From contig NZ_SOEY01000007.1 in assembly GCF_004402535.1 (NCBI RefSeq), forward strand, positions 62,001 through 126,000: 64,000 nucleotides of DNA, given 5' to 3'. Below the pieces are notes generated by a model. That model was not told the origin of the DNA. It searched no databases and worked only from the letters and a program-made list of their open reading frames with translations. Shown piece after piece: positions 1 through 64,000 of this stretch. Both the position numbers and the translations under genes were made by a program. The stretch's first letter is position 1. Each line of letters opens with the position of its first letter. This DNA is from Cryobacterium glaciale (GTDB taxonomy: Bacteria > Actinomycetota > Actinomycetes > Actinomycetales > Microbacteriaceae).

Positions 1-13
1 GGCTGGCCTGTGA
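1..13 (+). CDS. 3' end of an upstream gene (partial)
   Basis: The reading frame GCT GGC CTG TGA runs into the window and its stop overlaps the GTG start of the next gene by three bases (GTGA). Such overlaps recur through this cluster, so an upstream co-transcribed gene is likely. In related actinobacteria a second, shorter PH-domain membrane protein often precedes the following gene. That identity is an inference, since only three codons are visible. Confidence 0.35.
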
Positions 14-1665
14 GCGAGACTGCCGCTTCCGTTCCGGCTCCGCTCGCTGCGCCGCGCACCGACCTCACCGACGGTGAATGGCACCGGCTGCACCCAGCGA
101 CGCCGGTTTTGCGGGGCGGCATCTTCATGGTGGCCATCATCGGCTTCATCATCGCCAACCTGCGCGAGCGACTCATCGACCTGTTCCTGGGTGAGGAGAA
201 CTATCGGGGCGATCCGATCGACGCGATCTACGAGCGCGGAGTCACCGGTTGGGCCCTGCTGATCCTGGCCGGGGTGCTTCTGGTCATCATCGGGGTGTTC
301 TACCTGTCCTGGCGAATGCACACCTTTCGGGTGACCGGCGAGATCGTCGAAGTGCGCAGCGGCGTGGTTTTTCGCAGCAACCGCAAGGCACGCCTCGACC
401 GGGTGCAGGGCGTCAACCTGGCCCGGCCGTTCGTTCCCCGGCTGTTCGGTGCGGCCCGGCTGGACGTGACGGTCGCCGGACAGGACGGCAACGTGCAGCT
501 CGCCTATCTCGGCTCGAAGCTCGCGGATGACCTGCGCCGCGACATCCTGCACCTCGCCTCTGGCCTGCGTCAGGCCAAACGGCCCGCCGAGGATCCCGCA
601 GCGATCGACGCAGAGTGGACCGCCGCGCCGCCCCTGATCGGCCCGGTCAACGTACCCGTCGCCCACTCGGCCTTCGGCGACGTCGCGAGCGCTCGCTTGA
701 CCGCGTTTCGGACTCCGGAACTGGACCCCGATGCTGCACCGCCCGAATCGGTCGTGCGCATTCCGCCTGGTCGACTGATCGGATCGATCGTGCTCAGCGG
801 CTTCACCGTCTTCCTCCTGCTGGCCGGCATCGGTCTCATCGTCAGCGTGTTCGCCGGCAGCAGCGGCTGGGTGCTCGTGGCGGTGCTGCCGGGCCTCATC
901 GGCAGTGTCGGCTACTACTTCTCCCGTATCGCCAAGACCTTGCGGTTCAGTATCGCGGGCACGAGCGATGGCGTGCGCATCGGCTTCGGGCTGCTGTCGA
1001 CGAGCAGCCAAACCCTGCCTCCCGGTCGCATCCACGCGATCAAGGTGTCCCAGCCCATTCTCTGGCGTCGTTTCGGTTGGTGGCAGATCAACTTCAACAC
1101 GGCCGGACAGGCGTCTGGCGGCAGTACGACCACCACGACGCGCGCCACCCTCCTGCCGGTCGGCACCCTCGCCGACGTCGAAAAGGTACTTCAACTGGCG
1201 TTGCCCGGGTTTGACACCGACAGGCAACGCGCCCTAGTCGAAAACGGCCTGCTCGGCGGTCGCAAGCGCGACGCCGGCGTCGCCGACTTCTTCAGCAATG
1301 CTCCCGCCCGCGCCGTCTGGCTGCGCCCGTTCTCATGGTGGCGCACCGGCTGGGCGGTCTCGGAAAACCTCGCCCTGATTCGCCGCGGAGTGCTCTCACG
1401 GGACCTGATCATGGTGCCCCTGGCCCGGATGCAGAGTGTACGCGTTAGCCAGGGACCGATTCGCCGGCGCCTGCGCCTCGCGTCGGCCGATCTGCTCACG
1501 GTCTCCGGGCCGGTGACCGCCTCGCTCAGCGTCATCGACGTGGATGAAACACTGGTCTTGTTTGAGTGGATGTCGACCGGTGCGGTGCGGTCGGCACTCG
1601 CCGACACCAGCCACCATTGGAGCCGCGCCGAGCCGACGGCCCACGACGAGGAAGCAGCGGAATGA
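10..1665 (+). CDS. PH domain-containing membrane protein (YdbT-like)
   Basis: A 551-residue membrane protein of the bacterial PH (bPH2) family. Hydrophobic segments lie near residues 36-51, 81-101 and 255-307. Between and after them are three PH-like stretches, near 100-180, 313-395 and 445-530, each beginning with a pattern such as FRVTGEIVEVRSGVV or LIRRGVLSRDLIMVPL. Multi-domain bPH2 proteins of this length resemble Bacillus YdbT, whose function is poorly known. The GTG start overlaps the preceding stop, and the stop overlaps the next ATG (ATGA), so it is translationally coupled on both sides. The family call is firm; a role at the membrane surface is inferred. Confidence 0.85.
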   Translation: MSETAASVPAPLAAPRTDLTDGEWHRLHPATPVLRGGIFMVAIIGFIIANLRERLIDLFLGEENYRGDPIDAIYERGVTGWALLILAGVLLVIIGVFYLSWRMHTFRVTGEIVEVRSGVVFRSNRKARLDRVQGVNLARPFVPRLFGAARLDVTVAGQDGNVQLAYLGSKLADDLRRDILHLASGLRQAKRPAEDPAAIDAEWTAAPPLIGPVNVPVAHSAFGDVASARLTAFRTPELDPDAAPPESVVRIPPGRLIGSIVLSGFTVFLLLAGIGLIVSVFAGSSGWVLVAVLPGLIGSVGYYFSRIAKTLRFSIAGTSDGVRIGFGLLSTSSQTLPPGRIHAIKVSQPILWRRFGWWQINFNTAGQASGGSTTTTTRATLLPVGTLADVEKVLQLALPGFDTDRQRALVENGLLGGRKRDAGVADFFSNAPARAVWLRPFSWWRTGWAVSENLALIRRGVLSRDLIMVPLARMQSVRVSQGPIRRRLRLASADLLTVSGPVTASLSVIDVDETLVLFEWMSTGAVRSALADTSHHWSRAEPTAHDEEAAE

Positions 1666-2423
1666 ACGAGAAACCCGGACGCCTCGGCGTCGGAATCATC
1701 GGCGCCGGCCACGTCGGCCCCATTCTCGGGGCAGCCCTCGCCGGCGCCGGGCACGCGATCGTCGGCATCTCGGCGATCTCCCGGGCCAGCCGGGACCGTG
1801 CCGAAGCCATTCTGCCGCTCGTTCCCATTCTGACCGTGCCCGAGGTCGTCGAACGCAGTGAACTGGTCATCATCGCGGTGCCTGACGCCCAGCTGGAAAG
1901 TCTCGTGCAGGGCCTCGCCGCGACGAACACCTGGCAGCCCGGCCAGCTCGTGCTGCATACCTCCGCCCGCTACGGCACCGCAGTGCTCGCCCCGGCGCAG
2001 GCCGCCGGCGCCATTCCGCTGGCCATTCACCCAGCGATGGCCTTCACCGGCACCAGCCTCGACCTGGCCAGGCTCGCCGACAGCTATTTCGCCGTGACCG
2101 CACCCGGCCCGGTGCTGCCGATCGGGCAGGCGCTCGCCGTGGAGATGGGCGGCGAACCGCTCATCATCGCCGAGGCCGACCGTGCCAGCTACGCCGAAGC
2201 CATCCAGATCGCCACCGCCTTCTCTACGTCGATCGTCGAACAGGCCACCCGTCTGCTCGCCGGAATCGGCCTCGAACATCCAGGGGCTATTCTTGGTCCG
2301 CTGCTGCGCTCCGCCATGGAAAACGCCCTCGGACGCACGAGCCCCGAACGGCTGGACCTGGCGGGATTCGACGAAATCGAGCAGCGGCAGCATCCGCTTG
2401 ACGACGACCGGGAGGTCGAATGA
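1662..2423 (+). CDS. Rossmann-like/DUF2520 dehydrogenase-like protein
   Basis: A 253-residue protein with an N-terminal nucleotide-binding fold (GVGIIGAGHVG at about residues 9-19) and the C-terminal helical DUF2520 region (IHPAMAFTG, then YAEAIQIATAFSTSIVEQA). The family resembles NADP-dependent reductases of the ketopantoate reductase or pyrroline-5-carboxylate reductase type. It sits just before panC and overlaps it by four bases (ATGA), which is a conserved arrangement in actinobacteria and fits a role in pantothenate synthesis. No reaction can be assigned from the sequence. The ATG at 1662, overlapping the previous stop, was chosen over in-frame upstream starts lying inside the preceding gene. 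Confidence 0.85.
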   Translation: MNEKPGRLGVGIIGAGHVGPILGAALAGAGHAIVGISAISRASRDRAEAILPLVPILTVPEVVERSELVIIAVPDAQLESLVQGLAATNTWQPGQLVLHTSARYGTAVLAPAQAAGAIPLAIHPAMAFTGTSLDLARLADSYFAVTAPGPVLPIGQALAVEMGGEPLIIAEADRASYAEAIQIATAFSTSIVEQATRLLAGIGLEHPGAILGPLLRSAMENALGRTSPERLDLAGFDEIEQRQHPLDDDREVE

Positions 2424-3292
2424 CCACGCCAGAAATGATCAGCTCCATCGCCGAGCTGCACGACCGTCTCGGCCAGGCGCGCGACCGCGCGGCGCTGACT
2501 GGCGGCGACACCCGCATCGTGCTGGTGCCGACGATGGGGGCGCTGCACGCCGGCCACCTCGCGCTGGTGCGGCGCGCGCACACGCTCGGCGACATCGTGG
2601 TGGTGTCGATCTTCGTGAACCCGCTGCAGTTCGGCGTCGGCGAAGACCTCGACAGCTATCCGCGCACCCTCGAGGCCGACCTGGCCGCCCTCGCGGCTGA
2701 GAACGTGGCGTTCGTGTTCGTGCCGAGCGCGCGAGAAATGTATCCGGGCGGGGCGATCGACACCCGGGTGACAGCCGGGCCGGTCGGCTCGCTCTACGAG
2801 GGAGCCGCGCGCCCTGGGCACTTCGACGGCATGCTCACCGTCGTGGCGAAACTGCTGGGCATCGTGACACCGGATGCCGCGGTGTTCGGCCAGAAAGACG
2901 GCCAGCAGGCTTTTCTGGTGCAGCGTATGGTCGCCGACCTGAACGTGCGCACCACCATCGAAGTCGTCGATACCGTGCGTGAACCGAGCGGACTGGCCCT
3001 GTCGAGCCGCAATCGTTACCTCGACGACGCGCAGCACACGGCGGCGCAGGCGCTGTCCGCCGGGCTCAGCGCCGCTGTGGCGGCAGCTCCGGCCGGACCC
3101 GGTGCAGCGCTCGCCGCCGCGCACGCGCGCATTGACGCCCAGCCGCTGGTTAAACTGGACTATCTCGTGATCGTGCACCCGAAGACTTTCCTCGCGGTGC
3201 CGGGCGACTATCGCGGGCCGGCCCGGATGCTCGTGGCCGCGCGGGTCGGCACCACCCGGCTGATCGACAACGTGTCGATCAGTGTCGGGTGA
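2420..3292 (+). CDS. panC: pantothenate synthetase
   Basis: A 290-residue enzyme that condenses pantoate and beta-alanine using ATP to make pantothenate, the coenzyme A precursor, in the cytoplasm. The adenylate-forming signatures are intact: MGALHAGHLALVRRA (HxGH near residue 43), SIFVNPLQFG, the GQKDGQQAFLVQR motif near residue 157 and the late LSSRNRYLD motif. The start overlaps the stop of the DUF2520 gene by four bases, so the two are probably co-translated. lysS follows after about 50 bases, apparently in the same transcript. Length is normal for the family. Confidence 0.97.
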   Translation: MTTPEMISSIAELHDRLGQARDRAALTGGDTRIVLVPTMGALHAGHLALVRRAHTLGDIVVVSIFVNPLQFGVGEDLDSYPRTLEADLAALAAENVAFVFVPSAREMYPGGAIDTRVTAGPVGSLYEGAARPGHFDGMLTVVAKLLGIVTPDAAVFGQKDGQQAFLVQRMVADLNVRTTIEVVDTVREPSGLALSSRNRYLDDAQHTAAQALSAGLSAAVAAAPAGPGAALAAAHARIDAQPLVKLDYLVIVHPKTFLAVPGDYRGPARMLVAARVGTTRLIDNVSISVG

Positions 3293-3341
3293 GGCGCGGC
3301 ATCCGCTTAATTGTGAACTGACAGCACCAACGGAGAACCAG

Positions 3342-4877
3342 ATGAGCCAGAACACCCCGCCAATCATTGTCCAGGCCTCGCCCGACGACGCTTTCTCCGA
3401 CGCGGAGATGAACGAGCAGAAGGCCGTGCGCCTCGGCAAGCGCGACCGCCTGAACGCGGCCGCCGCGAGCCCGGCCGGCGGCGCCTACCCGGTCTCGGTG
3501 CCGGTCACCCACACCATTCCGGCCGTGCGGGCCGAATTCGGCGAGCTCGAAGCGGATGCCGTCACCGGCGTCACCGTGGGACTGGCCGGACGCATCGTGC
3601 ACCTGCGCAACACCGGCAAGCTGTGCTTCGCGAGCCTGCAGAGCGGCGACGGCACCCGCATCCAGGCCATGGTCTCGCTCGCCGCCGTCGGCGAGGAATC
3701 CCTCGCCGCCTGGAAAGACCTCGTCGACCTCGGCGACCACCTGTTCGTCACCGGCGAGGTCATCTCAAGCCGTCGCGGCGAGCTGTCGATCATGGTCACC
3801 GACTGGCAGGTTGCCGCCAAGGCGCTGCTGCCGCTGCCCAATCTGCACTCCGAGCTCAGCGAGGAGACCCGGGTGCGCAGCCGCTACCTCGACCTGATCA
3901 GCCGCGAACAGGCCCGCACCAATGTGCTGTCCCGCTCCAAGGCCGTCGCGAGCCTGCGCCGAACGTTCACCGACCTCGAGTTCATCGAAATCGAGACTCC
4001 GATGCTGCAGGTGATGCACGGGGGGGCCTCCGCTCGCCCGTTCCAAACCCACAGCAACGCCTTCGACACCGAACTGTTCCTGCGTATCGCGCCCGAACTG
4101 TTCCTCAAGCGGGCCGTGGTCGGCGGCATCGACCGCGTCTACGAGATCAACCGCAACTTTCGCAACGAGGGCGCGGACTCGACACACTCGCCCGAGTTCG
4201 CGATGCTCGAAGCCTATGAGGCCTACGGCGACTACAACTCCATCGCCGACCTCACCCAGAAGCTGATCCAGGATGCCGCGTTCGCGATCGCTGGGTCGCA
4301 CGTCGTGACCTGGGCCGACGGCACCCTGTTCGACCTCGGCGGAGACTGGGACCGCATCGGCATGTATGACAGCCTCTCGGCGGCCGCCGGCATCGTGATC
4401 ACCCCCGAGACGCCGCTGGCCGAGCTCGTGGCGCTCGCCGAGCGCGAGGGCATCGAGATCGACCACCCCCTCCACGGCAAGTACGTCGAAGAACTATGGG
4501 AGCACTTCGTGAAGGGCGATCTGGTGCGCCCGACCTTCGTGCTGGACTTTCCGATCGATACGAGCCCGCTCGTGCGCGGCCACCGCTCGGTGGCCGGCGT
4601 GGTCGAGAAGTGGGACCTCTACGTGCGCGGCTTCGAACTGGCCACCGGCTACTCCGAGCTCGTGGACCCGGTCGTTCAGCGCGAACGCTTCATCGAACAG
4701 GCGAGCCTCGCCGCCGGGGGAGACCCCGAGGCCATGCGTCTCGACGAAGAGTTTCTGCGCGCGCTCGAGTACGGCATGCCGCCGACCGGCGGCATGGGCA
4801 TGGGAATCGACCGGATGCTGATGGCCCTGACCGGCCTCGGCATTCGTGAAACGATCCTGTTTCCGTTGGTGAAGTAG
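3342..4877 (+). CDS. lysS: lysine--tRNA ligase (class II)
   Basis: A 511-residue class II lysyl-tRNA synthetase that charges tRNA-Lys. The N-terminal OB-fold is near residues 60-160 (VTGVTVGLAGRIVHLRNTGKLCFASL). The catalytic core holds motif 2 (RNFRNEGADSTHSPEFAMLEAYEAYGDY) and motif 3 near the C-terminus (GMPPTGGMGMGIDRMLMALTG). The ATG at 3342 is preceded by GGAGA at 3332-3336. An in-frame GTG at 3282 would overlap panC and has no good ribosome site, so it was rejected. The stop overlaps the GTG of a small membrane-protein gene by one base. Confidence 0.97.
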   Translation: MSQNTPPIIVQASPDDAFSDAEMNEQKAVRLGKRDRLNAAAASPAGGAYPVSVPVTHTIPAVRAEFGELEADAVTGVTVGLAGRIVHLRNTGKLCFASLQSGDGTRIQAMVSLAAVGEESLAAWKDLVDLGDHLFVTGEVISSRRGELSIMVTDWQVAAKALLPLPNLHSELSEETRVRSRYLDLISREQARTNVLSRSKAVASLRRTFTDLEFIEIETPMLQVMHGGASARPFQTHSNAFDTELFLRIAPELFLKRAVVGGIDRVYEINRNFRNEGADSTHSPEFAMLEAYEAYGDYNSIADLTQKLIQDAAFAIAGSHVVTWADGTLFDLGGDWDRIGMYDSLSAAAGIVITPETPLAELVALAEREGIEIDHPLHGKYVEELWEHFVKGDLVRPTFVLDFPIDTSPLVRGHRSVAGVVEKWDLYVRGFELATGYSELVDPVVQRERFIEQASLAAGGDPEAMRLDEEFLRALEYGMPPTGGMGMGIDRMLMALTGLGIRETILFPLVK

Positions 4878-5023
4878 TGGGTTACCTGCCGGGCGATGAG
4901 TCAAGGCCCGACAAGGGGGGCCGCAAGCCGCCGTCGATGAACCGCATCGCCCTCTGGGTGATCGTCGGCGGCGTCGGCCTGTACTACTTGGGCAGCGGCA
5001 TCGTCGGCCTGCTCAGCAAGTAG
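4877..5023 (+). CDS. 48-residue single-span membrane protein
   Basis: A small gene whose GTG start overlaps the lysS TAG by one base. The product has a polar, Gly/Pro/Lys-rich N-terminus of about 20 residues followed by one hydrophobic helix (IALWVIVGGVGLYYLGSGIVGLL) ending in SK. The overlap with lysS and the clean amphipathic layout support real coding. No function can be assigned. It probably sits in the cytoplasmic membrane with its N-terminus inside. Confidence 0.6.
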   Translation: MGYLPGDESRPDKGGRKPPSMNRIALWVIVGGVGLYYLGSGIVGLLSK

Positions 5024-5057
5024 CGGCTATCCCCGCCTTTACGCGTAGGCTGAGACC

Positions 5058-5237
5058 GTGATTGAGAACTTCTGGGGTAACGCGCTCTTTTCGATTGTGC
5101 CCACCATTGCGCTCGGCCTCATGTTCTGGCTGATGATGCGCTCGATCCTGCGCGCCGACCGCACCGAACGCAAGGTGTACGCCCAAATCGAAGCCGAAGA
5201 ACGCGCCCGGCTCGGTCTCGACAAACCAGCCACCTAA
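5058..5237 (+). CDS. 59-residue membrane protein upstream of cls
   Basis: Starts with GTG and ends six bases before the cardiolipin synthase start. The N-terminal half is a hydrophobic helix (ALFSIVPTIALGLMFWLMMRSIL). The C-terminal half is charged and helical (RADRTERKVYAQIEAEERARLGLDK), probably a short cytoplasmic coiled segment. Its close packing against cls suggests co-transcription and perhaps a supporting role for that membrane enzyme. It is not recognised beyond that. Confidence 0.65.
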   Translation: MIENFWGNALFSIVPTIALGLMFWLMMRSILRADRTERKVYAQIEAEERARLGLDKPAT

Positions 5238-5243
5238 GTACCA

Positions 5244-6707
5244 ATGTTCGGCATCGACGGCCTGACCATCACCGTTCTGCTGGCCCTGATCGTCGACTTC
5301 TCGGTTCGCGTCATTGCCATCATCGTGGTACCCCGCAACCGGCGCCCGATGTCGGGCATGGCCTGGTTGCTGACCATCTTCTTCATCCCCTACCTCGGTG
5401 TTCTGCTGTTTCTGCTGATCGGCTACCGCACGCTGCCGCAGAAGCGCCGACTGATGCAGGATGAAATCAACAAGTTCATCCTCGACAGCACCGAGGGCAT
5501 GGAGCTGGTGCGCCGCGACCACCCGTGGCCGGGCTGGCTCGAATCGGTCGTCGAACTCAACCGCAACCTCGGAGCCATGCCGCTGGTCGGCGACAACACC
5601 GCGAGCCTGATCGGCGAATACCAGGTGGCGTTCGACACCATGATCGCCGACATCGACCAGGCCCGAAAATACGTGCACGTCGAGTTCTACATCCTCTCCC
5701 TCGATCACACAACAGCCCCCTTCTTCGATGCACTCGAGCGTGCTAGGCGACGCGGCGTGACCGTGCGGGTGCTGCTGGATCACATTCAGTCCATGCGCAA
5801 GCCCGGCTTTCGCCAGACCAAGAAACGGCTGACGGATGCCGGTATCGCGTGGGAGCTCATGCTTCCGGTGCAGCCGTTCAAGGGCAAATGGCAACGACCC
5901 GACCTGCGTAACCATCGCAAGCTGCTCATCGTCGACGGCATCGTCGGGTTCATGGGTTCGCAGAACATCATCGACCGCTCGTACAACATGAAAAGAAACA
6001 TCCGTCGCGGCCTGCAGTGGAAAGACTTCATGACCCGGCTGGAAGGCCCGATCGTGTCGGGGCTCAACGCGATCTTCATCACTGACTGGTACAGCGAGAC
6101 CAGTGAGCTGCTCACCCGCGACGTCGAGCCGGTGCATCCGCGACCGGTGACGGATGCCCTCGACTGCCAGGTCGTGCCGAGCGGGCCAGGGTTCAAGGGC
6201 GAGAACAACCTGCGGCTGTTCCTCGCGTTGCTCTACTACGCCCAGGATCGCATCATCATCACGAGCCCCTACTTTGTGCCAGACGAGTCGATCATGTACG
6301 CCATCACGACCGCCGTGCAGCGGGGGCTGCACGTGGAACTGTTCGTGTCGGAGATCGGCGACCAGGCCGTCGTCTACCACGCGCAGCGCTCGTACTACGA
6401 GGAACTCCTGACCGCCGGAGTACACATCTACATGTACAAGGCACCGTACATCCTGCACGCGAAGCACTTCACGATCGACGATGAGGTCGCCGTCGTCGGG
6501 TCCAGCAACATGGACCAGCGTTCGTTCAGCCTCAACATGGAGGTGTCCCTCATGGTGCGCGGCCGCTCTTTCGTGCGCAACCTGCGGGCCATGGAAGACG
6601 AGAACCGGCGCAACAGCCGCGAGCTCACGCTCGAGGAGTGGCTCAAGCAGCCGTTGCGTTCGACCATCCTCGACAACCTCGCCCGGCTCACCTCCGCCGT
6701 GCAGTAG
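5244..6707 (+). CDS. cls: cardiolipin synthase
   Basis: A 487-residue phospholipase-D-superfamily membrane enzyme that makes cardiolipin by phosphatidyl transfer. Two N-terminal membrane helices (ITVLLALIVDFSVRVIAIIV and MAWLLTIFFIPYLGVLLFLLIGY) precede two complete HKD motifs. The first is NHRKLLIVDGIVGFMGSQN near residue 223, the second HAKHFTIDDEVAVVGSSNMDQRS near residue 405. The double-HKD layout and length match bacterial Cls proteins. The gene is preceded at six bases by a small membrane-protein gene and followed by two strong inverted repeats. Confidence 0.93.
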   Translation: MFGIDGLTITVLLALIVDFSVRVIAIIVVPRNRRPMSGMAWLLTIFFIPYLGVLLFLLIGYRTLPQKRRLMQDEINKFILDSTEGMELVRRDHPWPGWLESVVELNRNLGAMPLVGDNTASLIGEYQVAFDTMIADIDQARKYVHVEFYILSLDHTTAPFFDALERARRRGVTVRVLLDHIQSMRKPGFRQTKKRLTDAGIAWELMLPVQPFKGKWQRPDLRNHRKLLIVDGIVGFMGSQNIIDRSYNMKRNIRRGLQWKDFMTRLEGPIVSGLNAIFITDWYSETSELLTRDVEPVHPRPVTDALDCQVVPSGPGFKGENNLRLFLALLYYAQDRIIITSPYFVPDESIMYAITTAVQRGLHVELFVSEIGDQAVVYHAQRSYYEELLTAGVHIYMYKAPYILHAKHFTIDDEVAVVGSSNMDQRSFSLNMEVSLMVRGRSFVRNLRAMEDENRRNSRELTLEEWLKQPLRSTILDNLARLTSAVQ

Positions 6708-6717
6708 GTGAGTCAAA

Positions 6718-6752
6718 CGGATGCTGCGTGCGGGGCCGGCGCGCAGCATCCG
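6718..6752 (+). terminator. inverted repeat after cls
   Basis: Arms CGGATGCTGCG and CGCAGCATCCG are perfectly complementary over 11 bp around a GC-rich loop, starting 11 bases after the cls stop. No clear T-run follows directly, so termination may rely on this together with the second hairpin at 6776-6814. Confidence 0.6.
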
Positions 6753-6775
6753 TCACGCTGTTCATATAAAAACAA

Positions 6776-6814
6776 AGGCGTGAAGGACGCTGCTCCGTAG
6801 CATCCTTCACGCCT
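6776..6814 (+). terminator. second inverted repeat in the cls-clpC gap
   Basis: Sixteen-base arms (AGGCGTGAAGGACGCT and AGCATCCTTCACGCCT) pair with one mismatch around a seven-base loop. With the preceding hairpin it insulates cls from clpC. The clpC promoter must lie between here and 6900. Confidence 0.55.
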
Positions 6815-6900
6815 ACGGCGAACAAACACCCGCGAGCGGCGCAGGCTGGTTACTCTCGATGTAACGGCACCAACTGCCCTGGCGCCAAGGGAGCGATCAT

Positions 6901-9426
6901 ATGTTTGAGAGATTTACCGACCGAGCTCGTCGCGTCGTCGTTTTGGCCCAGGAAGAGGCCAAGATGCTCAACCACAACTACATCGGTACCGAGCACATTC
7001 TGCTCGGGCTGATCCACGAGGGTGAAGGCGTCGCCGCGAAGGCTCTGGAGAGCCTCGGCATCTCGCTGGACGCCGTACGCGAGCAGGTTCAGGACATCAT
7101 CGGCCAGGGGCAGCAGCAGCCCACCGGCCACATCCCCTTCACGCCGCGTGCAAAGAAGGTCCTCGAGCTGAGCCTGCGCGAAGCGCTGCAGCTCGGCCAC
7201 AACTACATCGGTACCGAGCACATTCTGCTCGGCCTCATCCGCGAGGGCGAGGGCGTCGCCGCCCAGGTTCTCGTGAAGCTCGGCGCCGACCTCAACCGTG
7301 TGCGCCAGCAGGTCATCCAGCTCCTCTCCGGTTACCAGGGCAAGGAGCAGGTGCAGGTCGGCGCCAACGAGCAGGCGGCCAACACGGCCGGCAGCCAGGT
7401 GCTCGACCAGTTCGGTCGTAACCTCACCCAGATGGCCCGCGACAACAAACTCGACCCGGTCATCGGGCGCGAGAAGGAAATCGAGCGGGTCATGCAGATC
7501 CTCTCGCGTCGCACCAAGAACAACCCGGTGCTGATCGGTGAGCCCGGCGTCGGCAAGACAGCCGTCGTCGAGGGCCTCGCCCAGGCCATCGTCAAGGGCG
7601 ATGTGCCCGAGACGCTCAAGGACAAGCAGCTCTACTCGCTCGACCTCGGCTCGCTCATCGCCGGAAGCCGCTACCGCGGTGACTTCGAAGAGCGCCTGAA
7701 GAAGGTCACCAAGGAGATCCGCACCCGCGGCGACATCATCGTCTTCATCGACGAGATCCACACCCTCGTGGGTGCCGGAGCCGCCGAGGGCGCCATCGAC
7801 GCCGCGTCGATCCTGAAGCCTCTCCTCGCCCGCGGTGAGCTGCAGACCATCGGTGCGACCACGCTCGACGAGTACCGCAAGCACTTCGAGAAGGATGCCG
7901 CGCTCGAGCGCCGCTTCCAGCCGATCCAGGTGAACGAGCCGTCGCTGCCGCACACCATCAACATCCTCAAGGGCCTGCGCGACCGTTACGAAGCGCACCA
8001 CAAGGTGTCCATCACCGACGGTGCCCTCGTCGCCGCTGCGAACCTCGCCGACCGGTACGTCTCCGACCGGTTCCTGCCCGACAAGGCCATCGACCTGATC
8101 GACGAGGCCGGCGCCCGCCTGCGCCTGTCGATCCTGTCGAGCCCGCCGGAGCTGCGCGAATTCGACGAGAAGATCGCCGTGGTGCGGGCCGCCAAGGAAC
8201 TCGCCATTGAAGAGCAGGACTTCGAGAAGGCCGCCGGCCTGCGCGACGAGGAGAAGAACCTCCTCGGCGAGCGTCTGCGCCTCGAGAAGAAGTGGAAGTC
8301 CGGCGACGTCAAGACCACCGCGGTCGTCGACGAAGGCCTGATCGCCGAAGTTCTCGCCCAGGCCACCGGCATTCCGGTGTTCAAGCTCACCGAGGAGGAG
8401 TCCTCGCGGCTCGTCTTCATGGAGAAGGCGCTGCACCAGCGCGTCATCGGTCAGGAAGAGGCGATCTCAGCACTGGCCAAGACCATCCGTCGCACACGTG
8501 CCGGCTTGAAGGACCCCAAGCGTCCCTCGGGATCCTTCGTCTTCGCCGGCCCCACCGGCGTCGGCAAGACCGAGCTCGCCAAGGCTCTCGCCGAGTTCCT
8601 GTTCGACGACGAGGCCGCCATGATCTCGCTCGACATGAGCGAGTACGGCGAGAAGCACACCGTGTCGCGGCTGTTCGGTGCGCCTCCCGGGTTCGTCGGC
8701 TTCGAAGAGGGCGGCCAGCTCACCGAGAAGGTGCGGCGCAAGCCGTTCTCCGTGGTGCTGTTCGACGAGATCGAGAAGGCTCACCCCGACATCTTCAACT
8801 CCCTGCTCCAGATTCTGGAAGAGGGGCGGCTGACGGATGGTCAGGGTCGCGTCGTCGACTTCAAGAACACCGTGATCATCATGACCACCAACCTCGGTAC
8901 GAAGGACATCTCGGGCGGACCGGTCGGCTTCCAGCTGGAAGGCGACACCACCACCGGGTACGAGCGCATGGCCGGCAAGGTGAAAGACGAACTCAAGAAG
9001 CACTTCAAGCCCGAGTTCCTCAACCGTGTCGACGAGATCATCGTGTTCCCGCAGCTGACCAAGCCCGAGCTGCTGCAGATCGTCGACCTGTTTATCAAGC
9101 GCCTCGGCGTGCGCCTGCTCGACCGCGACATGACCGTCGAGGTCACCGTTTCGGCGAAGGAACACCTGATCGAGGTCGGATTCGACCCGGCGCTCGGTGC
9201 TCGTCCGCTGCGTCGCGCCATCCAGCGCGAGGTGGAGGACCGCCTGTCGGAGAAAATCCTGCAGGGTGAGCTCAACGCCGGTGACCACGTGCACGTGGAT
9301 TACGCCAACGGTGAGTACATCTTCACCACGACGACCCGGGTGGACCCGGTCGGCGTCGGAGTGAACACGGCCGCCGCAATCGGCACCGGCCCGGCAACGC
9401 CGGACCTCGCCATCACGAGCGACTAG
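6901..9426 (+). CDS. clpC: ATP-dependent Clp protease ATP-binding subunit ClpC
   Basis: An 841-residue Hsp100 unfoldase that feeds substrates to ClpP. Two Clp-N repeats span residues 1-145 ([19 protein letters not shown] and its second copy [19 protein letters not shown]). AAA domain 1 has Walker [10 protein letters not shown] near residue 213 and [10 protein letters not shown]. The UVR/M-domain ([19 protein letters not shown]) lies near 430-450. AAA domain 2 has Walker [10 protein letters not shown] near residue 550 and LFDEIEKAH. The order and length match actinobacterial ClpC, which is essential in relatives. AGGGAG just before the ATG serves as ribosome site. A perfect hairpin terminator follows the stop. 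Confidence 0.98.
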
Positions 9427-9439
9427 GTACTAGTTCGGT

Positions 9440-9475
9440 AGAAAGGCCCGGCAGATTCGTCTGCCGGGCCTTTCT
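9440..9475 (+). terminator. Rho-independent terminator of clpC
   Basis: A near-perfect palindrome (AGAAAGGCCCGGCAGA, short loop, TCTGCCGGGCCTTTCT) begins 13 bases after the clpC stop and ends in TTTCT. The A-rich start and T-rich end make it potentially usable in both directions. Confidence 0.88.
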
Positions 9476-9495
9476 GTGCCCTCACCACTGTCGGG

Positions 9496-9586
9496 CATAA
9501 CTCCTGCAAATTCTGAAGCATCCGGTCAACTTCCGCGTCTTTCCGGGGGTCGCCGGTCGAGGCATACACGAATTGCAGGAGTTATG
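9496..9586. repeat. spaced inverted repeat between clpC and the GNAT gene
   Basis: Fourteen-base arms CATAACTCCTGCAA (9496-9509) and TTGCAGGAGTTATG (9573-9586) are perfect reverse complements separated by 63 bases. The pair could fold into a long-stem RNA or be two copies of a site in opposite orientation. It lies between the clpC terminator and the next start, so it may affect that gene. Its nature is unknown. Confidence 0.7.
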
Positions 9587-9628
9587 CGCGGGGAGGAGTC
9601 GCTGGAAGGGGATCAATAGACTGGGGGA

Positions 9629-10144
9629 GTGAAAGTGGAAACCAGATACTCGGTGCGCCGCGCGCGCACGAGCGACGTGCCCGGCATCCAAGCACTCGTC
9701 GAGCCGCTGGTGCAGCAGCGCATTCTGCTCGGCAAGGACCGCGTCGTGTTCTACGAGGCGGTGCAGGAATTTCGGGTGGCCGTTGACTCCTCCGGCACGC
9801 TGATCGGCTGCGGCGCCCTGCACGTCATGTGGGAGGACCTCGGCGAAGTGCGAACTCTGGCCGTCGACGCCGAGTGGCTGGGCCGCGGTGTGGGCTACAG
9901 CATGATGCAACGCCTCGAAGCGGATGCCCGCGAACTCGGCCTGAGCCGACTGTTCTGCCTCACCTTCGAGGTGGGCTTCTTCACCCGTAACGGCTTCAGC
10001 GACATGGGCACCGAAACCGTCGATCCGGCCATCTACGCCGAGCTCGTGCGCTCCCCCGACGAGGGGGTCGCCGAGTTCCTCGACCTGGCCAGGGTCAAGC
10101 CGAACACGCTCGGCAACACCCGCATGGTGAAGCGCCTGACCTAA
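9629..10144 (+). CDS. GNAT N-acetyltransferase, short N-acetylglutamate synthase type
   Basis: A 171-residue GNAT-fold protein. The pattern ARTSDVPGIQALVEPLVQQRILLGKDRVVFYEAVQEFRVAV and LIGCGALHVMWEDLGEVRTLAVDAEWLGRGVG matches short-form amino-acid N-acetyltransferases (ArgA domain alone), which make N-acetylglutamate for arginine synthesis using acetyl-CoA. The acetyl-CoA loop is within WLGRGVGYSMMQRL. The GTG at 9629 is in frame, but GGGGGAG at 9623-9629 is better placed for the GTG at 9635, so the true start may be two codons later. Substrate assignment is from family resemblance. Confidence 0.82.
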   Translation: MKVETRYSVRRARTSDVPGIQALVEPLVQQRILLGKDRVVFYEAVQEFRVAVDSSGTLIGCGALHVMWEDLGEVRTLAVDAEWLGRGVGYSMMQRLEADARELGLSRLFCLTFEVGFFTRNGFSDMGTETVDPAIYAELVRSPDEGVAEFLDLARVKPNTLGNTRMVKRLT

Positions 10145-10180
10145 CCCGTGGCTGATGCTCATACGAGCAAAATACGCGGA

Positions 10181-10213
10181 GTTCACCCCCCGGACACGGG
10201 GTCTCGCTAGGCT
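10181..10213 (+). promoter_or_regulatory. PHO-box-like promoter of the secreted nuclease/5'-nucleotidase gene
   Basis: GTTCACCCCCC at 10181-10191 matches the first half of the actinobacterial PHO box, and GGACACGGGGT directly follows as a weaker second 11-bp unit. Five bases later TAGGCT (10208-10213) is a good -10 element, which is the geometry of PhoP-activated promoters without a normal -35. Phosphate-starvation control would suit the downstream enzyme, which releases phosphate from nucleic acids. The site is predicted only. Confidence 0.5.
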
Positions 10214-10312
10214 GCGAACCATTGCACCTGCCAAACCTTGGGCCGGGGGAACTTTCGACAGCTTGACCCCGGGTGCAATGAGACTCGCATCGTTCTATGA
10301 ATGAGGAGATCC

Positions 10313-13300
10313 ATGTCATCCGCCGTCCGCCGCCGCTCCAGGCTCGTTTTCGCCACATTTCTTGGAGTGAGCCTCGCGGCCGCTCCGCTCATTGCCGTAC
10401 CGGCCAGCGCCAACACCGCCGGCACCGGCGTGGTCATCAACGAGGCCTACCTAAACGGGGGAAGCTCGGGCGCGACCTACCTGAACAAGTTCGTCGAACT
10501 GTACAACCCGACCGACGCCGACGTATCGCTCGACGGCACCTCGATTCAGTACCGTTCCGCCGGGGGAACCGCCAACCCGACCGGCGTCGTCGCCCTGACC
10601 GGCACCATCGCCGCCGGTGGGTACTACCTCGTGCAGGGTAGTTCGAACGCGGCCAACGGCGCAGCGTTGCCGACACCCGATGCCTCCTTCAACACGTCCT
10701 TCGCAGCCGGGTCCGGCACGATCTTCTTCGCCAACCAGCCCACCGCGCTGACCGCGCCCACCACCGGTTCCCTCACCGGGCAGGCCGAGATTGTCGACCT
10801 GATCGGCTACGGCAGCTCGAACACATTTGAGGGAGCGGCCGCCACCGCGGCATCCGTCAGCAGCTCGGTGAACCGCACGGCCTCGCTCGACACCGATGTC
10901 AACGCTGCCGACTTCAGCGCATCTGAGCCGACGCCGACGAACGCGGCCGGCGCCTCCGGCACCCCGGTGGAACCCGAGCCAGACCCCGATCCGACCCCGG
11001 TGCCCGACGAGCTGACGGCGATCGACGTGATCCAGGGCACGACTGACACGAGCCCGCTTGCCGGAACCGTCGTCAAAACCTCCGGCGTCGTCACGGCCGC
11101 CTATCCGACCGGCGGTTTCAACGGGTTCTACCTGCAGACTGCCGCAACCGGCGGTGACGTGGACTTCGCCAGCCACACCGCCTCGCACGGCGTCTTCGCC
11201 TATTCCAGCACGGCGACGGCCGATGTGCAGATCGGCGACCACGTGCAGGTCGTTGGCACCGTCGTGGAATTCTTCGGCATGACCGAGGTCACCTTCGGCA
11301 CCATTGCTGACGTCACCCAGCTCTCCACCACCGACGTGGTTGCCCCAATGCCGGTCACGGTGTCGCTGCCGGCCAGCGTCGAGCAGCGCGAAACGCTCGA
11401 AGGCATGCTGCTGGCCCCGCAGGGTGATTTCACGGTCACCAACAACTACACGACCAACCAGTACGCCGAAATCGGCCTCGCCGCCGGAACGACGCCGCTC
11501 GTGAACCCGAGCGTTACCGCCCTGCCCGGATCGGCCGAATATCAGGCTGCTCTCGCCGAGAACGCCGGGCGCGCGGTCACCCTCGACGACGGCGCCACGA
11601 CCAACTACCTCGCCGCAGCCAACCAGGGCAGCCCGGTTCCCTACCTGTCGACAACCGCACCGGTGCGGATCGGTGCCGCCGTATCCTTTTCCTCACCGGT
11701 CATCTTCGACTTTCGCAATGACACCTGGAAATTCCAGCCGACCACGGCCCTCGTTGCCGGCAACGCCGCGACCGTGCAGCCGGTGACGTTCGCCGATACT
11801 CGCACGAGCGCGCCGGAGAACGTGGGTGGGGACATCCGTCTGGCTAGTTTCAACGTTCTGAACTACTTCTCGACCACGGGCGACACTCTCGACGGCTGCC
11901 GGTATTACACCGACCGGGCCGGCGTGCCGACCACGGTGAGCAGCGGATGCGACGCCCGCGGCGCCGCCACGCAGCTCAGTTTCGAGCGCCAACAGGCCAA
12001 AATCGTCTCGGCGATCAACGCCCTCGGTGCCGATGTGGTGTCGCTCGAGGAGATCGAGAACTCGAGCGCGTTCGGCAAGGATCGCGACGATGCCCTCGCC
12101 AACCTGACCGCGGCTCTCAACGCTGCCTCAGGTAGTGATGTCTGGGCTTTCGTGGCCTCGCCGTCGGCGCTTCCGGCCAGCGAAGACGTCATCCGCACCG
12201 CCTTCATCTACCAGCCGGCCGTCGTTGAAACGGTCGGGGATTCGGTGATTCTCACCGAATCGGTCGCCTTCAACGGTCGCGCACGGGAGCCGCTCGCGCA
12301 GGCGTTCCAGCTGGTCGGCGACGACAAGAGCAGCTTTCTCGCCATCGTGAACCACTTCAAATCCAAGGGTTCCGGTACCGGGGACGACGCAGACCAGGGC
12401 GACGGCCAGGGGGCGTCGAACCCGACCCGGGTCGAGCAGGCCACAGCGCTCGTGGCCTTCGCCGATCAAGTTCAAGCCGATTCCGGCATAGACCGGGTCT
12501 TTCTCACCGGAGATTTCAACGCCTACGACCTCGAAGACCCGATTCAGGTGCTGCTCGAAGCCGGCTACATCAACCAGGGTGCCAAGACCGGCGAATACAC
12601 CTACGCCTTCGGTGGCACGGTCGGCTCACTCGACCACGTATTCGCCTCGCCCGAAGCGGATGCCACGGTCAATGCCGTCGACGTCTGGAACATCAACTCG
12701 GTCGAATCGGTCGCCCTCGAATACAGCCGGTACAACAACAACGTGACCGACTTCTACGTCGCCGACGCATTCCGTTCCTCGGACCACGACCCGGTCGTGC
12801 TCGGCCTGAACGTGGCTGAGCCCACCGCCGTGATGCTCAACCTGCTCAACATTAACGATTTTCACGGACGTATCGATGCCAACACCGTCAAGTTCGCGGG
12901 AACCGTCGAACAGCTTCGCGCCGAGTACGGCGACGCGAACTCGCTGTTTCTCTCGGACGGCGACAATATCGGCGCGTCTCTCTTCGCGTCGGCATCCCAG
13001 AACGACCAGCCGACCCTTGACGTGCTCAATGCCCTCGACCTGGCAGCGTCGGGCGTGGGCAACCACGAGTTCGACCAGGGCTTCAGTGACCTCACCGGAC
13101 GGGTGTCCGATACGGCCAACTTCGACTATCTCGGTGCCAACGTCTACACGGCCGGCACGGAAACCCCCGCAATGCAGGAGTACGCCCTTCTCGACCTGGC
13201 CGGCGTCACGGTCGGTGTGATCGGCGCCGTCACGGAAGAGACCCCGGCGCTCGTCTCGCCCAATGGAATCGCCAGCCTCAGTTTCGGTGACCCCGTCGCA

Positions 13301-15043
13301 GCGGTCAACCGCGTTGCGGCGCAGCTCACCGACGGTGACCCGACAAACGGCGAAGCGGATGTACTCATCGCCGAGTACCACGAGGGTGCCGGAGCCGGAA
13401 TCCCCGATGGTGCCACGCTCGAGCAGGAACTCGCCACCGGCGGAGCCTTCGCGAGCATCGTCAATGATACCTCGGCCGAAGTCGATGCGATTTTCACGGG
13501 TCACACGCACAAGCAGTACGCGTGGGACGCTCAGGTTCCCGGCGCGGCCGACGGCGTGACGCGTCCGGTGCTGCAGACGGGCAGCTACGGCGAGAATATC
13601 GGCCAGGTCGTGCTCAGCTACGACCTTGCCTCCGGTGACACGACCACGGTGAAGAACCGTAACGTGGCCCGCTCAACCTCGACCGACGCCGACCTCGCGA
13701 CCGCCTACCCGCGCGTTGCCGAGGTCCAGACCATCACGAACGCCGCGCTCGCCGAGGCCTCGATCCAGGGCAACGTGCCCGTGGGGTCAGTCACCGCCGA
13801 CATCACCCGGGCGTGCCTCGGCGGGGTCGCACCGTGCGCCGAGAATCGCATGGCGCCCTCCACCATGGGCACCCTCGTGGCAAACTCGCTGCGCGCCTCC
13901 CTCGCCGACCCCACGATCGGTGGTGCCGAGATCGGCATCGTCAACCCAGGTGGGATGCGGGCGGACCTCTCGCTCGCTCCCGATGGTGTCGTGACCTACG
14001 CCGAGGCGAATGCGGTGCTGCCGTTCCTGAACAACCTGTGGACGACGAGCCTCACCGGCGCGCAGTTCAAGACTGTTCTCGAGCAGCAGTGGCAGACCAG
14101 CGCCGATGGCACGATTCCGAGTCGGCCGTTCCTGCAGCTCGGCTTGAGCGACAACGTGAATTACACCTTCGACGCGTCGAGAGACGCCGGCAGCCGAATC
14201 ACGGGCATTTGGATTGATGGCGCCCCGATCGAACCGGCGCAGACCTACCGCATCGGTTCGTTCAACTTTCTGCTCACCGGTGGCGACAACTTCCGCGAAT
14301 TCACGAACGGAACGGACACACGTGATTCGGGTCTCGTTGACCGCGACGCGTGGATCTCCTACATCCAGGCCAACAGCCCGCTGTCGCCGTCGTTCAAGGC
14401 CAACCAGGCCTCGATCACCGGCGCCCCCACGGCCGCAGTCAACCCGGGGGACACCGTGATCTTCACGGTGGGTGGCCTGAACCTCACCTCGCTCGGCGCT
14501 CCGAAAAACACCCAGCTGGCGCTGAGCTGGTCGGGCACCGACGTGGGTACGGCATCCGTTGATTCGACGGGTACGGCCACCGTCACCGTCACGGTGCCGG
14601 TCGATGCCGCCCCGAGCAGCGTTCTCGAGATGACCGCGGTTGAATCGGGCACGGTCGTGCGCCTCGCCGTCGCGGTTACCGTGAGTGCCGAACCGGGAGA
14701 TGCGCCCGTCGCGGCACCGGAGAAAGAGCTCAGCAAGAAGCTGCGGAACGCGATCGACACCGACGAGAACTCTTATCAAGCCGGTGACACCGTCGTCGTT
14801 GAGGTCGGCAGTGAGCACGCCGGAGAGTACGTGTCGGTATGGGCGTACTCCAAGAATAAGGCCGACAACATGGGCGGCTGGTTACTCGTGACCGCCGACG
14901 GTACCGTGAGTGTCACGCTCTCGGATGACCTCAAGAACGGTAAATACAGCGTTTCTGCCCAAAACGCTGACGGTGACGTGATCGGCTGGACGGACGTCAA
15001 GGTCGACAAGGGTAAGAAGGCGCCGAAGCCAGGGCACCGTTAG
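10313..15043 (+). CDS. secreted ExeM/NucH-like nuclease fused to a 5'-nucleotidase
   Basis: A 1576-residue exported protein. Domains in order: signal peptide (residues 1-34, ending PASANTA); lamin-tail domain (about 35-150); OB-fold-like linker near 245-340; endonuclease/exonuclease/phosphatase domain from about 505 (RLASFNVLNYF, LTGDFNAYD near 732, SSDHDPVVLGL near 822); calcineurin-like phosphoesterase from about 845 (NINDFHGRID, GVGNHEFDQG, FTGHTHKQY); 5'-nucleotidase C-terminal domain about 1155-1365; two Ig-like or wall-binding tails. The combination would degrade extracellular nucleic acid and dephosphorylate the nucleotides, which suits phosphate scavenging. GAGGAG at 10303-10308 supports the ATG at 10313 rather than 10301. 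A PHO-box-like promoter precedes it. Confidence 0.92.
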   Translation: MSSAVRRRSRLVFATFLGVSLAAAPLIAVPASANTAGTGVVINEAYLNGGSSGATYLNKFVELYNPTDADVSLDGTSIQYRSAGGTANPTGVVALTGTIAAGGYYLVQGSSNAANGAALPTPDASFNTSFAAGSGTIFFANQPTALTAPTTGSLTGQAEIVDLIGYGSSNTFEGAAATAASVSSSVNRTASLDTDVNAADFSASEPTPTNAAGASGTPVEPEPDPDPTPVPDELTAIDVIQGTTDTSPLAGTVVKTSGVVTAAYPTGGFNGFYLQTAATGGDVDFASHTASHGVFAYSSTATADVQIGDHVQVVGTVVEFFGMTEVTFGTIADVTQLSTTDVVAPMPVTVSLPASVEQRETLEGMLLAPQGDFTVTNNYTTNQYAEIGLAAGTTPLVNPSVTALPGSAEYQAALAENAGRAVTLDDGATTNYLAAANQGSPVPYLSTTAPVRIGAAVSFSSPVIFDFRNDTWKFQPTTALVAGNAATVQPVTFADTRTSAPENVGGDIRLASFNVLNYFSTTGDTLDGCRYYTDRAGVPTTVSSGCDARGAATQLSFERQQAKIVSAINALGADVVSLEEIENSSAFGKDRDDALANLTAALNAASGSDVWAFVASPSALPASEDVIRTAFIYQPAVVETVGDSVILTESVAFNGRAREPLAQAFQLVGDDKSSFLAIVNHFKSKGSGTGDDADQGDGQGASNPTRVEQATALVAFADQVQADSGIDRVFLTGDFNAYDLEDPIQVLLEAGYINQGAKTGEYTYAFGGTVGSLDHVFASPEADATVNAVDVWNINSVESVALEYSRYNNNVTDFYVADAFRSSDHDPVVLGLNVAEPTAVMLNLLNINDFHGRIDANTVKFAGTVEQLRAEYGDANSLFLSDGDNIGASLFASASQNDQPTLDVLNALDLAASGVGNHEFDQGFSDLTGRVSDTANFDYLGANVYTAGTETPAMQEYALLDLAGVTVGVIGAVTEETPALVSPNGIASLSFGDPVAAVNRVAAQLTDGDPTNGEADVLIAEYHEGAGAGIPDGATLEQELATGGAFASIVNDTSAEVDAIFTGHTHKQYAWDAQVPGAADGVTRPVLQTGSYGENIGQVVLSYDLASGDTTTVKNRNVARSTSTDADLATAYPRVAEVQTITNAALAEASIQGNVPVGSVTADITRACLGGVAPCAENRMAPSTMGTLVANSLRASLADPTIGGAEIGIVNPGGMRADLSLAPDGVVTYAEANAVLPFLNNLWTTSLTGAQFKTVLEQQWQTSADGTIPSRPFLQLGLSDNVNYTFDASRDAGSRITGIWIDGAPIEPAQTYRIGSFNFLLTGGDNFREFTNGTDTRDSGLVDRDAWISYIQANSPLSPSFKANQASITGAPTAAVNPGDTVIFTVGGLNLTSLGAPKNTQLALSWSGTDVGTASVDSTGTATVTVTVPVDAAPSSVLEMTAVESGTVVRLAVAVTVSAEPGDAPVAAPEKELSKKLRNAIDTDENSYQAGDTVVVEVGSEHAGEYVSVWAYSKNKADNMGGWLLVTADGTVSVTLSDDLKNGKYSVSAQNADGDVIGWTDVKVDKGKKAPKPGHR

Positions 15044-15176
15044 GCTGCGGGTCAGCTCACAGGCCCGCTCGCAGCCTCCCGGCCGCGGGCGGGCCGCCGC
15101 GATTTTCGACAGCCTTTGCTGCCGACACGCACAGCAGTTAACGACTTCCGGCGCCGAACATCAATAACCTTGGGGC

Positions 15177-15824
15177 ATGTCGACGATCAAGCAACCGGTC
15201 GGCCGCCAGTCCAGCAAGGTGTACCGGCGCCGGCGTTTCGTAGTGGGGCTCGGCCTGCTTGCCGTGCTCGTCATTCTCTTTCTCATCATCGTGCAACCGG
15301 GAGCCAGTAAGGGCGACGCAGACGCCCCGAAAACTCCGGCGGCGGACTCGACCGAATCGGCCGCCCCGACGGATCCCTCCACCTCGATTCCCGAGACGGC
15401 CACCGCCGTCGACGGTGCCGCCTGCGATCCGTCCGCTGTGCAGGTCGCGGCCATCACCGACGCCACGAACTACGCGGCCGACGCGCTGCCGCAGCTGTCG
15501 CTGAGCCTGACCAACATCGGAACGACCGACTGTGTGATCAACGCCGGTAACGCCAAGCAGGTGTTCACCGTGATGAGCGGGTCGGACGTTTACTGGACCT
15601 CGACCGACTGCCAGACCGACCCGATTGACGCGCAGGTGACCCTCAGGCCCGGGGTGGTCATGCCGCTCGCGACACCGATCACGTGGGATCGCACCCGCTC
15701 GGCCGTCGACACCTGTGAGGCTGAAACCCGCACTGCGGTTCCGGCCGGTGGAGCGTCCTACTACCTGCACGTGACCGTGGACGGCATCGAAGCGGCCGAC
15801 CCGGCGCTGATGATTCTGAACTAG
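15177..15824 (+). CDS. membrane-anchored extracellular protein of unknown function
   Basis: A 215-residue protein with a basic N-terminus (SSKVYRRRRF), one membrane helix near residues 21-41, an Ala/Pro/Thr-rich linker of about 35 residues and an extracytoplasmic domain from about residue 80. The domain has Cys residues that could pair (ACDPS, TDCVI, TDCQTD, DTCEAE) and a beta-rich pattern (LPQLSLSLTNIGTTDCVINAG) like DUF4232-type exported modules. This arrangement is common among uncharacterised Microbacteriaceae proteins near radA. No function can be assigned. Confidence 0.75.
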   Translation: MSTIKQPVGRQSSKVYRRRRFVVGLGLLAVLVILFLIIVQPGASKGDADAPKTPAADSTESAAPTDPSTSIPETATAVDGAACDPSAVQVAAITDATNYAADALPQLSLSLTNIGTTDCVINAGNAKQVFTVMSGSDVYWTSTDCQTDPIDAQVTLRPGVVMPLATPITWDRTRSAVDTCEAETRTAVPAGGASYYLHVTVDGIEAADPALMILN

Positions 15825-15900
15825 GGACTGCGCAATCCGTTCGCTCGTGGCATGCGCTGCCAGCTGGGTGTCGAGCAGCCTGGCCTGATTGAATGAACGG

Positions 15901-16308
15901 GTGACCGATACGACTGCCAACACCCGTTCCGAGGCTCTCGCCGCTGCCCTGGCGGCGCAAGACGTCGTCGCCGTCGCCTATGCGCTGCGCAACGACTACA
16001 TGATCGTGCCGCAACTCGTCGTGAACGGTGAGGCGGCGCAGGTGCGCGTGTTCGGCCGCGAAGGCTCCGACAAGCGGATGCTGCTGCTCTTCTCCGCGGC
16101 GGAGAACTACGTGCGGGTGGTGCCCGACGACACCAACCCGCAGGTGATGGTCTGCGACGGCCAGTGGCTGCGGGAGTTTCTCACCGTGCATGCCGCCACC
16201 CTGGAGATGGTCTTCTTCGACATTGCCGGGCCGAATGTGATGCAGGCGGCTCCGGCCGACCTGCTGAAGGCTCTCAGTCCGGAGCTCGGCCAGGCCGACG
16301 GCGAATAA
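15901..16308 (+). CDS. conserved SseB-like cytoplasmic protein
   Basis: A 135-residue soluble protein with alternating strands and helices: DVVAVAYALRNDYMIVPQLV, VRVFGREGSDKRMLLLFSAAENY, and a C-terminal segment MVFFDIAGPNVMQAAPADLL. The pattern resembles the N-terminal domain of SseB-family proteins, whose role in actinobacteria is unknown. The GTG at 15901 was chosen because an in-frame TTG at 15889 has no ribosome site. It converges with radA. Confidence 0.65.
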   Translation: MTDTTANTRSEALAAALAAQDVVAVAYALRNDYMIVPQLVVNGEAAQVRVFGREGSDKRMLLLFSAAENYVRVVPDDTNPQVMVCDGQWLREFLTVHAATLEMVFFDIAGPNVMQAAPADLLKALSPELGQADGE

Positions 16309-16396
16309 CAGCCCGCGCGTATCGCGTCTTGATCGCACGACCGTGTCGAGTGCCTCGCAGGTGCTGCGGGTTTCGAACCCTCCCCGCGGCGCTGCC

Positions 16397-17761
16397 CTAT
16401 TTCCACGCCCGATCGAGTTCGGCGTCACGCGGCGTGCGGGTGGTTCCGAGCGCGAGGGCAACCGCTGCGTGGATCGAGCCGCAGGCGGCGTCGATCTGGG
16501 TGGTGAACCCCAGCCGCACGGCCTCGTTCATGCGCTGCTTCGACATGAGCGCCCCACGCACCTCGCCGGCCAGGCTGATCTCACCGAACGCGACCACATT
16601 GTGTGCCACGGCGAGCCCGGTGAAGGCTGAAGCGATGGCCAGGGCAATGGCAAGATCGGCTGCCGGTTCGGTGAGACGGATACCGCCCACCGTCGACACG
16701 TAGACGTCTTTGGTGGAGAGTTTCATGCCCCCACGCTCCTGGAGCACCGCGAGCAGCATGGCCACGCGGGCGGCGTCGACGCCGCTCGTGACGCGGCGCG
16801 GGTTCGGTGCCTGGGTATCGGTGACGAGCGCTTGCACCTCGACCGGCATCGCCCGGCGACCCTCCAGGGCGACGGTCACGCAGGTGCCGTCGACCGGCTC
16901 GGTGGCGCGACTGAGGAACAGCCCGCTCGGGTCGGGCACCTCGGCGATGCCGTCACCGGTCATCTCGAAGCAGCCGACCTCGTCGGTGGGCCCGAACCGG
17001 TTCTTGAGCGCGCGAATGAACCGCAGCGACGTCTGCCGGTCGCCCTCGAACTGGCAGACCACGTCGACCAGGTGTTCGAGCACCCGCGGCCCGGCAATCG
17101 ATCCGTCTTTGGTAACGTGGCCGACCAGCAGCACCGGCAGGTTGCGATCTTTAGCCACGCGAATGAGAGTGGATGCCACCTCCCGTACCTGGCTGGGCAT
17201 GCCCGGCGAGCCGTCGGAGAGCGCACTCGACACGGTCTGCACCGAGTCGATGATGATGAGGTCGGGCTTGACCGCGTCGATCTGCCCGAGGATGACCCCG
17301 AGGTCGGTTTCGGCGGCGATGTACAGTTCGGGTTCGAGCGCGTTGGTGCGTTCGGCGCGCAGTCGCACTTGGCTAACCGACTCTTCGGCGCTGACATAGA
17401 GCACGCGGCTCTTCGCGGCCGCCGCCTTAGAGGCGACTTCGAGCAGCAGCGTGGACTTGCCGACGCCGGGCTCACCGCTGAGCAGAACTACCGAACCGGG
17501 CACGATGCCGCCGCCGAGCACCCGGTCGAACTCGTTGATGCCGGTCGGCCAGTGGGCGGCGGCATCCGTTTCAACGTGGGTGATGGGGCGCGCGATGCCA
17601 TCGCCGACGAGAGTGATGGCCTTGAGCTTGCGGGTGATGCCAGCGGTCTGGCCGGCATCGACGACGGTGCCCCACTGCTGGCATTCGCTGCAGCGGCCCG
17701 CCCATTTCAGGGTGGTCCAGCCGCACTCGGAGCAGCGGAAAGAGGAGACGGATTTTGCCAT
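16397..17761 (-). CDS. radA: DNA repair protein RadA
   Basis: A 454-residue RecA-like branch-migration helicase acting in homologous recombination. The N-terminal four-Cys zinc finger (CSECGWTTLKWAGRCSEC, residues 9-26) is followed by Walker A GEPGVGKST near residue 96, Walker B LIIIDSVQT and the RadA-specific KNRFG near residue 260. The C-terminal Lon-like domain (STKDVYVSTVGGIRLTEPAADLAIALAIASAF) is complete. Length is normal. It converges with the SseB-like gene and lies just downstream of the SGNH hydrolase gene on the same strand. Confidence 0.97.
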   Translation of the reverse strand: MAKSVSSFRCSECGWTTLKWAGRCSECQQWGTVVDAGQTAGITRKLKAITLVGDGIARPITHVETDAAAHWPTGINEFDRVLGGGIVPGSVVLLSGEPGVGKSTLLLEVASKAAAAKSRVLYVSAEESVSQVRLRAERTNALEPELYIAAETDLGVILGQIDAVKPDLIIIDSVQTVSSALSDGSPGMPSQVREVASTLIRVAKDRNLPVLLVGHVTKDGSIAGPRVLEHLVDVVCQFEGDRQTSLRFIRALKNRFGPTDEVGCFEMTGDGIAEVPDPSGLFLSRATEPVDGTCVTVALEGRRAMPVEVQALVTDTQAPNPRRVTSGVDAARVAMLLAVLQERGGMKLSTKDVYVSTVGGIRLTEPAADLAIALAIASAFTGLAVAHNVVAFGEISLAGEVRGALMSKQRMNEAVRLGFTTQIDAACGSIHAAVALALGTTRTPRDAELDRAWK

Positions 17762-17814
17762 GTTTCGAGCCTAGCCGGGACCACCGACAGGCGGCCGTGC
17801 GCGCGGCGACGACT

Positions 17815-18594
17815 CTAATCGGCGTCGGTTGAGATCTGGCCGACCGCCGAGAAACGGTGCGCAACCTCGGCACTCATCGCTGGCAGGAACGCCTCGGCCC
17901 AGGACCGGTACCCGCGGTCGTTGGGGTGGAACAGGTCCTTGGCGACGTGGGTGAGGATGCTCCGAATTCCTGCCCGTTTGGTCGTCGTGTGCAGCGGAAC
18001 CACGGTCAGATCGTGCTCGGCGGCGACCCGGCGAATGATTTCGTTAGCCACCGCCACCTTGACCTCGTTGTGCGGCAGGTGGAAGCACGGGAGGTCGGCG
18101 ACGAGGGCGTGTGGCGGCAGCACGGCGAACACGGAGCGAATGCCAGCTTCGAAGGCCGTCGGATTCCACGAGGCGATGTCGTTGGCGCCGATCGCGACCG
18201 TGACAAGGTCGGGCTCGAGCTTGTCGAAGCGCGGAAGCTGATCGCGAACGGCCAAAGCCACGGTTGCGCCGGACACGCTGAGATTCACGACGCGTACCGT
18301 CTGGCCGGTCGCCAAGCGCACGTGATCGGCGAGGACGCCGACGTAGCTCTTGTTCGGACTGGAAGCCCCGATCCCTTGGGCGGCGCTGTCGCCGATGGCG
18401 ACGTAGAGCAGCTCTCCCGGTTGTTTGGCGTGGGCGCGCCACCAAGCCGAGTGCACCGGCAGAGTCTCGTTGAGAATGGCCTTCTGCTCTTCCAGGTCGC
18501 GTCGGTACCAGGTCGTGCCCAGCGCGATGCAGGCCGCTACCAGGGCGGCTCCGGTAGCGATGGCGGAGCGGATGCGTGGGGTCGGTAAGGTCAC
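17815..18594 (-). CDS. SGNH/GDSL-family hydrolase, membrane-anchored
   Basis: A 259-residue protein with an N-terminal membrane helix (IRSAIATGAALVAACIALGTTW) and an SGNH hydrolase domain outside the membrane. The catalytic blocks are visible: block I GDSAAQGIGA near residue 68 (nucleophile Ser), block III VAIGANDIASWNP (GxND) and block V DLFHPNDRGYRSWAEAF (Asp and His). Such enzymes hydrolyse esters of lipids or cell-wall polymers; the substrate here is unknown. It is probably transcribed with radA, about 50 bases away. Confidence 0.85.
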   Translation of the reverse strand: MTLPTPRIRSAIATGAALVAACIALGTTWYRRDLEEQKAILNETLPVHSAWWRAHAKQPGELLYVAIGDSAAQGIGASSPNKSYVGVLADHVRLATGQTVRVVNLSVSGATVALAVRDQLPRFDKLEPDLVTVAIGANDIASWNPTAFEAGIRSVFAVLPPHALVADLPCFHLPHNEVKVAVANEIIRRVAAEHDLTVVPLHTTTKRAGIRSILTHVAKDLFHPNDRGYRSWAEAFLPAMSAEVAHRFSAVGQISTDAD

Positions 18595-18680
18595 CCGCTG
18601 AGGCTACTCCGCGGCATCCGTGTGTCTGCTGCACGTTTGCCGATTCGCGTCGGACCCCAGTCTCTACTAGGATCGACGGC

Positions 18681-18770
18681 GGTACCGTGTCCGAGCGGCC
18701 GAAGGTGCGACTCTCGAAAAGTCGTGTGGGGGAGACTCCACCGTGGGTTCAAATCCCACCGGTACCGCCA
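18681..18770 (+). tRNA. tRNA-Ser (anticodon CGA)
   Basis: A class II tRNA of 90 bases. The seven-base acceptor stem GGTACCG pairs with CGGTACC, the discriminator is G and CCA is encoded. The anticodon stem GACT/AGTC holds the loop CTCGAAA with anticodon CGA. A long variable arm (GTGGGGGAGACTCCAC) and the T-arm GTGGG-TTCAAAT-CCCAC follow. Its last 27 bases are repeated at 25,972-25,998, making it the left attachment site of an integrated element. Its present downstream sequence lacks the strong terminator found beyond the distal repeat. Confidence 0.97.
18744..18770 (+). repeat. attL: left attachment site (within tRNA-Ser 3' end)
   Basis: The 27 bases from the T-arm to the CCA end are identical to 25,972-25,998 in the same orientation. 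The match stops on both sides of the repeat, as expected for a tRNA-integrated element flanked by its core site. Confidence 0.85.
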
Positions 18771-18784
18771 TTTTTATCCCTGAT

Positions 18785-18806
18785 CAGAGGGACTTTAGTC
18801 CCTGTG
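18785..18806. repeat. small hairpin just inside the island's left end
   Basis: CAGAGGGACT and AGTCCCTGTG face each other around two bases, with nine of ten positions paired. It lies 15 bases beyond the tRNA CCA end, after a run of five T. It could act as a replacement terminator for the tRNA or be an arm site of the former recombinase. A scar-like TTTGCCCACA follows at about 18,817. Confidence 0.5.
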
Positions 18807-18936
18807 CAGTGGTGTTTGCCCACAATTGACCCACATCATGGTGATTGACGGTCAATCTTTTGACCAGGAAGATCCGATTCGGACTGGGCTTGGCCGTCGA
18901 TCTATGGATACTCCCTATTGAATTGACTATCGATTC

Positions 18937-19236
18937 TCAGGAAGTGCGTTCGTCTCGGAACGGTAGGAAAATCCGCGCTGGGCCCTGCATGCTCGCTATA
19001 GATGAGCGTTGTCGAAAGAGTAGTTCGGGGCGCGACGCCTCCGGCACCGGTGAATGAGCCGCACGGGGATCGGCGACGTTTCCGCCACGCTCAGCACGAT
19101 GGCCGGTGTCGTCGGTGGAGTCGTCGACGATGATGATCACGGCCTTTCGTCCCTCGACCGCCTGACCAATCCGACGGATCAGCCCAAGGACGTTGGCTGC
19201 TTCATTGAACGTTGGTACGACAACTGCGACCTCCAT
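18937..19236 (-). pseudogene. 5' fragment of a family 2 glycosyltransferase
   Basis: From the ATG at 19,236 the minus strand encodes MEVAVVVPTFNEAANVLGLI and then AVIIIVDDSTDDTGH, the start of a GT-A glycosyltransferase of the dolichol-phosphate mannose synthase type. After about 48 residues homology-like sequence ends and the frame runs on into low-complexity, unrelated residues to 18,937. The rest of the enzyme is absent, so this is a truncated remnant. A lipid-linked sugar transferase would have fitted the envelope theme of the island. Confidence 0.65.
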
Positions 19237-19319
19237 CGGGGCCTCGCCTGCTCGGCGGAATTCCACTCTCGTCCTGGCCCTATAGAAATCCGCTAAGACG
19301 GGCGAGCCCGGCAAACGAT

Positions 19320-19353
19320 TCTTAGACGGTTCTGTGACGTCACGGGCAACTCT
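19320..19353 (+). promoter_or_regulatory. predicted response-regulator operator/promoter of the PAP2 operon
   Basis: Two 11-bp units follow head to tail: TCTTAGACGGT (19,320-19,330) and TCTGTGACGTC (19,331-19,341). Six bases later AACTCT (19,348-19,353) is a weak -10 candidate that would start the transcript about at the ATG (19,360), implying a leaderless mRNA. The same two half-sites in reverse order precede the COG4705 gene. Direct repeats with 11-bp period are typical OmpR-family operators, and the OmpR-type regulator encoded next door is the likely binder. Confidence 0.55.
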
Positions 19354-19359
19354 AGGGGG

Positions 19360-20073
19360 ATGAGCACAGACCTCCGACCACTTCACCGGTTCGCCCGGAC
19401 CGCTCTTCCCGCCGCCGGAGTCATCCTCGCCGTCATTCTCATCGGGCTCATTCTGAGCGGTTCAGCAGGGTGGACGGCCGGAGAGATGGACCTGCTTCGC
19501 CTGGTGAACACGGCCCACACCGCGCCGCTGGACGCGGTGGTCCTCGGCCTGGACTGGCTGTTCAGCCCCGCCGTAGGCGCAGTGCTTGTCTTGTTGGCAG
19601 CCGGATCGGTGCTGCTGGTGACCCGGCGCCCCGGCCCGGCGATCCGCTTCGTGGTCTTGGTCATGATTCCCACGCTGGGCGCTGACGTGATTAAGCTGCT
19701 GGTGCATCGGGCCCGGCCCGACATTCCGTCGTTGCCGCACATCCTGCTGCTGGAACCGGGCGGTCTCAGCTTTCCCAGCGGACACACCAGCTTCGCCGCC
19801 TGCTTCCTGCTCGGGATTTTCCTCGTCACGGCCGGCCACCGCTGGCATCCGTTTGTGATCGGCACGACCACGGTGGTGGTGCTCGCCACCGCCGCGTCCC
19901 GGGTCTATTTGGGCGTGCACTACCCGTCGGATGTGGTGGCGTCGATCGTGTACTCGCTCTCCGCGGTGGCGCTGGTGAACGCCGCCTGGATGCTACTACT
20001 GGCACACTGGAGCGAACGTCGATCCGGCCGCCCCGCCGGGCCCGTGCACGAAGGAGTCACGAATGCCCGCTGA
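19360..20073 (+). CDS. PAP2-family phosphatase (undecaprenyl-diphosphatase-like)
   Basis: A 237-residue polytopic membrane phosphatase. The three PAP2 signature blocks are intact: KLLVHRARP near residue 111, the PSGHTSFAACF block near 140 and SRVYLGVHYPSDVV near 180. About six membrane helices are visible. Family members dephosphorylate lipid pyrophosphates such as undecaprenyl diphosphate or phosphatidyl phosphates; the exact substrate cannot be read here. The following response-regulator gene starts 11 bases before its stop. The ATG has AGGGGG directly in front with no spacing, which fits a leaderless transcript from the repeat-containing promoter better than normal initiation. Confidence 0.88.
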   Translation: MSTDLRPLHRFARTALPAAGVILAVILIGLILSGSAGWTAGEMDLLRLVNTAHTAPLDAVVLGLDWLFSPAVGAVLVLLAAGSVLLVTRRPGPAIRFVVLVMIPTLGADVIKLLVHRARPDIPSLPHILLLEPGGLSFPSGHTSFAACFLLGIFLVTAGHRWHPFVIGTTTVVVLATAASRVYLGVHYPSDVVASIVYSLSAVALVNAAWMLLLAHWSERRSGRPAGPVHEGVTNAR

Positions 20074-20737
20074 GAGCACCGCGCGCGCCCGGCTGCTGCT
20101 GATCGAAGACGATGCCAAGCTCGGCCCGATGATCCGGGACGTGCTCGCAGAAATCTATGACGTCACTCTGGTCGCCGACGGCGCGGACGGCCTGGCCGCC
20201 GGCCTCGCTGGCGAGTTCGAGGTGATGGTCATCGACCGGCGCCTGCCCACGCTGGACGGCCTCGGCCTCGTTGAAGCGCTCCGCCGTAAACTGGTCACCA
20301 CCCCCGTCCTGCTCCTCACCGCCTTGGGAACCACCGGCGACAAGGTGGCCGGGCTCGACATCGGCGCCAACGACTACCTGGTCAAGCCGTTCGAGTTTGC
20401 TGAGCTCTTCGCCCGGCTCCGGGCTATCCGTCGGGTTTTCACGGGGGAGGGCCGCACGGTGCTGGTGGGCGGGTGGGAGTATTACCCGGACAGTCGCACC
20501 ATCTATTCCCCGTATGACGGGCGGATCCTGCTGACGGTGAAAGAGAACGAATTGCTCAAACTGTTAGCGGATGCCCCGCAACGCACGTTCTCCCGTCAAC
20601 AGATTCTGCAGACCGTCTTCAGCGCCGCGGACACCGCTGGAACGGTGGACACCTACGTGCACTACCTTCGGCGCAAGACCGACACTGACATCGTTCTCAC
20701 CGTGCGCGGTGAGGGTTACCGCCTGGGACAACCATGA
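20063..20737 (+). CDS. OmpR-family response regulator (system 1)
   Basis: A 224-residue regulator. The receiver domain (residues 7-120) has the acidic pair IEDD, the phospho-acceptor in VMVIDRRLPTLDGLGL near residue 55, the Thr in LLLTALG and the Lys in NDYLVKPF. The C-terminal winged helix (about 130-224) contains RTIYSPYDGRILLTVKENELLKLLA and TVDTYVHYLRRKT. AAGGAG at 20,051-20,056 is its ribosome site. The ATG overlaps the PAP2 stop and its own stop overlaps the kinase start. It is the predicted binder of the TCTTAGAC/TCTGTGA repeats at 19,320 and 21,861. Confidence 0.92.
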   Translation: MPAESTARARLLLIEDDAKLGPMIRDVLAEIYDVTLVADGADGLAAGLAGEFEVMVIDRRLPTLDGLGLVEALRRKLVTTPVLLLTALGTTGDKVAGLDIGANDYLVKPFEFAELFARLRAIRRVFTGEGRTVLVGGWEYYPDSRTIYSPYDGRILLTVKENELLKLLADAPQRTFSRQQILQTVFSAADTAGTVDTYVHYLRRKTDTDIVLTVRGEGYRLGQP

Positions 20738-21741
20738 CCCGCAGCACAGACCGCATCGTTGACAGCGACACCCTCGCCATCCGTCGGGCGTCCCGGCTCG
20801 TCGGCGCCCGCATCGCGATCGCGTGCGCCGCGGTCGTCGCGGTGGTCATGGTGGCTGTGTTCGTCTACATCCTGTCCGAGATCTCGCCCGGTGAATTGTT
20901 CGAACCGGTGCCGGACACCGAGAACCTGCAGGTCAGCGCCGTCAAGCTGCTGCGCGCTGCCGCCGTGTTGGGCGTGGGCTTGATCGTTCTGGCCGGGGTG
21001 TTGAGCTGGCTGGTCACCCGCCGGGCTGTGCAACCCCTCGGCGACGTGCTGCGCATCCAACGGGCGTTCGTCGCCGACGCCAGCCATGAACTTCGCACCC
21101 CGCTCGCAGTGCTCGATGCCCGCCTGCAAATATTGCAACGCACCCTCCCCGCCGACGACCCGTCGGCCTCGGTCGTCGCAGAGCTCCGCAGCGATGCGAA
21201 GGACCTCATTCACATCGTCAACGATCTGCTCGAATCGGCCGAAATCGGCGGCGCGGCCGTACCCGACACGGCAATAGTAGACATGGTCACTGCCGTTGAC
21301 ACCGCCGTGCAATCGATGACACTTATTGCCGTCGACAAACACATCACCATCGAACTGGATGCCCCTCATCCCGCGCCGGTGCGCGTGCCCGCCACCAGCA
21401 TCACCCGATGCGTGGTCGCCCTGCTCGATAACGCGGTGCGCTTCGCCCCCAGCGAATCGATCATCACCGTGGGAGTGACCGTGACCAAAAAGACGGTGGC
21501 AGTCACCGTGCGCGATCGAGGCCCCGGCATCCAGGGCATCGACCCCGCCCGCATCTTCGACCGATTTGCACACTCCGGCACGGCCGTGGACGGCGGCGGA
21601 GAGGCCCGCACCGGATTCGGGATCGGCCTGTCCCTGGTGCGAGAAATCGCGGTCCGCTACGGCGGATCCGTGCACGTCGTCGACAGCTCGGCCGCGGGCA
21701 CCGCGATCGCCCTCACCCTCCCGTGGGCGAAGCACCACTGA
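20734..21741 (+). CDS. sensor histidine kinase (system 1)
   Basis: A 335-residue membrane kinase. Two helices near residues 27-48 and 72-95 enclose a short external loop of about 25 residues, a layout seen in intramembrane-type envelope sensors. The HisKA box is DASHELRTPLAVLDARLQIL near residue 118. The HATPase domain carries the N box (RCVVALLDNAVRFAP), G1 (VRDRGPGIQGID) and G2 (GFGIGLSLVREI). It overlaps the regulator gene by four bases. With little extracellular sequence it probably reads membrane or lipid-carrier state, possibly through a partner; this is inferred from the topology. Confidence 0.9.
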   Translation: MTRSTDRIVDSDTLAIRRASRLVGARIAIACAAVVAVVMVAVFVYILSEISPGELFEPVPDTENLQVSAVKLLRAAAVLGVGLIVLAGVLSWLVTRRAVQPLGDVLRIQRAFVADASHELRTPLAVLDARLQILQRTLPADDPSASVVAELRSDAKDLIHIVNDLLESAEIGGAAVPDTAIVDMVTAVDTAVQSMTLIAVDKHITIELDAPHPAPVRVPATSITRCVVALLDNAVRFAPSESIITVGVTVTKKTVAVTVRDRGPGIQGIDPARIFDRFAHSGTAVDGGGEARTGFGIGLSLVREIAVRYGGSVHVVDSSAAGTAIALTLPWAKHH

Positions 21742-21742
21742 T

Positions 21743-21764
21743 TCCTAGGTGTTTCTGAGACTCG
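21743..21764 (+). promoter_or_regulatory. weaker 11-bp direct repeat after system 1
   Basis: TCCTAGGTGTT and TCTGAGACTCG form another head-to-tail 11-bp pair with resemblance to the operator at 21,861. It lies directly after the kinase stop and about 180 bases before the next gene. It may be an auxiliary site or chance. Confidence 0.3.
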
Positions 21765-21860
21765 GGGCGGTGAAGTTAGCCCATGTCGACCTCACTGCAC
21801 GCGCGCAAAATGACGTGCAGCAATGGGTCCACGTCGTCGATCCAGCGGAAATAGGTCGGT

Positions 21861-21894
21861 TCTGTGAGAAGTCTTAGACGGGGCCGTGTTCGCT
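21861..21894 (+). promoter_or_regulatory. predicted system-1 operator/promoter of the COG4705-dedA genes
   Basis: TCTGTGAGAAG (21,861-21,871) and TCTTAGACGGG (21,872-21,882) repeat with an 11-bp period. They are the same half-sites as at 19,320 but in swapped order. Six bases later TTCGCT (21,889-21,894) occupies the -10 position, giving the same spacing as the PAP2 promoter. The AGGAGG ribosome site lies about 20 bases downstream of it. Confidence 0.55.
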
Positions 21895-21925
21895 GGTGCT
21901 ACCGACCCCATCCCAGGAGGAACAC

Positions 21926-22729
21926 TTGTCCACCACCTCGACGCTCTCCACGACCGTTTTGCCCGTCCGGCACATCCTGACCAAGGTGCCCGAAGTGACC
22001 CTCATCTTCTGGGTGATCAAGGTTCTCGCAACGACCGTGGGGGAGACCGCCGCGGACTTTCTCAACGTCGACCTCGGCCTAGGACTGACGATCACGTCGG
22101 TCATCATGGCCGTCCTCCTGGGCGTCGCACTGATCGTGCAATTCAAGCTGCACAAGTACACTCCTGCCGTCTATTGGCTGGCTGTGGTACTCATCAGCGT
22201 CGTGGGAACTCTCATCACCGACAATCTAACCGACAGCCTCGGAGTGCCCCTGTGGGTGACGACGGTCGTCTTCGCCATCGCACTGGCTGCGACCTTCACC
22301 GTCTGGGCGATCTCGGAGAAGACCCTCTCCATCCATTCCATCTTCACGGCCCGGCGGGAGACGTTCTACTGGCTGGCCGTGTTGTTCACCTTCGCGCTCG
22401 GCACCGCCGCCGGCGACCTCGTCGCCGAGGGACTCAACCTCGGGTTCCTCGTCGCGCTGCTCGTCTTCACGGGCGCGATCGCGCTGGTGGCCGTGGCGTA
22501 CCTCGTCTTCCACCTGAACGCTGTTCTCGCATTCTGGATCGCCTACATCCTGACCCGACCGCTGGGCGCATCCACCGGCGATCTGCTGTCTCAGCCTGTC
22601 GTTGATGGCGGCCTGGGGCTGGGGACCACGGGAACGAGTGTGCTGTTCCTTTCCGTGATTCTCATCTTGGTAGTCGTGCTCACCCGCCGCGCCCGAACCA
22701 CGAACGCCCAGCTGACGGCCACCGTCTAA
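21926..22729 (+). CDS. COG4705-type repeat-containing membrane protein
   Basis: A 267-residue, almost entirely hydrophobic protein with about eight helices, of the uncharacterised COG4705 membrane family. Four internal repeats each hold a Gly-x3-Asp motif before a helix break: TTVGETAADFLN, VGTLITDNLTDSLG, LGTAAGDLVAEGLN and LGASTGDLLSQPV. The repeated buried Asp residues suggest an ion or metal path, which is inference. The strong AGGAGG at 21,915-21,920 selects the TTG at 21,926 as start. It is followed by dedA at 60 bases, probably on one transcript, behind a predicted system-1 operator. Confidence 0.75.
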   Translation: MSTTSTLSTTVLPVRHILTKVPEVTLIFWVIKVLATTVGETAADFLNVDLGLGLTITSVIMAVLLGVALIVQFKLHKYTPAVYWLAVVLISVVGTLITDNLTDSLGVPLWVTTVVFAIALAATFTVWAISEKTLSIHSIFTARRETFYWLAVLFTFALGTAAGDLVAEGLNLGFLVALLVFTGAIALVAVAYLVFHLNAVLAFWIAYILTRPLGASTGDLLSQPVVDGGLGLGTTGTSVLFLSVILILVVVLTRRARTTNAQLTATV

Positions 22730-22789
22730 ACCACCAGCGCACAGCGGATGCCGCCCATCTTCAGAATATTCAGAGAAAGCCCTTGCAGC

Positions 22790-23452
22790 ATGAACACCAT
22801 GATCGCCACCGCACTACCCACGTCCGGTTTTCTGGATCCGCAATCCGTGATCGCCGGCGCCGGCGTCTGGGGTCTCGTCGTCGTGTGCGCGATCGTGTTC
22901 GTGGAGACGGGCTTGCTCGTAGGGTTCTTCCTGCCCGGCGATACCCTGTTGTTCTTCACCGGCGTGCTCACCCTCAGCGGGGTGATCAGCCAGCCGCTCT
23001 GGATCGTGATTCCGGCCATCGCCGTCTCGGCCGCGCTCGGTGACCAGCTCGGCTACCTCATCGGGCGCACAACCGGTCGACGTATTTTCGACCGGCGCGA
23101 CTCCGGCCTGTTCAGCCGCTCGAGCGTCGCCCGAACGCAGAGATTCTTTGATCGGTTCGGGCCGGCGGCCGTCACCATCGCCCGCTTCGTGCCGGTCGTG
23201 CGCACCTTTGCTCCCGTCGCGGCCGGCGTGGGCAAGATGCCCCGGAGGGTGTTCACTCTGTTCAACATTGTCGGCGCGGTGCTCTGGACGACCGCGGTGG
23301 TGCTCCTGGGCTTCGGTCTAGCTCATATTCCGGGCGTCTCCGACTTCGCCGCCCGATACATCGATCTTGTGCTGATCGGCATCGTCGTGCTCTCCGTCGT
23401 TCCCGTCGTCATCAGGGCCCTCGCCTCACGCCGGCAGAATGCTCGGGCGTGA
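22790..23452 (+). CDS. DedA-family membrane protein
   Basis: A 220-residue polytopic protein of the DedA (SNARE-associated/VTT) family. Family marks are the first loop IVFVETGLLVGFFLPGDTLLFF with conserved Glu and Asp, the GDQLGYLIGR motif and RFVPVVRTFAPVAAGVGKM with essential-type Arg residues. Some DedA proteins translocate undecaprenyl phosphate across the membrane; others affect peptide-antibiotic resistance. Together with the PAP2 enzyme on the same island this suggests lipid-carrier recycling. The ATG at 22,790 is preferred because the family-like sequence starts there; an in-frame ATG at 22,748 would add 14 residues. Confidence 0.87.
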   Translation: MNTMIATALPTSGFLDPQSVIAGAGVWGLVVVCAIVFVETGLLVGFFLPGDTLLFFTGVLTLSGVISQPLWIVIPAIAVSAALGDQLGYLIGRTTGRRIFDRRDSGLFSRSSVARTQRFFDRFGPAAVTIARFVPVVRTFAPVAAGVGKMPRRVFTLFNIVGAVLWTTAVVLLGFGLAHIPGVSDFAARYIDLVLIGIVVLSVVPVVIRALASRRQNARA

Positions 23453-23496
23453 CCATCAGCGGAACGCCGCAGCGAATGGCGCGAGAGCTCGGGGCG

Positions 23497-23530
23497 TCTC
23501 ATCCTGGTCTCATCGGCCACGGTCTAGGGT
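23497..23530 (+). promoter_or_regulatory. predicted system-2 operator/promoter (autoregulation)
   Basis: TCTCATCCTGG (23,497-23,507) and TCTCATCGGCC (23,508-23,518) are 11-bp direct repeats sharing TCTCATC. Six bases later TAGGGT (23,525-23,530) is a good -10. The same layout recurs at 25,239, upstream of the exported-protein gene. The site precedes the system-2 regulator gene by about 60 bases. Confidence 0.6.
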
Positions 23531-23590
23531 CGAGGCTATGACCATCACCCGCTGCCCGCTACGTCGCAAATCGGGCGGGACGGGCGGCGG

Positions 23591-24271
23591 GTGAAGGTGC
23601 TCGTGGTCGAGGATGACATCCGCATCGCGGATGTCATCCGGCGCACCCTCACCGAATCCGGCTACGCCGTCGACGTCGCCCATACCGCGCCCGCCGGCGT
23701 GCAAGCTTTCGAAATCGACACCTATGATCTGGTCGTTCTGGATCTGATGCTCCCGGGGCTGCCGGGTGGAGGGATGGACGTGTGCCGACGCATCCGCTTA
23801 TTCAATAGCAACGTGCCCGTGCTGATGCTGACCGCACTGGATTCGATGCGCACCAAGGTGGAGGGCCTCGACGCCGGCGCCGACGACTACCTTGTCAAAC
23901 CGTTCCACCTGGTGGAGCTGCTGGCCCGGGTACGTGCTCTCCTTCGACGATCACCGCGCGCTCACGCACCCGTCCTGCAGGCCCAGGGCGTCACCCTCGA
24001 CCCGGCGACCCGCACCGCCCAGCGCGCGGGACGCACGATCCAGCTGACGGGCAAGGAATTCGCTGTGCTGGAATACCTCATGAGCAACGCCGGCACCATC
24101 ATCAGCGCCACCGAGCTGATTGATCATGCCTGGGACAGTAACTATGAGGGGTTTAGCAACGTCGTACAGACCTACATCCGCTACCTCCGGCAGAAGTTGA
24201 CCGCACCCGGTGAGGTGGACATTATCGAAACGCGGCGCGGTGCCGGTTATCTGATCCACGCGGACAGCTGA
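23591..24271 (+). CDS. OmpR-family response regulator (system 2)
   Basis: A 226-residue regulator starting with GTG. The receiver domain has VVEDDIRIADVIRR, the phospho-acceptor in YDLVVLDLMLPG near residue 51, LMLTALD and DYLVKPFHLVELLARV. The winged-helix DNA-binding domain covers about residues 130-226 (GKEFAVLEYLMSNAGTIISATELI, then NVVQTYIRYLRQKL). The start codon is supported by a GC-rich GGCGG just upstream, which is a weak ribosome site. Codons 7-16 form a perfect 13-bp inverted repeat in the mRNA. The kinase gene overlaps its stop by one base. Confidence 0.92.
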   Translation: MKVLVVEDDIRIADVIRRTLTESGYAVDVAHTAPAGVQAFEIDTYDLVVLDLMLPGLPGGGMDVCRRIRLFNSNVPVLMLTALDSMRTKVEGLDAGADDYLVKPFHLVELLARVRALLRRSPRAHAPVLQAQGVTLDPATRTAQRAGRTIQLTGKEFAVLEYLMSNAGTIISATELIDHAWDSNYEGFSNVVQTYIRYLRQKLTAPGEVDIIETRRGAGYLIHADS

Positions 24272-25218
24272 TGTTTCGCCGCGCGCTGGTTCGACTCACC
24301 GTGACCTACACGATCGTGCAACTGGTGCTGTTCGCCGCGTTCGCGGTGGGAATCTACATTTTCGTCACCGGAACTTTCGACATCGATGCCGCCGAATCGG
24401 ACGGTGCCGGCGCGCTGAACGCGGCCGAGCAGGGCTTCGCCAACCTCCGCTCCGGACTGATCGTGCTCTACGCCATCTTGTTGGTGCTGATCCCGAGCGC
24501 GAGTTTTCTCATGGCCCGCGCCGCCCTGGCGCCGCTGCAGAAAAGCTACGACCTGCAGCAACGCTTCGTCGATGGCGCCTCCCACGAGATGCGCAGCCCG
24601 CTGAGCATCATCCAGGGTGAGCTCGAACTCGCCCTCCTCACCCCCCGCACCCCGGCCGAGTACGAGCGGGCAATGCACACAGCCCTCGACGCCGTCGGCG
24701 GACTCACCCAACTCACCAACGACCTCCTCCTGTTATCCCGCGGCGCAGGAGCCGAACTGAAGAGAACCTACGAACTCGTCGACCTGAACGAACTTGTCCG
24801 TCTCGATATGGACGCGCGCGGCAGCAGCCCAGACGATGCCGCCCGCCTACACGTAAACATGGGGCAAGCCACTGTTGTTTTGGGCTCTCCAGTCCTGCTC
24901 GCTCGAGCGCTCTCGAACCTCATCGACAACGCGCTGAAATTCAGCGCGCCGCCGAGCATCGTCACCGTGAGCACGGACATCCACAACAGCACGTGCACCG
25001 TCACCGTTCGCGACTCCGGCATGGGCATGGACGACCACGACCTGAAGCATGCTTTCGACCGGTTCTGGCGCTCCGACCAAGCACGATCGCGGCCCGGGCA
25101 CGGCATCGGTCTCAGCCTGGTGCAGCAGATCATCCACGCGCACGATGGCCGCATCACGATCACCTCGCAGATCGGGGTCGGCACGACCGTCACGGTGAAG
25201 CTTCCACTCCGCCCCTAA
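24271..25218 (+). CDS. sensor histidine kinase (system 2)
   Basis: A 315-residue kinase with two membrane helices (about residues 7-35 and 65-85) around a loop of about 30 residues rich in Asp, Ala and Gly. The phosphorylated His lies in DGASHEMRSPLSIIQGELEL near residue 109. The HATPase domain shows ALSNLIDNALKFSAPPS, VRDSGMGMDDHD and GHGIGLSLVQQIIHAH. The start codon overlaps the regulator's TGA by one base. Downstream an operator-like repeat and a small acidic exported protein follow, which is the likely output or sensor partner of this system. Confidence 0.9.
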   Translation: MFRRALVRLTVTYTIVQLVLFAAFAVGIYIFVTGTFDIDAAESDGAGALNAAEQGFANLRSGLIVLYAILLVLIPSASFLMARAALAPLQKSYDLQQRFVDGASHEMRSPLSIIQGELELALLTPRTPAEYERAMHTALDAVGGLTQLTNDLLLLSRGAGAELKRTYELVDLNELVRLDMDARGSSPDDAARLHVNMGQATVVLGSPVLLARALSNLIDNALKFSAPPSIVTVSTDIHNSTCTVTVRDSGMGMDDHDLKHAFDRFWRSDQARSRPGHGIGLSLVQQIIHAHDGRITITSQIGVGTTVTVKLPLRP

Positions 25219-25238
25219 ATTGGCTGAGTAGCTCTGGC

Positions 25239-25272
25239 TCTCATGCTCATCTCACGCGACCCTCTCTAGCTT
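25239..25272 (+). promoter_or_regulatory. predicted system-2 operator/promoter of the exported acidic protein
   Basis: TCTCATGCTCA (25,239-25,249) and TCTCACGCGAC (25,250-25,260) repeat with an 11-bp period. After six bases comes TAGCTT (25,267-25,272) as -10. The half-site TCTCA(T/C) and the spacing equal those at 23,497, so both promoters are probably bound by the same regulator. Confidence 0.6.
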
Positions 25273-25319
25273 GGAAGTACGGCCCCGCAATCGCGGAGCC
25301 CCCTTACGAAAGGCACACC

Positions 25320-25634
25320 ATGCAGAAGAAGATGAAAATCGCCGGCGGCGCAGCAGCTGCCCTGGCTCTGGCCATCGTCGGCGGCATCACGCTTACCGCC
25401 GGAGCCCAGGCCACTCCCGCCAGCCCCTCGTCGTCCGCCTCGACCGTTGAGCCCGGGGCAGCCACGGCCGACACCGACAACGTGCAAAACGAGGTCGAAG
25501 ACGGCACCAAGGACGGCGAAACCGCCGACGACAACGGCACCGAGTCAGGCACCGAGTCCGGTACCGAAACAGGCACCGAGAACACGAGTGACGACATCAA
25601 CGGTGTCGCCGTCGAAGACGGCACACAGGACTAA
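25320..25634 (+). CDS. small acidic exported protein
   Basis: A 104-residue protein with a clear signal peptide (MQKKMKIAGGAAAALALAIV, cleavage near AQA at residue 30). The mature part is almost free of hydrophobic and basic residues and rich in Asp, Glu, Thr and Gly, with the repeated tetrad GTES/GTET near residues 72-90. It is probably unfolded and may bind cations or cationic peptides outside the membrane; this is inference from composition. AAAGG at 25,308-25,313 is the ribosome site. It stands behind a predicted system-2 promoter and before a strong terminator. Confidence 0.8.
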   Translation: MQKKMKIAGGAAAALALAIVGGITLTAGAQATPASPSSSASTVEPGAATADTDNVQNEVEDGTKDGETADDNGTESGTESGTETGTENTSDDINGVAVEDGTQD

Positions 25635-25644
25635 CCCGGCGCAG

Positions 25645-25676
25645 GAAGACCGGGGCGCACGTGCGCCCCGGTCTTC
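25645..25676 (+). terminator. perfect palindromic terminator
   Basis: GAAGACCGGGGCGCAC followed by its exact reverse complement gives a 32-base perfect palindrome, then GTTGTCTT. It starts 11 bases after the stop of the acidic protein gene and ends the island's last transcript. Confidence 0.85.
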
Positions 25677-25971
25677 GTTGTCTTACCGACGGACTCAGCG
25701 AGGCGTGCGTCGTGCTCTACCGCGGGTCGAGGTCGCAACGAAAACGGTTTACCCGGCGGCGGCAAGCGCGGCCTACGCCGATCTAGAGGGGCACCCAACC
25801 AGTCCGGGTCGTCCGGACACACGATTTATCGACACTAGTTTTCGAGGCCGTGCCCACATTCTGCCCACACTTCAAAAAATTCGAGGTGATTGTTGAAGCC
25901 CGATGGTGACCGAAAACCGTTGAATTTACGGGGCAGCGGGCCTTCCGCCAGGCTGTGACTGGGCGGGACTT
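25677..25971. other. non-coding right end of the island
   Basis: About 295 bases with no convincing gene. It contains TTCTGCCCACACTTCAAA near 25,857. Read on the minus strand this encodes VWAECGH, like the tails of tyrosine recombinases, and may be what is left of an integrase 3' end. The sequence next to the right repeat matches nothing recognisable. Confidence 0.5.
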
Positions 25972-25998
25972 TGGGTTCAAATCCCACCGGTACCGCCA
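25972..25998 (+). repeat. attR: right attachment site: duplicate of the tRNA-Ser 3' end
   Basis: Identical over 27 bases to 18,744-18,770, including the T-loop TTCAAAT and the encoded CCA, but with no 5' tRNA part before it. The junction with the chromosome lies directly to its right. Confidence 0.85.
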
Positions 25999-26051
25999 CG
26001 AAAAACCCCCTACATCCCAGTGTTTCACTGGGGAGCAGGGGGTTTCGTTTT
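25999..26051 (+). terminator. displaced terminator of tRNA-Ser
   Basis: Outer arms CGAAAAACCCCCT and AGGGGGTTTCG enclose a perfect inner hairpin CCCAGTG-TTT-CACTGGG and end in TTTT. It begins one base after the tRNA 3'-end duplicate, where a tRNA terminator should stand, and is now 7.2 kb from the functional tRNA because of the island. Confidence 0.8.
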
Positions 26052-26299
26052 GCCCGGATGGCCGTTTTGCCCACACGTCAAAGATTCTGGACATGGAAAA
26101 CACGCACCTCGAACGGGAGCACACATCTGGTGTCGCTCGGCGTGTACCCGGACCAGGCCAGCGGCTTCGCCGCCCTCACCCGGTTCATTCCCCTGCTTCT
26201 CGGCGACAGTGATGATGACCCACAGCTCGCAGATATCCTCGGAAACACACCGTCGGTCAGAGCGTTCCGACGGCAGAGTGCTCACGGAGGACAGCGACC
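26052..26299. other. gap with recombination-scar sequence, no gene seen
   Basis: TTTTGCCCACACGTCAAA at about 26,066 shares its first 14 bases with a sequence at about 47,953. No reading frame here has convincing protein character. Confidence 0.5.
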
Positions 26300-27004
26300 C
26301 TAGCCGGACTTCGTGAACGGAGCACAGCGCGATGTTTTGATGAGGCCGTCCGAGGCTTGTACCGTTATCACGGCCGGACCCGAGCTGAGCTCATTGTCGA
26401 TGATGTCGTCGCCGGTGGCGTTCAGACGCGCCCAGTAACAGTTCGATCCGCCGTCCGAGGAATACGTACCCGGCTGGATATCCGTGCCAACCCGAAATGT
26501 TCCGTCGCCGGCGAACGTGTTGGCGGCGACGACATCTTCGGCACCCTTGATTGCGCCCTCGCGCGTGTCCAAGGCCGATGAGCGAGCGGTCAATTCGGCG
26601 TCACGAACGCTGAGTGCGGCCTCCGCGCCCGCAAGGTTTTCCTCGCGCACCTCCGCAGCACCAACTTTCGACCGCAGCCCGCTGATCGTATCGTTTTGCT
26701 TGCCCCAGTCGGTTCGGAGTGAGTCGTAGTTGTCACTCTTCGAGGTGAACTCTGCTTGAAGGTCATTGGTTGCGCCGACTTGGCCCGCGAGTAAAACACC
26801 CAGCGTTGCGATTGCGATTGCTGCGACAGCCCCTGTGGCGACCAGGGCGAGGAAAGGGGTGCGCTTGGTGCGGAGGTCGGGAATCCGCTTTAACTTAGGG
26901 AGCCAACGGGTGAAAGGGTCGAACCTCTTTGATTTCGCACGTGGCGGTGTGGGAATCGCTTCGTTGCTGTCGTTGCTGTCGTTGCTGTCGTTGCTGTCGT
27001 TCAT
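26300..27004 (-). CDS. membrane-anchored coiled-coil protein with exported C-terminal domain
   Basis: A 234-residue protein that begins with four Asn-Asp-Ser repeats encoded by a 9-bp tandem repeat. A basic stretch and one membrane helix near residues 49-72 follow, then a predicted coiled coil (about 80-160, TSKSDNYDSLRTDWGKQND to ALDTREGAIKGAEDVV) and a C-terminal domain with two Cys (GTFRVGTDIQPGTYSSDGG, NCYWARL, TSRCAPF). That end domain is common in exported actinobacterial proteins of unknown role. Start is supported by GGGGG before the ATG. Confidence 0.75.
   Translation of the reverse strand: MNDSNDSNDSNDSNEAIPTPPRAKSKRFDPFTRWLPKLKRIPDLRTKRTPFLALVATGAVAAIAIATLGVLLAGQVGATNDLQAEFTSKSDNYDSLRTDWGKQNDTISGLRSKVGAAEVREENLAGAEAALSVRDAELTARSSALDTREGAIKGAEDVVAANTFAGDGTFRVGTDIQPGTYSSDGGSNCYWARLNATGDDIIDNELSSGPAVITVQASDGLIKTSRCAPFTKSG
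26961..26996. repeat. 9-bp tandem repeat inside the coiled-coil protein gene
   Basis: Four exact copies of TCGTTGCTG followed by a partial fifth. On the coding strand they encode Asn-Asp-Ser repeats at the extreme N-terminus. Copy-number changes stay in frame and would only lengthen or shorten the cytoplasmic tail. Confidence 0.9.
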
Positions 27005-27094
27005 GGTGGTTCCCCCTGTGTCGATTTACGCTACTGCGTGGTGGCGGGGGCCGGACTGCTCTCGCCCGGCTTCCGCCACCCCATTTCGGGCAGA

Positions 27095-28171
27095 CTATTC
27101 GGCCAGCAGCGTCCAGTTTCCGTCGGCGCTGACGACAATGGCGGACGGGCCTGAGCTCAGCGGCACCGTTCCGGAGTAGGCGCCGATCTCGTTGACGAGC
27201 AGCCCCATGTTGAAGGCTTCGCCGGTCTCCTCGATGATCGAGAAGTTCCTCGCGCCGTCGTGCGTGGCCGTGAGCTTGCCGGCGGAGCCGTCGAAGAGAT
27301 ACACGCCGTCGCCGGCACCGGATGCGACGAGTGCGGGTGCCGCAGAGATGGGTGCGATGGTCAGGCTCCAGTTTCCATCAGCCGTGATCTGCAGGGTCGT
27401 GTCTTCACCGAAAGAGTTGAAGCCGTACTGTGTTGTCCCACTGTAGGCGCCGATTGTGTTGACGAGCAGTTGCCCAGTGGATGCGTTGCTCGCGTCGAGC
27501 ACAGAGACGGCGAAGTTTCTCGTGCCGTCGTGGGTTGCGGTGACGATTCCGGCAGTGGCGCCGGCCGGCAGCGTGACAAGGTTGTCGCCGGCACCGGCCT
27601 GGGTGACAACCTCGAAGGTGCCGAAGGCGTCGTCGGCCCATGACTGCACGGTGTCCTCCGGCACCGCTTCCACCACCGGCTCTTCAACGACGGGTTCCTC
27701 TGCGGCCGGTTCGACTGCCGAATCAACGACCGGAGCCACGGCTGCCGGAATGTCACTCGGTGCGTTACTCGCGTTGACTCCGGAGACGATCATTGACAGC
27801 ACGGTTACCGCGCCCGTGACGATCCAGGCGATTTTCTTGTATTGGTCATACCCGGCGAGGCGCAGTCCCTGCTTGTCGCGGCCCTGGGCGAGAACGAGGA
27901 TGAGGTCGACGAGCCACCAGATTCCCAGGCCGCCGAAGGTCAGCAGCTTGGCGATGCCGGAGCCGATTTTGCCGAGGTAGAAGCGGTCAACGCCGAAGAC
28001 GCCGAGTAGCCAGGCGAACAGCCAGGTAGCCACAAAGGACTTCGGGGAAACCGCGGGGCCGATCATTCGCGCGTCCGTGGCCGGCACCGCTGTCGGCGCT
28101 GGCTGAAGGAACTGCTCCTGCTGAGTGGTCGGCACTCCGGCCGGGGGTGCGTTGTGGTTGGTCGTGGGCAT
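27095..28171 (-). CDS. TM2-domain protein with two C-terminal exported repeats
   Basis: A 358-residue protein. After a Pro/Ala/Thr-rich N-terminus comes a TM2 domain (about residues 44-105: FVATWLFAWLLGVFGVDRFYLGKIGSG, GGLGIWWLVDLILVL), then another membrane helix near 115-132 (WIVTGAVTVLSMIVSGV) and an acidic Val/Glu-rich spacer. Two copies of one module follow: LTATHDGARNFSI..LLVNEIGAYSGT..ADGNWTL and IVTATHDGTRNFAV..LLVNTIGAYSGT..ADGNWSL. The repeats are probably extracellular beta domains. Function is unknown. The neighbour at 28,222 is on the same strand and also membrane-anchored. Confidence 0.82.
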   Translation of the reverse strand: MPTTNHNAPPAGVPTTQQEQFLQPAPTAVPATDARMIGPAVSPKSFVATWLFAWLLGVFGVDRFYLGKIGSGIAKLLTFGGLGIWWLVDLILVLAQGRDKQGLRLAGYDQYKKIAWIVTGAVTVLSMIVSGVNASNAPSDIPAAVAPVVDSAVEPAAEEPVVEEPVVEAVPEDTVQSWADDAFGTFEVVTQAGAGDNLVTLPAGATAGIVTATHDGTRNFAVSVLDASNASTGQLLVNTIGAYSGTTQYGFNSFGEDTTLQITADGNWSLTIAPISAAPALVASGAGDGVYLFDGSAGKLTATHDGARNFSIIEETGEAFNMGLLVNEIGAYSGTVPLSSGPSAIVVSADGNWTLLAE

Positions 28172-28221
28172 GTTGTGATCCTCTGTTTGTTGTGGTGGGT
28201 GCGTGGAGTGGAAAGGCAGAG

Positions 28222-28710
28222 TTACTGCTGGGAAAGTTCGACGACGATGTCGAGACCGCTACCCGGGTGGTAGCCCCAGGAGGCGTCGAAATCGTCCCAG
28301 GTCGCGGTCTGTCGGCCGTCGAGTGCGCGGGTGCTGCCGATGCGCGTGTTGACGCTGTCCGGTACCTCGAGCTGGTCGAGAACGCAGAGCACGTCGACAT
28401 AGTCAGCGCCGGGCGACTCTTCGCCGTCGCTCTGCATCGAAAGGCTTTCGCCCTCGTCGCCCACGGTGATCCACACGTTGTCGACAACGTCGCACGTCTC
28501 GGTGGCAGCGACGATGGCGGCGGACGGAAAGAAGGAGCCGGTCCCGCCACCGAGCGACGTTGCGGTGAGTGTGCCGCCAACACCGACGATGAGACCGATG
28601 CCCAGGCTGACTAGACCGATCGTGAGGTCGCGTCTGTTGAACGCGGTGCCCTGTGCCATCGGCGGTGATGCGAGTTCTTCGGACGGGTTCTCGGTTGGTG
28701 CTGGTTCCAT
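28222..28710 (-). CDS. single-span membrane protein of unknown function
   Basis: A 162-residue protein with a polar N-terminus, one membrane helix near residues 29-52 (LTIGLVSLGIGLIVGVGGTLTAT) and a small exported domain with Cys at CDVVDNVWITVGDEG and VLCVLDQLEVP. The layout resembles many uncharacterised Microbacteriaceae envelope proteins. It precedes the TM2-domain gene by about 50 bases and is probably in the same operon. Confidence 0.7.
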   Translation of the reverse strand: MEPAPTENPSEELASPPMAQGTAFNRRDLTIGLVSLGIGLIVGVGGTLTATSLGGGTGSFFPSAAIVAATETCDVVDNVWITVGDEGESLSMQSDGEESPGADYVDVLCVLDQLEVPDSVNTRIGSTRALDGRQTATWDDFDASWGYHPGSGLDIVVELSQQ

Positions 28711-28858
28711 GATGTGGCTCCTCTAGCTGGTCTGCAGTGGGAGCGGGTGGGGCGGTCATTCCCCCCAATGACAACGACCGTTCCTCACCCGCCGGTACCG
28801 ACCGACTGAGGTGGGCACGACACCAAACTATTGGTTTGCTACAAAATCAACGGTTCTG

Positions 28859-28920
28859 CTAGCGATAACAGGGGTTATCACTAGTTCGTGTTGCATTACA
28901 AACCGAGGCGATCGTAGGCT
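28859..28920 (+). promoter_or_regulatory. promoter and dyad operator of the restriction-modification operon
   Basis: CTAGCGATAAC (28,859-28,869) and GTTATCACTAG (28,874-28,884) form an 11-bp dyad with one mismatch. Seven bases further TTGCAT (28,891-28,896) and, after 18 bases, TAGGCT (28,915-28,920) make a plausible promoter for the operon start at 28,946. The dyad could bind a repressor. The helix-turn-helix-like N-terminus of the first operon protein is one candidate, by analogy with autoregulated restriction loci. Confidence 0.55.
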
Positions 28921-28945
28921 GAGGTCACCACGAGAGGAGCGCCGC

Positions 28946-30967
28946 ATGACGATCACCGACACCAGCCTGCTGATGACCATGTCCGACATCGCTGCCCTCG
29001 CCCACGTGCAGCGCCCGGTCGTCTCGGTTTGGCGCAGCCGCGCGGCCGGCACCGATGCGCCGTTTCCGGCCCCGATCAGCCGCCAGCGCGGCGTCGACCT
29101 CTTCGACGCCGGCCAGGTCGGCGGCTGGCTCGAACGCACCGGCCGCGGCAACAACCGCGAGGCCACAGCGGATGCCGCCGCCTACGCCGTCTCCGCCCGC
29201 CACGACTTCGACGAAGTCGCGTTCCGCGGCGTCACGGCACTGCTCGCCCTCCGCGAGGCGGGTGACCACGCGCTCGGCGGGCTGACCGCGGCCGAGTTGC
29301 TCGACGCCGCCGACGAGCACGACCCCGACGATGACCTGCTCTTTCGCGAGGTCGACGCTCTCGGCACCCGCCTGGTGGCCCTGGCCGAGTACGTCGACGC
29401 CCTCGTTGAGGCCGCTTACGGCCCAGCGCCCGCCTTCGAACGGATGCTCACCGACCGCGCAAAGCGCAACTTCGCCGACGAGGGCGACCTCACTCTCAGC
29501 CGCGCAGCCATCGACCTGATGACCCACACCGTTACGGCGCTGCGCTTCACCCAGCACGCCGACTCTGTAGTCGTCGATCCGACGGGTAGTGCGGGCGACC
29601 TCCTGGTGGCGATTCACGAGGCGCACCCCCGCGATCTGCCGGTGCTGACCGCGAATGACGACGATCCGGCCGCCCGGCTGCAACGGCGTCGCCTGATGGT
29701 GCACGGCATCGTGCGCACCGGGGTGCCGGTTCAGCCCTCGGGTGCCTTCACCGTGGACGGTTCCGCCGTACACATCGCGCAATACCCGTCCGCCGCCCAA
29801 CCGACCATGACCCCGGTCGAGATGCTGTCGGCCATCGACGACATCGTCTTACAGCTCACCGACCAGCAACTCGCCGTGGTGTTGGCCCCGGCCACCGTGC
29901 TCACCGACATCGGGCTCAGCCCCGAAGCCGATCAACTGCGCTCCTCGCTGTTGCGCTCGGGCCGGGTGCGTGCCATCGTGCGCCTGCCCGCTGGAATGCT
30001 CAGCGGCAAACCCCAGCAGCTGCAGGCCATCTGGGTGCTCGGCGCCGCCCACACCCAGCACGCCCTCGCCGACCGCTACGCGATGGTGGCCGATCTCGTG
30101 GCCACACCGCTCGACACCGCGGTGATCGACGACCTTGTGAGCGACCTCGTCGCCTCCCTCGGCGACCGCAGCACCGTGCGAGCGCACTCCTTTCGCTTCG
30201 CCCGGCTCGCGCTCACCCGCACCCTGCTCGCGAGCCGTCAACCTCTGATCGCCGGAGTTGACACGGTGGCCGTCGCACCCGAGCAGTCGGCGGCGGCGCT
30301 TGCCATCGACATCGACAGGCTGGTCACGGCCCTCCATAGCGACCTCACCGTGTTCCCCGCGACCCCAGATCAAAGCTCCAACACGATGACCGTGCACGAG
30401 CTCCTCACCGCCGGGCACCTGCGATACATTCCCGGCAACCGAATCGCCGCCGAGGATGTGATCGTCGGAAAAGTGGACGGCATCCGCTTGATCGGCCCGG
30501 CTGAAGTCGCGAACCCCACAGAGCTCGGCCACCGTAGCATCGACCGCCTGAGGTTCGCCGCGGGGTATCCGTCCGGGCGGGTGACGGAGCCTGGAGACGT
30601 CGTGTTCTGTACCTCTCCGAAGCCAGCCGCCCTGGTCGATACCGAGGGAACTTCGGTCGTGCTGTTTCCGGCCCGAATTCTACGCATCGACCGCGCAGAC
30701 CCGAACGGCCTGCTCGCCGAGGTGCTCGCCGCCGACATTGCCGCGCTGCCCCCGGGCCATCGCCGTTGGCGGGCGTGGAAAGCACGCCAGGTGGCCCTAA
30801 CCCAACGCGCCGCGCTCGCCGATGCCCTCACCTCGCTACGGTGGGAACAGAAGCAGACGCGCGACCGGCTGGGGCAGCTCGACGAGCTCACCGATTTGCT
30901 CATGACCGGCATCACCGCCGGCACCATCACCCTTGCTTCTAACGCACCATCGAAAGGAACCACCTAG
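28946..30967 (+). CDS. catalytically dead HsdM-like protein with HsdS-like C-terminus
   Basis: A 673-residue protein opening the type I restriction operon. The N-terminus (MSDIAALAHVQRPVVSVWRSR) looks like a helix-turn-helix. The middle follows the HsdM fold: VVDPTGSAGDLLVAIHEAH near residue 211 replaces motif I DPCCGSGG, and where the neighbouring HsdM has the catalytic NPPF, near residue 278, this protein has AQYPSA. From about residue 479 the sequence (TVHELLTAGHLRYIPGNRI, EPGDVVFCTSPKPAALVD, then a helix with WEQKQTRDRLGQLDELTDLL) resembles half an HsdS. It is probably a DNA-binding or regulatory subunit rather than an enzyme. The ATG at 28,946 follows GAGGAGC; the stop overlaps the hsdM GTG. 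Confidence 0.8.
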   Translation: MTITDTSLLMTMSDIAALAHVQRPVVSVWRSRAAGTDAPFPAPISRQRGVDLFDAGQVGGWLERTGRGNNREATADAAAYAVSARHDFDEVAFRGVTALLALREAGDHALGGLTAAELLDAADEHDPDDDLLFREVDALGTRLVALAEYVDALVEAAYGPAPAFERMLTDRAKRNFADEGDLTLSRAAIDLMTHTVTALRFTQHADSVVVDPTGSAGDLLVAIHEAHPRDLPVLTANDDDPAARLQRRRLMVHGIVRTGVPVQPSGAFTVDGSAVHIAQYPSAAQPTMTPVEMLSAIDDIVLQLTDQQLAVVLAPATVLTDIGLSPEADQLRSSLLRSGRVRAIVRLPAGMLSGKPQQLQAIWVLGAAHTQHALADRYAMVADLVATPLDTAVIDDLVSDLVASLGDRSTVRAHSFRFARLALTRTLLASRQPLIAGVDTVAVAPEQSAAALAIDIDRLVTALHSDLTVFPATPDQSSNTMTVHELLTAGHLRYIPGNRIAAEDVIVGKVDGIRLIGPAEVANPTELGHRSIDRLRFAAGYPSGRVTEPGDVVFCTSPKPAALVDTEGTSVVLFPARILRIDRADPNGLLAEVLAADIAALPPGHRRWRAWKARQVALTQRAALADALTSLRWEQKQTRDRLGQLDELTDLLMTGITAGTITLASNAPSKGTT

Positions 30968-32583
30968 TGGCACCGAAGACCAAGATCGCCGCCCTGCCGT
31001 CGACCATGAAAGAGCTAAAGGACACCCTGTGGAAGGCCGCCGACAAGCTGCGCGGATCCATGGACGCCTCGCAGTACAAGGACGTCATTCTCGGCCTGGT
31101 GTTTCTCAAGTACGTCAGTGATTCCTTCGACGAGCGTCGCGAGCAGATTCGCACCGAACTCGCCGCCGACGGCCTCGACGAGGACCAGATCGGCCAGCTC
31201 ATCGACGACGTCGACGAATACACCGGCCGTAGGGTGTTCTGGGTGCCGGCCGCCGCACGCTGGACCTACATCGCCGAAAACGCCAAGGGTATCCCGGGTG
31301 CGGCCGGTGAGCCGTTCAAACAGGTCGGCCAGCTCATCGACGAGGCCATGGACCTCATCATGGTCGCCAACCCCACCCTCGCAGCCACCCTGCCGCGCAT
31401 CTACAACCGTGACGGCGTCGACCAGCGCCGCCTCGGCGAACTGCTCGACCTCTTCAACTCTGCCCGCTTCACCGGCGAAGGCTCGACCAAAGCCCGCGAC
31501 CTGCTCGGCGAGGTCTACGAATACTTCTTGGAGAAGTTCGCCAAGGCCGAAGGCAAGCGCGGCGGCGAGTTCTACACCCCGGCCGGGGTCGTACGCGTGC
31601 TGGTCGAGATGCTCGAACCCACCCGCGGCCGCGTCTACGACCCGTGCTGCGGCTCGGGCGGCATGTTCGTGCAGGCCGAGAAGTTTCTCGAGAACCACCA
31701 CAAAGAGGGCTCGGAGCTCTCGGTCTTCGGCCAGGAACTCAACGAGCGCACCTGGCGCATGGCCAAGATGAACCTCGCCATCCACGGGCTCAACGGCAAC
31801 CTCGCCAGCCGCTGGGGCGACACCTTCGCCCGTGACCAGCACCCCGACATGCAGGCCGACTACATCCTCGCCAACCCGCCCTTCAACATCAAGGACTGGG
31901 CTCGCAACGAGCAGGATCCCCGCTGGCGCTACGGCGTTCCGCCCGCCGGCAACGCCAACTACGCCTGGATTCAGCACATCATCTCCAAGCTCAACCCCGG
32001 CGGCAGCGCCGGCGTCGTCATGGCCAACGGGTCGATGTCGTCCAACTCCGGCGGCGAGGGCGAGATTCGCGCCCAGCTTGTGGAGGCCGACCTCGTCACC
32101 TGCATGGTCGCCCTTCCCACGCAGCTGTTCCGCAGCACCGGCATTCCGGTGTGCACCTGGTTCTTCGCCAAAGACAAGACCGCGGGGGAGAAGGGCAGCA
32201 TCGACCGCACCGGCCAGGTGCTCTTCATCGACGCCCGCAACCTCGGCACCATGGTCGACCGCGCCGAGCGCGCCCTCTCGGATGAGGACATCGCCAAGAT
32301 CACCGCCAGCTACCACGCCTGGCGCGGCACGCCCTCCGCTGCGGATGCTGGCTTCACCTACGCAGACGAGCCCGGCTTCGCCTACTCCGCGTCACTCGCC
32401 GAGATCAAAGCCGCGGACTATGCGTTGACCCCTGGGCGTTATGTCGGCGCCGCCGAAGCCGAAGAGGATGCCGAGCCGATCGAGGAAAAGATCGCCCGGC
32501 TGAGCGCCGAGCTGTTCGCCCAGTTCGACGAGTCCGAGCGCCTTGCGGCGGTCGTGCGCGAGCAGTTGGGGCGCGTCTCGTGA
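30967..32583 (+). CDS. hsdM: type I restriction-modification system, methyltransferase subunit
   Basis: A 538-residue N6-adenine methyltransferase subunit that modifies host DNA with HsdS. The HsdM N-terminal helical domain spans about residues 8-165. The SAM-binding motif I is YDPCCGSGGMFVQAEKF near residue 224 and the catalytic motif IV ILANPPFNIKDW near 300, both intact. GTG overlaps the preceding stop by one base and the hsdS GTG overlaps its own stop by four. This is the active methyltransferase of the locus, in contrast to the degenerate protein upstream. Confidence 0.96.
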   Translation: MAPKTKIAALPSTMKELKDTLWKAADKLRGSMDASQYKDVILGLVFLKYVSDSFDERREQIRTELAADGLDEDQIGQLIDDVDEYTGRRVFWVPAAARWTYIAENAKGIPGAAGEPFKQVGQLIDEAMDLIMVANPTLAATLPRIYNRDGVDQRRLGELLDLFNSARFTGEGSTKARDLLGEVYEYFLEKFAKAEGKRGGEFYTPAGVVRVLVEMLEPTRGRVYDPCCGSGGMFVQAEKFLENHHKEGSELSVFGQELNERTWRMAKMNLAIHGLNGNLASRWGDTFARDQHPDMQADYILANPPFNIKDWARNEQDPRWRYGVPPAGNANYAWIQHIISKLNPGGSAGVVMANGSMSSNSGGEGEIRAQLVEADLVTCMVALPTQLFRSTGIPVCTWFFAKDKTAGEKGSIDRTGQVLFIDARNLGTMVDRAERALSDEDIAKITASYHAWRGTPSAADAGFTYADEPGFAYSASLAEIKAADYALTPGRYVGAAEAEEDAEPIEEKIARLSAELFAQFDESERLAAVVREQLGRVS

Positions 32584-33800
32584 CTGACTGGGAGCAGACG
32601 ACGCTGGGTGAGGTTGTTCTTGAGGGAGGGGGTTCTTTCAAGACGGGCCCATTCGGCACGACGCTCAAAGCGAGCGAGTATTCCTCTCATGGCGTGCCGG
32701 TCATATCCGTTGGTGAGGTCGCCTACGGATCCTTGGTTCTACGACGCGATACCCCGCGAGTCTCCTCTGAAGTTACGACGAGGCTTGCGGAGTACGTCCT
32801 AAGAAAGGGCGACATAGTCTTTGGACGCAAGGGCGCAGTGGACCGCAGCGCTTGGGTTCAACCCAACCAAGAGGGCTGGTTCCTCGGTTCCGATGGAATT
32901 CGAGCTCGACTTGCGTCGTCTGTAGATTCAAAATTCGTGGCCTATCAACTCCAAGGCCCCCACATTCGTGAGTGGCTCCTGCAGCATGCTTCCGGTTCCA
33001 CACTCCTGTCGCTGAATCAAACAACGCTGTCGCGGGTGCCCCTTCTGGTGCCGCCCCTTCGTGACCAGCAAGCGGTCGCCGAGGTCTTGGGCTCGCTCGA
33101 CGAGAAGATCGCCGCCAACACTAGGATCGCCGCGACATCCGCCGGGCTCTCCAGAGCGCTGTTCGAAGATGCGCTTCAGAAAGGATCAGTTGAATCGTTG
33201 CTTTCAGACGTCACGACCCTGGTTTCAAGAGGTGTAACGCCTGCGTATTCTGAGGACGCCGTTGGTACAACGATGATCCTGAATCAGAAGTGCGTGCGTG
33301 GTCAAAGAGTTTCACTTGCTCCCTCGCGCCGCACCAATGACTCCAAAGTCCGAGATGACAAGATCCTCTTGGTCAATGATGTTTTGGTGAATTCGACCGG
33401 CCAAGGAACTTTGGGGCGGGTTGCCCGTTGGACCCGCGACGACCGAGCGACGACCGATTCACACATCTCGATTGTGCGGTTTAATGCAACCCAGACGAAC
33501 CCAGTTGCCGCCGGTTATGGCCTCCTGAGGATGCAACAATCAATCGAAGAACTCGGAGAGGGCAGCACCGGGCAGACAGAATTGTCGCGAGTCGACCTCG
33601 GCAATCTTCGTGTGCTGTTGCCTGCTCGTGAGCATCAGGACAAGCTTGGCGCGCGGTTGTCGGAACTCTCGCAGTCCGAGGATGCGCATCTAGCCGAAAA
33701 CGAGACCCTCGCCGCCACGCGCGACGCCCTGCTCCCGCAGCTCATGTCGGGCAAGCTGCGCGTCAAAAACGCCGAGAAGTCGCTCGCGGGCGTGCTGTGA
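32580..33800 (+). CDS. hsdS: type I restriction-modification system, specificity subunit
   Basis: A 406-residue specificity subunit with two target-recognition domains, each followed by a helical conserved region. The first starts TTLGEVVLEGGGSFKTGPFGTTLKASEY and ends DQQAVAEVLGSLDEKIAANTRI near residue 180. The second ends with HQDKLGARLSELSQSEDAHLAENETLAATRDALLPQLMSGKL. The recognition domains look less GC-rich than the flanking genes, as is usual for exchanged HsdS modules. It overlaps hsdM by four bases. Confidence 0.93.
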   Translation: MTDWEQTTLGEVVLEGGGSFKTGPFGTTLKASEYSSHGVPVISVGEVAYGSLVLRRDTPRVSSEVTTRLAEYVLRKGDIVFGRKGAVDRSAWVQPNQEGWFLGSDGIRARLASSVDSKFVAYQLQGPHIREWLLQHASGSTLLSLNQTTLSRVPLLVPPLRDQQAVAEVLGSLDEKIAANTRIAATSAGLSRALFEDALQKGSVESLLSDVTTLVSRGVTPAYSEDAVGTTMILNQKCVRGQRVSLAPSRRTNDSKVRDDKILLVNDVLVNSTGQGTLGRVARWTRDDRATTDSHISIVRFNATQTNPVAAGYGLLRMQQSIEELGEGSTGQTELSRVDLGNLRVLLPAREHQDKLGARLSELSQSEDAHLAENETLAATRDALLPQLMSGKLRVKNAEKSLAGVL

Positions 33801-34098
33801 TGCCCGCCCTGAAGACTGGCCCCATCCGTTGATCGAGCTTGCCGAGATCTCCATCAACCAACGCGACCCGCGTTGGGATCGCGGCCAGCGTCATGCGCAT
33901 TGCGATCTGTAGGAAGGCCCGATCAACGAAATGGTCGCGCCGGTCATGGCAGGCACCTCGGGCAGCGGTGAAGGCGTACAAATCTAATGTCGGTGGTACC
34001 TGCCAGAATTTTCGTAGAGCGTCAATCGTGTGCGCGAGCTTGGGCTGCGACGAGGTAGGGAACATTGGTGCACTACATCGACTTGAGGAGACTGGGTC
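33801..34098. other. gap between hsdS and yhcG-type gene
   Basis: About 300 bases without a convincing gene. It contains a perfect 19-base hairpin (CCAACGCG-ACC-CGCGTTGG, 33,858-33,876) that may attenuate the operon, and a ribosome site (GAGGAG) for the next gene. Stop codons in all frames suggest degraded coding sequence. Confidence 0.5.
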
Positions 34099-35214
34099 AT
34101 GAGATCCACGAATGAACCGACAGACGCAGAGGCGAATGCGACGAATAACGCATCGTTCCCGAGCACGCCTGCTCGTGTGGCGATGCCTGACTGGTATCAG
34201 ACGCTTCTCGATGCCATCACTCAACGTGTCAATGTAGGCCGACTTGGGGCGACGACTGCGGTGAATAGAGAGTTGGCGGCGACAAACTGGACCATTGGCT
34301 GGCTAATTCTGGACCGCCAGAGTGAGGAAGGGTGGGGCAGCGGCGTTATCGAACGGCTGTCGACCGATCTAAAGGCCGCCTTTCCGGGTTCCGGCGGATT
34401 CTCGCCCAGAAATTTGCGATACATGCGTACATTCGCTGCAGCATGGCCGAGTTATCCAATTCTGCAACGCGTTGCAGAATTGCCGTGGCGCCATCAGATT
34501 GTCCTAGTCGAGAAGCTGGATGATCCAGATATTCGCCTCTGGTACGCGGCCGCTGCAGTCGAGTACGGGTGGTCCCGCGTCATCCTGGCGCATCAAATTG
34601 ACGCGCGACTGATCGAGCGCGAAGGAAAGGCAATCACAAACTTCGCGGCGACACTTCCGCCAGCAGACTCGGACATGGCCCAGCAGGCGACCAAAGATCC
34701 TTATGTCTTCGATTTTCTCGCGATGACCGACCGGCGCAACGAGCGTGAACTTGAAACGCAGTTGGTGACGCACGTGCAGAAATTTCTGGTGGAGCTCGGC
34801 CAGGGTTTCGCATTCGTTGGAGAGCAAGTGCGTTTGCAGGTCGGCGGCGACGAGTTCTTTGCCGACCTCCTCTTTTACCACCTGCAGTTGCGTTGCTACG
34901 TCGTCGTCGAGTTGAAGTCAACGGCCTTTAGCCCCGGCTTCGTTGGGCAGCTCGGCATGTATATGGCCGCCGTCGACGATCTCCTTGCCCACCCCGACGA
35001 CAAGCCAACCATTGGGCTGTTGCTCTGCAAGACAAAGAACAATGTCGTGGCCGAGTACGCGCTCCGAAGCTCATCGATGCCCATTGGAGTGGCCGAGTGG
35101 AAGGATGCCATCACGGACTCCCTGCCGGAAGAATTCGCCTCCAGCCTGCCCACAATCGAGACGATCGAAGCCGAGCTCGCCGGTGAAGAGATTTCCCCGG
35201 ACGCCCACGATTGA
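34099..35214 (+). CDS. YhcG/DUF1016 PD-(D/E)XK nuclease
   Basis: A 371-residue protein of the DUF1016 (YhcG) family. The N-terminal helical domain (about residues 30-190: TTAVNRELAATNWTIGWLI, SPRNLRYMRTFAAAWP, ELPWRHQIVLVEKL) precedes a PD-(D/E)XK nuclease core near residues 245-290: DEFFADLLFYHLQLRCYVVVELK, with catalytic Asp, Glu-x-Lys in order. YhcG proteins are commonly found next to type I restriction genes and may act on foreign or branched DNA; their role is not established. GAGGAG at 34,085-34,090 supports the ATG. The gene lies between hsdS and hsdR. Confidence 0.9.
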   Translation: MRSTNEPTDAEANATNNASFPSTPARVAMPDWYQTLLDAITQRVNVGRLGATTAVNRELAATNWTIGWLILDRQSEEGWGSGVIERLSTDLKAAFPGSGGFSPRNLRYMRTFAAAWPSYPILQRVAELPWRHQIVLVEKLDDPDIRLWYAAAAVEYGWSRVILAHQIDARLIEREGKAITNFAATLPPADSDMAQQATKDPYVFDFLAMTDRRNERELETQLVTHVQKFLVELGQGFAFVGEQVRLQVGGDEFFADLLFYHLQLRCYVVVELKSTAFSPGFVGQLGMYMAAVDDLLAHPDDKPTIGLLLCKTKNNVVAEYALRSSSMPIGVAEWKDAITDSLPEEFASSLPTIETIEAELAGEEISPDAHD

Positions 35215-35371
35215 ACAAACCACTAAAAATGACCACCCGACTGGCCTGTGTCTTGTGGGAACGCAGCCGGTCATAGTCAGAGTTTGATCTCTGGTCAGAA
35301 TAAGCGACGGAGCTTGGAGTTGTTTCGTTAAGATCAGATGATGCGCCATGCGCAAGAAAGTTGGGGGGATC

Positions 35372-36349
35372 ATGGCTTATGTACTTACTAACCGACTCGT
35401 CGTCGGTGTCGCATCGAGCGCGCTTTTTGACCTGAGCGAATCGGATGCCATATTTCGCGCGGAGGGGGAAGAACCGTATCGAACTTATCAAGATGCCAAC
35501 ATAGATACTCAGCTTCTTCCCGGGGTGGCTTTCCCATTCATTCAGAGACTACTGGGGCTGAACGACCTGAGTCCGATAGGCGACCCCTTGGTCGAAGTGA
35601 TAGTCCTTTCGAAAAACGACCCAACTACTGGACTTCGAGTCATGCGATCCATCGAATCCCACGGGCTGTCCATTACTCGCGCAGTTTTCACGCAGGGCAA
35701 GTCGCCCTACGAGTACATCGGTGCATTCGAGATGTCCCTCTTTCTGTCCGCAGATGAACGTGACGTAAGAAAGGCTGTCGAACTCGGGTTTCCGGCCGGC
35801 CGTGTGATGCCTTCTGATTTGAGCTACGCCGAGGATGGTGGCGAAGTGCGCGTGGCGTTCGACTTTGACGGTGTCTTGGCCGACGACGAATCTGAAAGAA
35901 TTTTTCAGGGCCCTGGCGGGTTGAAAGGATTTCAGGATCATGAAGTCTTCAACCTTGATCGATCTCTTAGCGCGGGACCGTTACGCGAGCTTCTGAAGGA
36001 TCTACACATGATCCAGAATCTAGAAAAGATCAAGAAGCTGGAGCAACCTCAATATCAGCCACGGGTGCGAATCTCAATTGTCACGGCCCGAAATGCGCCC
36101 GCACATGAACGCGCCGTGAGAACACTCAGCGCCTGGGGAATAACGGTAAACGACGCCTTTTTCCTTGGCGGTATTTCCAAAGGCTCCGTCCTTAAAGTTC
36201 TACGTCCGCATATCTTCTTTGATGACCAGGAAGGCCATCTCACTGCCACGGCAGAATTTGTTGCAAGTGTGCACGTCCCGTATGGCATCGCAAATGAGTC
36301 ACCACAGGGCACGGCAATTTCGCTCGACATATTGGAAACCGTGGCATGA
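35372..36349 (+). CDS. cytosolic-type (cN-I) 5'-nucleotidase
   Basis: A 325-residue protein matching the cN-I family of 5'-nucleotidases, enzymes that dephosphorylate AMP and other nucleoside monophosphates. Recognisable blocks are SSALFDLSESDAIF, PGVAFPFIQRLL, then VRVAFDFDGVLADDESERIF near residue 160 (HAD nucleophile DFD), RISIVTARNAPAHERAVRTL near 235 and PHIFFDDQEGH near 280. Bacterial members are rare; this one sits inside a type I restriction operon just before hsdR, which suggests nucleotide depletion or signalling in defence. GGGGGG at 35,363-35,368 favours the ATG at 35,372 over 35,348. Confidence 0.85.
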   Translation: MAYVLTNRLVVGVASSALFDLSESDAIFRAEGEEPYRTYQDANIDTQLLPGVAFPFIQRLLGLNDLSPIGDPLVEVIVLSKNDPTTGLRVMRSIESHGLSITRAVFTQGKSPYEYIGAFEMSLFLSADERDVRKAVELGFPAGRVMPSDLSYAEDGGEVRVAFDFDGVLADDESERIFQGPGGLKGFQDHEVFNLDRSLSAGPLRELLKDLHMIQNLEKIKKLEQPQYQPRVRISIVTARNAPAHERAVRTLSAWGITVNDAFFLGGISKGSVLKVLRPHIFFDDQEGHLTATAEFVASVHVPYGIANESPQGTAISLDILETVA

Positions 36350-36382
36350 CAAATCAGCGTCGCCGCAGTTGAGGGGTAGGCA

Positions 36383-39300
36383 ATGACGATCACGACATCG
36401 AGTCCACCACAGGGGCTGTCCGAAGCAGCGTGGGAGAACTTCGCGCTCGATCAGCTGGGGGAGCCGCTGGGCTGGCTGCCGCTGCCCGGTGAGAAGATCG
36501 CGCCGGGCACGGGGGAGCGCGAGTCGTGGAGTGAGCTGCTCATTCGCCCGCGCCTGCTCGAGGCGCTGCGCAACCTGAACCCGACGGTTCCGGTGGAGTA
36601 CCTGCGGCAGGCGCTCGCCGAGTTGACCGCCCCCAAGTCGATGGACGCCATCACCGAGAACCAGCGCATGCACGAGTACTTCGTGCATGGCTTTCCGTTC
36701 ACCTATTTGGATGCCAGCGGGGCCGAGGTGAGCCCCAGCATCCGCTTGATCAGTTCTGACCCGGCGCAGAACGACTGGTTGGCCGTGAACCAGGTCACCC
36801 TGCGCCAGGGCGACTACCTGCGCCGGTTCGACATCGTGCTGTACTGCAACGGCATGCCGGTGAGCATCATCGAGCTGAAGAAGGCGGGCAGTGAGCGGGC
36901 AACCGTGGCCGCCGCGCACGCCCAGTTGCAGACCTACCTGCGTGAGTTTCCGCTGGCGTTTCGGTTCTGCGTGTTCACGCTGGCCTCCGACGGGCAGTCG
37001 GCGTCGTATGGCACGCCGTTCACTCCGCTCAACCATTTTTCGCCGTGGAACGTCGACGAGGACGGTAAGCCGGTTCCACCCGGCTCGACCACGGGCGACG
37101 GCGACGCGGTCACCGGGCTCGACACCGCGCTGGCCGGGCTGTACGACCAGGAGAGGTTTCTGCAGCTGCTGACCTATTTCACCGCGTTCGATGAGGGTGA
37201 TGATGGTCTCACCAAGCGCATCGCCAAGCCGCACCAGTTTTTCGCGGTGAACAAGGCGGTCGCGAGCACCGTGCAGGCCGTCGCGAGCAATGGCAAGGCG
37301 GGGGTGGTCTGGCACACGCAGGGGTCGGGCAAGTCCATGGAGATGGAGTTGTACACCAACCTGGTGACGCTGGATCCGAAGCTGAAGAACCCGACCGTGG
37401 TCGTGATCACCGACCGCAAGGAGCTCGACGGGCAGCTGTTCTCGTCGTTTGATCGCAGCCTGCTGCTGCCGGGCAAGCCGGAGCAGATCCTCCGGCGTTC
37501 CGACCTGCGGCAGAAGCTGACTGAGCGCAACACCGGCGGAATCTTCTTCACCACGCTGCAGAAATTCGGAATCAGTCAGGCCGAGAAGCATGCCGGGCTG
37601 GAGCATCCGCTTCTGTCGGACCGGCGCAATATCATCGTGATCGTCGATGAGGCGCACCGCAGCCACTACGACGACCTCGACGGGTATGCCCGCCACCTGC
37701 GCGACGCCCTGCCGCACGCGACGCTGATCGCGTTCACCGGCACGCCCATCTCGTTCGACGACCGCAACACGCAGGACGTGTTCGGTGACTACATCGACGT
37801 GTACGACCTGTCGCGCGCGGTCGACGAGGGCGCGACCGTGCCGGTGTACTTCGAGCCGCGGCTGATCAAGGTGTCACTCGCAGCCGATGTCACCGAAGAG
37901 ATGCTCGACGACGCGGCCGACGACGCCACCCAGGGACTCGACGAAACCGAGCGCGCCCGCATCGAACAGAGCGTGGCCGTGGTCAACGCGGTCTATGGCG
38001 CGCCCGAACGCATCGCGGCCCTGGCTTTGGATATCGTGGAGCACTGGGAGAACCGCAGCAAGCGCATGCATAAGTTCATCGCGGCACCGGGCAAGGCCAT
38101 GATCGTCGGCGGTACACGGGAAATCTGCGCGCTGCTGTACGAGGCAATCGTGGCGTTGCGGCCCGAGTGGCATTCCGCTGCGGTCGATCAGGGTGTCATC
38201 AAGGTCGTCTACTCTGGGGTTGCGACGGACCAGCCGCCGGTCAGCCTTCACGTGCGCCGCACCTCGCAGAACGATGCGATCAAGGCCCGGCTAAAGAACG
38301 TCGACGACCCGCTCGAACTCGTGATCGTGAAAGACATGATGCTCACCGGCTTCGACTCACCGCCCCTGCACACCCTCTACCTCGACCGCCCGCTCAAAGG
38401 TGCGCTGCTCATGCAGACGCTCGCACGGGTGAACCGCACCTTTCGCGGCAAAGAAGACGGGCTGCTCGTGGCCTACGCGCCGCTCGCCGAAAACCTCGCC
38501 AAGGCGCTCGCCGAATACACAGCGGATGACCAGACCGGCAAGCCGCTCGGCCGCAACATCGCCGAAGTGGTCGCCCTCACCGAGACGCTGGTCGAGACCC
38601 TGCGCGGTCTCCTGGCCGGGTGCGACTGGAAGGCCGTGCTGCACAAGGCCGGACCGAAGGCCTATCTGAATGCGGTGACCGGGGCTACTGAATTTCTGCG
38701 GGCACCTGGCACGCGCGGCAACCAGATCGTGGAGGGTGAAGAGACGCTGGGCGTGAAGTACCGCCGGTATTCGGGGCAGCTCTCACGGGCTTGGGCGCTG
38801 TGCTCGGGATCGGACAATATCGCCGAGTTGCGCCCCGAAGTGAAGTTCTATGAGGAAGTCCGCGTCTGGATGGCCAAGTGGGACGCCAACGAGCGGCAGT
38901 CCCGTGGTGAGCCGATTCCGGAGGAGATTCAGCGGCTCTTGGGGGAGCTGATCTCGTCCGCCACGTCGTCGGGTGAGGTTCTCGACATCTACGAGGCCGC
39001 CGGCATGCCCAAGCCGTCGCTCAGTGATCTGACACCAGAGTTCGTGGCCAAGACGCAGCAGGCGCGCAACCCGCATCTGGCGATTGAAGCGTTGCGCAAG
39101 TTGCTGACCGAGGAGGCCGTGGCATCCACTCGAAACAACATGGTGCGGCAGAGGGCGTTCTCGGAGCGCATCACCGAGCTGATGAACAAGTACACCAACC
39201 AGCAGTTGACTTCAGCCGAGGTGATCGCCGCGCTCGTGGAGATGTCGCGGGAGGTCGCCGCCGAGTCGCAGCGTGGTTTGCACTTCAAGCCGGCGCTGAC

Positions 39301-39595
39301 CAGCGATGAGCTGGCATTCTTTGACGCGGTGGCCCAGAACGAGTCCGCAGTGGATCTGCAGGGCGAGGGCAAGCTGGCCGACATCGCGCGCGGCCTCGTG
39401 CAGGTGATGCGCCGCGACGTGCGCACCGACTGGACCGTGCGCCACGACGTGCGCGCCAAGCTGCGCTCATCGATCAAGCGGTTACTCGTCGTGAACGGCT
39501 ACCCGCCCGACCAGCAGCCCGCTGCGATCAAACTCGTGATGGAGCAAATGGAGTCGATGGCGCTGCGCTTCGCCGGAGAGCGCGCGCACGCCTAG
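36383..39595 (+). CDS. hsdR: type I restriction-modification system, endonuclease subunit
   Basis: A 1070-residue translocase-nuclease. The N-terminal PD-(D/E)XK domain has FDIVLYCNGMPVSIIELKKAG near residues 149-170. The superfamily 2 helicase motor follows: Walker A HTQGSGKSMEM near 310, DEAH box VDEAHRSHYDDLDGYARHL near 421, motif III LIAFTGTPI, and later motif VI QTLARVNRTFRGK. The C-terminal helical domain that contacts HsdM is present. Length is typical. The ATG is preceded by GAGGGG. It completes the operon begun at 28,946. Confidence 0.95.
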   Translation: MTITTSSPPQGLSEAAWENFALDQLGEPLGWLPLPGEKIAPGTGERESWSELLIRPRLLEALRNLNPTVPVEYLRQALAELTAPKSMDAITENQRMHEYFVHGFPFTYLDASGAEVSPSIRLISSDPAQNDWLAVNQVTLRQGDYLRRFDIVLYCNGMPVSIIELKKAGSERATVAAAHAQLQTYLREFPLAFRFCVFTLASDGQSASYGTPFTPLNHFSPWNVDEDGKPVPPGSTTGDGDAVTGLDTALAGLYDQERFLQLLTYFTAFDEGDDGLTKRIAKPHQFFAVNKAVASTVQAVASNGKAGVVWHTQGSGKSMEMELYTNLVTLDPKLKNPTVVVITDRKELDGQLFSSFDRSLLLPGKPEQILRRSDLRQKLTERNTGGIFFTTLQKFGISQAEKHAGLEHPLLSDRRNIIVIVDEAHRSHYDDLDGYARHLRDALPHATLIAFTGTPISFDDRNTQDVFGDYIDVYDLSRAVDEGATVPVYFEPRLIKVSLAADVTEEMLDDAADDATQGLDETERARIEQSVAVVNAVYGAPERIAALALDIVEHWENRSKRMHKFIAAPGKAMIVGGTREICALLYEAIVALRPEWHSAAVDQGVIKVVYSGVATDQPPVSLHVRRTSQNDAIKARLKNVDDPLELVIVKDMMLTGFDSPPLHTLYLDRPLKGALLMQTLARVNRTFRGKEDGLLVAYAPLAENLAKALAEYTADDQTGKPLGRNIAEVVALTETLVETLRGLLAGCDWKAVLHKAGPKAYLNAVTGATEFLRAPGTRGNQIVEGEETLGVKYRRYSGQLSRAWALCSGSDNIAELRPEVKFYEEVRVWMAKWDANERQSRGEPIPEEIQRLLGELISSATSSGEVLDIYEAAGMPKPSLSDLTPEFVAKTQQARNPHLAIEALRKLLTEEAVASTRNNMVRQRAFSERITELMNKYTNQQLTSAEVIAALVEMSREVAAESQRGLHFKPALTSDELAFFDAVAQNESAVDLQGEGKLADIARGLVQVMRRDVRTDWTVRHDVRAKLRSSIKRLLVVNGYPPDQQPAAIKLVMEQMESMALRFAGERAHA

Positions 39596-40297
39596 ATGGC
39601 ATCGGGTCTCGGCAGGGGCACCCGAGAGACGGAGCACTTCACACGGGGGAGGGTAGGAGACCCCCCTTGAAAGCAGACCAGATTGTTTGCGGTGCGGCAC
39701 TGAATAAAGCGATACGAATAGGAAATGGAACGCAATGGCAGGCATCGTGCGTGTAGATGGTGAGTCGGCATGTCGACCGACGAACCCGAATAAAACGGTG
39801 CTCCTAAAGAGCCTGGCGCCACGTTTTGAGGGAGATAAGCATCAGTTTTACGGCTCTCCTGACGTAACCGTGGGTCCGTTGGGAGAGCCTCTCTTTCTTT
39901 GAATTGGTGGAGGTGGCGCGACTACTCGCTGGAAGCGACGAGGTCTCCGGTCTCGGCGGCGACGCGTGTCCGCTCTCGTCTTCCATGGCCACTCGCGCTT
40001 TGACACCGTTCGGCTTGACGTGGTCGCAGTCCGGCCCGAGCAGAGAGGGGAGCGTAGAGGAAAATGAAGACCAGCGGTGGGCAGTGCTGTTGACTCTGCG
40101 GCGCGTCCCCCGGGCAGGATCACACCGAAGTCTTCTGACACCGAAAGAAGCTGACCGCCGCGTGGTCCCGGCTTGGAACGCGAGGAGCGCGGTCATGTCG
40201 GCGAGGTGCTGTCCTTAAGACGCGAATTCCGGTTCGACTCTTCCCTGAGCGTGTCGGGGGACGGGAGGGGATGGTCGGCAGCGGTCGGCATGCCGGA
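39596..40297. other. 700-base gap after hsdR, no convincing gene
   Basis: Short open frames exist on both strands, but none shows a ribosome site, a recognisable motif or protein-like composition. The sequence is mixed in base content. Remnants of a lost gene are possible but cannot be identified. Confidence 0.45.
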
Positions 40298-40939
40298 TCA
40301 ACTCCATTCAATGATGCGGTTGGCGTGGATCTTCGTCGTCTCGATATACCGTGCGTTGGCCTCATCGGGGCCTTCCGCCCATGCTGTCGCAGCTTCCAGG
40401 TCCTTCCCAAAGGCGACGTGGCGTTCGATGAGGCGACCGATCCGAACTTCTCGGGGGGTGTCGACGAACCAGGTTTCGGACAGGAACTCCCGGACGCGGT
40501 TCCAGGGGTCTATGTCGGAGAGGAGGTAGTTGCCCTCCGTGATGACGAACGCTACCGACTTGGGGATAGCGATCGATGCTCCGATGGCCTCCTCAAGACC
40601 CCGCCGATAGCTGGGCGCATACACGACCGGCTCGTCCCGCTCCTTGAGGCGTCGCAGCAGAGACAGGTAGCCGCCAGCGTCGAAGGTGTCGATCGCACCC
40701 TTCCTAGATTGCAGGGGTGTGCCCTCGATGATGGTGTTCGCGAGGTGGAAACCGTCCATGGGCACGACAACGCATTCGTCGTTGCCGAGTTGATCGGCCA
40801 GATACTGGGCGAATGTGCTTTTACCTGTTCCGGGTGCCCCGACGATGCCGATGAGCTGGCGGGCTCCGGATTCCCGCGCTGTCCGGCGCAGTGTCTCAAG
40901 TAGTGGCGCTACGGATGCTGGGGCGACGATTGCCGGCAT
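40298..40939 (-). CDS. P-loop nucleoside/sugar kinase of the uridine kinase/PanK-like family
   Basis: A 213-residue kinase with Walker A GIVGAPGTGKSTFAQYLAD near residue 30, the substrate motif VVPMDGFHLAN near 55, and RKGAIDTFDAGGYLSLLRRL. This family includes uridine kinase and kinases of unclear specificity found in sugar operons. As the last gene of a sugar ABC-transport operon it probably phosphorylates the imported sugar or nucleoside. The start overlaps the stop of the permease gene upstream (ATGA). The last residues (IIEWS) precede the stop at 40,298. Confidence 0.82.
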   Translation of the reverse strand: MPAIVAPASVAPLLETLRRTARESGARQLIGIVGAPGTGKSTFAQYLADQLGNDECVVVPMDGFHLANTIIEGTPLQSRKGAIDTFDAGGYLSLLRRLKERDEPVVYAPSYRRGLEEAIGASIAIPKSVAFVITEGNYLLSDIDPWNRVREFLSETWFVDTPREVRIGRLIERHVAFGKDLEAATAWAEGPDEANARYIETTKIHANRIIEWS

Positions 40940-42036
40940 CAGCCCATCACCCGGTAGCGTCGGTTGGTGTATCCATTGAGCAGGGCCGCGAACACGAGGA
41001 TGACGCCGAGGGCGAGGGACTGCAGCTGGGATCCAACGTTGCCGACGAAGAGCAGCAGGATGCCAGCGTTCAGCCAGATGATCAGGACCGTAGCGACTAC
41101 GACGCCCGATACGCGTCCGATACCGCCGGTGATTGCGACGCCGGCGAGTACCGCGATGGTGATCGATGGCAGGGCCATTCCGCTTCCAGAATCGCCGGCA
41201 TCGGGACGAGCGGATGCGAACTGCGAGACCGTGACCACCGCGACCAGTCCCGAGATGGCTCCGGATACGGTGTAGGCGATCGCACGGGAGGCGGCGACGT
41301 TCACGCCGGACCAGAGAGCGGCAATGTCGTTCGTTCCGATGGCGAACAGGCGGCGGCCGTAGGGTGCTCGGTTGAGCAGGAACCACACCACGACGACGGT
41401 GGGGAGGAGGAACAGGACGACGCCGAGCGGAACGTTGGGAAGATATTGGCCGATCAGGGGTATCTCGACGGAGTTTGATAGCGAGTAGAGGTCCTGAATC
41501 GGCTTGGTGCTGATCGGCTGCTGGTTGTTGATAACGATCGCTAGTGACCGAAAAACGTAGTACGTGGCCAGGGTGGCGATAAGGGGTGGGAATCCGAGGT
41601 ATGCGACCATGACGCCGTTAACAGCGCCGAGGACGGCACCGACGGCGATGGCGCCGATGACGGACGCTAGTAGGGGGAGTCCCCAAACGCCGTAGAAGAA
41701 GCCGAAGACCATGCCGACCAGAGAGACGATGGCCCCGACGGACAGGTCGATGCCGCCACGCCCGGAGACGATCACGACGAGCTGGGCAAGTCCGAGCATT
41801 ACCAGTGGGACCGCATTGATGAGGCTCGAGGACAGATAATCGGAATTGTACGACCCCGCCAGGAAGCCCGCAGCGTCGAGTGCCGACATGATGACGACGA
41901 CGAGCACAACGAGGATGGCCAGCAGCATAACGCGCTGTGTGAGTATTGCCTTTACGAGCCGTTGAACCTGAGTCTGTCCAGAGTCGGGACTGGGCTTCGT
42001 GTCCGGAGTTGGTGCCGGAATCTTGATGGAAGTCAT
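40939..42036 (-). CDS. sugar ABC transporter permease (RbsC-like), second
   Basis: A 365-residue polytopic permease of the carbohydrate-uptake-2 class. The BPD-2 type domain is recognised by SGRGGIDLSVGAIVSLVGMVFGF and LGAVNGVMVAYLGFPPLIATLATYYVFRSLAI. About nine helices are visible. It overlaps the other permease by four bases and the kinase by three. Two different permeases probably form the heterodimeric channel. Confidence 0.93.
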   Translation of the reverse strand: MTSIKIPAPTPDTKPSPDSGQTQVQRLVKAILTQRVMLLAILVVLVVVIMSALDAAGFLAGSYNSDYLSSSLINAVPLVMLGLAQLVVIVSGRGGIDLSVGAIVSLVGMVFGFFYGVWGLPLLASVIGAIAVGAVLGAVNGVMVAYLGFPPLIATLATYYVFRSLAIVINNQQPISTKPIQDLYSLSNSVEIPLIGQYLPNVPLGVVLFLLPTVVVVWFLLNRAPYGRRLFAIGTNDIAALWSGVNVAASRAIAYTVSGAISGLVAVVTVSQFASARPDAGDSGSGMALPSITIAVLAGVAITGGIGRVSGVVVATVLIIWLNAGILLLFVGNVGSQLQSLALGVILVFAALLNGYTNRRYRVMG

Positions 42037-43061
42037 GCTCGCCTCCTTGCGCGCGCCCGAAGCAGATCGGTTCCGACCGCGACCATGATGAATAGTCCGA
42101 CGAACAGGTCGCCGAGTTGCGAGGGAAGACCCAGCTGGGTCACTCCGGAGGCGACGGTCTGGACCAGAATTGCGCCGAGGATGGTGCCGAGGACCCCGCC
42201 GCGTCCGCCCAGTACTGAGGTGCCGCCGATGACGACGGCGGCGATCGTGGCCAGCGACAGGCCCGTACCGACGGTTTGGTCGAGGTTTTGGGTGCCGTTG
42301 GCGAGGATCATGCAGGAGGCGAGGCCGACCAGCAGTCCGGTCACGGTATAGGCGAGTACTGCGCGACGATCCACCTTGATCCCGGTCAGTCGTGCGGCGG
42401 GACCGTCACTGCCGATCGCGTAGAAGTGGCGCCCTCCCGCGACGTAGCGCAGGTAGTACCAGGCAGCTGCTGCGATGAAAATCATGACAAGAAATGAGAC
42501 GGGGATGCCGAGGAACCGTCCGTTGATGCCCTTGCCGAGAACAGCGAGGGTGGGTGGAATGCCGGTGACGGTCTGCGAGTCGAAGATTCGCAGGCCGATG
42601 AAGAGGAAAATATTCGACGTTGCGAACGTAATGATGATCGGGTGCACACGCCCGACAGCGATCAACACACCGTTCAACAATCCGAGGAGCCCGCCGACCA
42701 GCATGGCGGCGGCGATCGTGACGATCAGCGGGGTGTCGAACACTACCATCAGTTTCGCGGCGACCACGGCGCAGACCAGGACCATGCTGCCGACGGAGAC
42801 GTCGATGCCACCGGAGATCATGATGATGGTCTGGCCGATGGCGATGATCGCGATGGGGGCGATGTTCGACAGGAGCGGCTGCAGCGATCCGGCGGACAGG
42901 AATGCCGGGGTTGTGAGGCCCAGCAGTACCCACAGCGCAACGATCGCCCCGACGAGCACGACTTCCTGACCGGACACGGCGGCAGGTAGCTGCCGGATCC
43001 GATTGCGCCGCGGTGTGGAGGTTTCGCTGCCACGGGGTGAGAGCGCGCTAGCGGTTCTCAT
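42033..43061 (-). CDS. sugar ABC transporter permease (RbsC-like), first
   Basis: A 342-residue permease of the same class as its downstream partner, with IMISGGIDVSVGSMVLVCAVVAAKL and LLGLLNGVLIAVGRVHPIIITFATSNIFLF. The ATG at 43,061 lies 14 bases inside the ATPase gene, which indicates coupled translation; longer frames upstream are internal to the ATPase gene in another phase and were rejected. Confidence 0.92.
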   Translation of the reverse strand: MRTASALSPRGSETSTPRRNRIRQLPAAVSGQEVVLVGAIVALWVLLGLTTPAFLSAGSLQPLLSNIAPIAIIAIGQTIIMISGGIDVSVGSMVLVCAVVAAKLMVVFDTPLIVTIAAAMLVGGLLGLLNGVLIAVGRVHPIIITFATSNIFLFIGLRIFDSQTVTGIPPTLAVLGKGINGRFLGIPVSFLVMIFIAAAAWYYLRYVAGGRHFYAIGSDGPAARLTGIKVDRRAVLAYTVTGLLVGLASCMILANGTQNLDQTVGTGLSLATIAAVVIGGTSVLGGRGGVLGTILGAILVQTVASGVTQLGLPSQLGDLFVGLFIMVAVGTDLLRARARRRA

Positions 43062-44622
43062 GGCCGGCTCCTTCTTGTGAGTTCTCGGGTTCTTCCCCTG
43101 CGGCGGCTGCCAGCAGGTCGACTTGTGATGCGGTGGGGGGAAGAGTGACTGTCGTCGTTCCCTTGCGGACGATCTGGATCCGGTCGGCCACGCGGAGTGC
43201 TTCGGGGAGGTCTGAGGTGACGACCAGTACCGCCGTGCCTTGGTCGGCCATCTGGGAGATAAGGAGATGGATCTCTTCTTTGGCGCCGATGTCCACGCCC
43301 TGGGTAGGTTCTTCGAGGATGAGCAGCCGCGGGTTGACCACCAGCTGGCGGGCGAGGACAACCTTCTGGGCGTTGCCGCCGGAGAGGGCGCCGATCGCCT
43401 GCAACTCGTTTGGGGTTCGCACGGCGAGCCGGGTGATCATGTCCTTCGCGATCACTGTCTCGCGTTTGCGGTCTACCCACAGTCCGAACTTGGTCAGGAG
43501 GGGGAGGTGGCCGATAGAGACGTTGAACGCGATGGTCTGGAAGGCGAACATTCCCTGGCGTTTCCGGTCGGCTGGAAGTAGGGCGATGCGCAGCTTTTGG
43601 GCGTGGCGGGGGTTGCGGGGGGTGACAGGGGAGCCGTCGAGCAGCATGGTCCCAGCGTCGGCCTTGAGGATGCCGAAGATAGTGGCGGCGATGTCGGAGG
43701 CACCCGATCCGACGAGGCCGTATAGCGCTACGATCTCCCCAGCAGCGACGGTGACGTTGACGTCGTGGAACCGGTTGCTGCGTGCCAGGCCGACCAGCTC
43801 GAATCGGGCCGGTCCTGGCTCCGCCTTATGCTCACGAGACTGGACCGCATGCATTCCCCCGACCATCGCCTCGGCGATGGCGCGGATGCTGACATCCTTC
43901 ATCTCGTGCGTCGCGATCGTTCGACCGTCGCGCATGATCGTGACTTCGTCGGCTATTCGCGCCAGTTCGTCCAGCCGGTGCGAGATGTAGACGACAGCGA
44001 CGTTGCGTTCCTGGAGCCGACGAATGACGGTGAACAGGTTCTCGATCTCGGCGTCGGTGAGTATTGCGCTGGGCTCATCGAGGATGAGGACGGTCACGTC
44101 TTGAGCGAGTGCCTTGGCTATGGACACCTGCTGCTGCTCGGCGATGGAGAGGTCGGAGACCGTCATCGGCGCGTAACGTTCCTCGAGGCCGATGAGTGCC
44201 AGGAGTTCGACGACGGCTTCGTGCTGTTTCGCCCAGTCAATGCGACCGTGGCGGCGCAGTTCGCGGCCCGCGAAGATGTTCTCGGCGACCGTAAGCTCTT
44301 GGAATAGCTGCGGCTCCTGGTAGACGGTAGCAATTCCCAGGGCGATGGAGCTCGAGGTTGTTCCGAGGGTGACCGGGCGGCCGTCGAATTCGATTAGTCC
44401 TGCGTCCGTGCTCTCCGCGCCGGCGAGAATCTTGATCAGCGTGGACTTGCCTGCACCGTTCTCTCCGACGAGGGCGTGCACGCGGCCGCCGTAGAGAACG
44501 ATGTCGGCGTTGCTGATGGCTCGGACTGCTCCGTAGCGTTTGGCGATGCCGGTGAGCTGCACGCGGGCCGGGTTTTGTGGGACTTCGTGGCCCCCGTCAG
44601 GGCCAAGTGCGTGGTTTTCCAC
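43048..44622 (-). CDS. sugar ABC transporter ATP-binding protein (RbsA/MglA-like)
   Basis: A 524-residue protein with two tandem ATPase domains, typical for carbohydrate-uptake-2 systems. The first has Walker A HALVGENGAGKSTLIKIL near residue 52 and signature SIAEQQQVSIAKAL, with Walker B VLILDEPSAIL. The second has the usual degenerate P-loop (ALYGLVGSGASDIAATIF) and an intact signature LSGGNAQKVVLARQLV with LLILEEPTQGVDIGAK. Substrate is unknown. It lies between the binding-protein gene, from which a strong hairpin separates it, and the permeases. Confidence 0.95.
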   Translation of the reverse strand: MENHALGPDGGHEVPQNPARVQLTGIAKRYGAVRAISNADIVLYGGRVHALVGENGAGKSTLIKILAGAESTDAGLIEFDGRPVTLGTTSSSIALGIATVYQEPQLFQELTVAENIFAGRELRRHGRIDWAKQHEAVVELLALIGLEERYAPMTVSDLSIAEQQQVSIAKALAQDVTVLILDEPSAILTDAEIENLFTVIRRLQERNVAVVYISHRLDELARIADEVTIMRDGRTIATHEMKDVSIRAIAEAMVGGMHAVQSREHKAEPGPARFELVGLARSNRFHDVNVTVAAGEIVALYGLVGSGASDIAATIFGILKADAGTMLLDGSPVTPRNPRHAQKLRIALLPADRKRQGMFAFQTIAFNVSIGHLPLLTKFGLWVDRKRETVIAKDMITRLAVRTPNELQAIGALSGGNAQKVVLARQLVVNPRLLILEEPTQGVDIGAKEEIHLLISQMADQGTAVLVVTSDLPEALRVADRIQIVRKGTTTVTLPPTASQVDLLAAAAGEEPENSQEGAGHENR

Positions 44623-44647
44623 GATGAATCACGCCTTTCTTGGCGGT

Positions 44648-44684
44648 CTGAGGGTTGCGCGACATTGTGCCGCGCAACCCTCAG
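44648..44684 (-). terminator. intergenic hairpin between binding-protein and ATPase genes
   Basis: CTGAGGGTTGCGCG and CGCGCAACCCTCAG pair perfectly over 14 bp around nine bases. It stands 12 bases after the binding-protein stop and 26 before the ATPase start. Such hairpins stabilise the upstream message and reduce read-through, giving more binding protein than transporter. No T-run follows, so it is probably partial. Confidence 0.7.
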
Positions 44685-44696
44685 GCCAGTGGTGGG

Positions 44697-45722
44697 CTAG
44701 TAGTTGTAGTTGTCGACGTTGTCCTTGTCGAAAATGAATGCCGGGCCGAGGACCAGCATCTTCTTCGCGGAATCGTACGCGATCGCGGAGAGGTCGCTGC
44801 TGACGTTGTTGGTGGTATCGAAGCTCTTGCCTTGGGCGAGTTGCGCTCCGGCCCATGCCGTGAGGTAGCCGAGGTTCTGGACGTCCCAGAGGATTGAGCC
44901 CGAAGACGACCCGTCGTGCAGGTACGGCGCCATCGACAAGGGGGTGCCGAGGCCGACGGTGAAGACCTTATCGATCTTGCCGGCATCCCGGACCGCCTGG
45001 GCGACGCCAACGGCGGAGGTGGAGCACTGTCCGATTATGCCGGTCAGGTTCGGGTGGGCGTTCATAAGGTCGGTAGCCATCTGGGCACCCTTGGCTTGGT
45101 CCTCACCGGAGTAGACGACATCGACCAGCTTGAGGTCGGGGTACTCCTCCGGCGCGTACGCCTTCTCCGCCGCGATCCAGGAGTTCAGGTTCTCAGCGGT
45201 TTCCCCGCAGGAGACGATTGCGTACTCGCCCTTGCCGCCCATGGCGCCGGCGAGGCTGTCGATAATAACAGAGCCGATTCCGTCCGCGGTGGCCTGGTTG
45301 ACGAACACTTCACGGACCGAGTCGGGTGCATCGGTATCAGCGGTCAGTACCTTGATGCCCGCGTCTGCAGCCTGCTTGAGGAGGGGGGCCATCGAATTCG
45401 GGTCATTGGGGGCGACGACGATGGCATCGACCTTCTGCTGGATGAAGGAACGGACGATGTCCGACTGTGCGGCGGCATCGGCGGTAGTGGGGCCCTGCAT
45501 GATCCACTTGATTCCGAGGTCCTTCGCCGCCTGCTTGGCACCGGTATCCATGGCCTCGAAGTACGGTGCACCCTGCAGCTTCGGCACGAAGGCGACGGTG
45601 ATTTCCTTGTCGGCGGAGCCGCCGGTGGTTGTGGCCGTATCGTTCTTCGCGGTGCAGCCGGTAAGTGTGATGGCCGCGATGGCGACCGTGGCGAAAACTG
45701 TGGCGAAACTACGGTGTTTCAT
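44697..45722 (-). CDS. sugar ABC transporter substrate-binding lipoprotein
   Basis: A 341-residue periplasmic-binding-type protein anchored as a lipoprotein: signal peptide with lipobox LTGC (Cys near residue 23), then a mature fold of the ribose/autoinducer-2 class (ITVAFVPKLQGAPYFEAMDTG, VDAIVVAPNDPNSMAPLLKQA, GIIGQCSTSAVGVAQAV). The sequence is nearer to RhaS/LsrB-type binders than to RbsB; the ligand cannot be read. First of the transporter genes after the SIS-domain gene, with about 115 bases between them. Confidence 0.93.
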   Translation of the reverse strand: MKHRSFATVFATVAIAAITLTGCTAKNDTATTTGGSADKEITVAFVPKLQGAPYFEAMDTGAKQAAKDLGIKWIMQGPTTADAAAQSDIVRSFIQQKVDAIVVAPNDPNSMAPLLKQAADAGIKVLTADTDAPDSVREVFVNQATADGIGSVIIDSLAGAMGGKGEYAIVSCGETAENLNSWIAAEKAYAPEEYPDLKLVDVVYSGEDQAKGAQMATDLMNAHPNLTGIIGQCSTSAVGVAQAVRDAGKIDKVFTVGLGTPLSMAPYLHDGSSSGSILWDVQNLGYLTAWAGAQLAQGKSFDTTNNVSSDLSAIAYDSAKKMLVLGPAFIFDKDNVDNYNY

Positions 45723-45838
45723 GTAAGACTCCTCTGTCTGTGGTGCTGTTTGATGGGCTGTGCTGGAAAGCGTATTTCGGTTTCTCCCGGGTTGGAGCCG
45801 GGCCTCCTTGACCTGTCGCAGCGGCGACGCGGTTTGGC

Positions 45839-46420
45839 CTATTCGAGGTTGGTGTGGCGTGAACGCATCAGGTCGGATGACTCGGCGCGGAGCTTACGGA
45901 CTCGGTTCGTGATGAGGTCGACGAAGACGAACTCGGCGATCTCAAATCCACTGCCCATCGGAAGTACTGTCTCGGGTCCTGTGTCGTTTGCCATGGTCTG
46001 TGCGTTGATCAGGACGACGGTGTCCGCGAGCTCGGCCGGCGTGGTGTCCGGTTCTGCCGTGAGGTAGAGGATGCGGGCGCCGGCGTTCTTCGCGACTCCG
46101 GCGAGGGCCATGACCATGGAGATGTTTCCGGGGCCGCAAGACAGGATAAGGAGGTCACCTTTGCCTACGGCGGGCGTGGTCATCTCGCCGACGTAGTGGG
46201 CGTCGATTCCCGCGTGGAAGAGACGCATGATCAGGCCGCGCATGACCAAGCCTTCTCTGCCCCCGGCAAAGGCCGCCACGACATTGGCGTGGACGATCTC
46301 TTCGGCAATGAGGTCGAGCGTCGTGGCTGGCACGCTCCGGACGGCTTGGGACAGTTCGTCCAAGGCGATCGAGACGTCGTCCTTATCCGTGAGCAGATCC
46401 GAATCAGGCGGGTGTGCCAT
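45839..46420 (-). CDS. SIS-domain sugar isomerase (6-phospho-3-hexuloisomerase-like)
   Basis: A 193-residue SIS-domain protein close in length and pattern to 6-phospho-3-hexuloisomerases: VVAAFAGGREGLVMRGLIMRLFHAG, then GDLLILSCGPGNISMVMALAGVAKNAGARILYLT and the C-terminal segment ETVLPMGSGFEIAEFVFVDLI. These enzymes interconvert 3-hexulose and fructose phosphates. No hexulose-phosphate synthase is nearby, so it may isomerise the sugar phosphate produced by the operon's kinase. GGAGG precedes the ATG. It is divergent from the LacI gene and shares its operator region. Confidence 0.88.
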   Translation of the reverse strand: MAHPPDSDLLTDKDDVSIALDELSQAVRSVPATTLDLIAEEIVHANVVAAFAGGREGLVMRGLIMRLFHAGIDAHYVGEMTTPAVGKGDLLILSCGPGNISMVMALAGVAKNAGARILYLTAEPDTTPAELADTVVLINAQTMANDTGPETVLPMGSGFEIAEFVFVDLITNRVRKLRAESSDLMRSRHTNLE

Positions 46421-46458
46421 TGGTAACCTCCATGCGTCATTGCACTATTTTGTCCGCA

Positions 46459-46474
46459 TCTGACACGTGTCAGA
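46459..46474. promoter_or_regulatory. LacI-family operator 1
   Basis: TCTGACACGTGTCAGA is a 16-bp perfect palindrome with the central CG usual for LacI-family sites. It overlaps the -35 region of the leftward promoter of the isomerase gene (-10 candidate CAAAAT on the minus strand) and lies just before GATAAT (46,485-46,490), the -10 candidate of the rightward regulator gene. Confidence 0.75.
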
Positions 46475-46502
46475 CGCTCTGTTGGATAATGTAGAACACG
46501 CA

Positions 46503-46519
46503 ACTGACTCGTGTCAAGT
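46503..46519. promoter_or_regulatory. LacI-family operator 2
   Basis: ACTGACTCGTGTCAAGT contains TGACTC-GTGTCA, an imperfect copy of operator 1 with the same TGAC-CG-GTCA core. The centres are 44 bp apart, about four helical turns, which would allow looping by a tetrameric or paired regulator. It lies about 55 bases before the regulator start. Confidence 0.65.
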
Positions 46520-46572
46520 GGAGTAGGGTATTGATATTTACTGTGGCGCCAAATCATGGGGAGGCCGGCACG

Positions 46573-47706
46573 ATGATCAGCATGGATGATGTCGCCGTCG
46601 AGGCCGGAGTCTCGCACGGGACCGTCTCGCACGCGCTGAACCACCCCGACCGGGTTTCCAAGAACAGTCTCCGGAAAGTGCAGGAAGCTGTCGACCGTCT
46701 CGGGTTCGTTCGCAATGAATCTGCCCGGCACTTGCGTTCTGGAACGTCGAGCACCTTAGGGCTCGTACTATTTGACACTTGGGACCCGTTCTTCACCGAG
46801 ATGACCAAGGGCTTTGAAGATGTCGCCATCGCCAACGGGCGCAACGTCGTCGTCGCCAACAGCGCTTTGAGCGTGAACCGGGAAGCCGCGAACCTAACTT
46901 CATTCGAGCAGCGCCGCCTCGAGGGAATCCTGATAATCCCTCAGTCATCAGAGACCCTTCCCAAGCTGGAGCAGATCCGCCGGAGGGGTACATCGTGTGT
47001 CCTCCTCGACCATCCGTCGGGTGGATTCAACCTGCCCTCAGTCTCGGTCGACAACGTCGAGGGCGGAGCTGTCGCGGGACGACATCTCATCGAGCTTGGA
47101 TGCCGTCGCATCCTCTTCGTGGGTAACGCGACTCTGTTTACTCACAGCAAAGACCGGCTCGAGGGCCTATTGAGTATCACGGATCCTGCAGGCATCGACG
47201 TTCAAATATTCACCGTCGCCCACCTGGATTTCGATCGAGGACACGACGCAGGAGCGTATATCGCTTCCCTGGCGCCGGAAAATCGCCCGGATGCCGTGTT
47301 TTGCTCCAACGACATGCTTGCGCTCGGTCTCATGCAGATCTTTGCCCGGGCTGGCATCGCAATGCCCGCAGACGTCGCCGTCATCGGTTATGACGACATT
47401 GGACTGGCCGGGCAAGTCGCAACGCCTCTTTCAACGGTCCGTCAGCCCGCCTACGACATCGGGAAGAGTGCCGGAGAAGTACTTCTCCGCGACATTGAAT
47501 CTGGTCGAAGCGCCGAGACTGAACACATCGTCTACACGCCTTGGTTGGTCGCAAGGGAGAGCACGACAGGGGCGAAAAGGGCTATCGACGGTGTAGGGCA
47601 GACTGCGGACGTCCGCGCTGCGGCCTTGACGGGATCGTCGGCCGAACTCTCACCCAAGCAACTCGCACCAAGTCCACCACGTCCGGCGCCACTCGGCGCC
47701 AAATAG
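46573..47706 (+). CDS. LacI-family transcriptional regulator
   Basis: A 377-residue regulator. The N-terminal helix-turn-helix (SMDDVAVEAGVSHGTVSHALNHPDRVS) and hinge helix (SARHLRSGTSSTLGLV) precede a periplasmic-binding-like sensor domain (LEGILIIPQSS, SVSVDNVEGGAVAGRHLIELG, PDAVFCSNDMLALGLM, VAVIGYDDIGLAGQVATPLSTV). The C-terminal 45 residues are low-complexity. GGGGAGG at 46,557-46,563 supports the ATG at 46,573; the earlier in-frame start lacks a site. It is divergent from the sugar-transport operon and probably represses it through the two palindromes between them. Confidence 0.93.
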   Translation: MISMDDVAVEAGVSHGTVSHALNHPDRVSKNSLRKVQEAVDRLGFVRNESARHLRSGTSSTLGLVLFDTWDPFFTEMTKGFEDVAIANGRNVVVANSALSVNREAANLTSFEQRRLEGILIIPQSSETLPKLEQIRRRGTSCVLLDHPSGGFNLPSVSVDNVEGGAVAGRHLIELGCRRILFVGNATLFTHSKDRLEGLLSITDPAGIDVQIFTVAHLDFDRGHDAGAYIASLAPENRPDAVFCSNDMLALGLMQIFARAGIAMPADVAVIGYDDIGLAGQVATPLSTVRQPAYDIGKSAGEVLLRDIESGRSAETEHIVYTPWLVARESTTGAKRAIDGVGQTADVRAAALTGSSAELSPKQLAPSPPRPAPLGAK

Positions 47707-48025
47707 ACCGGCCCGCGGCTTGGCTAAGGCACCAGAACTTAATTACAACTTGGTTAATTGGAGAAGGAAGGACCTCGGCGGCTAGTTTCGTCTCCGTCGG
47801 TCTCGTTGGCTTCTGCTGGTTGGTTGTTCCAGACGGTCGTCCTCAAACATCGGCGGAGAACGGTCAGGACCGAACACCGCAGAAGTGTAGAGATGTCCTG
47901 ATACAGATTTGTCACCCATGTCCCGATACGTCACACTGTCCCTGCTCCTGAGGGCTTGCCCGCATTTTGCCCACACGTGAAAACCTTGACGTCCTCAAAT
48001 GGCCTTTGCCAGGTCGAGGCGCCCA
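47707..48025. other. gap with IS-end-like repeats and a recombination scar
   Basis: No gene seen. ATGTCCTGATAC (47,893-47,904) and ATGTCCCGATAC (47,918-47,929) repeat with a 25-base period, which resembles the transposase-binding ends of some insertion sequences; no transposase is present. TTTTGCCCACACGTGAAA at about 47,953 matches the scar near 26,066 and marks the possible right limit of the accessory region. Confidence 0.5.
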
Positions 48026-48418
48026 CTATTGCTCGCGAAGGAGCGTCAGGAATTCGTCGGCCATGGCAACTTGTTCCTGCAACTTCCCCCGGCGCTGGTC
48101 CGCCTCGGTAATGAAGGCGTCCAGTTCGTCGCGAACGCCCGGGTCGGCCGTACCCGTACTGGTCGTGCGGCTGAGGGTGTCGATAACACGCAGGAGGGCG
48201 GTCATCTCCTCGAGGGGGAAACCCAGGGGTTTCATGCGCCGAATGAGCATGAGTCGGTTGAAGTCGCCCTGCGTGTACAGGCGGAAGCCGCCATCGGTGC
48301 GTCCCGTCGGCTTCAGGAGGCCGACCTCGTCGTAGTGCCGGATCGTACGCAGCGAGAGGCCGGTCTTCTCGGCGAGCTCACCGATGTGCATCGTGACGGC
48401 GGGTGTTTCGGACTCCAT
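48026..48418 (-). CDS. MerR-family transcriptional regulator
   Basis: A 130-residue MerR regulator. The winged helix-turn-helix (MHIGELAEKTGLSLRTIRHYDEVGLL, GGFRLYTQGDFNRLMLIRRMKPLGFPLEEM) is followed by a dimerisation helix (about residues 85-130). No conserved metal-binding Cys pair is present, so it does not look like a metal sensor. It is divergent from the SulP transporter gene, with a perfect dyad between them that it probably binds. Confidence 0.9.
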   Translation of the reverse strand: MESETPAVTMHIGELAEKTGLSLRTIRHYDEVGLLKPTGRTDGGFRLYTQGDFNRLMLIRRMKPLGFPLEEMTALLRVIDTLSRTTSTGTADPGVRDELDAFITEADQRRGKLQEQVAMADEFLTLLREQ

Positions 48419-48429
48419 GCCACTCCCTC

Positions 48430-48460
48430 TTTCAACTTAACCCTAACGTTAGGGTAGTGT
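48430..48460 (+). promoter_or_regulatory. MerR-type promoter with perfect dyad before sulP
   Basis: ACCCTAACGTTAGGGT (48,440-48,455) is a 16-bp perfect palindrome. TTTCAA (48,430-48,435) and TAGTGT (48,455-48,460) flank it with 19 bases between, the lengthened spacer typical of MerR-activated promoters. It faces the SulP gene and also lies 22 bases before the merR start, so it may control both. Confidence 0.7.
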
Positions 48461-48600
48461 TGCAGTTCTGGCCGACAGTTTCCTGCACGCCCACACCCCG
48501 CCCCATTGTCGAACACGACATTGTTGGGCCCGCGCACTGAAGCGCCCACCTACATTGCCCATCGGCTCTCTTACGGGAGGGCCCGTCACGGGAGTCTCCT

Positions 48601-50130
48601 ATGGCTATTGCCGAAAAATCCCCCCTGCCTAAAGTTAATCGATACCAAGCCGAACCGTCGGTGCTGACCGCCCTAAAAACACCGCGCATCCTGACCCGCG
48701 AAGTGCTCGCCGGGCTGGTCGTGGCGATGGCCCTGATCCCTGAGGCGATCGCCTTCTCGATCATCGCCGGCGTCGACCCGCGCGTGGGTCTGTTCTCCTC
48801 GTTCGTGATGGCCGTGACCATCGCGTTCGTCGGCGGACGCCCCGCCATGATCACCGCCGCGACCGGCGCCGTCGCGCTCGTCATTGCGCCGGTCGCCCGC
48901 GACTATGGCATGGAGTACTTCATCGCCACTGTCATCCTCGCCGGGATCTTCCAAATCGTGCTCAGCCTGGTCGGTGTCGCCAAGATCATGCGGTTCATTC
49001 CCCGCAGCGTCATGGTCGGCTTCGTCAACGCCCTCGCCATCCTTATTTTCACCGCGCAGCTGCCTCAGCTGCTCGGCGTGCCGTTCATGGTCTACCCGCT
49101 CGTCGCCGCCGGACTGATCATCATGGTGGTCATGCCGCGCATTACCAAGGTCATCCCGGCTCCCCTCGTCGCCATCGTCGTACTCACCGTGGCGACCGTG
49201 GTCATCGCCATCACCGTGCCCACCATCGGAGACCAGGGCGAACTTCCCGACAGCCTGCCCGCACTCTTCTTTCCCAACGTTCCGCTCGACTGGGACACCT
49301 TCACGATCATCGCCCCCTACGCCCTTGGCATGGCCCTCGTCGGAATTCTCGAGTCGCTCATGACCGCGAAGTTCGTTGACGAGATCACCGACACCCACTC
49401 CAACAAGACGCGGGAAACCTGGGGCCAGGGCGTCGCCAACGTCATGTCCGGCATCTTCGGCGGCATGGGTGGCTGCGCCATGATCGGCCAGACCATGATC
49501 AACGTCAAAGCCTCCGGCGCCCGCACGCGCATCTCCACCTTCCTTGCCGGCATCTTCCTGCTGGTGTTGGTGCTCGGCCTCGGCGACCTGCTCGCTGTCG
49601 TGCCCATGGCCGCCCTGGTCGCGGTGATGATCATCGTGTCGTATCTCACATTCGACTGGCACAGCATCCGTTTGTCCACCCTTAAGCGGATGCCGAAGAG
49701 CGAGACCACGGTCATGGTCGCCACGGTCATCGTCATCGTTCTCACCCACAACCTCGCCATCGGCGTCGTCGTCGGAGTCGTCGTGGCGATGGTCGCCTTC
49801 GCTCGTCGCGTGGCTCACCTCGCTAAGGTTGAGCGCAGCATCACCGACGTTGCTGGTGAAGCGCCGACGGCGTACTACACGGTCACCGGCGCATTGTTCT
49901 TTGCTTCCAGCAACGACATGATGACGCAGTTTGAGTACGCCGACGATCCGGAACGAATCGTCATCGAGATGTCCGGATCGCACATCTGGGACGCGTCGAC
50001 CGTGGCCACCCTCGACGCGATCACGTACAAGTACGAACGCCACGGCAAGCACGTCGTCATCGAAGGCCTCAACGAAGCCAGCAGCATCCTGCACACGCGC
50101 CTCGCCGGCAACCTCGGCAGCGGCCACTGA
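48601..50130 (+). CDS. SulP-family inorganic anion transporter with STAS domain
   Basis: A 509-residue transporter. The membrane domain has 12-14 helices and starts with [39 protein letters not shown], the SulP signature region. The C-terminal STAS domain (about residues 420-505) has [25 protein letters not shown] and [13 protein letters not shown]. Family members carry sulfate, bicarbonate or other anions, often with Na+ or H+. The substrate here is unknown. It is divergent from a MerR regulator. Confidence 0.93.
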
Positions 50131-50302
50131 TTCGAAGCAGGATGGCAGATGTCGGGCCTTCTGCCTGTCCTACATCGTGGCGGCGGAAGATGCGCGGGTC
50201 GCCTCATGCAAACAACGACACGAATGAGGTATAGATAGTTTCCAACTGCTATTCTGAGGGTTATCAACCGTCATAATGTCAGATAGTAAAGGGATATCAC
50301 TC

Positions 50303-51469
50303 ATGATCTTCGCGACGCCAACGCTCGACGCTCGAGAGCTTGAAGTGCTGGCAGAAATTGAAGCGCTCAAGATCAAACTCCAATTCCAACTGAACGAGCC
50401 GAAGAGATGGACTGGCTCCCTCCGGCGCCTGTCTTTTGCACGCAATATCCGAGGCTCCAACAGCATCGAAGGATTCGATGCAACCCTGGACGACGCGGCA
50501 GCCGTCGCGCTGGGTGAAGAACCTCTAGACGCCACCACGGAAACTCGGTTGGCATTGGACGGGTATCGCAATGCAATGACATACGTCCTCCAGATTGCCC
50601 AAGAGCCGCACGTTGAGGCCAGCGAGGCCCTGATAAAGAGCCTGCACTTCATGATGACGCACTACGATCTCAGCAACTCACCTGGCCGATGGCGACCGGG
50701 CGCAATATTCGTTCGTGATGAGGAATCGGGCGAGATCGTGCATGAAGGAGCGGACGTAGACGATGTTCCCGCGCTCATGGCGGAACTCGTCAACGACCTC
50801 AACAGCAACACGGCTGATCCGCCAGTCATTCGGGCAGCCATGGCCCACCTCAATTTGGTGATGATTCATCCGTTTCGCGATGGAAACGGACGAATGTCGC
50901 GCTGCCTGCAGAGCCTGATTTTGGCAGCCGAAGGGGTATTGTCGCCAGTTTTCATGAGTGTGGAAGAGTATCTCGGGAAAAACACTCAGGCCTACTACCA
51001 GATACTGGCCGAGGTCGGAGGAGGACACTGGAGCCCGTCACGCGACGCTCGCCCGTGGATCCGCTTCATGCTGACGGCCCATCTGCGGCAGGCTGAGACG
51101 CTACAACGACGAGTGAAAGAGAGCGAGCGGCTCTGGGTAGAGCTTGAACGCATTCGAGTTAGGCAGGGGCTACCCGAGCGAGTCATTTCTGCGCTGTTTG
51201 ACGCGGCCTACGGGTACCGCGTTCGCAATGCGACGTATCGGGCCGTACTCGCGCAGGACGAGGAAGTCTCAGAGCAGACTGCCGGTCGCGATCTCAAGCA
51301 ATTAGTTGACGCCGGCCTGCTCAACTCCATGGGCGAACGTCGAGGGCGACACTACGTGGCGGGCGAAGAGTTGCAGGCGCTGAGAAGAGCCATCTTCGGA
51401 GCCAGGACTCCACGGAGCGTCGCTGATCCGTTTGCGATCCGGGTGCCCGAACAGCCTTCCCTCTTCTGA
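50303..51469 (+). CDS. Fic-domain AMPylase, class II
   Basis: A 388-residue Fic protein. The catalytic motif HPFRDGNGRMSR near residue 195 is complete, so it should transfer AMP or a related group from a nucleotide to protein hydroxyls. An N-terminal inhibitory helix motif of the (S/T)xxxE(G/N) type, SNSIEG, lies near residue 52, placing it in the self-inhibited class II. A winged-helix C-terminal region (AGRDLKQLVDAGLLNSMGERRGRHY) may bind DNA. AAAGGGA at 50,288-50,294 fits the ATG at 50,303; an ATG at 50,276 would add nine residues. It stands alone, without an antitoxin gene beside it. Confidence 0.9.
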   Translation: MIFATPTLDARELEVLAEIEALKIKLQFQLNEPKRWTGSLRRLSFARNIRGSNSIEGFDATLDDAAAVALGEEPLDATTETRLALDGYRNAMTYVLQIAQEPHVEASEALIKSLHFMMTHYDLSNSPGRWRPGAIFVRDEESGEIVHEGADVDDVPALMAELVNDLNSNTADPPVIRAAMAHLNLVMIHPFRDGNGRMSRCLQSLILAAEGVLSPVFMSVEEYLGKNTQAYYQILAEVGGGHWSPSRDARPWIRFMLTAHLRQAETLQRRVKESERLWVELERIRVRQGLPERVISALFDAAYGYRVRNATYRAVLAQDEEVSEQTAGRDLKQLVDAGLLNSMGERRGRHYVAGEELQALRRAIFGARTPRSVADPFAIRVPEQPSLF

Positions 51470-51499
51470 TCCGCCCGAGCGCGTTGGTCTCACCGTCTG

Positions 51500-51820
51500 C
51501 GGCGGGAAGCACGATCCAGCCCCCGTCGGGCATACGTTAGGAGTTCTGCGCGAACGTGGCTGCCGTTGGCCAGGGCGGTGGGCATGAGTTCGACGTCGGT
51601 GATCGAGAGCCCGGCGTCTTCCAGGGCCATCCCCACGTAGAAGGCACCGGTTCCGCCAGCGCTGCTTGATCGCCTCCAGCTCGAGCTGGATACCCTCGTC
51701 TTCGAAGTAGCCCTTGGCCTCGGCAACGTAGAGCGGCGAGAAGATCGCGAGCTGAACGTGACCCACGTTCACCGTTTGCAAGTCTCCCGACGCGGCGGGG
51801 GCATCCGCTGCGGCGCGCCC
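51500..51820 (-). pseudogene. fragment of a sulfonate/nitrate-type ABC binding protein
   Basis: Minus-strand pieces in different frames read TVNVGHVQLAIFSPLYVAEAKGYFEDEGIQLELEAIK and, after a frameshift, GAFYVGMALEDAGLSITDVELMPTALANG. Both are typical of NMT1/SsuA-like substrate-binding proteins. Frameshifts and loss of both ends show decay. The piece is joined directly to a permease fragment. Confidence 0.75.
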
Positions 51821-52054
51821 CGACAGTGCCAGCCCGATCACCGACATGCCTGCGGCCACGCGCAGCCCGGTCATGATGGCTGGTGCTGCGGCCGGCAGGA
51901 GCACGTTCAGAAACAAGCGGATGCCGGTGGCCTGGTAGGCGCGCGCCGATTCCAGGATGCGGGGTCGATCTGCATGATGCCGGCCAGGGTGTTGATCTGC
52001 ACGACGAAGAACACCGAGATGGCCACAGCGAGGATCTTCGGGGTGCTGTGTCAC
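51821..52054 (-). pseudogene. fragment of a sulfonate/nitrate-type ABC permease
   Basis: Two frames read KILAVAISVFFVVQINTLAGIMQIDP and ARAYQATGIRLFLNVLLPAAAPAIMTGLRVAAGMS, the EAA-loop region of SsuC/TauC-like permeases, separated by a frameshift. It runs straight into the binding-protein remnant, so a former transport operon has been deleted down to this scar. Confidence 0.75.
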
Positions 52055-52194
52055 TGGCAGCGAACATCCGTTCGGCGAAACGTTCGGAATCGCCCTCGGG
52101 CCTCAAGCCTATTGCAGCGCCGCCCCGTGCCGGATGGACGATCCCGGTGCACGCCGAAGTACGCCCGCTCGGGCAGACCAGCTCGTGCCAGGCG

Positions 52195-52413
52195 TCAGCT
52201 GGGCTCTTCTTCGTTGGCGACCGTCTCGATCCAGTCGACGTCGTCGTCGGAGAGGTAAGTGCCGGACTGTTCCGTCTCGCTGTCCGGTTCGACCTCACCG
52301 CCGGCTCGAATGATTTCGGCGACGATCCGGGGCGGCACGGCGTCACCGTTGTTCTGCATCAGCCATTCCCGCGTCGACGGCGTCAGCTTGGGCCACCACA
52401 GCTCGATATCCAT
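52195..52413 (-). CDS. small conserved acidic protein
   Basis: A 72-residue soluble protein: MDIELWWPKLTPSTREWL, then IVAEIIRAGG and YLSDDDVDWIETVANEEEP. The compact helical pattern and codon use look real, and similar short proteins are known from related genera, but function is unknown. It is divergent from the gene at 52,497. Confidence 0.65.
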   Translation of the reverse strand: MDIELWWPKLTPSTREWLMQNNGDAVPPRIVAEIIRAGGEVEPDSETEQSGTYLSDDDVDWIETVANEEEPS

Positions 52414-52496
52414 ACGGCGCAGTCTGCCATGCCGGCTGGTGCTGCGCGACGGGCATCCGCGCGGGAGTGTCCCTGCACGATCGATAAACTCAAAGC

Positions 52497-53267
52497 ATGT
52501 CAGACCAGCACTTCGAGCAGGATGAAACCCTGCGCCTGCCGACCATCCAGTTTCGCGTCGTACTCGACCTGGGTCCCCGGCTCGCCGCGGCCGTCACTTT
52601 GCCCCCGGAGCTGGCGCATCCCGACCTGTTCGCCGACCGCGACGACGAGGGCGGGGCGCTCAACCTGTCCATTGACTACGACAGCGGCCAGCTGCACGTG
52701 CTGCTCGACGAGGCCGGCCCGAGCTTTCACTACCACGGCACGAGCGACCCGTTCGAGAGCCCGTGGCCGGCCGACCAGACCGAAAAACTACTCGAGTGGG
52801 CGCTCATTCTGGTGCAGGAGGTCGACGCCCTCGATGACCTGCTCGACTCGATCTTCGAGGCCGCAGAGTGGTTCGAGCAGGGCCTCACACTCTACGTTCC
52901 CGAGACCGAACCGACCCAGCTTGAACTGATCGAGGTCGGCATCATCGGCGAGCTGCTGACGCTGCCCTGGCTCGGTTCCGGCCGAGTCGACCACGAGCAT
53001 ATCGACGGCGACAACCACCCGATCGCCCTGCTGTGGAACATGAACAACGATGACCCCGATCAGCCGATCGCCCGCGCCTGGCTCGACCCGGAGACCGGCG
53101 AGCCGCGCACGACCGCCGAGCCGGGGGTGGACTGGAACGCCGTCGCCATGAGCGAAGACGAAGTTCTGCAGTGGCTCGTCGGCATCTACACGAACCACCA
53201 CGTGGCACCGACGCCAGAGGCGCAGATCATGCGCGCGGCCCTCGAACGCTTGGGTGGCATCAGCTGA
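52497..53267 (+). CDS. conserved hypothetical cytoplasmic protein
   Basis: A 256-residue acidic soluble protein without membrane segments. Aromatic- and acidic-rich strands (LPTIQFRVVLDLGPRLAAAVTLPPEL, LNLSIDYDSGQLHVLLDEAGPSFHYHG) are followed by helices (LLEWALILVQEVDALDDLLDSIFEAAEWFEQ). It is not recognised as an enzyme. Its last eight bases overlap the convergent membrane-protein gene. Confidence 0.72.
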   Translation: MSDQHFEQDETLRLPTIQFRVVLDLGPRLAAAVTLPPELAHPDLFADRDDEGGALNLSIDYDSGQLHVLLDEAGPSFHYHGTSDPFESPWPADQTEKLLEWALILVQEVDALDDLLDSIFEAAEWFEQGLTLYVPETEPTQLELIEVGIIGELLTLPWLGSGRVDHEHIDGDNHPIALLWNMNNDDPDQPIARAWLDPETGEPRTTAEPGVDWNAVAMSEDEVLQWLVGIYTNHHVAPTPEAQIMRAALERLGGIS

Positions 53268-54279
53268 GCTGGCTCCGGCGCTGCGCCCTGGTCAGCCAGG
53301 CGAGCAGACGTTCGAGGGGACCCTTGCCCAGGAACTGCCGCCACAGACCGGCACCGAGAAAGGTGAGCAGCAGCATCCCGACGAGCAGCGGCCAGCCGGG
53401 ATAGTCGATCTCGGTGCCGCCGGCCATCACGGCCAGGGCGATAATCTGCACCGTGTAAACGGTGAGCGCCATCGATCCGGTTGCGGTGATCGGCCAGAGG
53501 ATGCCGCGCAGGGTACGTGCCAGGGCGCCACGCTCCGCGGCCGTGAGCCAGAGCAGCGCACCGATGAGCAGGACGGCGAGCCCGCCGGAGCCGATCACCT
53601 CGGCGATCGAGCCGGAATGGGCTTCGGCGCTGACGCCCGGCAACACGAGAGCCGCGCCATAGCCGGCGACCGCCGCTGATGTACCGACCCCGACCAGCGC
53701 CACCTGGGTTTTCGGCCTGGCCAGGTCGGAGCGCGCGATGATCAGGCCCGCGAGCAGGAACGGCATCCAGATGAGAACCGGGTAGGTGCCGTTCAGAAAG
53801 AAGTAGTCGACGAAGTAGCTGACCGGCGGCGCGCCGGCATCCACCTCACCCTGGGCGGCGCCCAGCAACGGCGCGCCGAAGAGGAAGATGACGCCGGTCA
53901 GGCCGAGCAGCCACCGGCGCAGAAAGAGCATCGGAATGAGCAGCAGGAACATGAGGGCGTAGAAGTGCAGGATGACGGCAACGCCGCTGTTCAGGCTCGA
54001 GAGCAGCACGCCGAGCAGGAACAGGAACAACGCCCGCACCACGATGCCGATGACGCGATCCGAGCGCTGGCCGCGCGGGAGGGCCCGCTGCGAGCCGGTC
54101 ATGATGCCGAGCGACACCCCGGCGAGGGTCGCGAACAGAATTGACGAGCGCCCGTCGACGAGCAATTCGGTGTCGCCCGCCCTCGGGATGACATGGGCCA
54201 CGAACATGCCGATGATCGCGAGGCCTCTGGCCACGTCGATGGCGACGACCCGGTCGCTCGGGTCCGGCCTGATCTGCAT
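53260..54279 (-). CDS. DUF418/DUF1624-like polytopic acyltransferase-type membrane protein
   Basis: A 339-residue protein with about ten helices. The N-terminus DRVVAIDVARGLAIIGMFVAHVIP with buried Arg and His is the mark of heparan-alpha-glucosaminide-acetyltransferase-like (DUF1624) and DUF418 membrane proteins, which are thought to acylate envelope glycans. No substrate is evident. An ATG at 54,279 was chosen; a GTG two codons earlier is possible. Confidence 0.78.
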   Translation of the reverse strand: MQIRPDPSDRVVAIDVARGLAIIGMFVAHVIPRAGDTELLVDGRSSILFATLAGVSLGIMTGSQRALPRGQRSDRVIGIVVRALFLFLLGVLLSSLNSGVAVILHFYALMFLLLIPMLFLRRWLLGLTGVIFLFGAPLLGAAQGEVDAGAPPVSYFVDYFFLNGTYPVLIWMPFLLAGLIIARSDLARPKTQVALVGVGTSAAVAGYGAALVLPGVSAEAHSGSIAEVIGSGGLAVLLIGALLWLTAAERGALARTLRGILWPITATGSMALTVYTVQIIALAVMAGGTEIDYPGWPLLVGMLLLTFLGAGLWRQFLGKGPLERLLAWLTRAQRRSQLS

Positions 54280-54309
54280 GCACACAGGCTACGTGCTTCT
54301 GCGCCACAT

Positions 54310-54798
54310 TCAGCGTGGCAACAGAATGACCTGCGCGAACGCGCCCCCGAAGAGGATAAGGAGTACGTACCCCGCTGCCAGCAGAATAACGACCAGCAGG
54401 TGGCCCCAGAGCGGGCCATATCCCTCGAAGTTTCGCAGGGAGGTGCGCTGGCCGCGCACGAACAGATAGACCGACGGAGCCAGCAGGGCCCAGTAGGGGA
54501 AGGCGGTTTTTCCATAGCCCCTGGTCTCCAATTGTTCACCGTCATACCAGGCCAACACGGCCGTCGTGCCGGCCACGAGCGCAGCAATCGCACCGACGGC
54601 GACCCAGGTGACATAGCCGCCCACGACATTCGCCGTCACGTGCACCCCCAACTGGATCAGGGGCGAGATCGCAATGATCCACGAGGCGAGGGTGTTGCTG
54701 CTGGACTGCACACCGAGGGGCGCGATCGAGGTACACAGGGCGGGTGCCCACCGGCGAAGCGGGGATTTGCGATAGTCATTTTCCCTCGGGCAGGTCAT
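54310..54798 (-). CDS. four-helix membrane protein of unknown function
   Basis: A 162-residue protein with hydrophobic segments near residues 35-55, 60-85, 100-114 and 135-158 (WGHLLVVILLAAGYVLLILFGGAF). The segment TAFPYWALLAPSVYLFVRGQR resembles the membrane part of DUF2510-type actinobacterial proteins. It lies 31 bases upstream of the acyltransferase-like gene and may be co-transcribed. The exact start is uncertain. Confidence 0.6.
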   Translation of the reverse strand: MTCPRENDYRKSPLRRWAPALCTSIAPLGVQSSSNTLASWIIAISPLIQLGVHVTANVVGGYVTWVAVGAIAALVAGTTAVLAWYDGEQLETRGYGKTAFPYWALLAPSVYLFVRGQRTSLRNFEGYGPLWGHLLVVILLAAGYVLLILFGGAFAQVILLPR

Positions 54799-54948
54799 GA
54801 GCGAGACAGCGAGCGAGCGAGCCAGCCGGTCGATTGTCCCCTTGACCGAAACATTACTTTGGTATGCACCTGCGCCCGCGTCTTTTGGGAGGTCGGGGAC
54901 CCCCAGAATGGGGTCGTTGCCAGAGCAGGGACTGACCGCGCCAGCGCC

Positions 54949-55088
54949 CTATCTGGCGGGGGTGCCCTTCGCCAGCGCGCCCGTGGCGTCGAGGGCCAGC
55001 GTTTCGGTCAGGCGCAGCCTGGCCAGGAAGGCGTCATCGTGGCTGACCACGATCAGAGCGCCCCGGTATGCCGCGGCCGTGCAGGGCC
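54949..55088 (-). pseudogene. 3' remnant of an ABC-F ATPase gene
   Basis: The minus strand reads YRGALIVVSHDDAFLARLRL and then TETLALDATGALAKGTPAR before a stop at 54,949. This is the conserved C-terminal end of ABC-F family proteins (the H-loop region VVSHDDAFL). Nothing of the remaining 500 or so residues is present, so only the tail survives, next to the hpf-like gene. Confidence 0.7.
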
Positions 55089-55138
55089 CGGATCAGGGAG
55101 CGGTAGCCTTAAGTTGTAAGCAATTAAGAGGAGTCATA

Positions 55139-55483
55139 ATGCAGGTCATCGTGAACACCGACAGCAACGTCAACGGCACCGAGCGGGTTGCCGGAGCGCT
55201 CGAAACCATCGTCGAAGAATCCCTCTCGCGCTACGGCGAACGCCTGACCCGGGTTGAGGTTCACCTCTCCGATGAAAGCGCCGGACGCAGCAGCACCGAC
55301 GACATCAAGTGCACGCTCGAGGCCCGCCCGGCCGGCGGAACGCCGGTCGTCGTGACCGAGAACGCCAACGCCGTCGAGGAAGCCCTGACCGGTGCACTGC
55401 ACAAGATGAAGAGCCTGCTCGAGACCCACTTCGGCAAGCTGGATGCACGTAAGGGCAACCTCCCGATGGGTGAGGTCGTCTAA
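55139..55483 (+). CDS. HPF/RaiA-family ribosome-associated protein
   Basis: A 114-residue protein resembling the S30AE domain of hibernation factors: GALETIVEESLSRYGERLTRVEVHLSDES, CTLEARPAGGTPVVVTENANAVEEALTGALHKMKSLL. It lacks the C-terminal dimerisation extension of long HPF, so it would be a short-form factor binding the 30S decoding region in stress or slow growth. AGAGGAG at 55,126-55,132 selects the ATG at 55,139; the long upstream frame is not coding. A bidirectional terminator follows. Confidence 0.8.
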   Translation: MQVIVNTDSNVNGTERVAGALETIVEESLSRYGERLTRVEVHLSDESAGRSSTDDIKCTLEARPAGGTPVVVTENANAVEEALTGALHKMKSLLETHFGKLDARKGNLPMGEVV

Positions 55484-55498
55484 CCAGCCCTTTCTGGT

Positions 55499-55559
55499 CG
55501 CGAGAGCGGGTGAAGTGTTGCTTCAGGACCCCTGCGATAACACTTCACCCGCTTTCGCG
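55499..55559. terminator. bidirectional terminator between convergent genes
   Basis: CGCGAGAGCGGGTGAAGTGTT and AACACTTCACCCGCTTTCGCG pair at 20 of 21 positions (the odd one could be G-U) around a 19-base loop. It lies between the convergent stops of the ribosome-factor gene (55,483) and the peroxidase gene (55,582). Confidence 0.8.
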
Positions 55560-55581
55560 TGAAGCCGCGCGGCCCGCCAGC

Positions 55582-56802
55582 TCAGAACAGGGTGTCACCG
55601 ATGTAGCCGCCCGCGGCGCACCCCGGCGGGATGGCGAAGACGGCCGACCCGATCGGCGTGGTCCACTCGTTCAACAGGTCGAGGGCGTCGAGGCGGCGCT
55701 GGATCGGCACGAACTGGGCGTCGACATCCGCTTGAAAAGTGACGAAGAGCAGCCCGGAATTCGACACGCTTCCGGCCGTGGGCAGGTCGTCATAGTTGTA
55801 GCCGCGGCGCAGGATGCGTTCGTCGGGGTTCTCGCTGCGGGCGCGGCGCAGGTGCGAGAACTCCGGGATCACCGGAAATCCGATGGCGGTCTTCGCATCG
55901 AAATCGGGTTCATCCGTTTCATTGACGCCGGTGAGCGGCGCGCCGTTGCTCAAGGTGCGCCCAACGGATGCCTCCCGCCCGGCCCGGTCAAGCTTGTCCC
56001 ACTTGTCGAGTTGCATGGCCACGCGCCGCAGAACGAACCCGGTGCCGCCGTGCAGCCAGGCCGGGTTGCCGGCGTGACCCCAGACCAGCCGTTCGAAGTC
56101 GGGGGTGCCTGGCACGAAGTTGACGGTGCCATCGACCTGGCCGAACAGGTTGCGCATGGTCGTGCCGGGCTTGACCGAGCCGGGCGCCCGCCGAAAACCG
56201 GTCTGCACCCAGCGCACGGTGCTGAAGGAGCGGCTGTCTTTGAGCAGCATGCGGGTGGCGTGCGCCACGGTGAGGGCGTCGTCGGCGGCAATCTGCAGCA
56301 GCAGATCGCCGTCGGCCCAGGCCGGGTCGAGCCGGTCGATGCCGAACGCCGGCAGCGGTCGCAGCCAGCTGGGCGCGGCGCCGCCGGCCAGGGCGACCAG
56401 GCCGGGGCCGAAGCCGAACGTGACGGTGAGCCTGGCCGGTGCGACGGCGAGCTCCGGCTCGGAGTCGGCGAGCGCCGCCTCGCCCTGGCTGAGCCGGGCG
56501 GCGTCACTCGTGAGAATCTTCAGGAGCCGCCGCAGCGCCGCGGCGTCGGTTCCCGGAACCAGGTCGAGCGCGATCAGGGACGCGTTGCTCTGCGGCACGG
56601 TGTCGATCCCGGCCTGGTGCACCCCGTAGAACGGCACGGTCTGCGTTCCGTTGAGGGGCTCAGCGACGGCCGTCGGACCGGCCTTCGTCGCCAGGTCGAT
56701 GCCGAGCGCGCCGACGGCGCCGATCCCGGCCGAGGCGCCTCCCAGAAGGAGGTGCCGCCGGCTGAGACGACGACCAGCGGATGCCTGCTGATCGCCGGAC
56801 AC
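55582..56802 (-). CDS. efeB: Dyp-type peroxidase, EfeB-like, Tat-exported
   Basis: A 406-residue heme peroxidase. A twin-arginine signal (RRLSRRHLLLGGASAGIGAVG) opens the protein. The Dyp motif GQVDGT near residue 210 carries the catalytic Asp, and the proximal His region is in EFSHLRRARSENPDERILRRGYNYDD. EfeB proteins extract iron from heme or oxidise ferrous iron together with EfeU and EfeO, neither of which is here. The GTG start overlaps the stop of the copper-chaperone gene by one base, tying it to copper genes instead. Confidence 0.92.
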   Translation of the reverse strand: MSGDQQASAGRRLSRRHLLLGGASAGIGAVGALGIDLATKAGPTAVAEPLNGTQTVPFYGVHQAGIDTVPQSNASLIALDLVPGTDAAALRRLLKILTSDAARLSQGEAALADSEPELAVAPARLTVTFGFGPGLVALAGGAAPSWLRPLPAFGIDRLDPAWADGDLLLQIAADDALTVAHATRMLLKDSRSFSTVRWVQTGFRRAPGSVKPGTTMRNLFGQVDGTVNFVPGTPDFERLVWGHAGNPAWLHGGTGFVLRRVAMQLDKWDKLDRAGREASVGRTLSNGAPLTGVNETDEPDFDAKTAIGFPVIPEFSHLRRARSENPDERILRRGYNYDDLPTAGSVSNSGLLFVTFQADVDAQFVPIQRRLDALDLLNEWTTPIGSAVFAIPPGCAAGGYIGDTLF

Positions 56803-57317
56803 TATTTCTCGGTCTCTTCGTAGCTCTCGTTCGCGCCGGAGTAGTCCTTGGCCGGGGCCGTGAACTCGAAGGTCGACCCGTCCGAAAGGGTCAGCGTGAA
56901 CGTGGAGTCGACTCCCGCGACGAGCGGCGCGGTCAGCCCCATCAGCATCAGGTGGTTGGCGCCCGGTGCGAGCTCGTAGGAGCCATTGGCCGGAACGATG
57001 AACCCGCCCTCGATCTGCTGCATGACCATGGCTCCCGAGTCGTCTTCGACCGTCTCGTGCAGCTCGATCATGGTCGCGGCCGAGGATTCGGCCGAGACCA
57101 CGGTGATGTCGGTGTCGCTCGCGTTCTCCAGGGTACCGAAGGTGGCGCTCATGCCCGTCTCGGCGGATTTGACCCACGGGTCGGCGATGGTGAGGCTTGC
57201 AGCCGCGGTGGTCGTCGCTTCAGGCGCCGCGGTGTCGGTGGTGGTAGCGCAGCCCGAGAGAGCCAGCAGCGCGGCGACGGCGACGACGAGAATGCGGGGG
57301 GTGGCGGGGAGAGTCAT
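56802..57317 (-). CDS. PCu(A)C-type copper chaperone lipoprotein
   Basis: A 171-residue exported protein with lipobox ALSGC near residue 22 and the PCu(A)C domain. The copper ligands are visible: MIELHETVEDDSGAMVMQQI followed after about 20 residues by GANHLMLMGL, the H(M)-x-M-x-HxM pattern. Such proteins carry Cu(I) outside the membrane, often for cytochrome oxidase assembly. The stop overlaps efeB and the start overlaps the copC-like gene by four bases, so the three are one operon. Confidence 0.92.
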   Translation of the reverse strand: MTLPATPRILVVAVAALLALSGCATTTDTAAPEATTTAAASLTIADPWVKSAETGMSATFGTLENASDTDITVVSAESSAATMIELHETVEDDSGAMVMQQIEGGFIVPANGSYELAPGANHLMLMGLTAPLVAGVDSTFTLTLSDGSTFEFTAPAKDYSGANESYEETEK

Positions 57318-57934
57318 TGTTCTGTCTTTTCTGTAGTTGTGGAAATGCGTGCAGCGGATGCCGCGCGGCGCCGCTCAATCGCCAAAATGCCGAGAAAGAG
57401 TCCGAGGCCGACCGCGGCACCGATCAGCGCGGTGACGCCGATCGGCAGCCCGTCCGGGGACGGTGCGGACGCGGCCACGCTCGAATCGGTGGGGGTGGTG
57501 AAAGCGGGCGCTGCGGCATCCGTTGTGGGTGCTGCTGCCCTGCCGGAGCCGACACTGAAATCGAACGTTCCCGAGATGGGATGCCCGTCGGCCGAGACGA
57601 CCCGCCAGCGCACCTGGTAGGCGCCGTCGGGCAGGGCGGGGTCGACGGCCAGGGTGGCCGTCGGACCGTCGAGGGCGGGTTCGCCCACTGCCCAGTCGGT
57701 GCCGGCGGCATCCACGACGAGCATGACCGCGCCGAGTTGCATGATGTCGTCGGTGAACCGCATCGATACCGTTGCCGGTGCCAGGTCGACGTGTTCGGTG
57801 TCGGACGGCACGGTGGCGAGCACCGAGTCGTGCGCGCTCGCGGCCGGTGCGGCGCCGCCGATCGCGAACGCTGCGGCGAGGGCGAGGGCCCCGAGACCGG
57901 TCAGGAGCCGGTTTCGGGCATGAAAATGGAGCAT
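57314..57934 (-). CDS. CopC-domain copper-binding protein, membrane-anchored
   Basis: A 206-residue protein. After a signal peptide ending ASAHDS the CopC domain covers about residues 33-125 (HDSVLATVPSDTEHVDLAPATVSMRF, RWRVVSADGHPISGTFDFSV); the N-terminal His after cleavage and the internal His of DGHPISG are the usual copper ligands. A Thr/Ala-rich linker and a C-terminal helix (GVTALIGAAVGLGLFLGILAI) anchor it. The layout matches YcnJ/CopC-like actinobacterial proteins. It overlaps the PCu(A)C gene by four bases. Confidence 0.9.
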   Translation of the reverse strand: MLHFHARNRLLTGLGALALAAAFAIGGAAPAASAHDSVLATVPSDTEHVDLAPATVSMRFTDDIMQLGAVMLVVDAAGTDWAVGEPALDGPTATLAVDPALPDGAYQVRWRVVSADGHPISGTFDFSVGSGRAAAPTTDAAAPAFTTPTDSSVAASAPSPDGLPIGVTALIGAAVGLGLFLGILAIERRRAASAARISTTTEKTEQ

Positions 57935-57973
57935 GCGGTACCTCCGAAGGGGTCGCGGAAAAGGTGGATGCTT

Positions 57974-58039
57974 CGTGGCACGTGTTTGGGCTCGGGGCAC
58001 TGGTTCAAACCAGTGCCGACTTCTCAAACGAGTGCCACG
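57974..58039. repeat. nested double inverted repeat upstream of the copper operon
   Basis: An inner perfect hairpin GGCACTGGT-TCAA-ACCAGTGCC (57,996-58,017) lies inside outer arms CGTGGCACGTGTTTG and CAAACGAGTGCCACG, which match at 13 of 15 positions. Together they can fold as one long stem of about 66 bases. It sits between the end of the membrane-protein gene and the copC-like start, both on the minus strand, and may be a terminator or a regulatory RNA fold. Confidence 0.75.
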
Positions 58040-58055
58040 AGCGGATGTGCGGGGG

Positions 58056-58649
58056 CTAGACGCCGGCGAGGGGCGGGCCGCGGTGTCGCATCGGCGACAG
58101 CAACACGGCCAGGTCGACTGGTTCGATCACGCGGTGCAGCGCGGCGCGCAGTCGAGCCACGCGAAGCGGAACGCGCACCAGCCCGAGCGCAATGACCACG
58201 GCCACTAGAGCGGTGCGCGCCAACTCGACCAACGCCCAGAAGGTGCGCTCGCCGCGGCGCAGCGCCACGATCGTCAGGGCCGCCGCGCAGGCGTGGGCCA
58301 GCCACATCCACCCCATAGCGGGCGAGACCGGCGAAGCGGATGCCGCCCCCACGATCACCGTCGTCGCCCCGTGGTGCCCGGCCACGGACATCGAGCCGGC
58401 TGATCCGCCGAGGCCGAACAGCAGGTGAAACAGCACCTGGCTGAAACCCACCGACAGGCTGAGCCGCGCGAGCGACAGTTTCCTGCCGGCGAGGGCCACG
58501 CTGACCATGCCGGCGAAGGCCAGCGCGATGGCGATGCTGACCGGTGCGGGGGCATGGCCGCCGGCGGCAACGTGGGAGAGGGCGGCGACGAGCACGGCCA
58601 CGACGGCGGTCAGCCAACCGCGCACGAATCGCGCCCATCTCGTTGCCAT
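58056..58649 (-). CDS. polytopic membrane protein of the copper cluster
   Basis: A 197-residue protein with about five helices (WLTAVVAVLVAALSHVAAGGH, VSIAIALAFAGMVSVALAG, SVGFSQVLFHLLFGLGG, GWMWLAHACAAALTIVALR, TALVAVVIALGLVRV) and several His/Met residues at helix ends, including SVAGHHGAT and LSPMRHRGPP. Position upstream of the CopC-type operon on the same strand suggests a metal-related role. The family is not recognised. Confidence 0.68.
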   Translation of the reverse strand: MATRWARFVRGWLTAVVAVLVAALSHVAAGGHAPAPVSIAIALAFAGMVSVALAGRKLSLARLSLSVGFSQVLFHLLFGLGGSAGSMSVAGHHGATTVIVGAASASPVSPAMGWMWLAHACAAALTIVALRRGERTFWALVELARTALVAVVIALGLVRVPLRVARLRAALHRVIEPVDLAVLLSPMRHRGPPLAGV

Positions 58650-58826
58650 ATCACCCACCCGATGAAGAATTAACTGTGGTCGTTGCTTCAGGCTAGCGGG
58701 TCGCGGAGCCACGCCAGACTGATAACAGCCCGCCAGAAGGCGCGATCTCCACTGTGCCGTCGTTGGCAAATGGTAACGTCGCCTAGGTCTGGCAACCGGT
58801 CGACGCCCTCCTGCAAGGAATTTCAG

Positions 58827-61184
58827 ATGCCCCACCGCATGAATCTCTCCAAAAACCTTCCACGCACATTGACGGGGCTGTCAAGTGAAATTCTGCAGGA
58901 CCTGCAGCAGCTCGCCCGTACGCCCTCGCTGCTGGTGGCCTGCAATTACGGCGGCACGCTCTCGCACCACGTTGCCTCCGACGTGCCGTCGGTGCTGCTG
59001 GCCGAGTCGGCGACCGCACTGCGCGCCCTCGCGGCCCTGCCCAACACCCACACCGCCGTCATGTCAGGCCGCCCGCTGCGCGACCTCGCCGCGGACTCCC
59101 GCCTGCCCCGCGAGGTGCATCTGGTCGGTTCGAACGGCGCCGAGTTCGACTCGGAATTCTTCGACGCCCCCCAGCGTGACGACGAGTCCGAGGACTCCGG
59201 CGTCGCACTCGACCGCCTGCGAACCAGGCTCGGCGTCAGCGCCGCCTTTTTCGCCGGCGATGCCGAGAGTGACGAATTAGCCATGAACACCCTGCACGGC
59301 CCCGACCTCGGCATTCGCATCGGTGACGACGAATCCGTCGCCGCCCACCGCATCAGCGGCCCCGAAAAGCTCGCCCAGATTCTGGCCCTGCTGTTCGAAC
59401 TGCGCAAGGACTGGCTGTTCGGCCAGCACGTCGTGGCCATCGAACGCCACTCGATGCTCGGTGACGGCACCTCGACCGCCCTCGTCACGCCGGAAGCGCG
59501 CATCTGCTGGATGACGCATCCGCTGCCCGATTCGGGGTCGTTGTTCGCAAGCATCCTCGGCAGCGAAGAGGCCGGGCACTTCTCGATCGAGCCGGTCAAA
59601 AAGAGCCGGGTACTCGGCCAGCGCTACGTCGACAACACCATGATCGTCGAAACTCGCTGGGCCGACGTCACCGTGACCGATTACATCGAGCCCTCGCCGC
59701 TCGGCATCACCAACCTCGTGCGCAAACTCACCGGCACCGGCCTGGCCCGCATCGTGTTCGCGCCGCGGCCCGACTACGCCGTCGCCTACTTCAACATGCA
59801 CGCGACCGACGGCATGGTCACCATCACCGGCACCCTCGACCCGATCGTGCTCTCGGCGGCGGGCGTCGAGTTCGCCGTCACGAGCGACGGCCGCAACGAA
59901 ACGGCCACCGCCGTCGTCGACCTCTCGCAGGGCGCGGTCATGCTCAACCTGCGCTGCGGCGACACCGAGCCGTACACAGCGGATGCCTCCGGCGAGGCCG
60001 CCCGCCGCGGCGCGGTCATGAACGACTCGCGTGCCTGGGTGAATTCATTGTCGCTGCCGAGCGTGAAGCCCTCGCTCGTCGGCCGCTCAGCCCTGGTGCT
60101 GCGCGCTCTGTGCTACGAACCGACCGGTGCGGTGCTCGCTGCGTCGACCACCTCGCTGCCCGAGGGAATCGGCGGCACGCGCAACTGGGACTACCGCTAC
60201 TGCTGGCTGCGCGACGGCTCGATGACGGTCAAAGCGCTCGTCGACCTGGGGTCGACCGACGAGGCCGACGGGTTCTTGCGCTGGCTGGCCGGGGTCGTGG
60301 CCGACAGTCCCGGCGCGCAGTGGCTGCATCCGCTCTATTCGGTCACCGGCTCGTCGCTGTCGACCGAGGCGAGCCTCGAATCGCTGCCTGGCTATGCCGG
60401 ATCCCGCCCGGTGCGCATCGGAAACGCGGCCGACAACCAGGTGCAGATCGACGTGTTCGGACCGGTCGCCGAACTGATCGACACGCTCAGTGCCCGGCAG
60501 GGAACCCTCTCGGACTTTCAGTGGCACCTGCTTACCGAGATGGTCGACGCCGTCACGAGCCGCTGGCAGGAACCCGACCACGGAATCTGGGAAGCCCGGC
60601 GTTCGCCGCGGCACCACACCTACACGAAGACCATGTGCTGGGTGACCGTTGACCGGGCCATCCGCACCGCGGTGCGGCACGGGCGCGACGTGGGCGAAGG
60701 CTGGGCCCTGCTCGCCGCCACGATTCGCGAGGAGGTGCTGCGCGAGGGCTGGAGTGAGGAAGCTCAGTCGTACACCGTGGCCTACGACAGCCCCGACCTC
60801 GATGCCGCCGTGCTGCACATCGGCCTGTCCGGACTGCTCGACGTGACCGACGAGCGCTTCCAGCTGACCGTGAGCGCGGTGGAGCGTGAGCTGCGCGTGG
60901 GCCCGACGGTGTTCCGCTACCGCTACGACGACGGCCTGCCCGGCCTCGAGGGCGGCTTCCACATCTGCACGACCTGGCTGATCGAGGCCTACGTGCTCAC
61001 CGGTCGCCTCGACGAGGCCGAGGCCCTGTTCAACCAGCTGATCGCCCTGGCCGGCCCGACCGGACTGCTCTCGGAGGAGTTCGACCCGGCCACCGAAACC
61101 CACTTGGGCAACCACCCGCAGGCCTACTCGCACCTCGGCTTCATCCGCTGCGCGCAGCTGCTCGACGAGTGCCGCGGGCGCTGA
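58827..61184 (+). CDS. GH15 hydrolase with a degenerate trehalose-phosphatase-like domain
   Basis: A 785-residue two-part protein. Residues about 25-170 follow the HAD fold of trehalose-6-phosphate phosphatase (VMSGRPLRDLA, VGSNGAEFDSE, GDAESDELAM), but the nucleophile motif DFDGT is replaced by NYGGT, so the domain should be inactive. From about 185 comes a glycoside hydrolase 15 enzyme: NWDYRYCWLRDGS near 453, IWEARR near 586 (proposed acid Glu) and LSEEFDP near 748 (proposed base). Actinobacterial GH15 enzymes include trehalases and glucoamylases. AAGGAA at 58,815-58,820 supports the ATG at 58,827. Confidence 0.88.
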   Translation: MPHRMNLSKNLPRTLTGLSSEILQDLQQLARTPSLLVACNYGGTLSHHVASDVPSVLLAESATALRALAALPNTHTAVMSGRPLRDLAADSRLPREVHLVGSNGAEFDSEFFDAPQRDDESEDSGVALDRLRTRLGVSAAFFAGDAESDELAMNTLHGPDLGIRIGDDESVAAHRISGPEKLAQILALLFELRKDWLFGQHVVAIERHSMLGDGTSTALVTPEARICWMTHPLPDSGSLFASILGSEEAGHFSIEPVKKSRVLGQRYVDNTMIVETRWADVTVTDYIEPSPLGITNLVRKLTGTGLARIVFAPRPDYAVAYFNMHATDGMVTITGTLDPIVLSAAGVEFAVTSDGRNETATAVVDLSQGAVMLNLRCGDTEPYTADASGEAARRGAVMNDSRAWVNSLSLPSVKPSLVGRSALVLRALCYEPTGAVLAASTTSLPEGIGGTRNWDYRYCWLRDGSMTVKALVDLGSTDEADGFLRWLAGVVADSPGAQWLHPLYSVTGSSLSTEASLESLPGYAGSRPVRIGNAADNQVQIDVFGPVAELIDTLSARQGTLSDFQWHLLTEMVDAVTSRWQEPDHGIWEARRSPRHHTYTKTMCWVTVDRAIRTAVRHGRDVGEGWALLAATIREEVLREGWSEEAQSYTVAYDSPDLDAAVLHIGLSGLLDVTDERFQLTVSAVERELRVGPTVFRYRYDDGLPGLEGGFHICTTWLIEAYVLTGRLDEAEALFNQLIALAGPTGLLSEEFDPATETHLGNHPQAYSHLGFIRCAQLLDECRGR

Positions 61185-61242
61185 ATTCGCGCGGCGCAAT
61201 CGGGGGATTCGTGCGAGTCTGCCGTGAAGCGGTACAACCGTC

Positions 61243-61271
61243 TCGGACATGTGTCCGAAAAGTGTTAGTAT
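61243..61271 (+). promoter_or_regulatory. autoregulatory operator and leaderless promoter of the TetR gene
   Basis: TCGGACATGTGTCCGA (61,243-61,258) is a dyad with 7-bp arms. TAGTAT (61,266-61,271) is a -10 placed six bases before the ATG at 61,278, so transcription would begin at the start codon. The dyad covers the -35 position, which would let the regulator repress itself. Confidence 0.65.
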
Positions 61272-61277
61272 AGACGG

Positions 61278-61970
61278 ATGACTTCGTTGACTACCCCCCG
61301 CCTGCCAGCGGGCGAGGTTCAGTCCGGCGTCGTGCAGTCCGTCGCGGTGCAGTCCAACGCTCAGGGCGAATCGAAGCACGACCCTCGCGCCGAGCGCACC
61401 CGGCAGCTCATTCTCACGGCGATGCGCACGCTGATCGCCCAGCCGGCGGCATCCGTTTCGGTGGCCGAGATTGTGCGCCTGGCCGGCATCAGCCGCAGTT
61501 CCTTCTACGCGCACTTCGCGAGCCTCGACATGCTCGCGGCCGAGCTGCTGCAGGCGCAGTTCGCCGACATCGGCTCGGCCGGGCTCGACTTGCCCCGGCC
61601 GCGAACCGGCGAGAACGCTGCCCGGCTCGGTTATGCCCGCCTCGTCGCGCACATGGTCGAGAATTTTCCCCTGTACGCGAGCGTGCTCGAGCTGCCGTTG
61701 ACGCGCAGCGCGCACGATCAGATCATCGAGGCCTACGCCACCCGCATGCTCGAGTCGGTGCTGGTCTTCGACGAGACCGTGAATGCCGAACTGGTCACGA
61801 CCTACGTCGCCGGCGGCGCCCTCACCCTGATCGGCGCCTGGATGCGCGGCCACCTCGACGTCTCCGACGACGAACTCGTCGACCAGCTCGTGGCCCTGCT
61901 GCCCGGCTGGCTTCTCGATACCCCTGCTTCAGCAACGCCCGTTCGCGTTGCACCACCCACACAACCCTGA
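61278..61970 (+). CDS. TetR-family transcriptional regulator
   Basis: A 230-residue regulator with a 40-residue unstructured N-terminal extension. The helix-turn-helix lies near residues 45-88 (RTRQLILTAMRTLIAQPAASVSVAEIVRLAGISRSSFYAHFASLDML). The ligand domain follows to about residue 215. No ribosome site precedes the ATG and a -10 lies six bases upstream, so translation is probably leaderless. CarD is encoded 11 bases after the stop. Its target may be itself; other targets are unknown. Confidence 0.88.
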   Translation: MTSLTTPRLPAGEVQSGVVQSVAVQSNAQGESKHDPRAERTRQLILTAMRTLIAQPAASVSVAEIVRLAGISRSSFYAHFASLDMLAAELLQAQFADIGSAGLDLPRPRTGENAARLGYARLVAHMVENFPLYASVLELPLTRSAHDQIIEAYATRMLESVLVFDETVNAELVTTYVAGGALTLIGAWMRGHLDVSDDELVDQLVALLPGWLLDTPASATPVRVAPPTQP

Positions 61971-61981
61971 AGGCGCATTCT

Positions 61982-62500
61982 ATGAAGATTGAAATTGGCG
62001 AAACCCTGGTCTACCCGCACCACGGAGCGGTCACTATCACGGCCCTGGCGACCCGCACCATCAAGGGCGTCGAGAAGCAGTTCATGACCCTCAACGTGCA
62101 CACGAGCGCGCTGACCATTCAGCTGCCGGTCGACAACGTCGAGCTGGTCGGCGTGCGCGATGTCATCGACGCCGCCGGAGTGAGCGCCGTGTACGAAATT
62201 CTGCAGAACGCCTTCACCGAGGAGCCGGGCAACTGGTCGCGTCGCTACAAGGCCAACCAGGAGAAGATGGCCAGCGGCAGCGTCTATCGGGTCAGTGAGG
62301 TCGTGCGCGACCTGTGGCGCCGCGACCAGGACAAGGGCGTCTCTGCCGGCGAAAAGCGGATGCTCGAAAAGGCCCGCCAGATCCTCGTCTCCGAACTCGC
62401 TCTGGCCCAGGGCCTGACCGACCAGGAGGCCGGCGACCTACTGCTCATCGAGATTCAGAACTACGTCGTCAGCGACGAGCCGGTCGAAGTCGCCGTCTGA
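61982..62500 (+). CDS. carD: CarD/CdnL-family RNA polymerase-binding regulator
   Basis: A 172-residue CarD protein. The N-terminal RNA polymerase-interaction domain (IGETLVYPHHGAVTITALATRTIKG, MTLNVHTSALTIQLPVDNVELVGVRDV) is followed by the helical DNA-binding part (NWSRRYKANQEKMASGSVYRVSEVVRDLWRRD, SAGEKRMLEKARQILVSEL). CarD stabilises the open promoter complex, notably at ribosomal RNA promoters. It follows the TetR gene by 11 bases and ends before a strong terminator. Confidence 0.95.
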   Translation: MKIEIGETLVYPHHGAVTITALATRTIKGVEKQFMTLNVHTSALTIQLPVDNVELVGVRDVIDAAGVSAVYEILQNAFTEEPGNWSRRYKANQEKMASGSVYRVSEVVRDLWRRDQDKGVSAGEKRMLEKARQILVSELALAQGLTDQEAGDLLLIEIQNYVVSDEPVEVAV

Positions 62501-62512
62501 TCTGACGCCCAC

Positions 62513-62547
62513 GTGCACCCTCGTTCGCCTCGCGAACGGGGGTGCAC
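62513..62547 (+). terminator. hairpin after carD
   Basis: GTGCACCCTCGTTCGC and GCGAACGGGGGTGCAC pair around CTC with a small bulge. It starts 13 bases after the carD stop, between it and the convergent membrane-protein gene. No T-run is present, so efficiency is uncertain. Confidence 0.7.
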
Positions 62548-62582
62548 CTGCCTGATCTGTTGGCGCGTTCGTCCCCCGAGCG

Positions 62583-63872
62583 CTAGACCAGTGCGGCGCA
62601 GAGCAGCAGCGCCGGCCAGGCAGCGACCAGCACGGCCGCGAGGTAGACCAGGTTGCGGCGGGTGAGGGTGATGCTGTCGATGCCGTACCGGGCGCTGAGC
62701 AGCAGGGTCAGGCCGGTGATCGGACCGACCGCCGTCGATACTCCCCAGCCGATGCACGCGGCGAGCACGAACAGGGTCGGGTCGGGGTGCAGCGGATGCA
62801 CCAGCGCCGCGACGATCGCGACCGACACGACCGGGTGCACCCCGATGATCGCGCAGAGAACCATGGAGAGAATCATCGCCCAGGCGACGGGAACGGTGAA
62901 CTCGGACACCGGCAGCGGTAGGTCGAACAGGGGAAGCAGCATCCGCAGGCCGACGGCGAGCACGCCCGCCGAGGCGAAGAGCGTGACCTCGCCGCGCAGC
63001 TGCGGCAGGTCGTGGCGGGCGTGTCGGGCGAGCGCGCGCAGGGCCCCGCGACCGTTGGTGATCAGCAGGCCGATCAGCGTGACGCTGAGGCCGGCGATCA
63101 GCACGATTCGCGGCACGGTGACCGAGGGAAACAGCTGGTGGGCGGTGATTACGAGGGCCACGAGGGCGAGTGGAACGCGCACGAGCGCCCAACTCAGGGA
63201 GTAGCCGGTATACGCGGGAAGGTCCGGTCCCCAGAGGTGGAAGATGTCCCAGAGGCTCAGGCCGATCGCGACGATCGCGAGCGCCAGGCCCACCAGAAGC
63301 AACACGAGGGAGTTCGCTCCCGGCACGAGCGTGGTCGCGGCCGCGGCGGCCGCCCAGAACGGTGACCAGAACGCCGCCGCCGAGAAGGATCGGGTCAACA
63401 GCGCGGCGTCGGCCAGCCGGAGCGCGGAACGGCCGCGCAGGTGATCGCCGACGATGCCGACGGCTCCGATATTGATGATCGCACCGAGCGCGTGCGTGGC
63501 CAGGGCCGTGCGCACCACGGCGAGGCGGCCGCGCAGTCGGGTGCGGGTGTTCGGCACGGTCGGGATGACGAGCCGTAGAAACGACACCGCCGTGAGCATG
63601 CCGATGAGGTCCTGGTTGACCGAGAGCAGGTTTCGGCCGTCAAACTGGCCGCCGAACATAAGCGCCAGCACAACGGATGCCAGCCCCACGCCGATCAGCA
63701 GCAGTGCAATGATGCGCTGGGTGCGGTTGACCAGAACCAGGCCCACCGCGGCCGCGGCGAGGGTGAGCCCACCGGCGACGAGCGTTGCATCGGGCAGCGC
63801 CACCGACAGCCCCACGGCCAGGATGATGCCGCTCAGGAACAGCGCGTAGAGCAGTCGCACGCGTGCCCCCAT
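62583..63872 (-). CDS. polytopic membrane protein, transporter-like
   Basis: A 429-residue protein with about 11-12 helices in two halves, each with a broken helix-like region (LATHALGAIINIGAVGIVGDHL and CIGWGVSTAVGPITGLTLLLSARYGI). The arrangement recalls ion-transporter-superfamily permeases, but no family signature is certain. Substrate is unknown. It converges with carD. Confidence 0.72.
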   Translation of the reverse strand: MGARVRLLYALFLSGIILAVGLSVALPDATLVAGGLTLAAAAVGLVLVNRTQRIIALLLIGVGLASVVLALMFGGQFDGRNLLSVNQDLIGMLTAVSFLRLVIPTVPNTRTRLRGRLAVVRTALATHALGAIINIGAVGIVGDHLRGRSALRLADAALLTRSFSAAAFWSPFWAAAAAATTLVPGANSLVLLLVGLALAIVAIGLSLWDIFHLWGPDLPAYTGYSLSWALVRVPLALVALVITAHQLFPSVTVPRIVLIAGLSVTLIGLLITNGRGALRALARHARHDLPQLRGEVTLFASAGVLAVGLRMLLPLFDLPLPVSEFTVPVAWAMILSMVLCAIIGVHPVVSVAIVAALVHPLHPDPTLFVLAACIGWGVSTAVGPITGLTLLLSARYGIDSITLTRRNLVYLAAVLVAAWPALLLCAALV

Positions 63873-63928
63873 TCGGTGTGGCCGGGTCGCCGGGTACTCC
63901 TATCCAACCAGCACGTGCGTGCATCGCG

Positions 63929-63996
63929 GACGGGGCCCGGGCCCCGAACGCGGGCCCATGATACAAACTGGGCCCAGGGACGGGGCCCGGGCCCCG
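63929..63996. repeat. GC-rich palindromic repeat at the window end
   Basis: GACGGGGCCCGGGCCCCG occurs at 63,929-63,946 and again at 63,979-63,996, 50 bases apart. Between them GGGCCC-ATGATACAAACT-GGGCCC forms a further dyad. The block lies upstream of the membrane-protein gene on its 5' side and may be an operator array or a repetitive element continuing beyond the window. Confidence 0.8.
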
Positions 63997-64000
63997 TCTA

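Follow-up and report, generated by a model that had tools for sequence, protein, structure and literature searches.

How did the tRNA-Ser(CGA) gene of Cryobacterium glaciale come to lie 7.2 kb upstream of a second copy of its own 3' end, with unrelated sequence in between? We addressed this question in the window, that is, the whole stretch of 64,000 nucleotides of the C. glaciale genome that was analysed, and in other genomes of the genus. An earlier note on this DNA had proposed that 18,771-25,998 is an integrated island that has lost its integrase and has split the tRNA from its own terminator. Islands at the ends of RNA genes, their tandem accretion and cis-mobilizable elements (CIMEs) are already known, as described in the cited parts of three articles (PMC5704250, PMC3146451, PMC11389934). 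Our search of the open-access literature found nothing on the tRNA-Ser site in Cryobacterium.

The tRNA 3' end is repeated exactly and followed by a hairpin

ARAGORN detected one tRNA gene in the window, that of tRNA-Ser(CGA) (Table 1). Its last 27 bases recur at 25972-25998, as the earlier note had it; the two copies, called the core below, are identical 27-mers with a spacing of 7228. When 18771-58770 was mononucleotide-shuffled 200 times, the best match to the 27-mer reached 13 nt, compared with the 27 nt observed, and a chance repeat was therefore rejected. In the whole genome the core is found at these two sites only. This count rests on a search with a related 24-mer, which with 3 mismatches allowed would catch any further exact copy; it matched both core copies and tRNA-Ser(GCT), and nothing else. 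The other tRNA-Ser genes of the genome, TGA and GCT, have the core only in part.

The hairpin said to follow the distal copy immediately is indeed there, abutting the core from 25999 with a predicted energy of -29.4 kcal/mol over 58 nt (RNAfold). The proximal core is followed by TTTTTATCCCTGATCAGAGG. A terminator scan of 18600-26200 reported none after the proximal core, which is a weak negative, as the scan also missed the hairpin at 25999. The segment thus has the tRNA gene at its flank and the direct repeat of the tRNA 3' end that characterize tRNA-associated integrative islands.

Table 1. Features of the tRNA-Ser(CGA) locus, in window coordinates.
Feature	Position	Strand	Basis
tRNA-Ser(CGA), intact, integration target	18681..18770	+	ARAGORN
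Proximal core, on the attL side: the final 27 nt of the tRNA, encoded CCA included	18744..18770	+	Exact direct repeat
Conserved left end; within 18815-18835, the pair GCCCACA ... ACCCACA, which departs from the paired pattern by 2 mismatches	18771..18905	+	Alignments, motif search
149-aa ORF, N-terminal part of a family 2 glycosyltransferase (fragment)	18937..19386	-	Pfam PF00535 E 6e-05, profile 2-46 of 168
PAP2 phosphatase, weak likeness to undecaprenyl-diphosphatases	19360..20073	+	Pfam PF01569; NCBIfam far below cut-off
OmpR-type response regulator 1	20063..20737	+	Pfam
Histidine kinase 1	20734..21741	+	Pfam
DUF347 membrane protein, 4 repeats	21896..22729	+	Pfam PF03988
DedA/VTT-domain membrane protein	22748..23452	+	Pfam PF09335; NCBIfam DedA/UptA models below cut-off
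OmpR-type response regulator 2	23591..24271	+	Pfam
Histidine kinase 2	24271..25218	+	Pfam
Small acidic protein, signal-like N-terminus (by eye)	25320..25634	+	No family match
T-tailed terminator-like hairpin at the end of the cargo cluster	25645..25676	+	14 pairs
Conserved right-end module; repeat pair GTGCCCACATTCTGCCCACA at 25850-25869	25849..25971	+	Alignments, BLAST
Distal core (attR side), exact copy of the tRNA 3' end	25972..25998	+	Exact direct repeat
Terminator-like hairpin; in relatives directly 3' of tRNA-Ser(CGA)	25999..26050	+	Fold and comparison with congeners
Sequence probably left over from the left end of another element, with a single GCCCACA motif at 26065-26076	26052..26085	+	Like L089 and L056 just past their hairpins

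The island carries a gene cluster and no integrase

The cargo consists, in this order, of PAP2, a response regulator-histidine kinase pair (RR-HK), DUF347, DedA/VTT, a second RR-HK pair and the small acidic protein. Judging from the domains, it probably serves to recycle envelope lipid carriers or acts in envelope stress, under the control of two two-component systems. Base composition was of no help (GC 0.640 in the island versus 0.655 upstream).

Pfam analyses of the nine island ORFs found no integration or transfer genes, and neither relaxase nor conjugation-gene domains. No integrase was found by an HMM search of the island, and PF00589, the Pfam integrase family, run over the whole genome of the strain, had no match within it. 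A loose tblastn search of the 7.2 kb for an integrase remnant returned one match at E <= 1, of 21 residues with E 0.30, which is chance level. With Pfam, HMM, tblastn and genome-wide PF00589 searches all blank, a hidden integrase was rejected; the fragment at 18937-19386 was ruled out as an integrase remnant, being part of a glycosyltransferase. By these searches the island is without integration and transfer genes, as a CIME is, and lacks the integrase of its own that is expected of an integrative and conjugative element (ICE) or an integrative and mobilizable element (IME).

In relatives the tRNA is joined directly to the hairpin

We compared the 52 nt located 3' of the tRNA in each congener with the window hairpin and with the island left end, for the 39 congeners whose locus was available, out of 56 encountered. 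In 18 of the 39, the tRNA is directly joined to a window-like hairpin, with an identity of about 0.85 or more, so that the island is absent and the tRNA adjoins the distal sequence by way of the hairpin junction. The 52 nt match the window hairpin at 0.63-0.83 in 15 further congeners, whereas five show low identity (0.02-0.54) and yet fold at -15.0 to -29.3 kcal/mol. An island-type end right after the tRNA was seen in a single congener, C. luteum (G014), at 0.79. Thus, leaving G014 aside, the post-tRNA sequence forms a hairpin in all of the other 38 congeners, whether an element is evident there or not.

Homology to the tRNA-proximal sequence of relatives crosses the hairpin, reaching at the farthest 26067-26082 (G078, G036, G009, G016 and G068); in G036, the match through the hairpin is 97% over 77 nt. 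No strict empty site, in which the tRNA would adjoin the window's own distal flank, was seen in the congeners examined, because the region beyond about 26082 itself varies, the site being a hotspot. The comparison with related genomes that the earlier note had called for thus revealed the tRNA-hairpin junction, in the 18 congeners, and not the empty site with the window flank. Its description of the hairpin as the tRNA's own terminator is likely to be right but not certain: a hairpin does follow the tRNA in relatives, but hairpins also follow the distal cores of other islands.

The tRNA-Ser(CGA) gene is an accretion hotspot

Upstream of the tRNA, the genes common to relatives are one that we take to be radA (16397-17761) and a presumed lipase-like gene (17815-18594). 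Downstream, DNA common to relatives resumes at 51559-52184, depending on the relative, and the shared genes begin with one of 72 aa at 52195. The variable stretch at the window locus therefore spans 18771 to roughly 51560-52184. Up to about 51.5 kb it is accessory, except for a block at 48023-50146 that is common to G013 and G017; in G013 the same tRNA-to-backbone interval measures about 5.5 kb.

More than one core copy was present in 12/40 regions, giving 13 core-to-core segments. A tyrosine integrase is encoded in 6 of these and missing from 7, the window's included; these counts are not a rate, since the 40 regions were chosen partly for second core copies. Whole-genome PF00589 searches found nothing in the six other integrase-less segments (G014, G017, G027, G063, G067 and G068), and weak tblastn matches (G017, E 0.005, 101 residues; G068, E 0.009, 31 residues) were not counted as integrases. 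The integrase-less segment of G063 presumably carries arsenic-type and phosphate-transport-like genes.

In other congeners tyrosine integrases adjoin tRNA-Ser(CGA), for example at 5456-6571 of L089, indicating that the site is used by this class of integrase. G074 and G035 have tRNA-Ser(CGA) followed by a hairpin, the GCCCACA pair and an integrase. In the window, a probable remnant end of another element lies just past the hairpin (26052-26085). Thus, tRNA-Ser(CGA) is an accretion hotspot in which islands have been stacked successively.

Islands with the same ends carry other cargo

The first 20 nt of the left end are identical in the window, G014, G017 and G018; about 80 nt are conserved, and the window and G017 agree beyond that. 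Searched without mismatches, this 20-mer occurs in 4/57 genomes of the genus, namely these four, the window's own genome included. Near matches with 2-3 mismatches in six genomes were dropped, as they lie in other contexts without the tRNA-Ser core and as the reversed control of the pattern itself gave 2 matches in the 57 genomes. Among 299 genomes of the family, a set whose listing included at least five other genomes of the genus, the left end was found in one, the window's own. The exact pattern matched two records in a genome-contig collection from which the window's own record was possibly left out, C. flavum and C. luteum, and none in viral contigs.

Both ends enclose other cargo, without an integrase, in G014 (2787 bp) and G017 (5001 bp). 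The G014 island encodes a protein of 368 aa that matched no family, together with a PIN-like protein scoring under the Pfam cut-off. The cargo in G017 includes a resolvase fragment and what we take to be a GGDEF/EAL-type protein. G018 provides a fourth left end, for which no right end was found. PF00589 searches over whole genomes gave no match inside the G014 and G017 islands, no integrase was found in the approximately 11 kb between the G018 left end and the backbone, and no element combining this left end with an integrase was found in the 57 genus genomes searched. The claim that the island's integrase was lost thus stands as regards its absence from the island, but not as regards a loss after insertion, as both other islands with the same ends also lack one. 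At the left-end position, a short hairpin precedes a T-rich run in G014 and G017. We do not claim that the island brought a replacement terminator, as the window and G018 have no clear hairpin there.

The right end spans some 150 nt, starting at the GCCCACA repeat pair and finishing with the core; upstream of this block the islands are unrelated in sequence. BLAST detected it in 17/57 genus genomes, the window's own included, in some only in part. At several places the block precedes what by eye resembles the 3' end of another tRNA; ARAGORN called a whole tRNA at 1/19 such loci.

With at most one mismatch, the paired repeat is present three times in the window's genome and never for the reversed control. 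The sites are the island right end, a decayed site farther along in this hotspot (47956-47975) and the vicinity of an open integrase next to tRNA-Ser(GCT), which the perfect repeat TTGCCCACATTTTGCCCACA adjoins; the left end meets the pattern only at 2 mismatches. Pieces of the right-end repeat stand 46-185 bp from PF00589 matches in G014 (C54), G018 (C18 and C29) and G063 (C32, below cut-off), which supports the view that the GCCCACA-like pairs at both island ends may be integrase arm sites. The identical core copies and the arm-like repeats make the two ends candidate attL and attR sites, which may be able to recombine.

The cargo lies in different neighbourhoods across the genus

Matches to the block 19319-25673 are spread over many other sites in congeners, with 81% identity along nearly the whole cargo in G077 and 87% in two nearly abutting pieces in G035. 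The cargo neighbours differ among the ten contexts inspected, and neither a core copy nor a trace of either island end was found at the cargo in any of the ten. One context, in G078, belongs to the same hotspot; there the cargo is located between tRNA and backbone, with no second copy of the core. Among the 13 core-to-core segments, cargo genes (tblastn, E <= 1e-5) are confined to that of the window, apart from a single response-regulator match, of 33%, in G063. The same genes between tRNA and hairpin across deep branches, which the earlier note had said would argue against an island, were thus not observed in the segments examined.

We compared cargo with radA divergence in six congeners. G078 was dropped, as the locus used did not extend over its RR-HK pair; for G036 and G018, whose loci start too late, no radA value was obtained. 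G072 resembles the window more in the RR-HK pair (87.2% DNA identity) than in radA (81.6%), which suggests horizontal movement of the cargo in that genome. For the remaining five, the similarity of the cargo to the window falls somewhat below that of radA. The test being mixed, the case for cargo movement rests more on the varied neighbourhoods. The cargo is therefore a gene cluster found in varied places in the genus Cryobacterium. The occurrence of island genes elsewhere in relatives, together with the hairpin junction, backs the proposal of an integrated island at 18,771-25,998, in the orientation that had been given to it.

Origin of the island

Altogether, 18771-25998 is very probably a 7228-bp, site-specifically integrated, integrase-less and CIME-like island in a tRNA-Ser(CGA) hotspot. 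It would have entered by site-specific recombination within the 27-bp 3' end of the tRNA gene, presumably catalysed by a tyrosine integrase. The tRNA would have been rebuilt with the island's copy of the 3' end and the downstream hairpin displaced by 7.2 kb, and integration within the core would account for the repeat, the intact tRNA, the orientation and the displaced hairpin. That the repeat is instead a by-product of chance or of recombination, and the genes an old vertical part of the locus, is highly improbable. The G078 cargo does lie between tRNA and backbone with one core copy, and in 5/6 congeners the cargo is no closer than radA, so that those alone do not require transfer. However, chance is excluded by the shuffles, the same ends flank different cargo and the cargo neighbourhoods differ in nine other contexts.

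As no integrase with exactly this island's left end was found, we infer the agent from its neighbours. It was probably of the G074-like type, since tyrosine integrases adjoin the tRNA and that type has the same repeat pair past its hairpin; it may have been resident and then lost, or supplied in trans. We give about even chances to the idea that the island brought along an integrase of its own that was deleted later, the sister islands having lost theirs independently. Such decay is the accepted origin of CIMEs in the cited text of PMC5704250, and integrases are present in 6/13 segments at this site. The right end has a counterpart in G074 (88% identity over 135 nt) and one in G035 (71%); both genomes have an integrase at tRNA-Ser(CGA), but these matches lie on contigs other than those of the tRNA-integrase loci. 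On the other hand, neither tblastn nor PF00589 detected an integrase remnant in the 7.2 kb, and the G014 and G017 islands and the G018 interval are equally devoid of one.

Alternatively, islands with this left end may form a family that moves without an integrase of its own, by one acting in trans that recognises GCCCACA-type arm sites, which we consider possible but rather unlikely. This would fit with the two other integrase-less same-end islands with unrelated cargo, with the repeat pairs at both ends, and with the tRNA-Ser(GCT) integrase of the same genome, whose core shares 18 nt and which has a perfect repeat beside it. G014 and G018 also have integrases beside such repeats elsewhere. 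However, none was seen in G017, and the bounded members are three only, known from sequence. The tRNA-Ser(GCT) integrase is 57% identical to the G074 tRNA-Ser(CGA) enzyme, and the cores diverge after the shared 18 nt. A cargo swap by homologous recombination between the conserved ends would be feasible as well. In its fullest form, according to which the TTTTTATCCCTGATCAGAGG-left-end islands are non-autonomous tRNA-Ser cassettes that never carry an integrase, with arm-type sites at both ends and interchangeable cargo, moved in trans by GCCCACA-type integrases of unrelated elements, the proposal is in our estimation unlikely. Whatever its agent was, the integrated island has kept both attachment ends and would now be movable only by an integrase from elsewhere or from a neighbouring element.

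The distal hairpin could also be the end of an older, decayed element already in place rather than the original terminator of the tRNA, to which we assign somewhat less than an even chance. Hairpins follow the distal cores in other genomes, 26052-26085 resembles the post-hairpin sequence in the integrase-bearing L089 and L148, and the DNA downstream is accessory. On the other hand, the hairpin after the tRNA in 38 congeners is there whether or not an element is evident, which makes the two origins indistinguishable by sequence. With either origin, the hairpin would have adjoined the tRNA before the island arrived.

Relation to known systems and significance

CIMEs are described as arising by decay from an ICE or IME (PMC5704250, citing Pavlovic et al. 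2004). As described in the cited part of that article, CIMEs resemble the window island in occupying the 3' end of a target gene, in keeping attL and attR sequences without integration or transfer genes, and in lying at an accretion site. Unlike such products of ICE or IME decay, the three same-end islands, known here as sequences, carry cargo that is unrelated among them and show no recognisable trace of a parent element. As regards a possible ICE or IME ancestry, the right end is shared with genomes that have integrase-bearing elements at tRNA-Ser(CGA), but the 57 genus genomes searched yielded no element with this left end and an integrase. An island like a CIME appears to be the best reading.

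The ssrA islands of Dehalococcoides, as presented in the cited sections of PMC3146451, are similarly tandem and bounded by copies of an RNA-gene 3' end, with conserved sequence by the repeats and varied cargo. They have a serine recombinase module, reported in sixteen islands, whereas here tyrosine integrases occur in neighbours and none in the island. The enzyme is also missing from CALIN cassette arrays and MITEs, and CALIN are mobilized in trans by complete integrons, according to the cited portion of PMC11389934. Those recombination systems differ from the window island, whose ends are a tRNA 3' end and integrase-arm-like repeats, and the likeness is an analogy, not a relationship.

Our observations show one tRNA gene gathering successive islands in a genus of cold-adapted actinobacteria. 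The small set of islands with the same ends and different genes provides test material for mobilization in trans. If mobilization in trans does occur, small gene sets could spread without an enzyme of their own, like integron cassettes, and such islands would by analogy be a tyrosine-integrase counterpart to the enzyme-less integron cassette arrays.

Defence genes in the tRNA-Ser(CGA) hotspot

The 30967-39595 segment is a defence island in the same tRNA-Ser(CGA) hotspot, encoding a Type I restriction-modification system with two further genes between its specificity gene and HsdR (Table). For the gene at 28811, neither the PADLOC nor the NCBIfam models gave a match. At the distal edge, a Fic-domain gene immediately precedes the resumption of the backbone. 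Approximately five tandem 9-bp units, coding for NDS repeats, were found at 26961-27005, where they form the start of ORF 26300-27004 (minus strand).

Table. Annotated genes of the hotspot (window positions)
Feature	Position	Remarks
Type I methylase	30967	within 30967-39595
Type I specificity gene	32580	within 30967-39595
PDC-S02/YhcG nuclease	34099	between specificity gene and HsdR
PDC-S08/5'-nucleotidase-like gene	35348	between specificity gene and HsdR
HsdR (Type I)	36383	within 30967-39595
Fic-domain protein	50276-51469	Pfam Fic; PADLOC SoFic model

Repeat pairs and end modules at other sites

The sequence TTGCCCGCATTTTGCCCACA, located at 47956-47975, adjoins the boundary of a block that the window has in common with the congeners G013 and G017 (from 48023), and is probably the decayed end of another element. 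Elsewhere in the same genome (locus L085, contig C24 of G000), tRNA-Ser(GCT), a hairpin, a perfect repeat pair and an open tyrosine integrase of 344 aa occupy positions 6254-7514; a second copy of this tRNA's 3' end was sought in the genome and not found. At 4870-6153 of L085, tRNA-Ser(TGA) is followed by a second integrase-like ORF.

In several congeners, what appear by eye to be the 3' ends of other tRNAs follow the right-end module (loci L165, L167, L169, L175, L176 and L178). Five of these six loci were scanned by ARAGORN along with a further 14, and in none of the five was a whole tRNA detected; the sixth gave none either. It is as if one end module served several targets.
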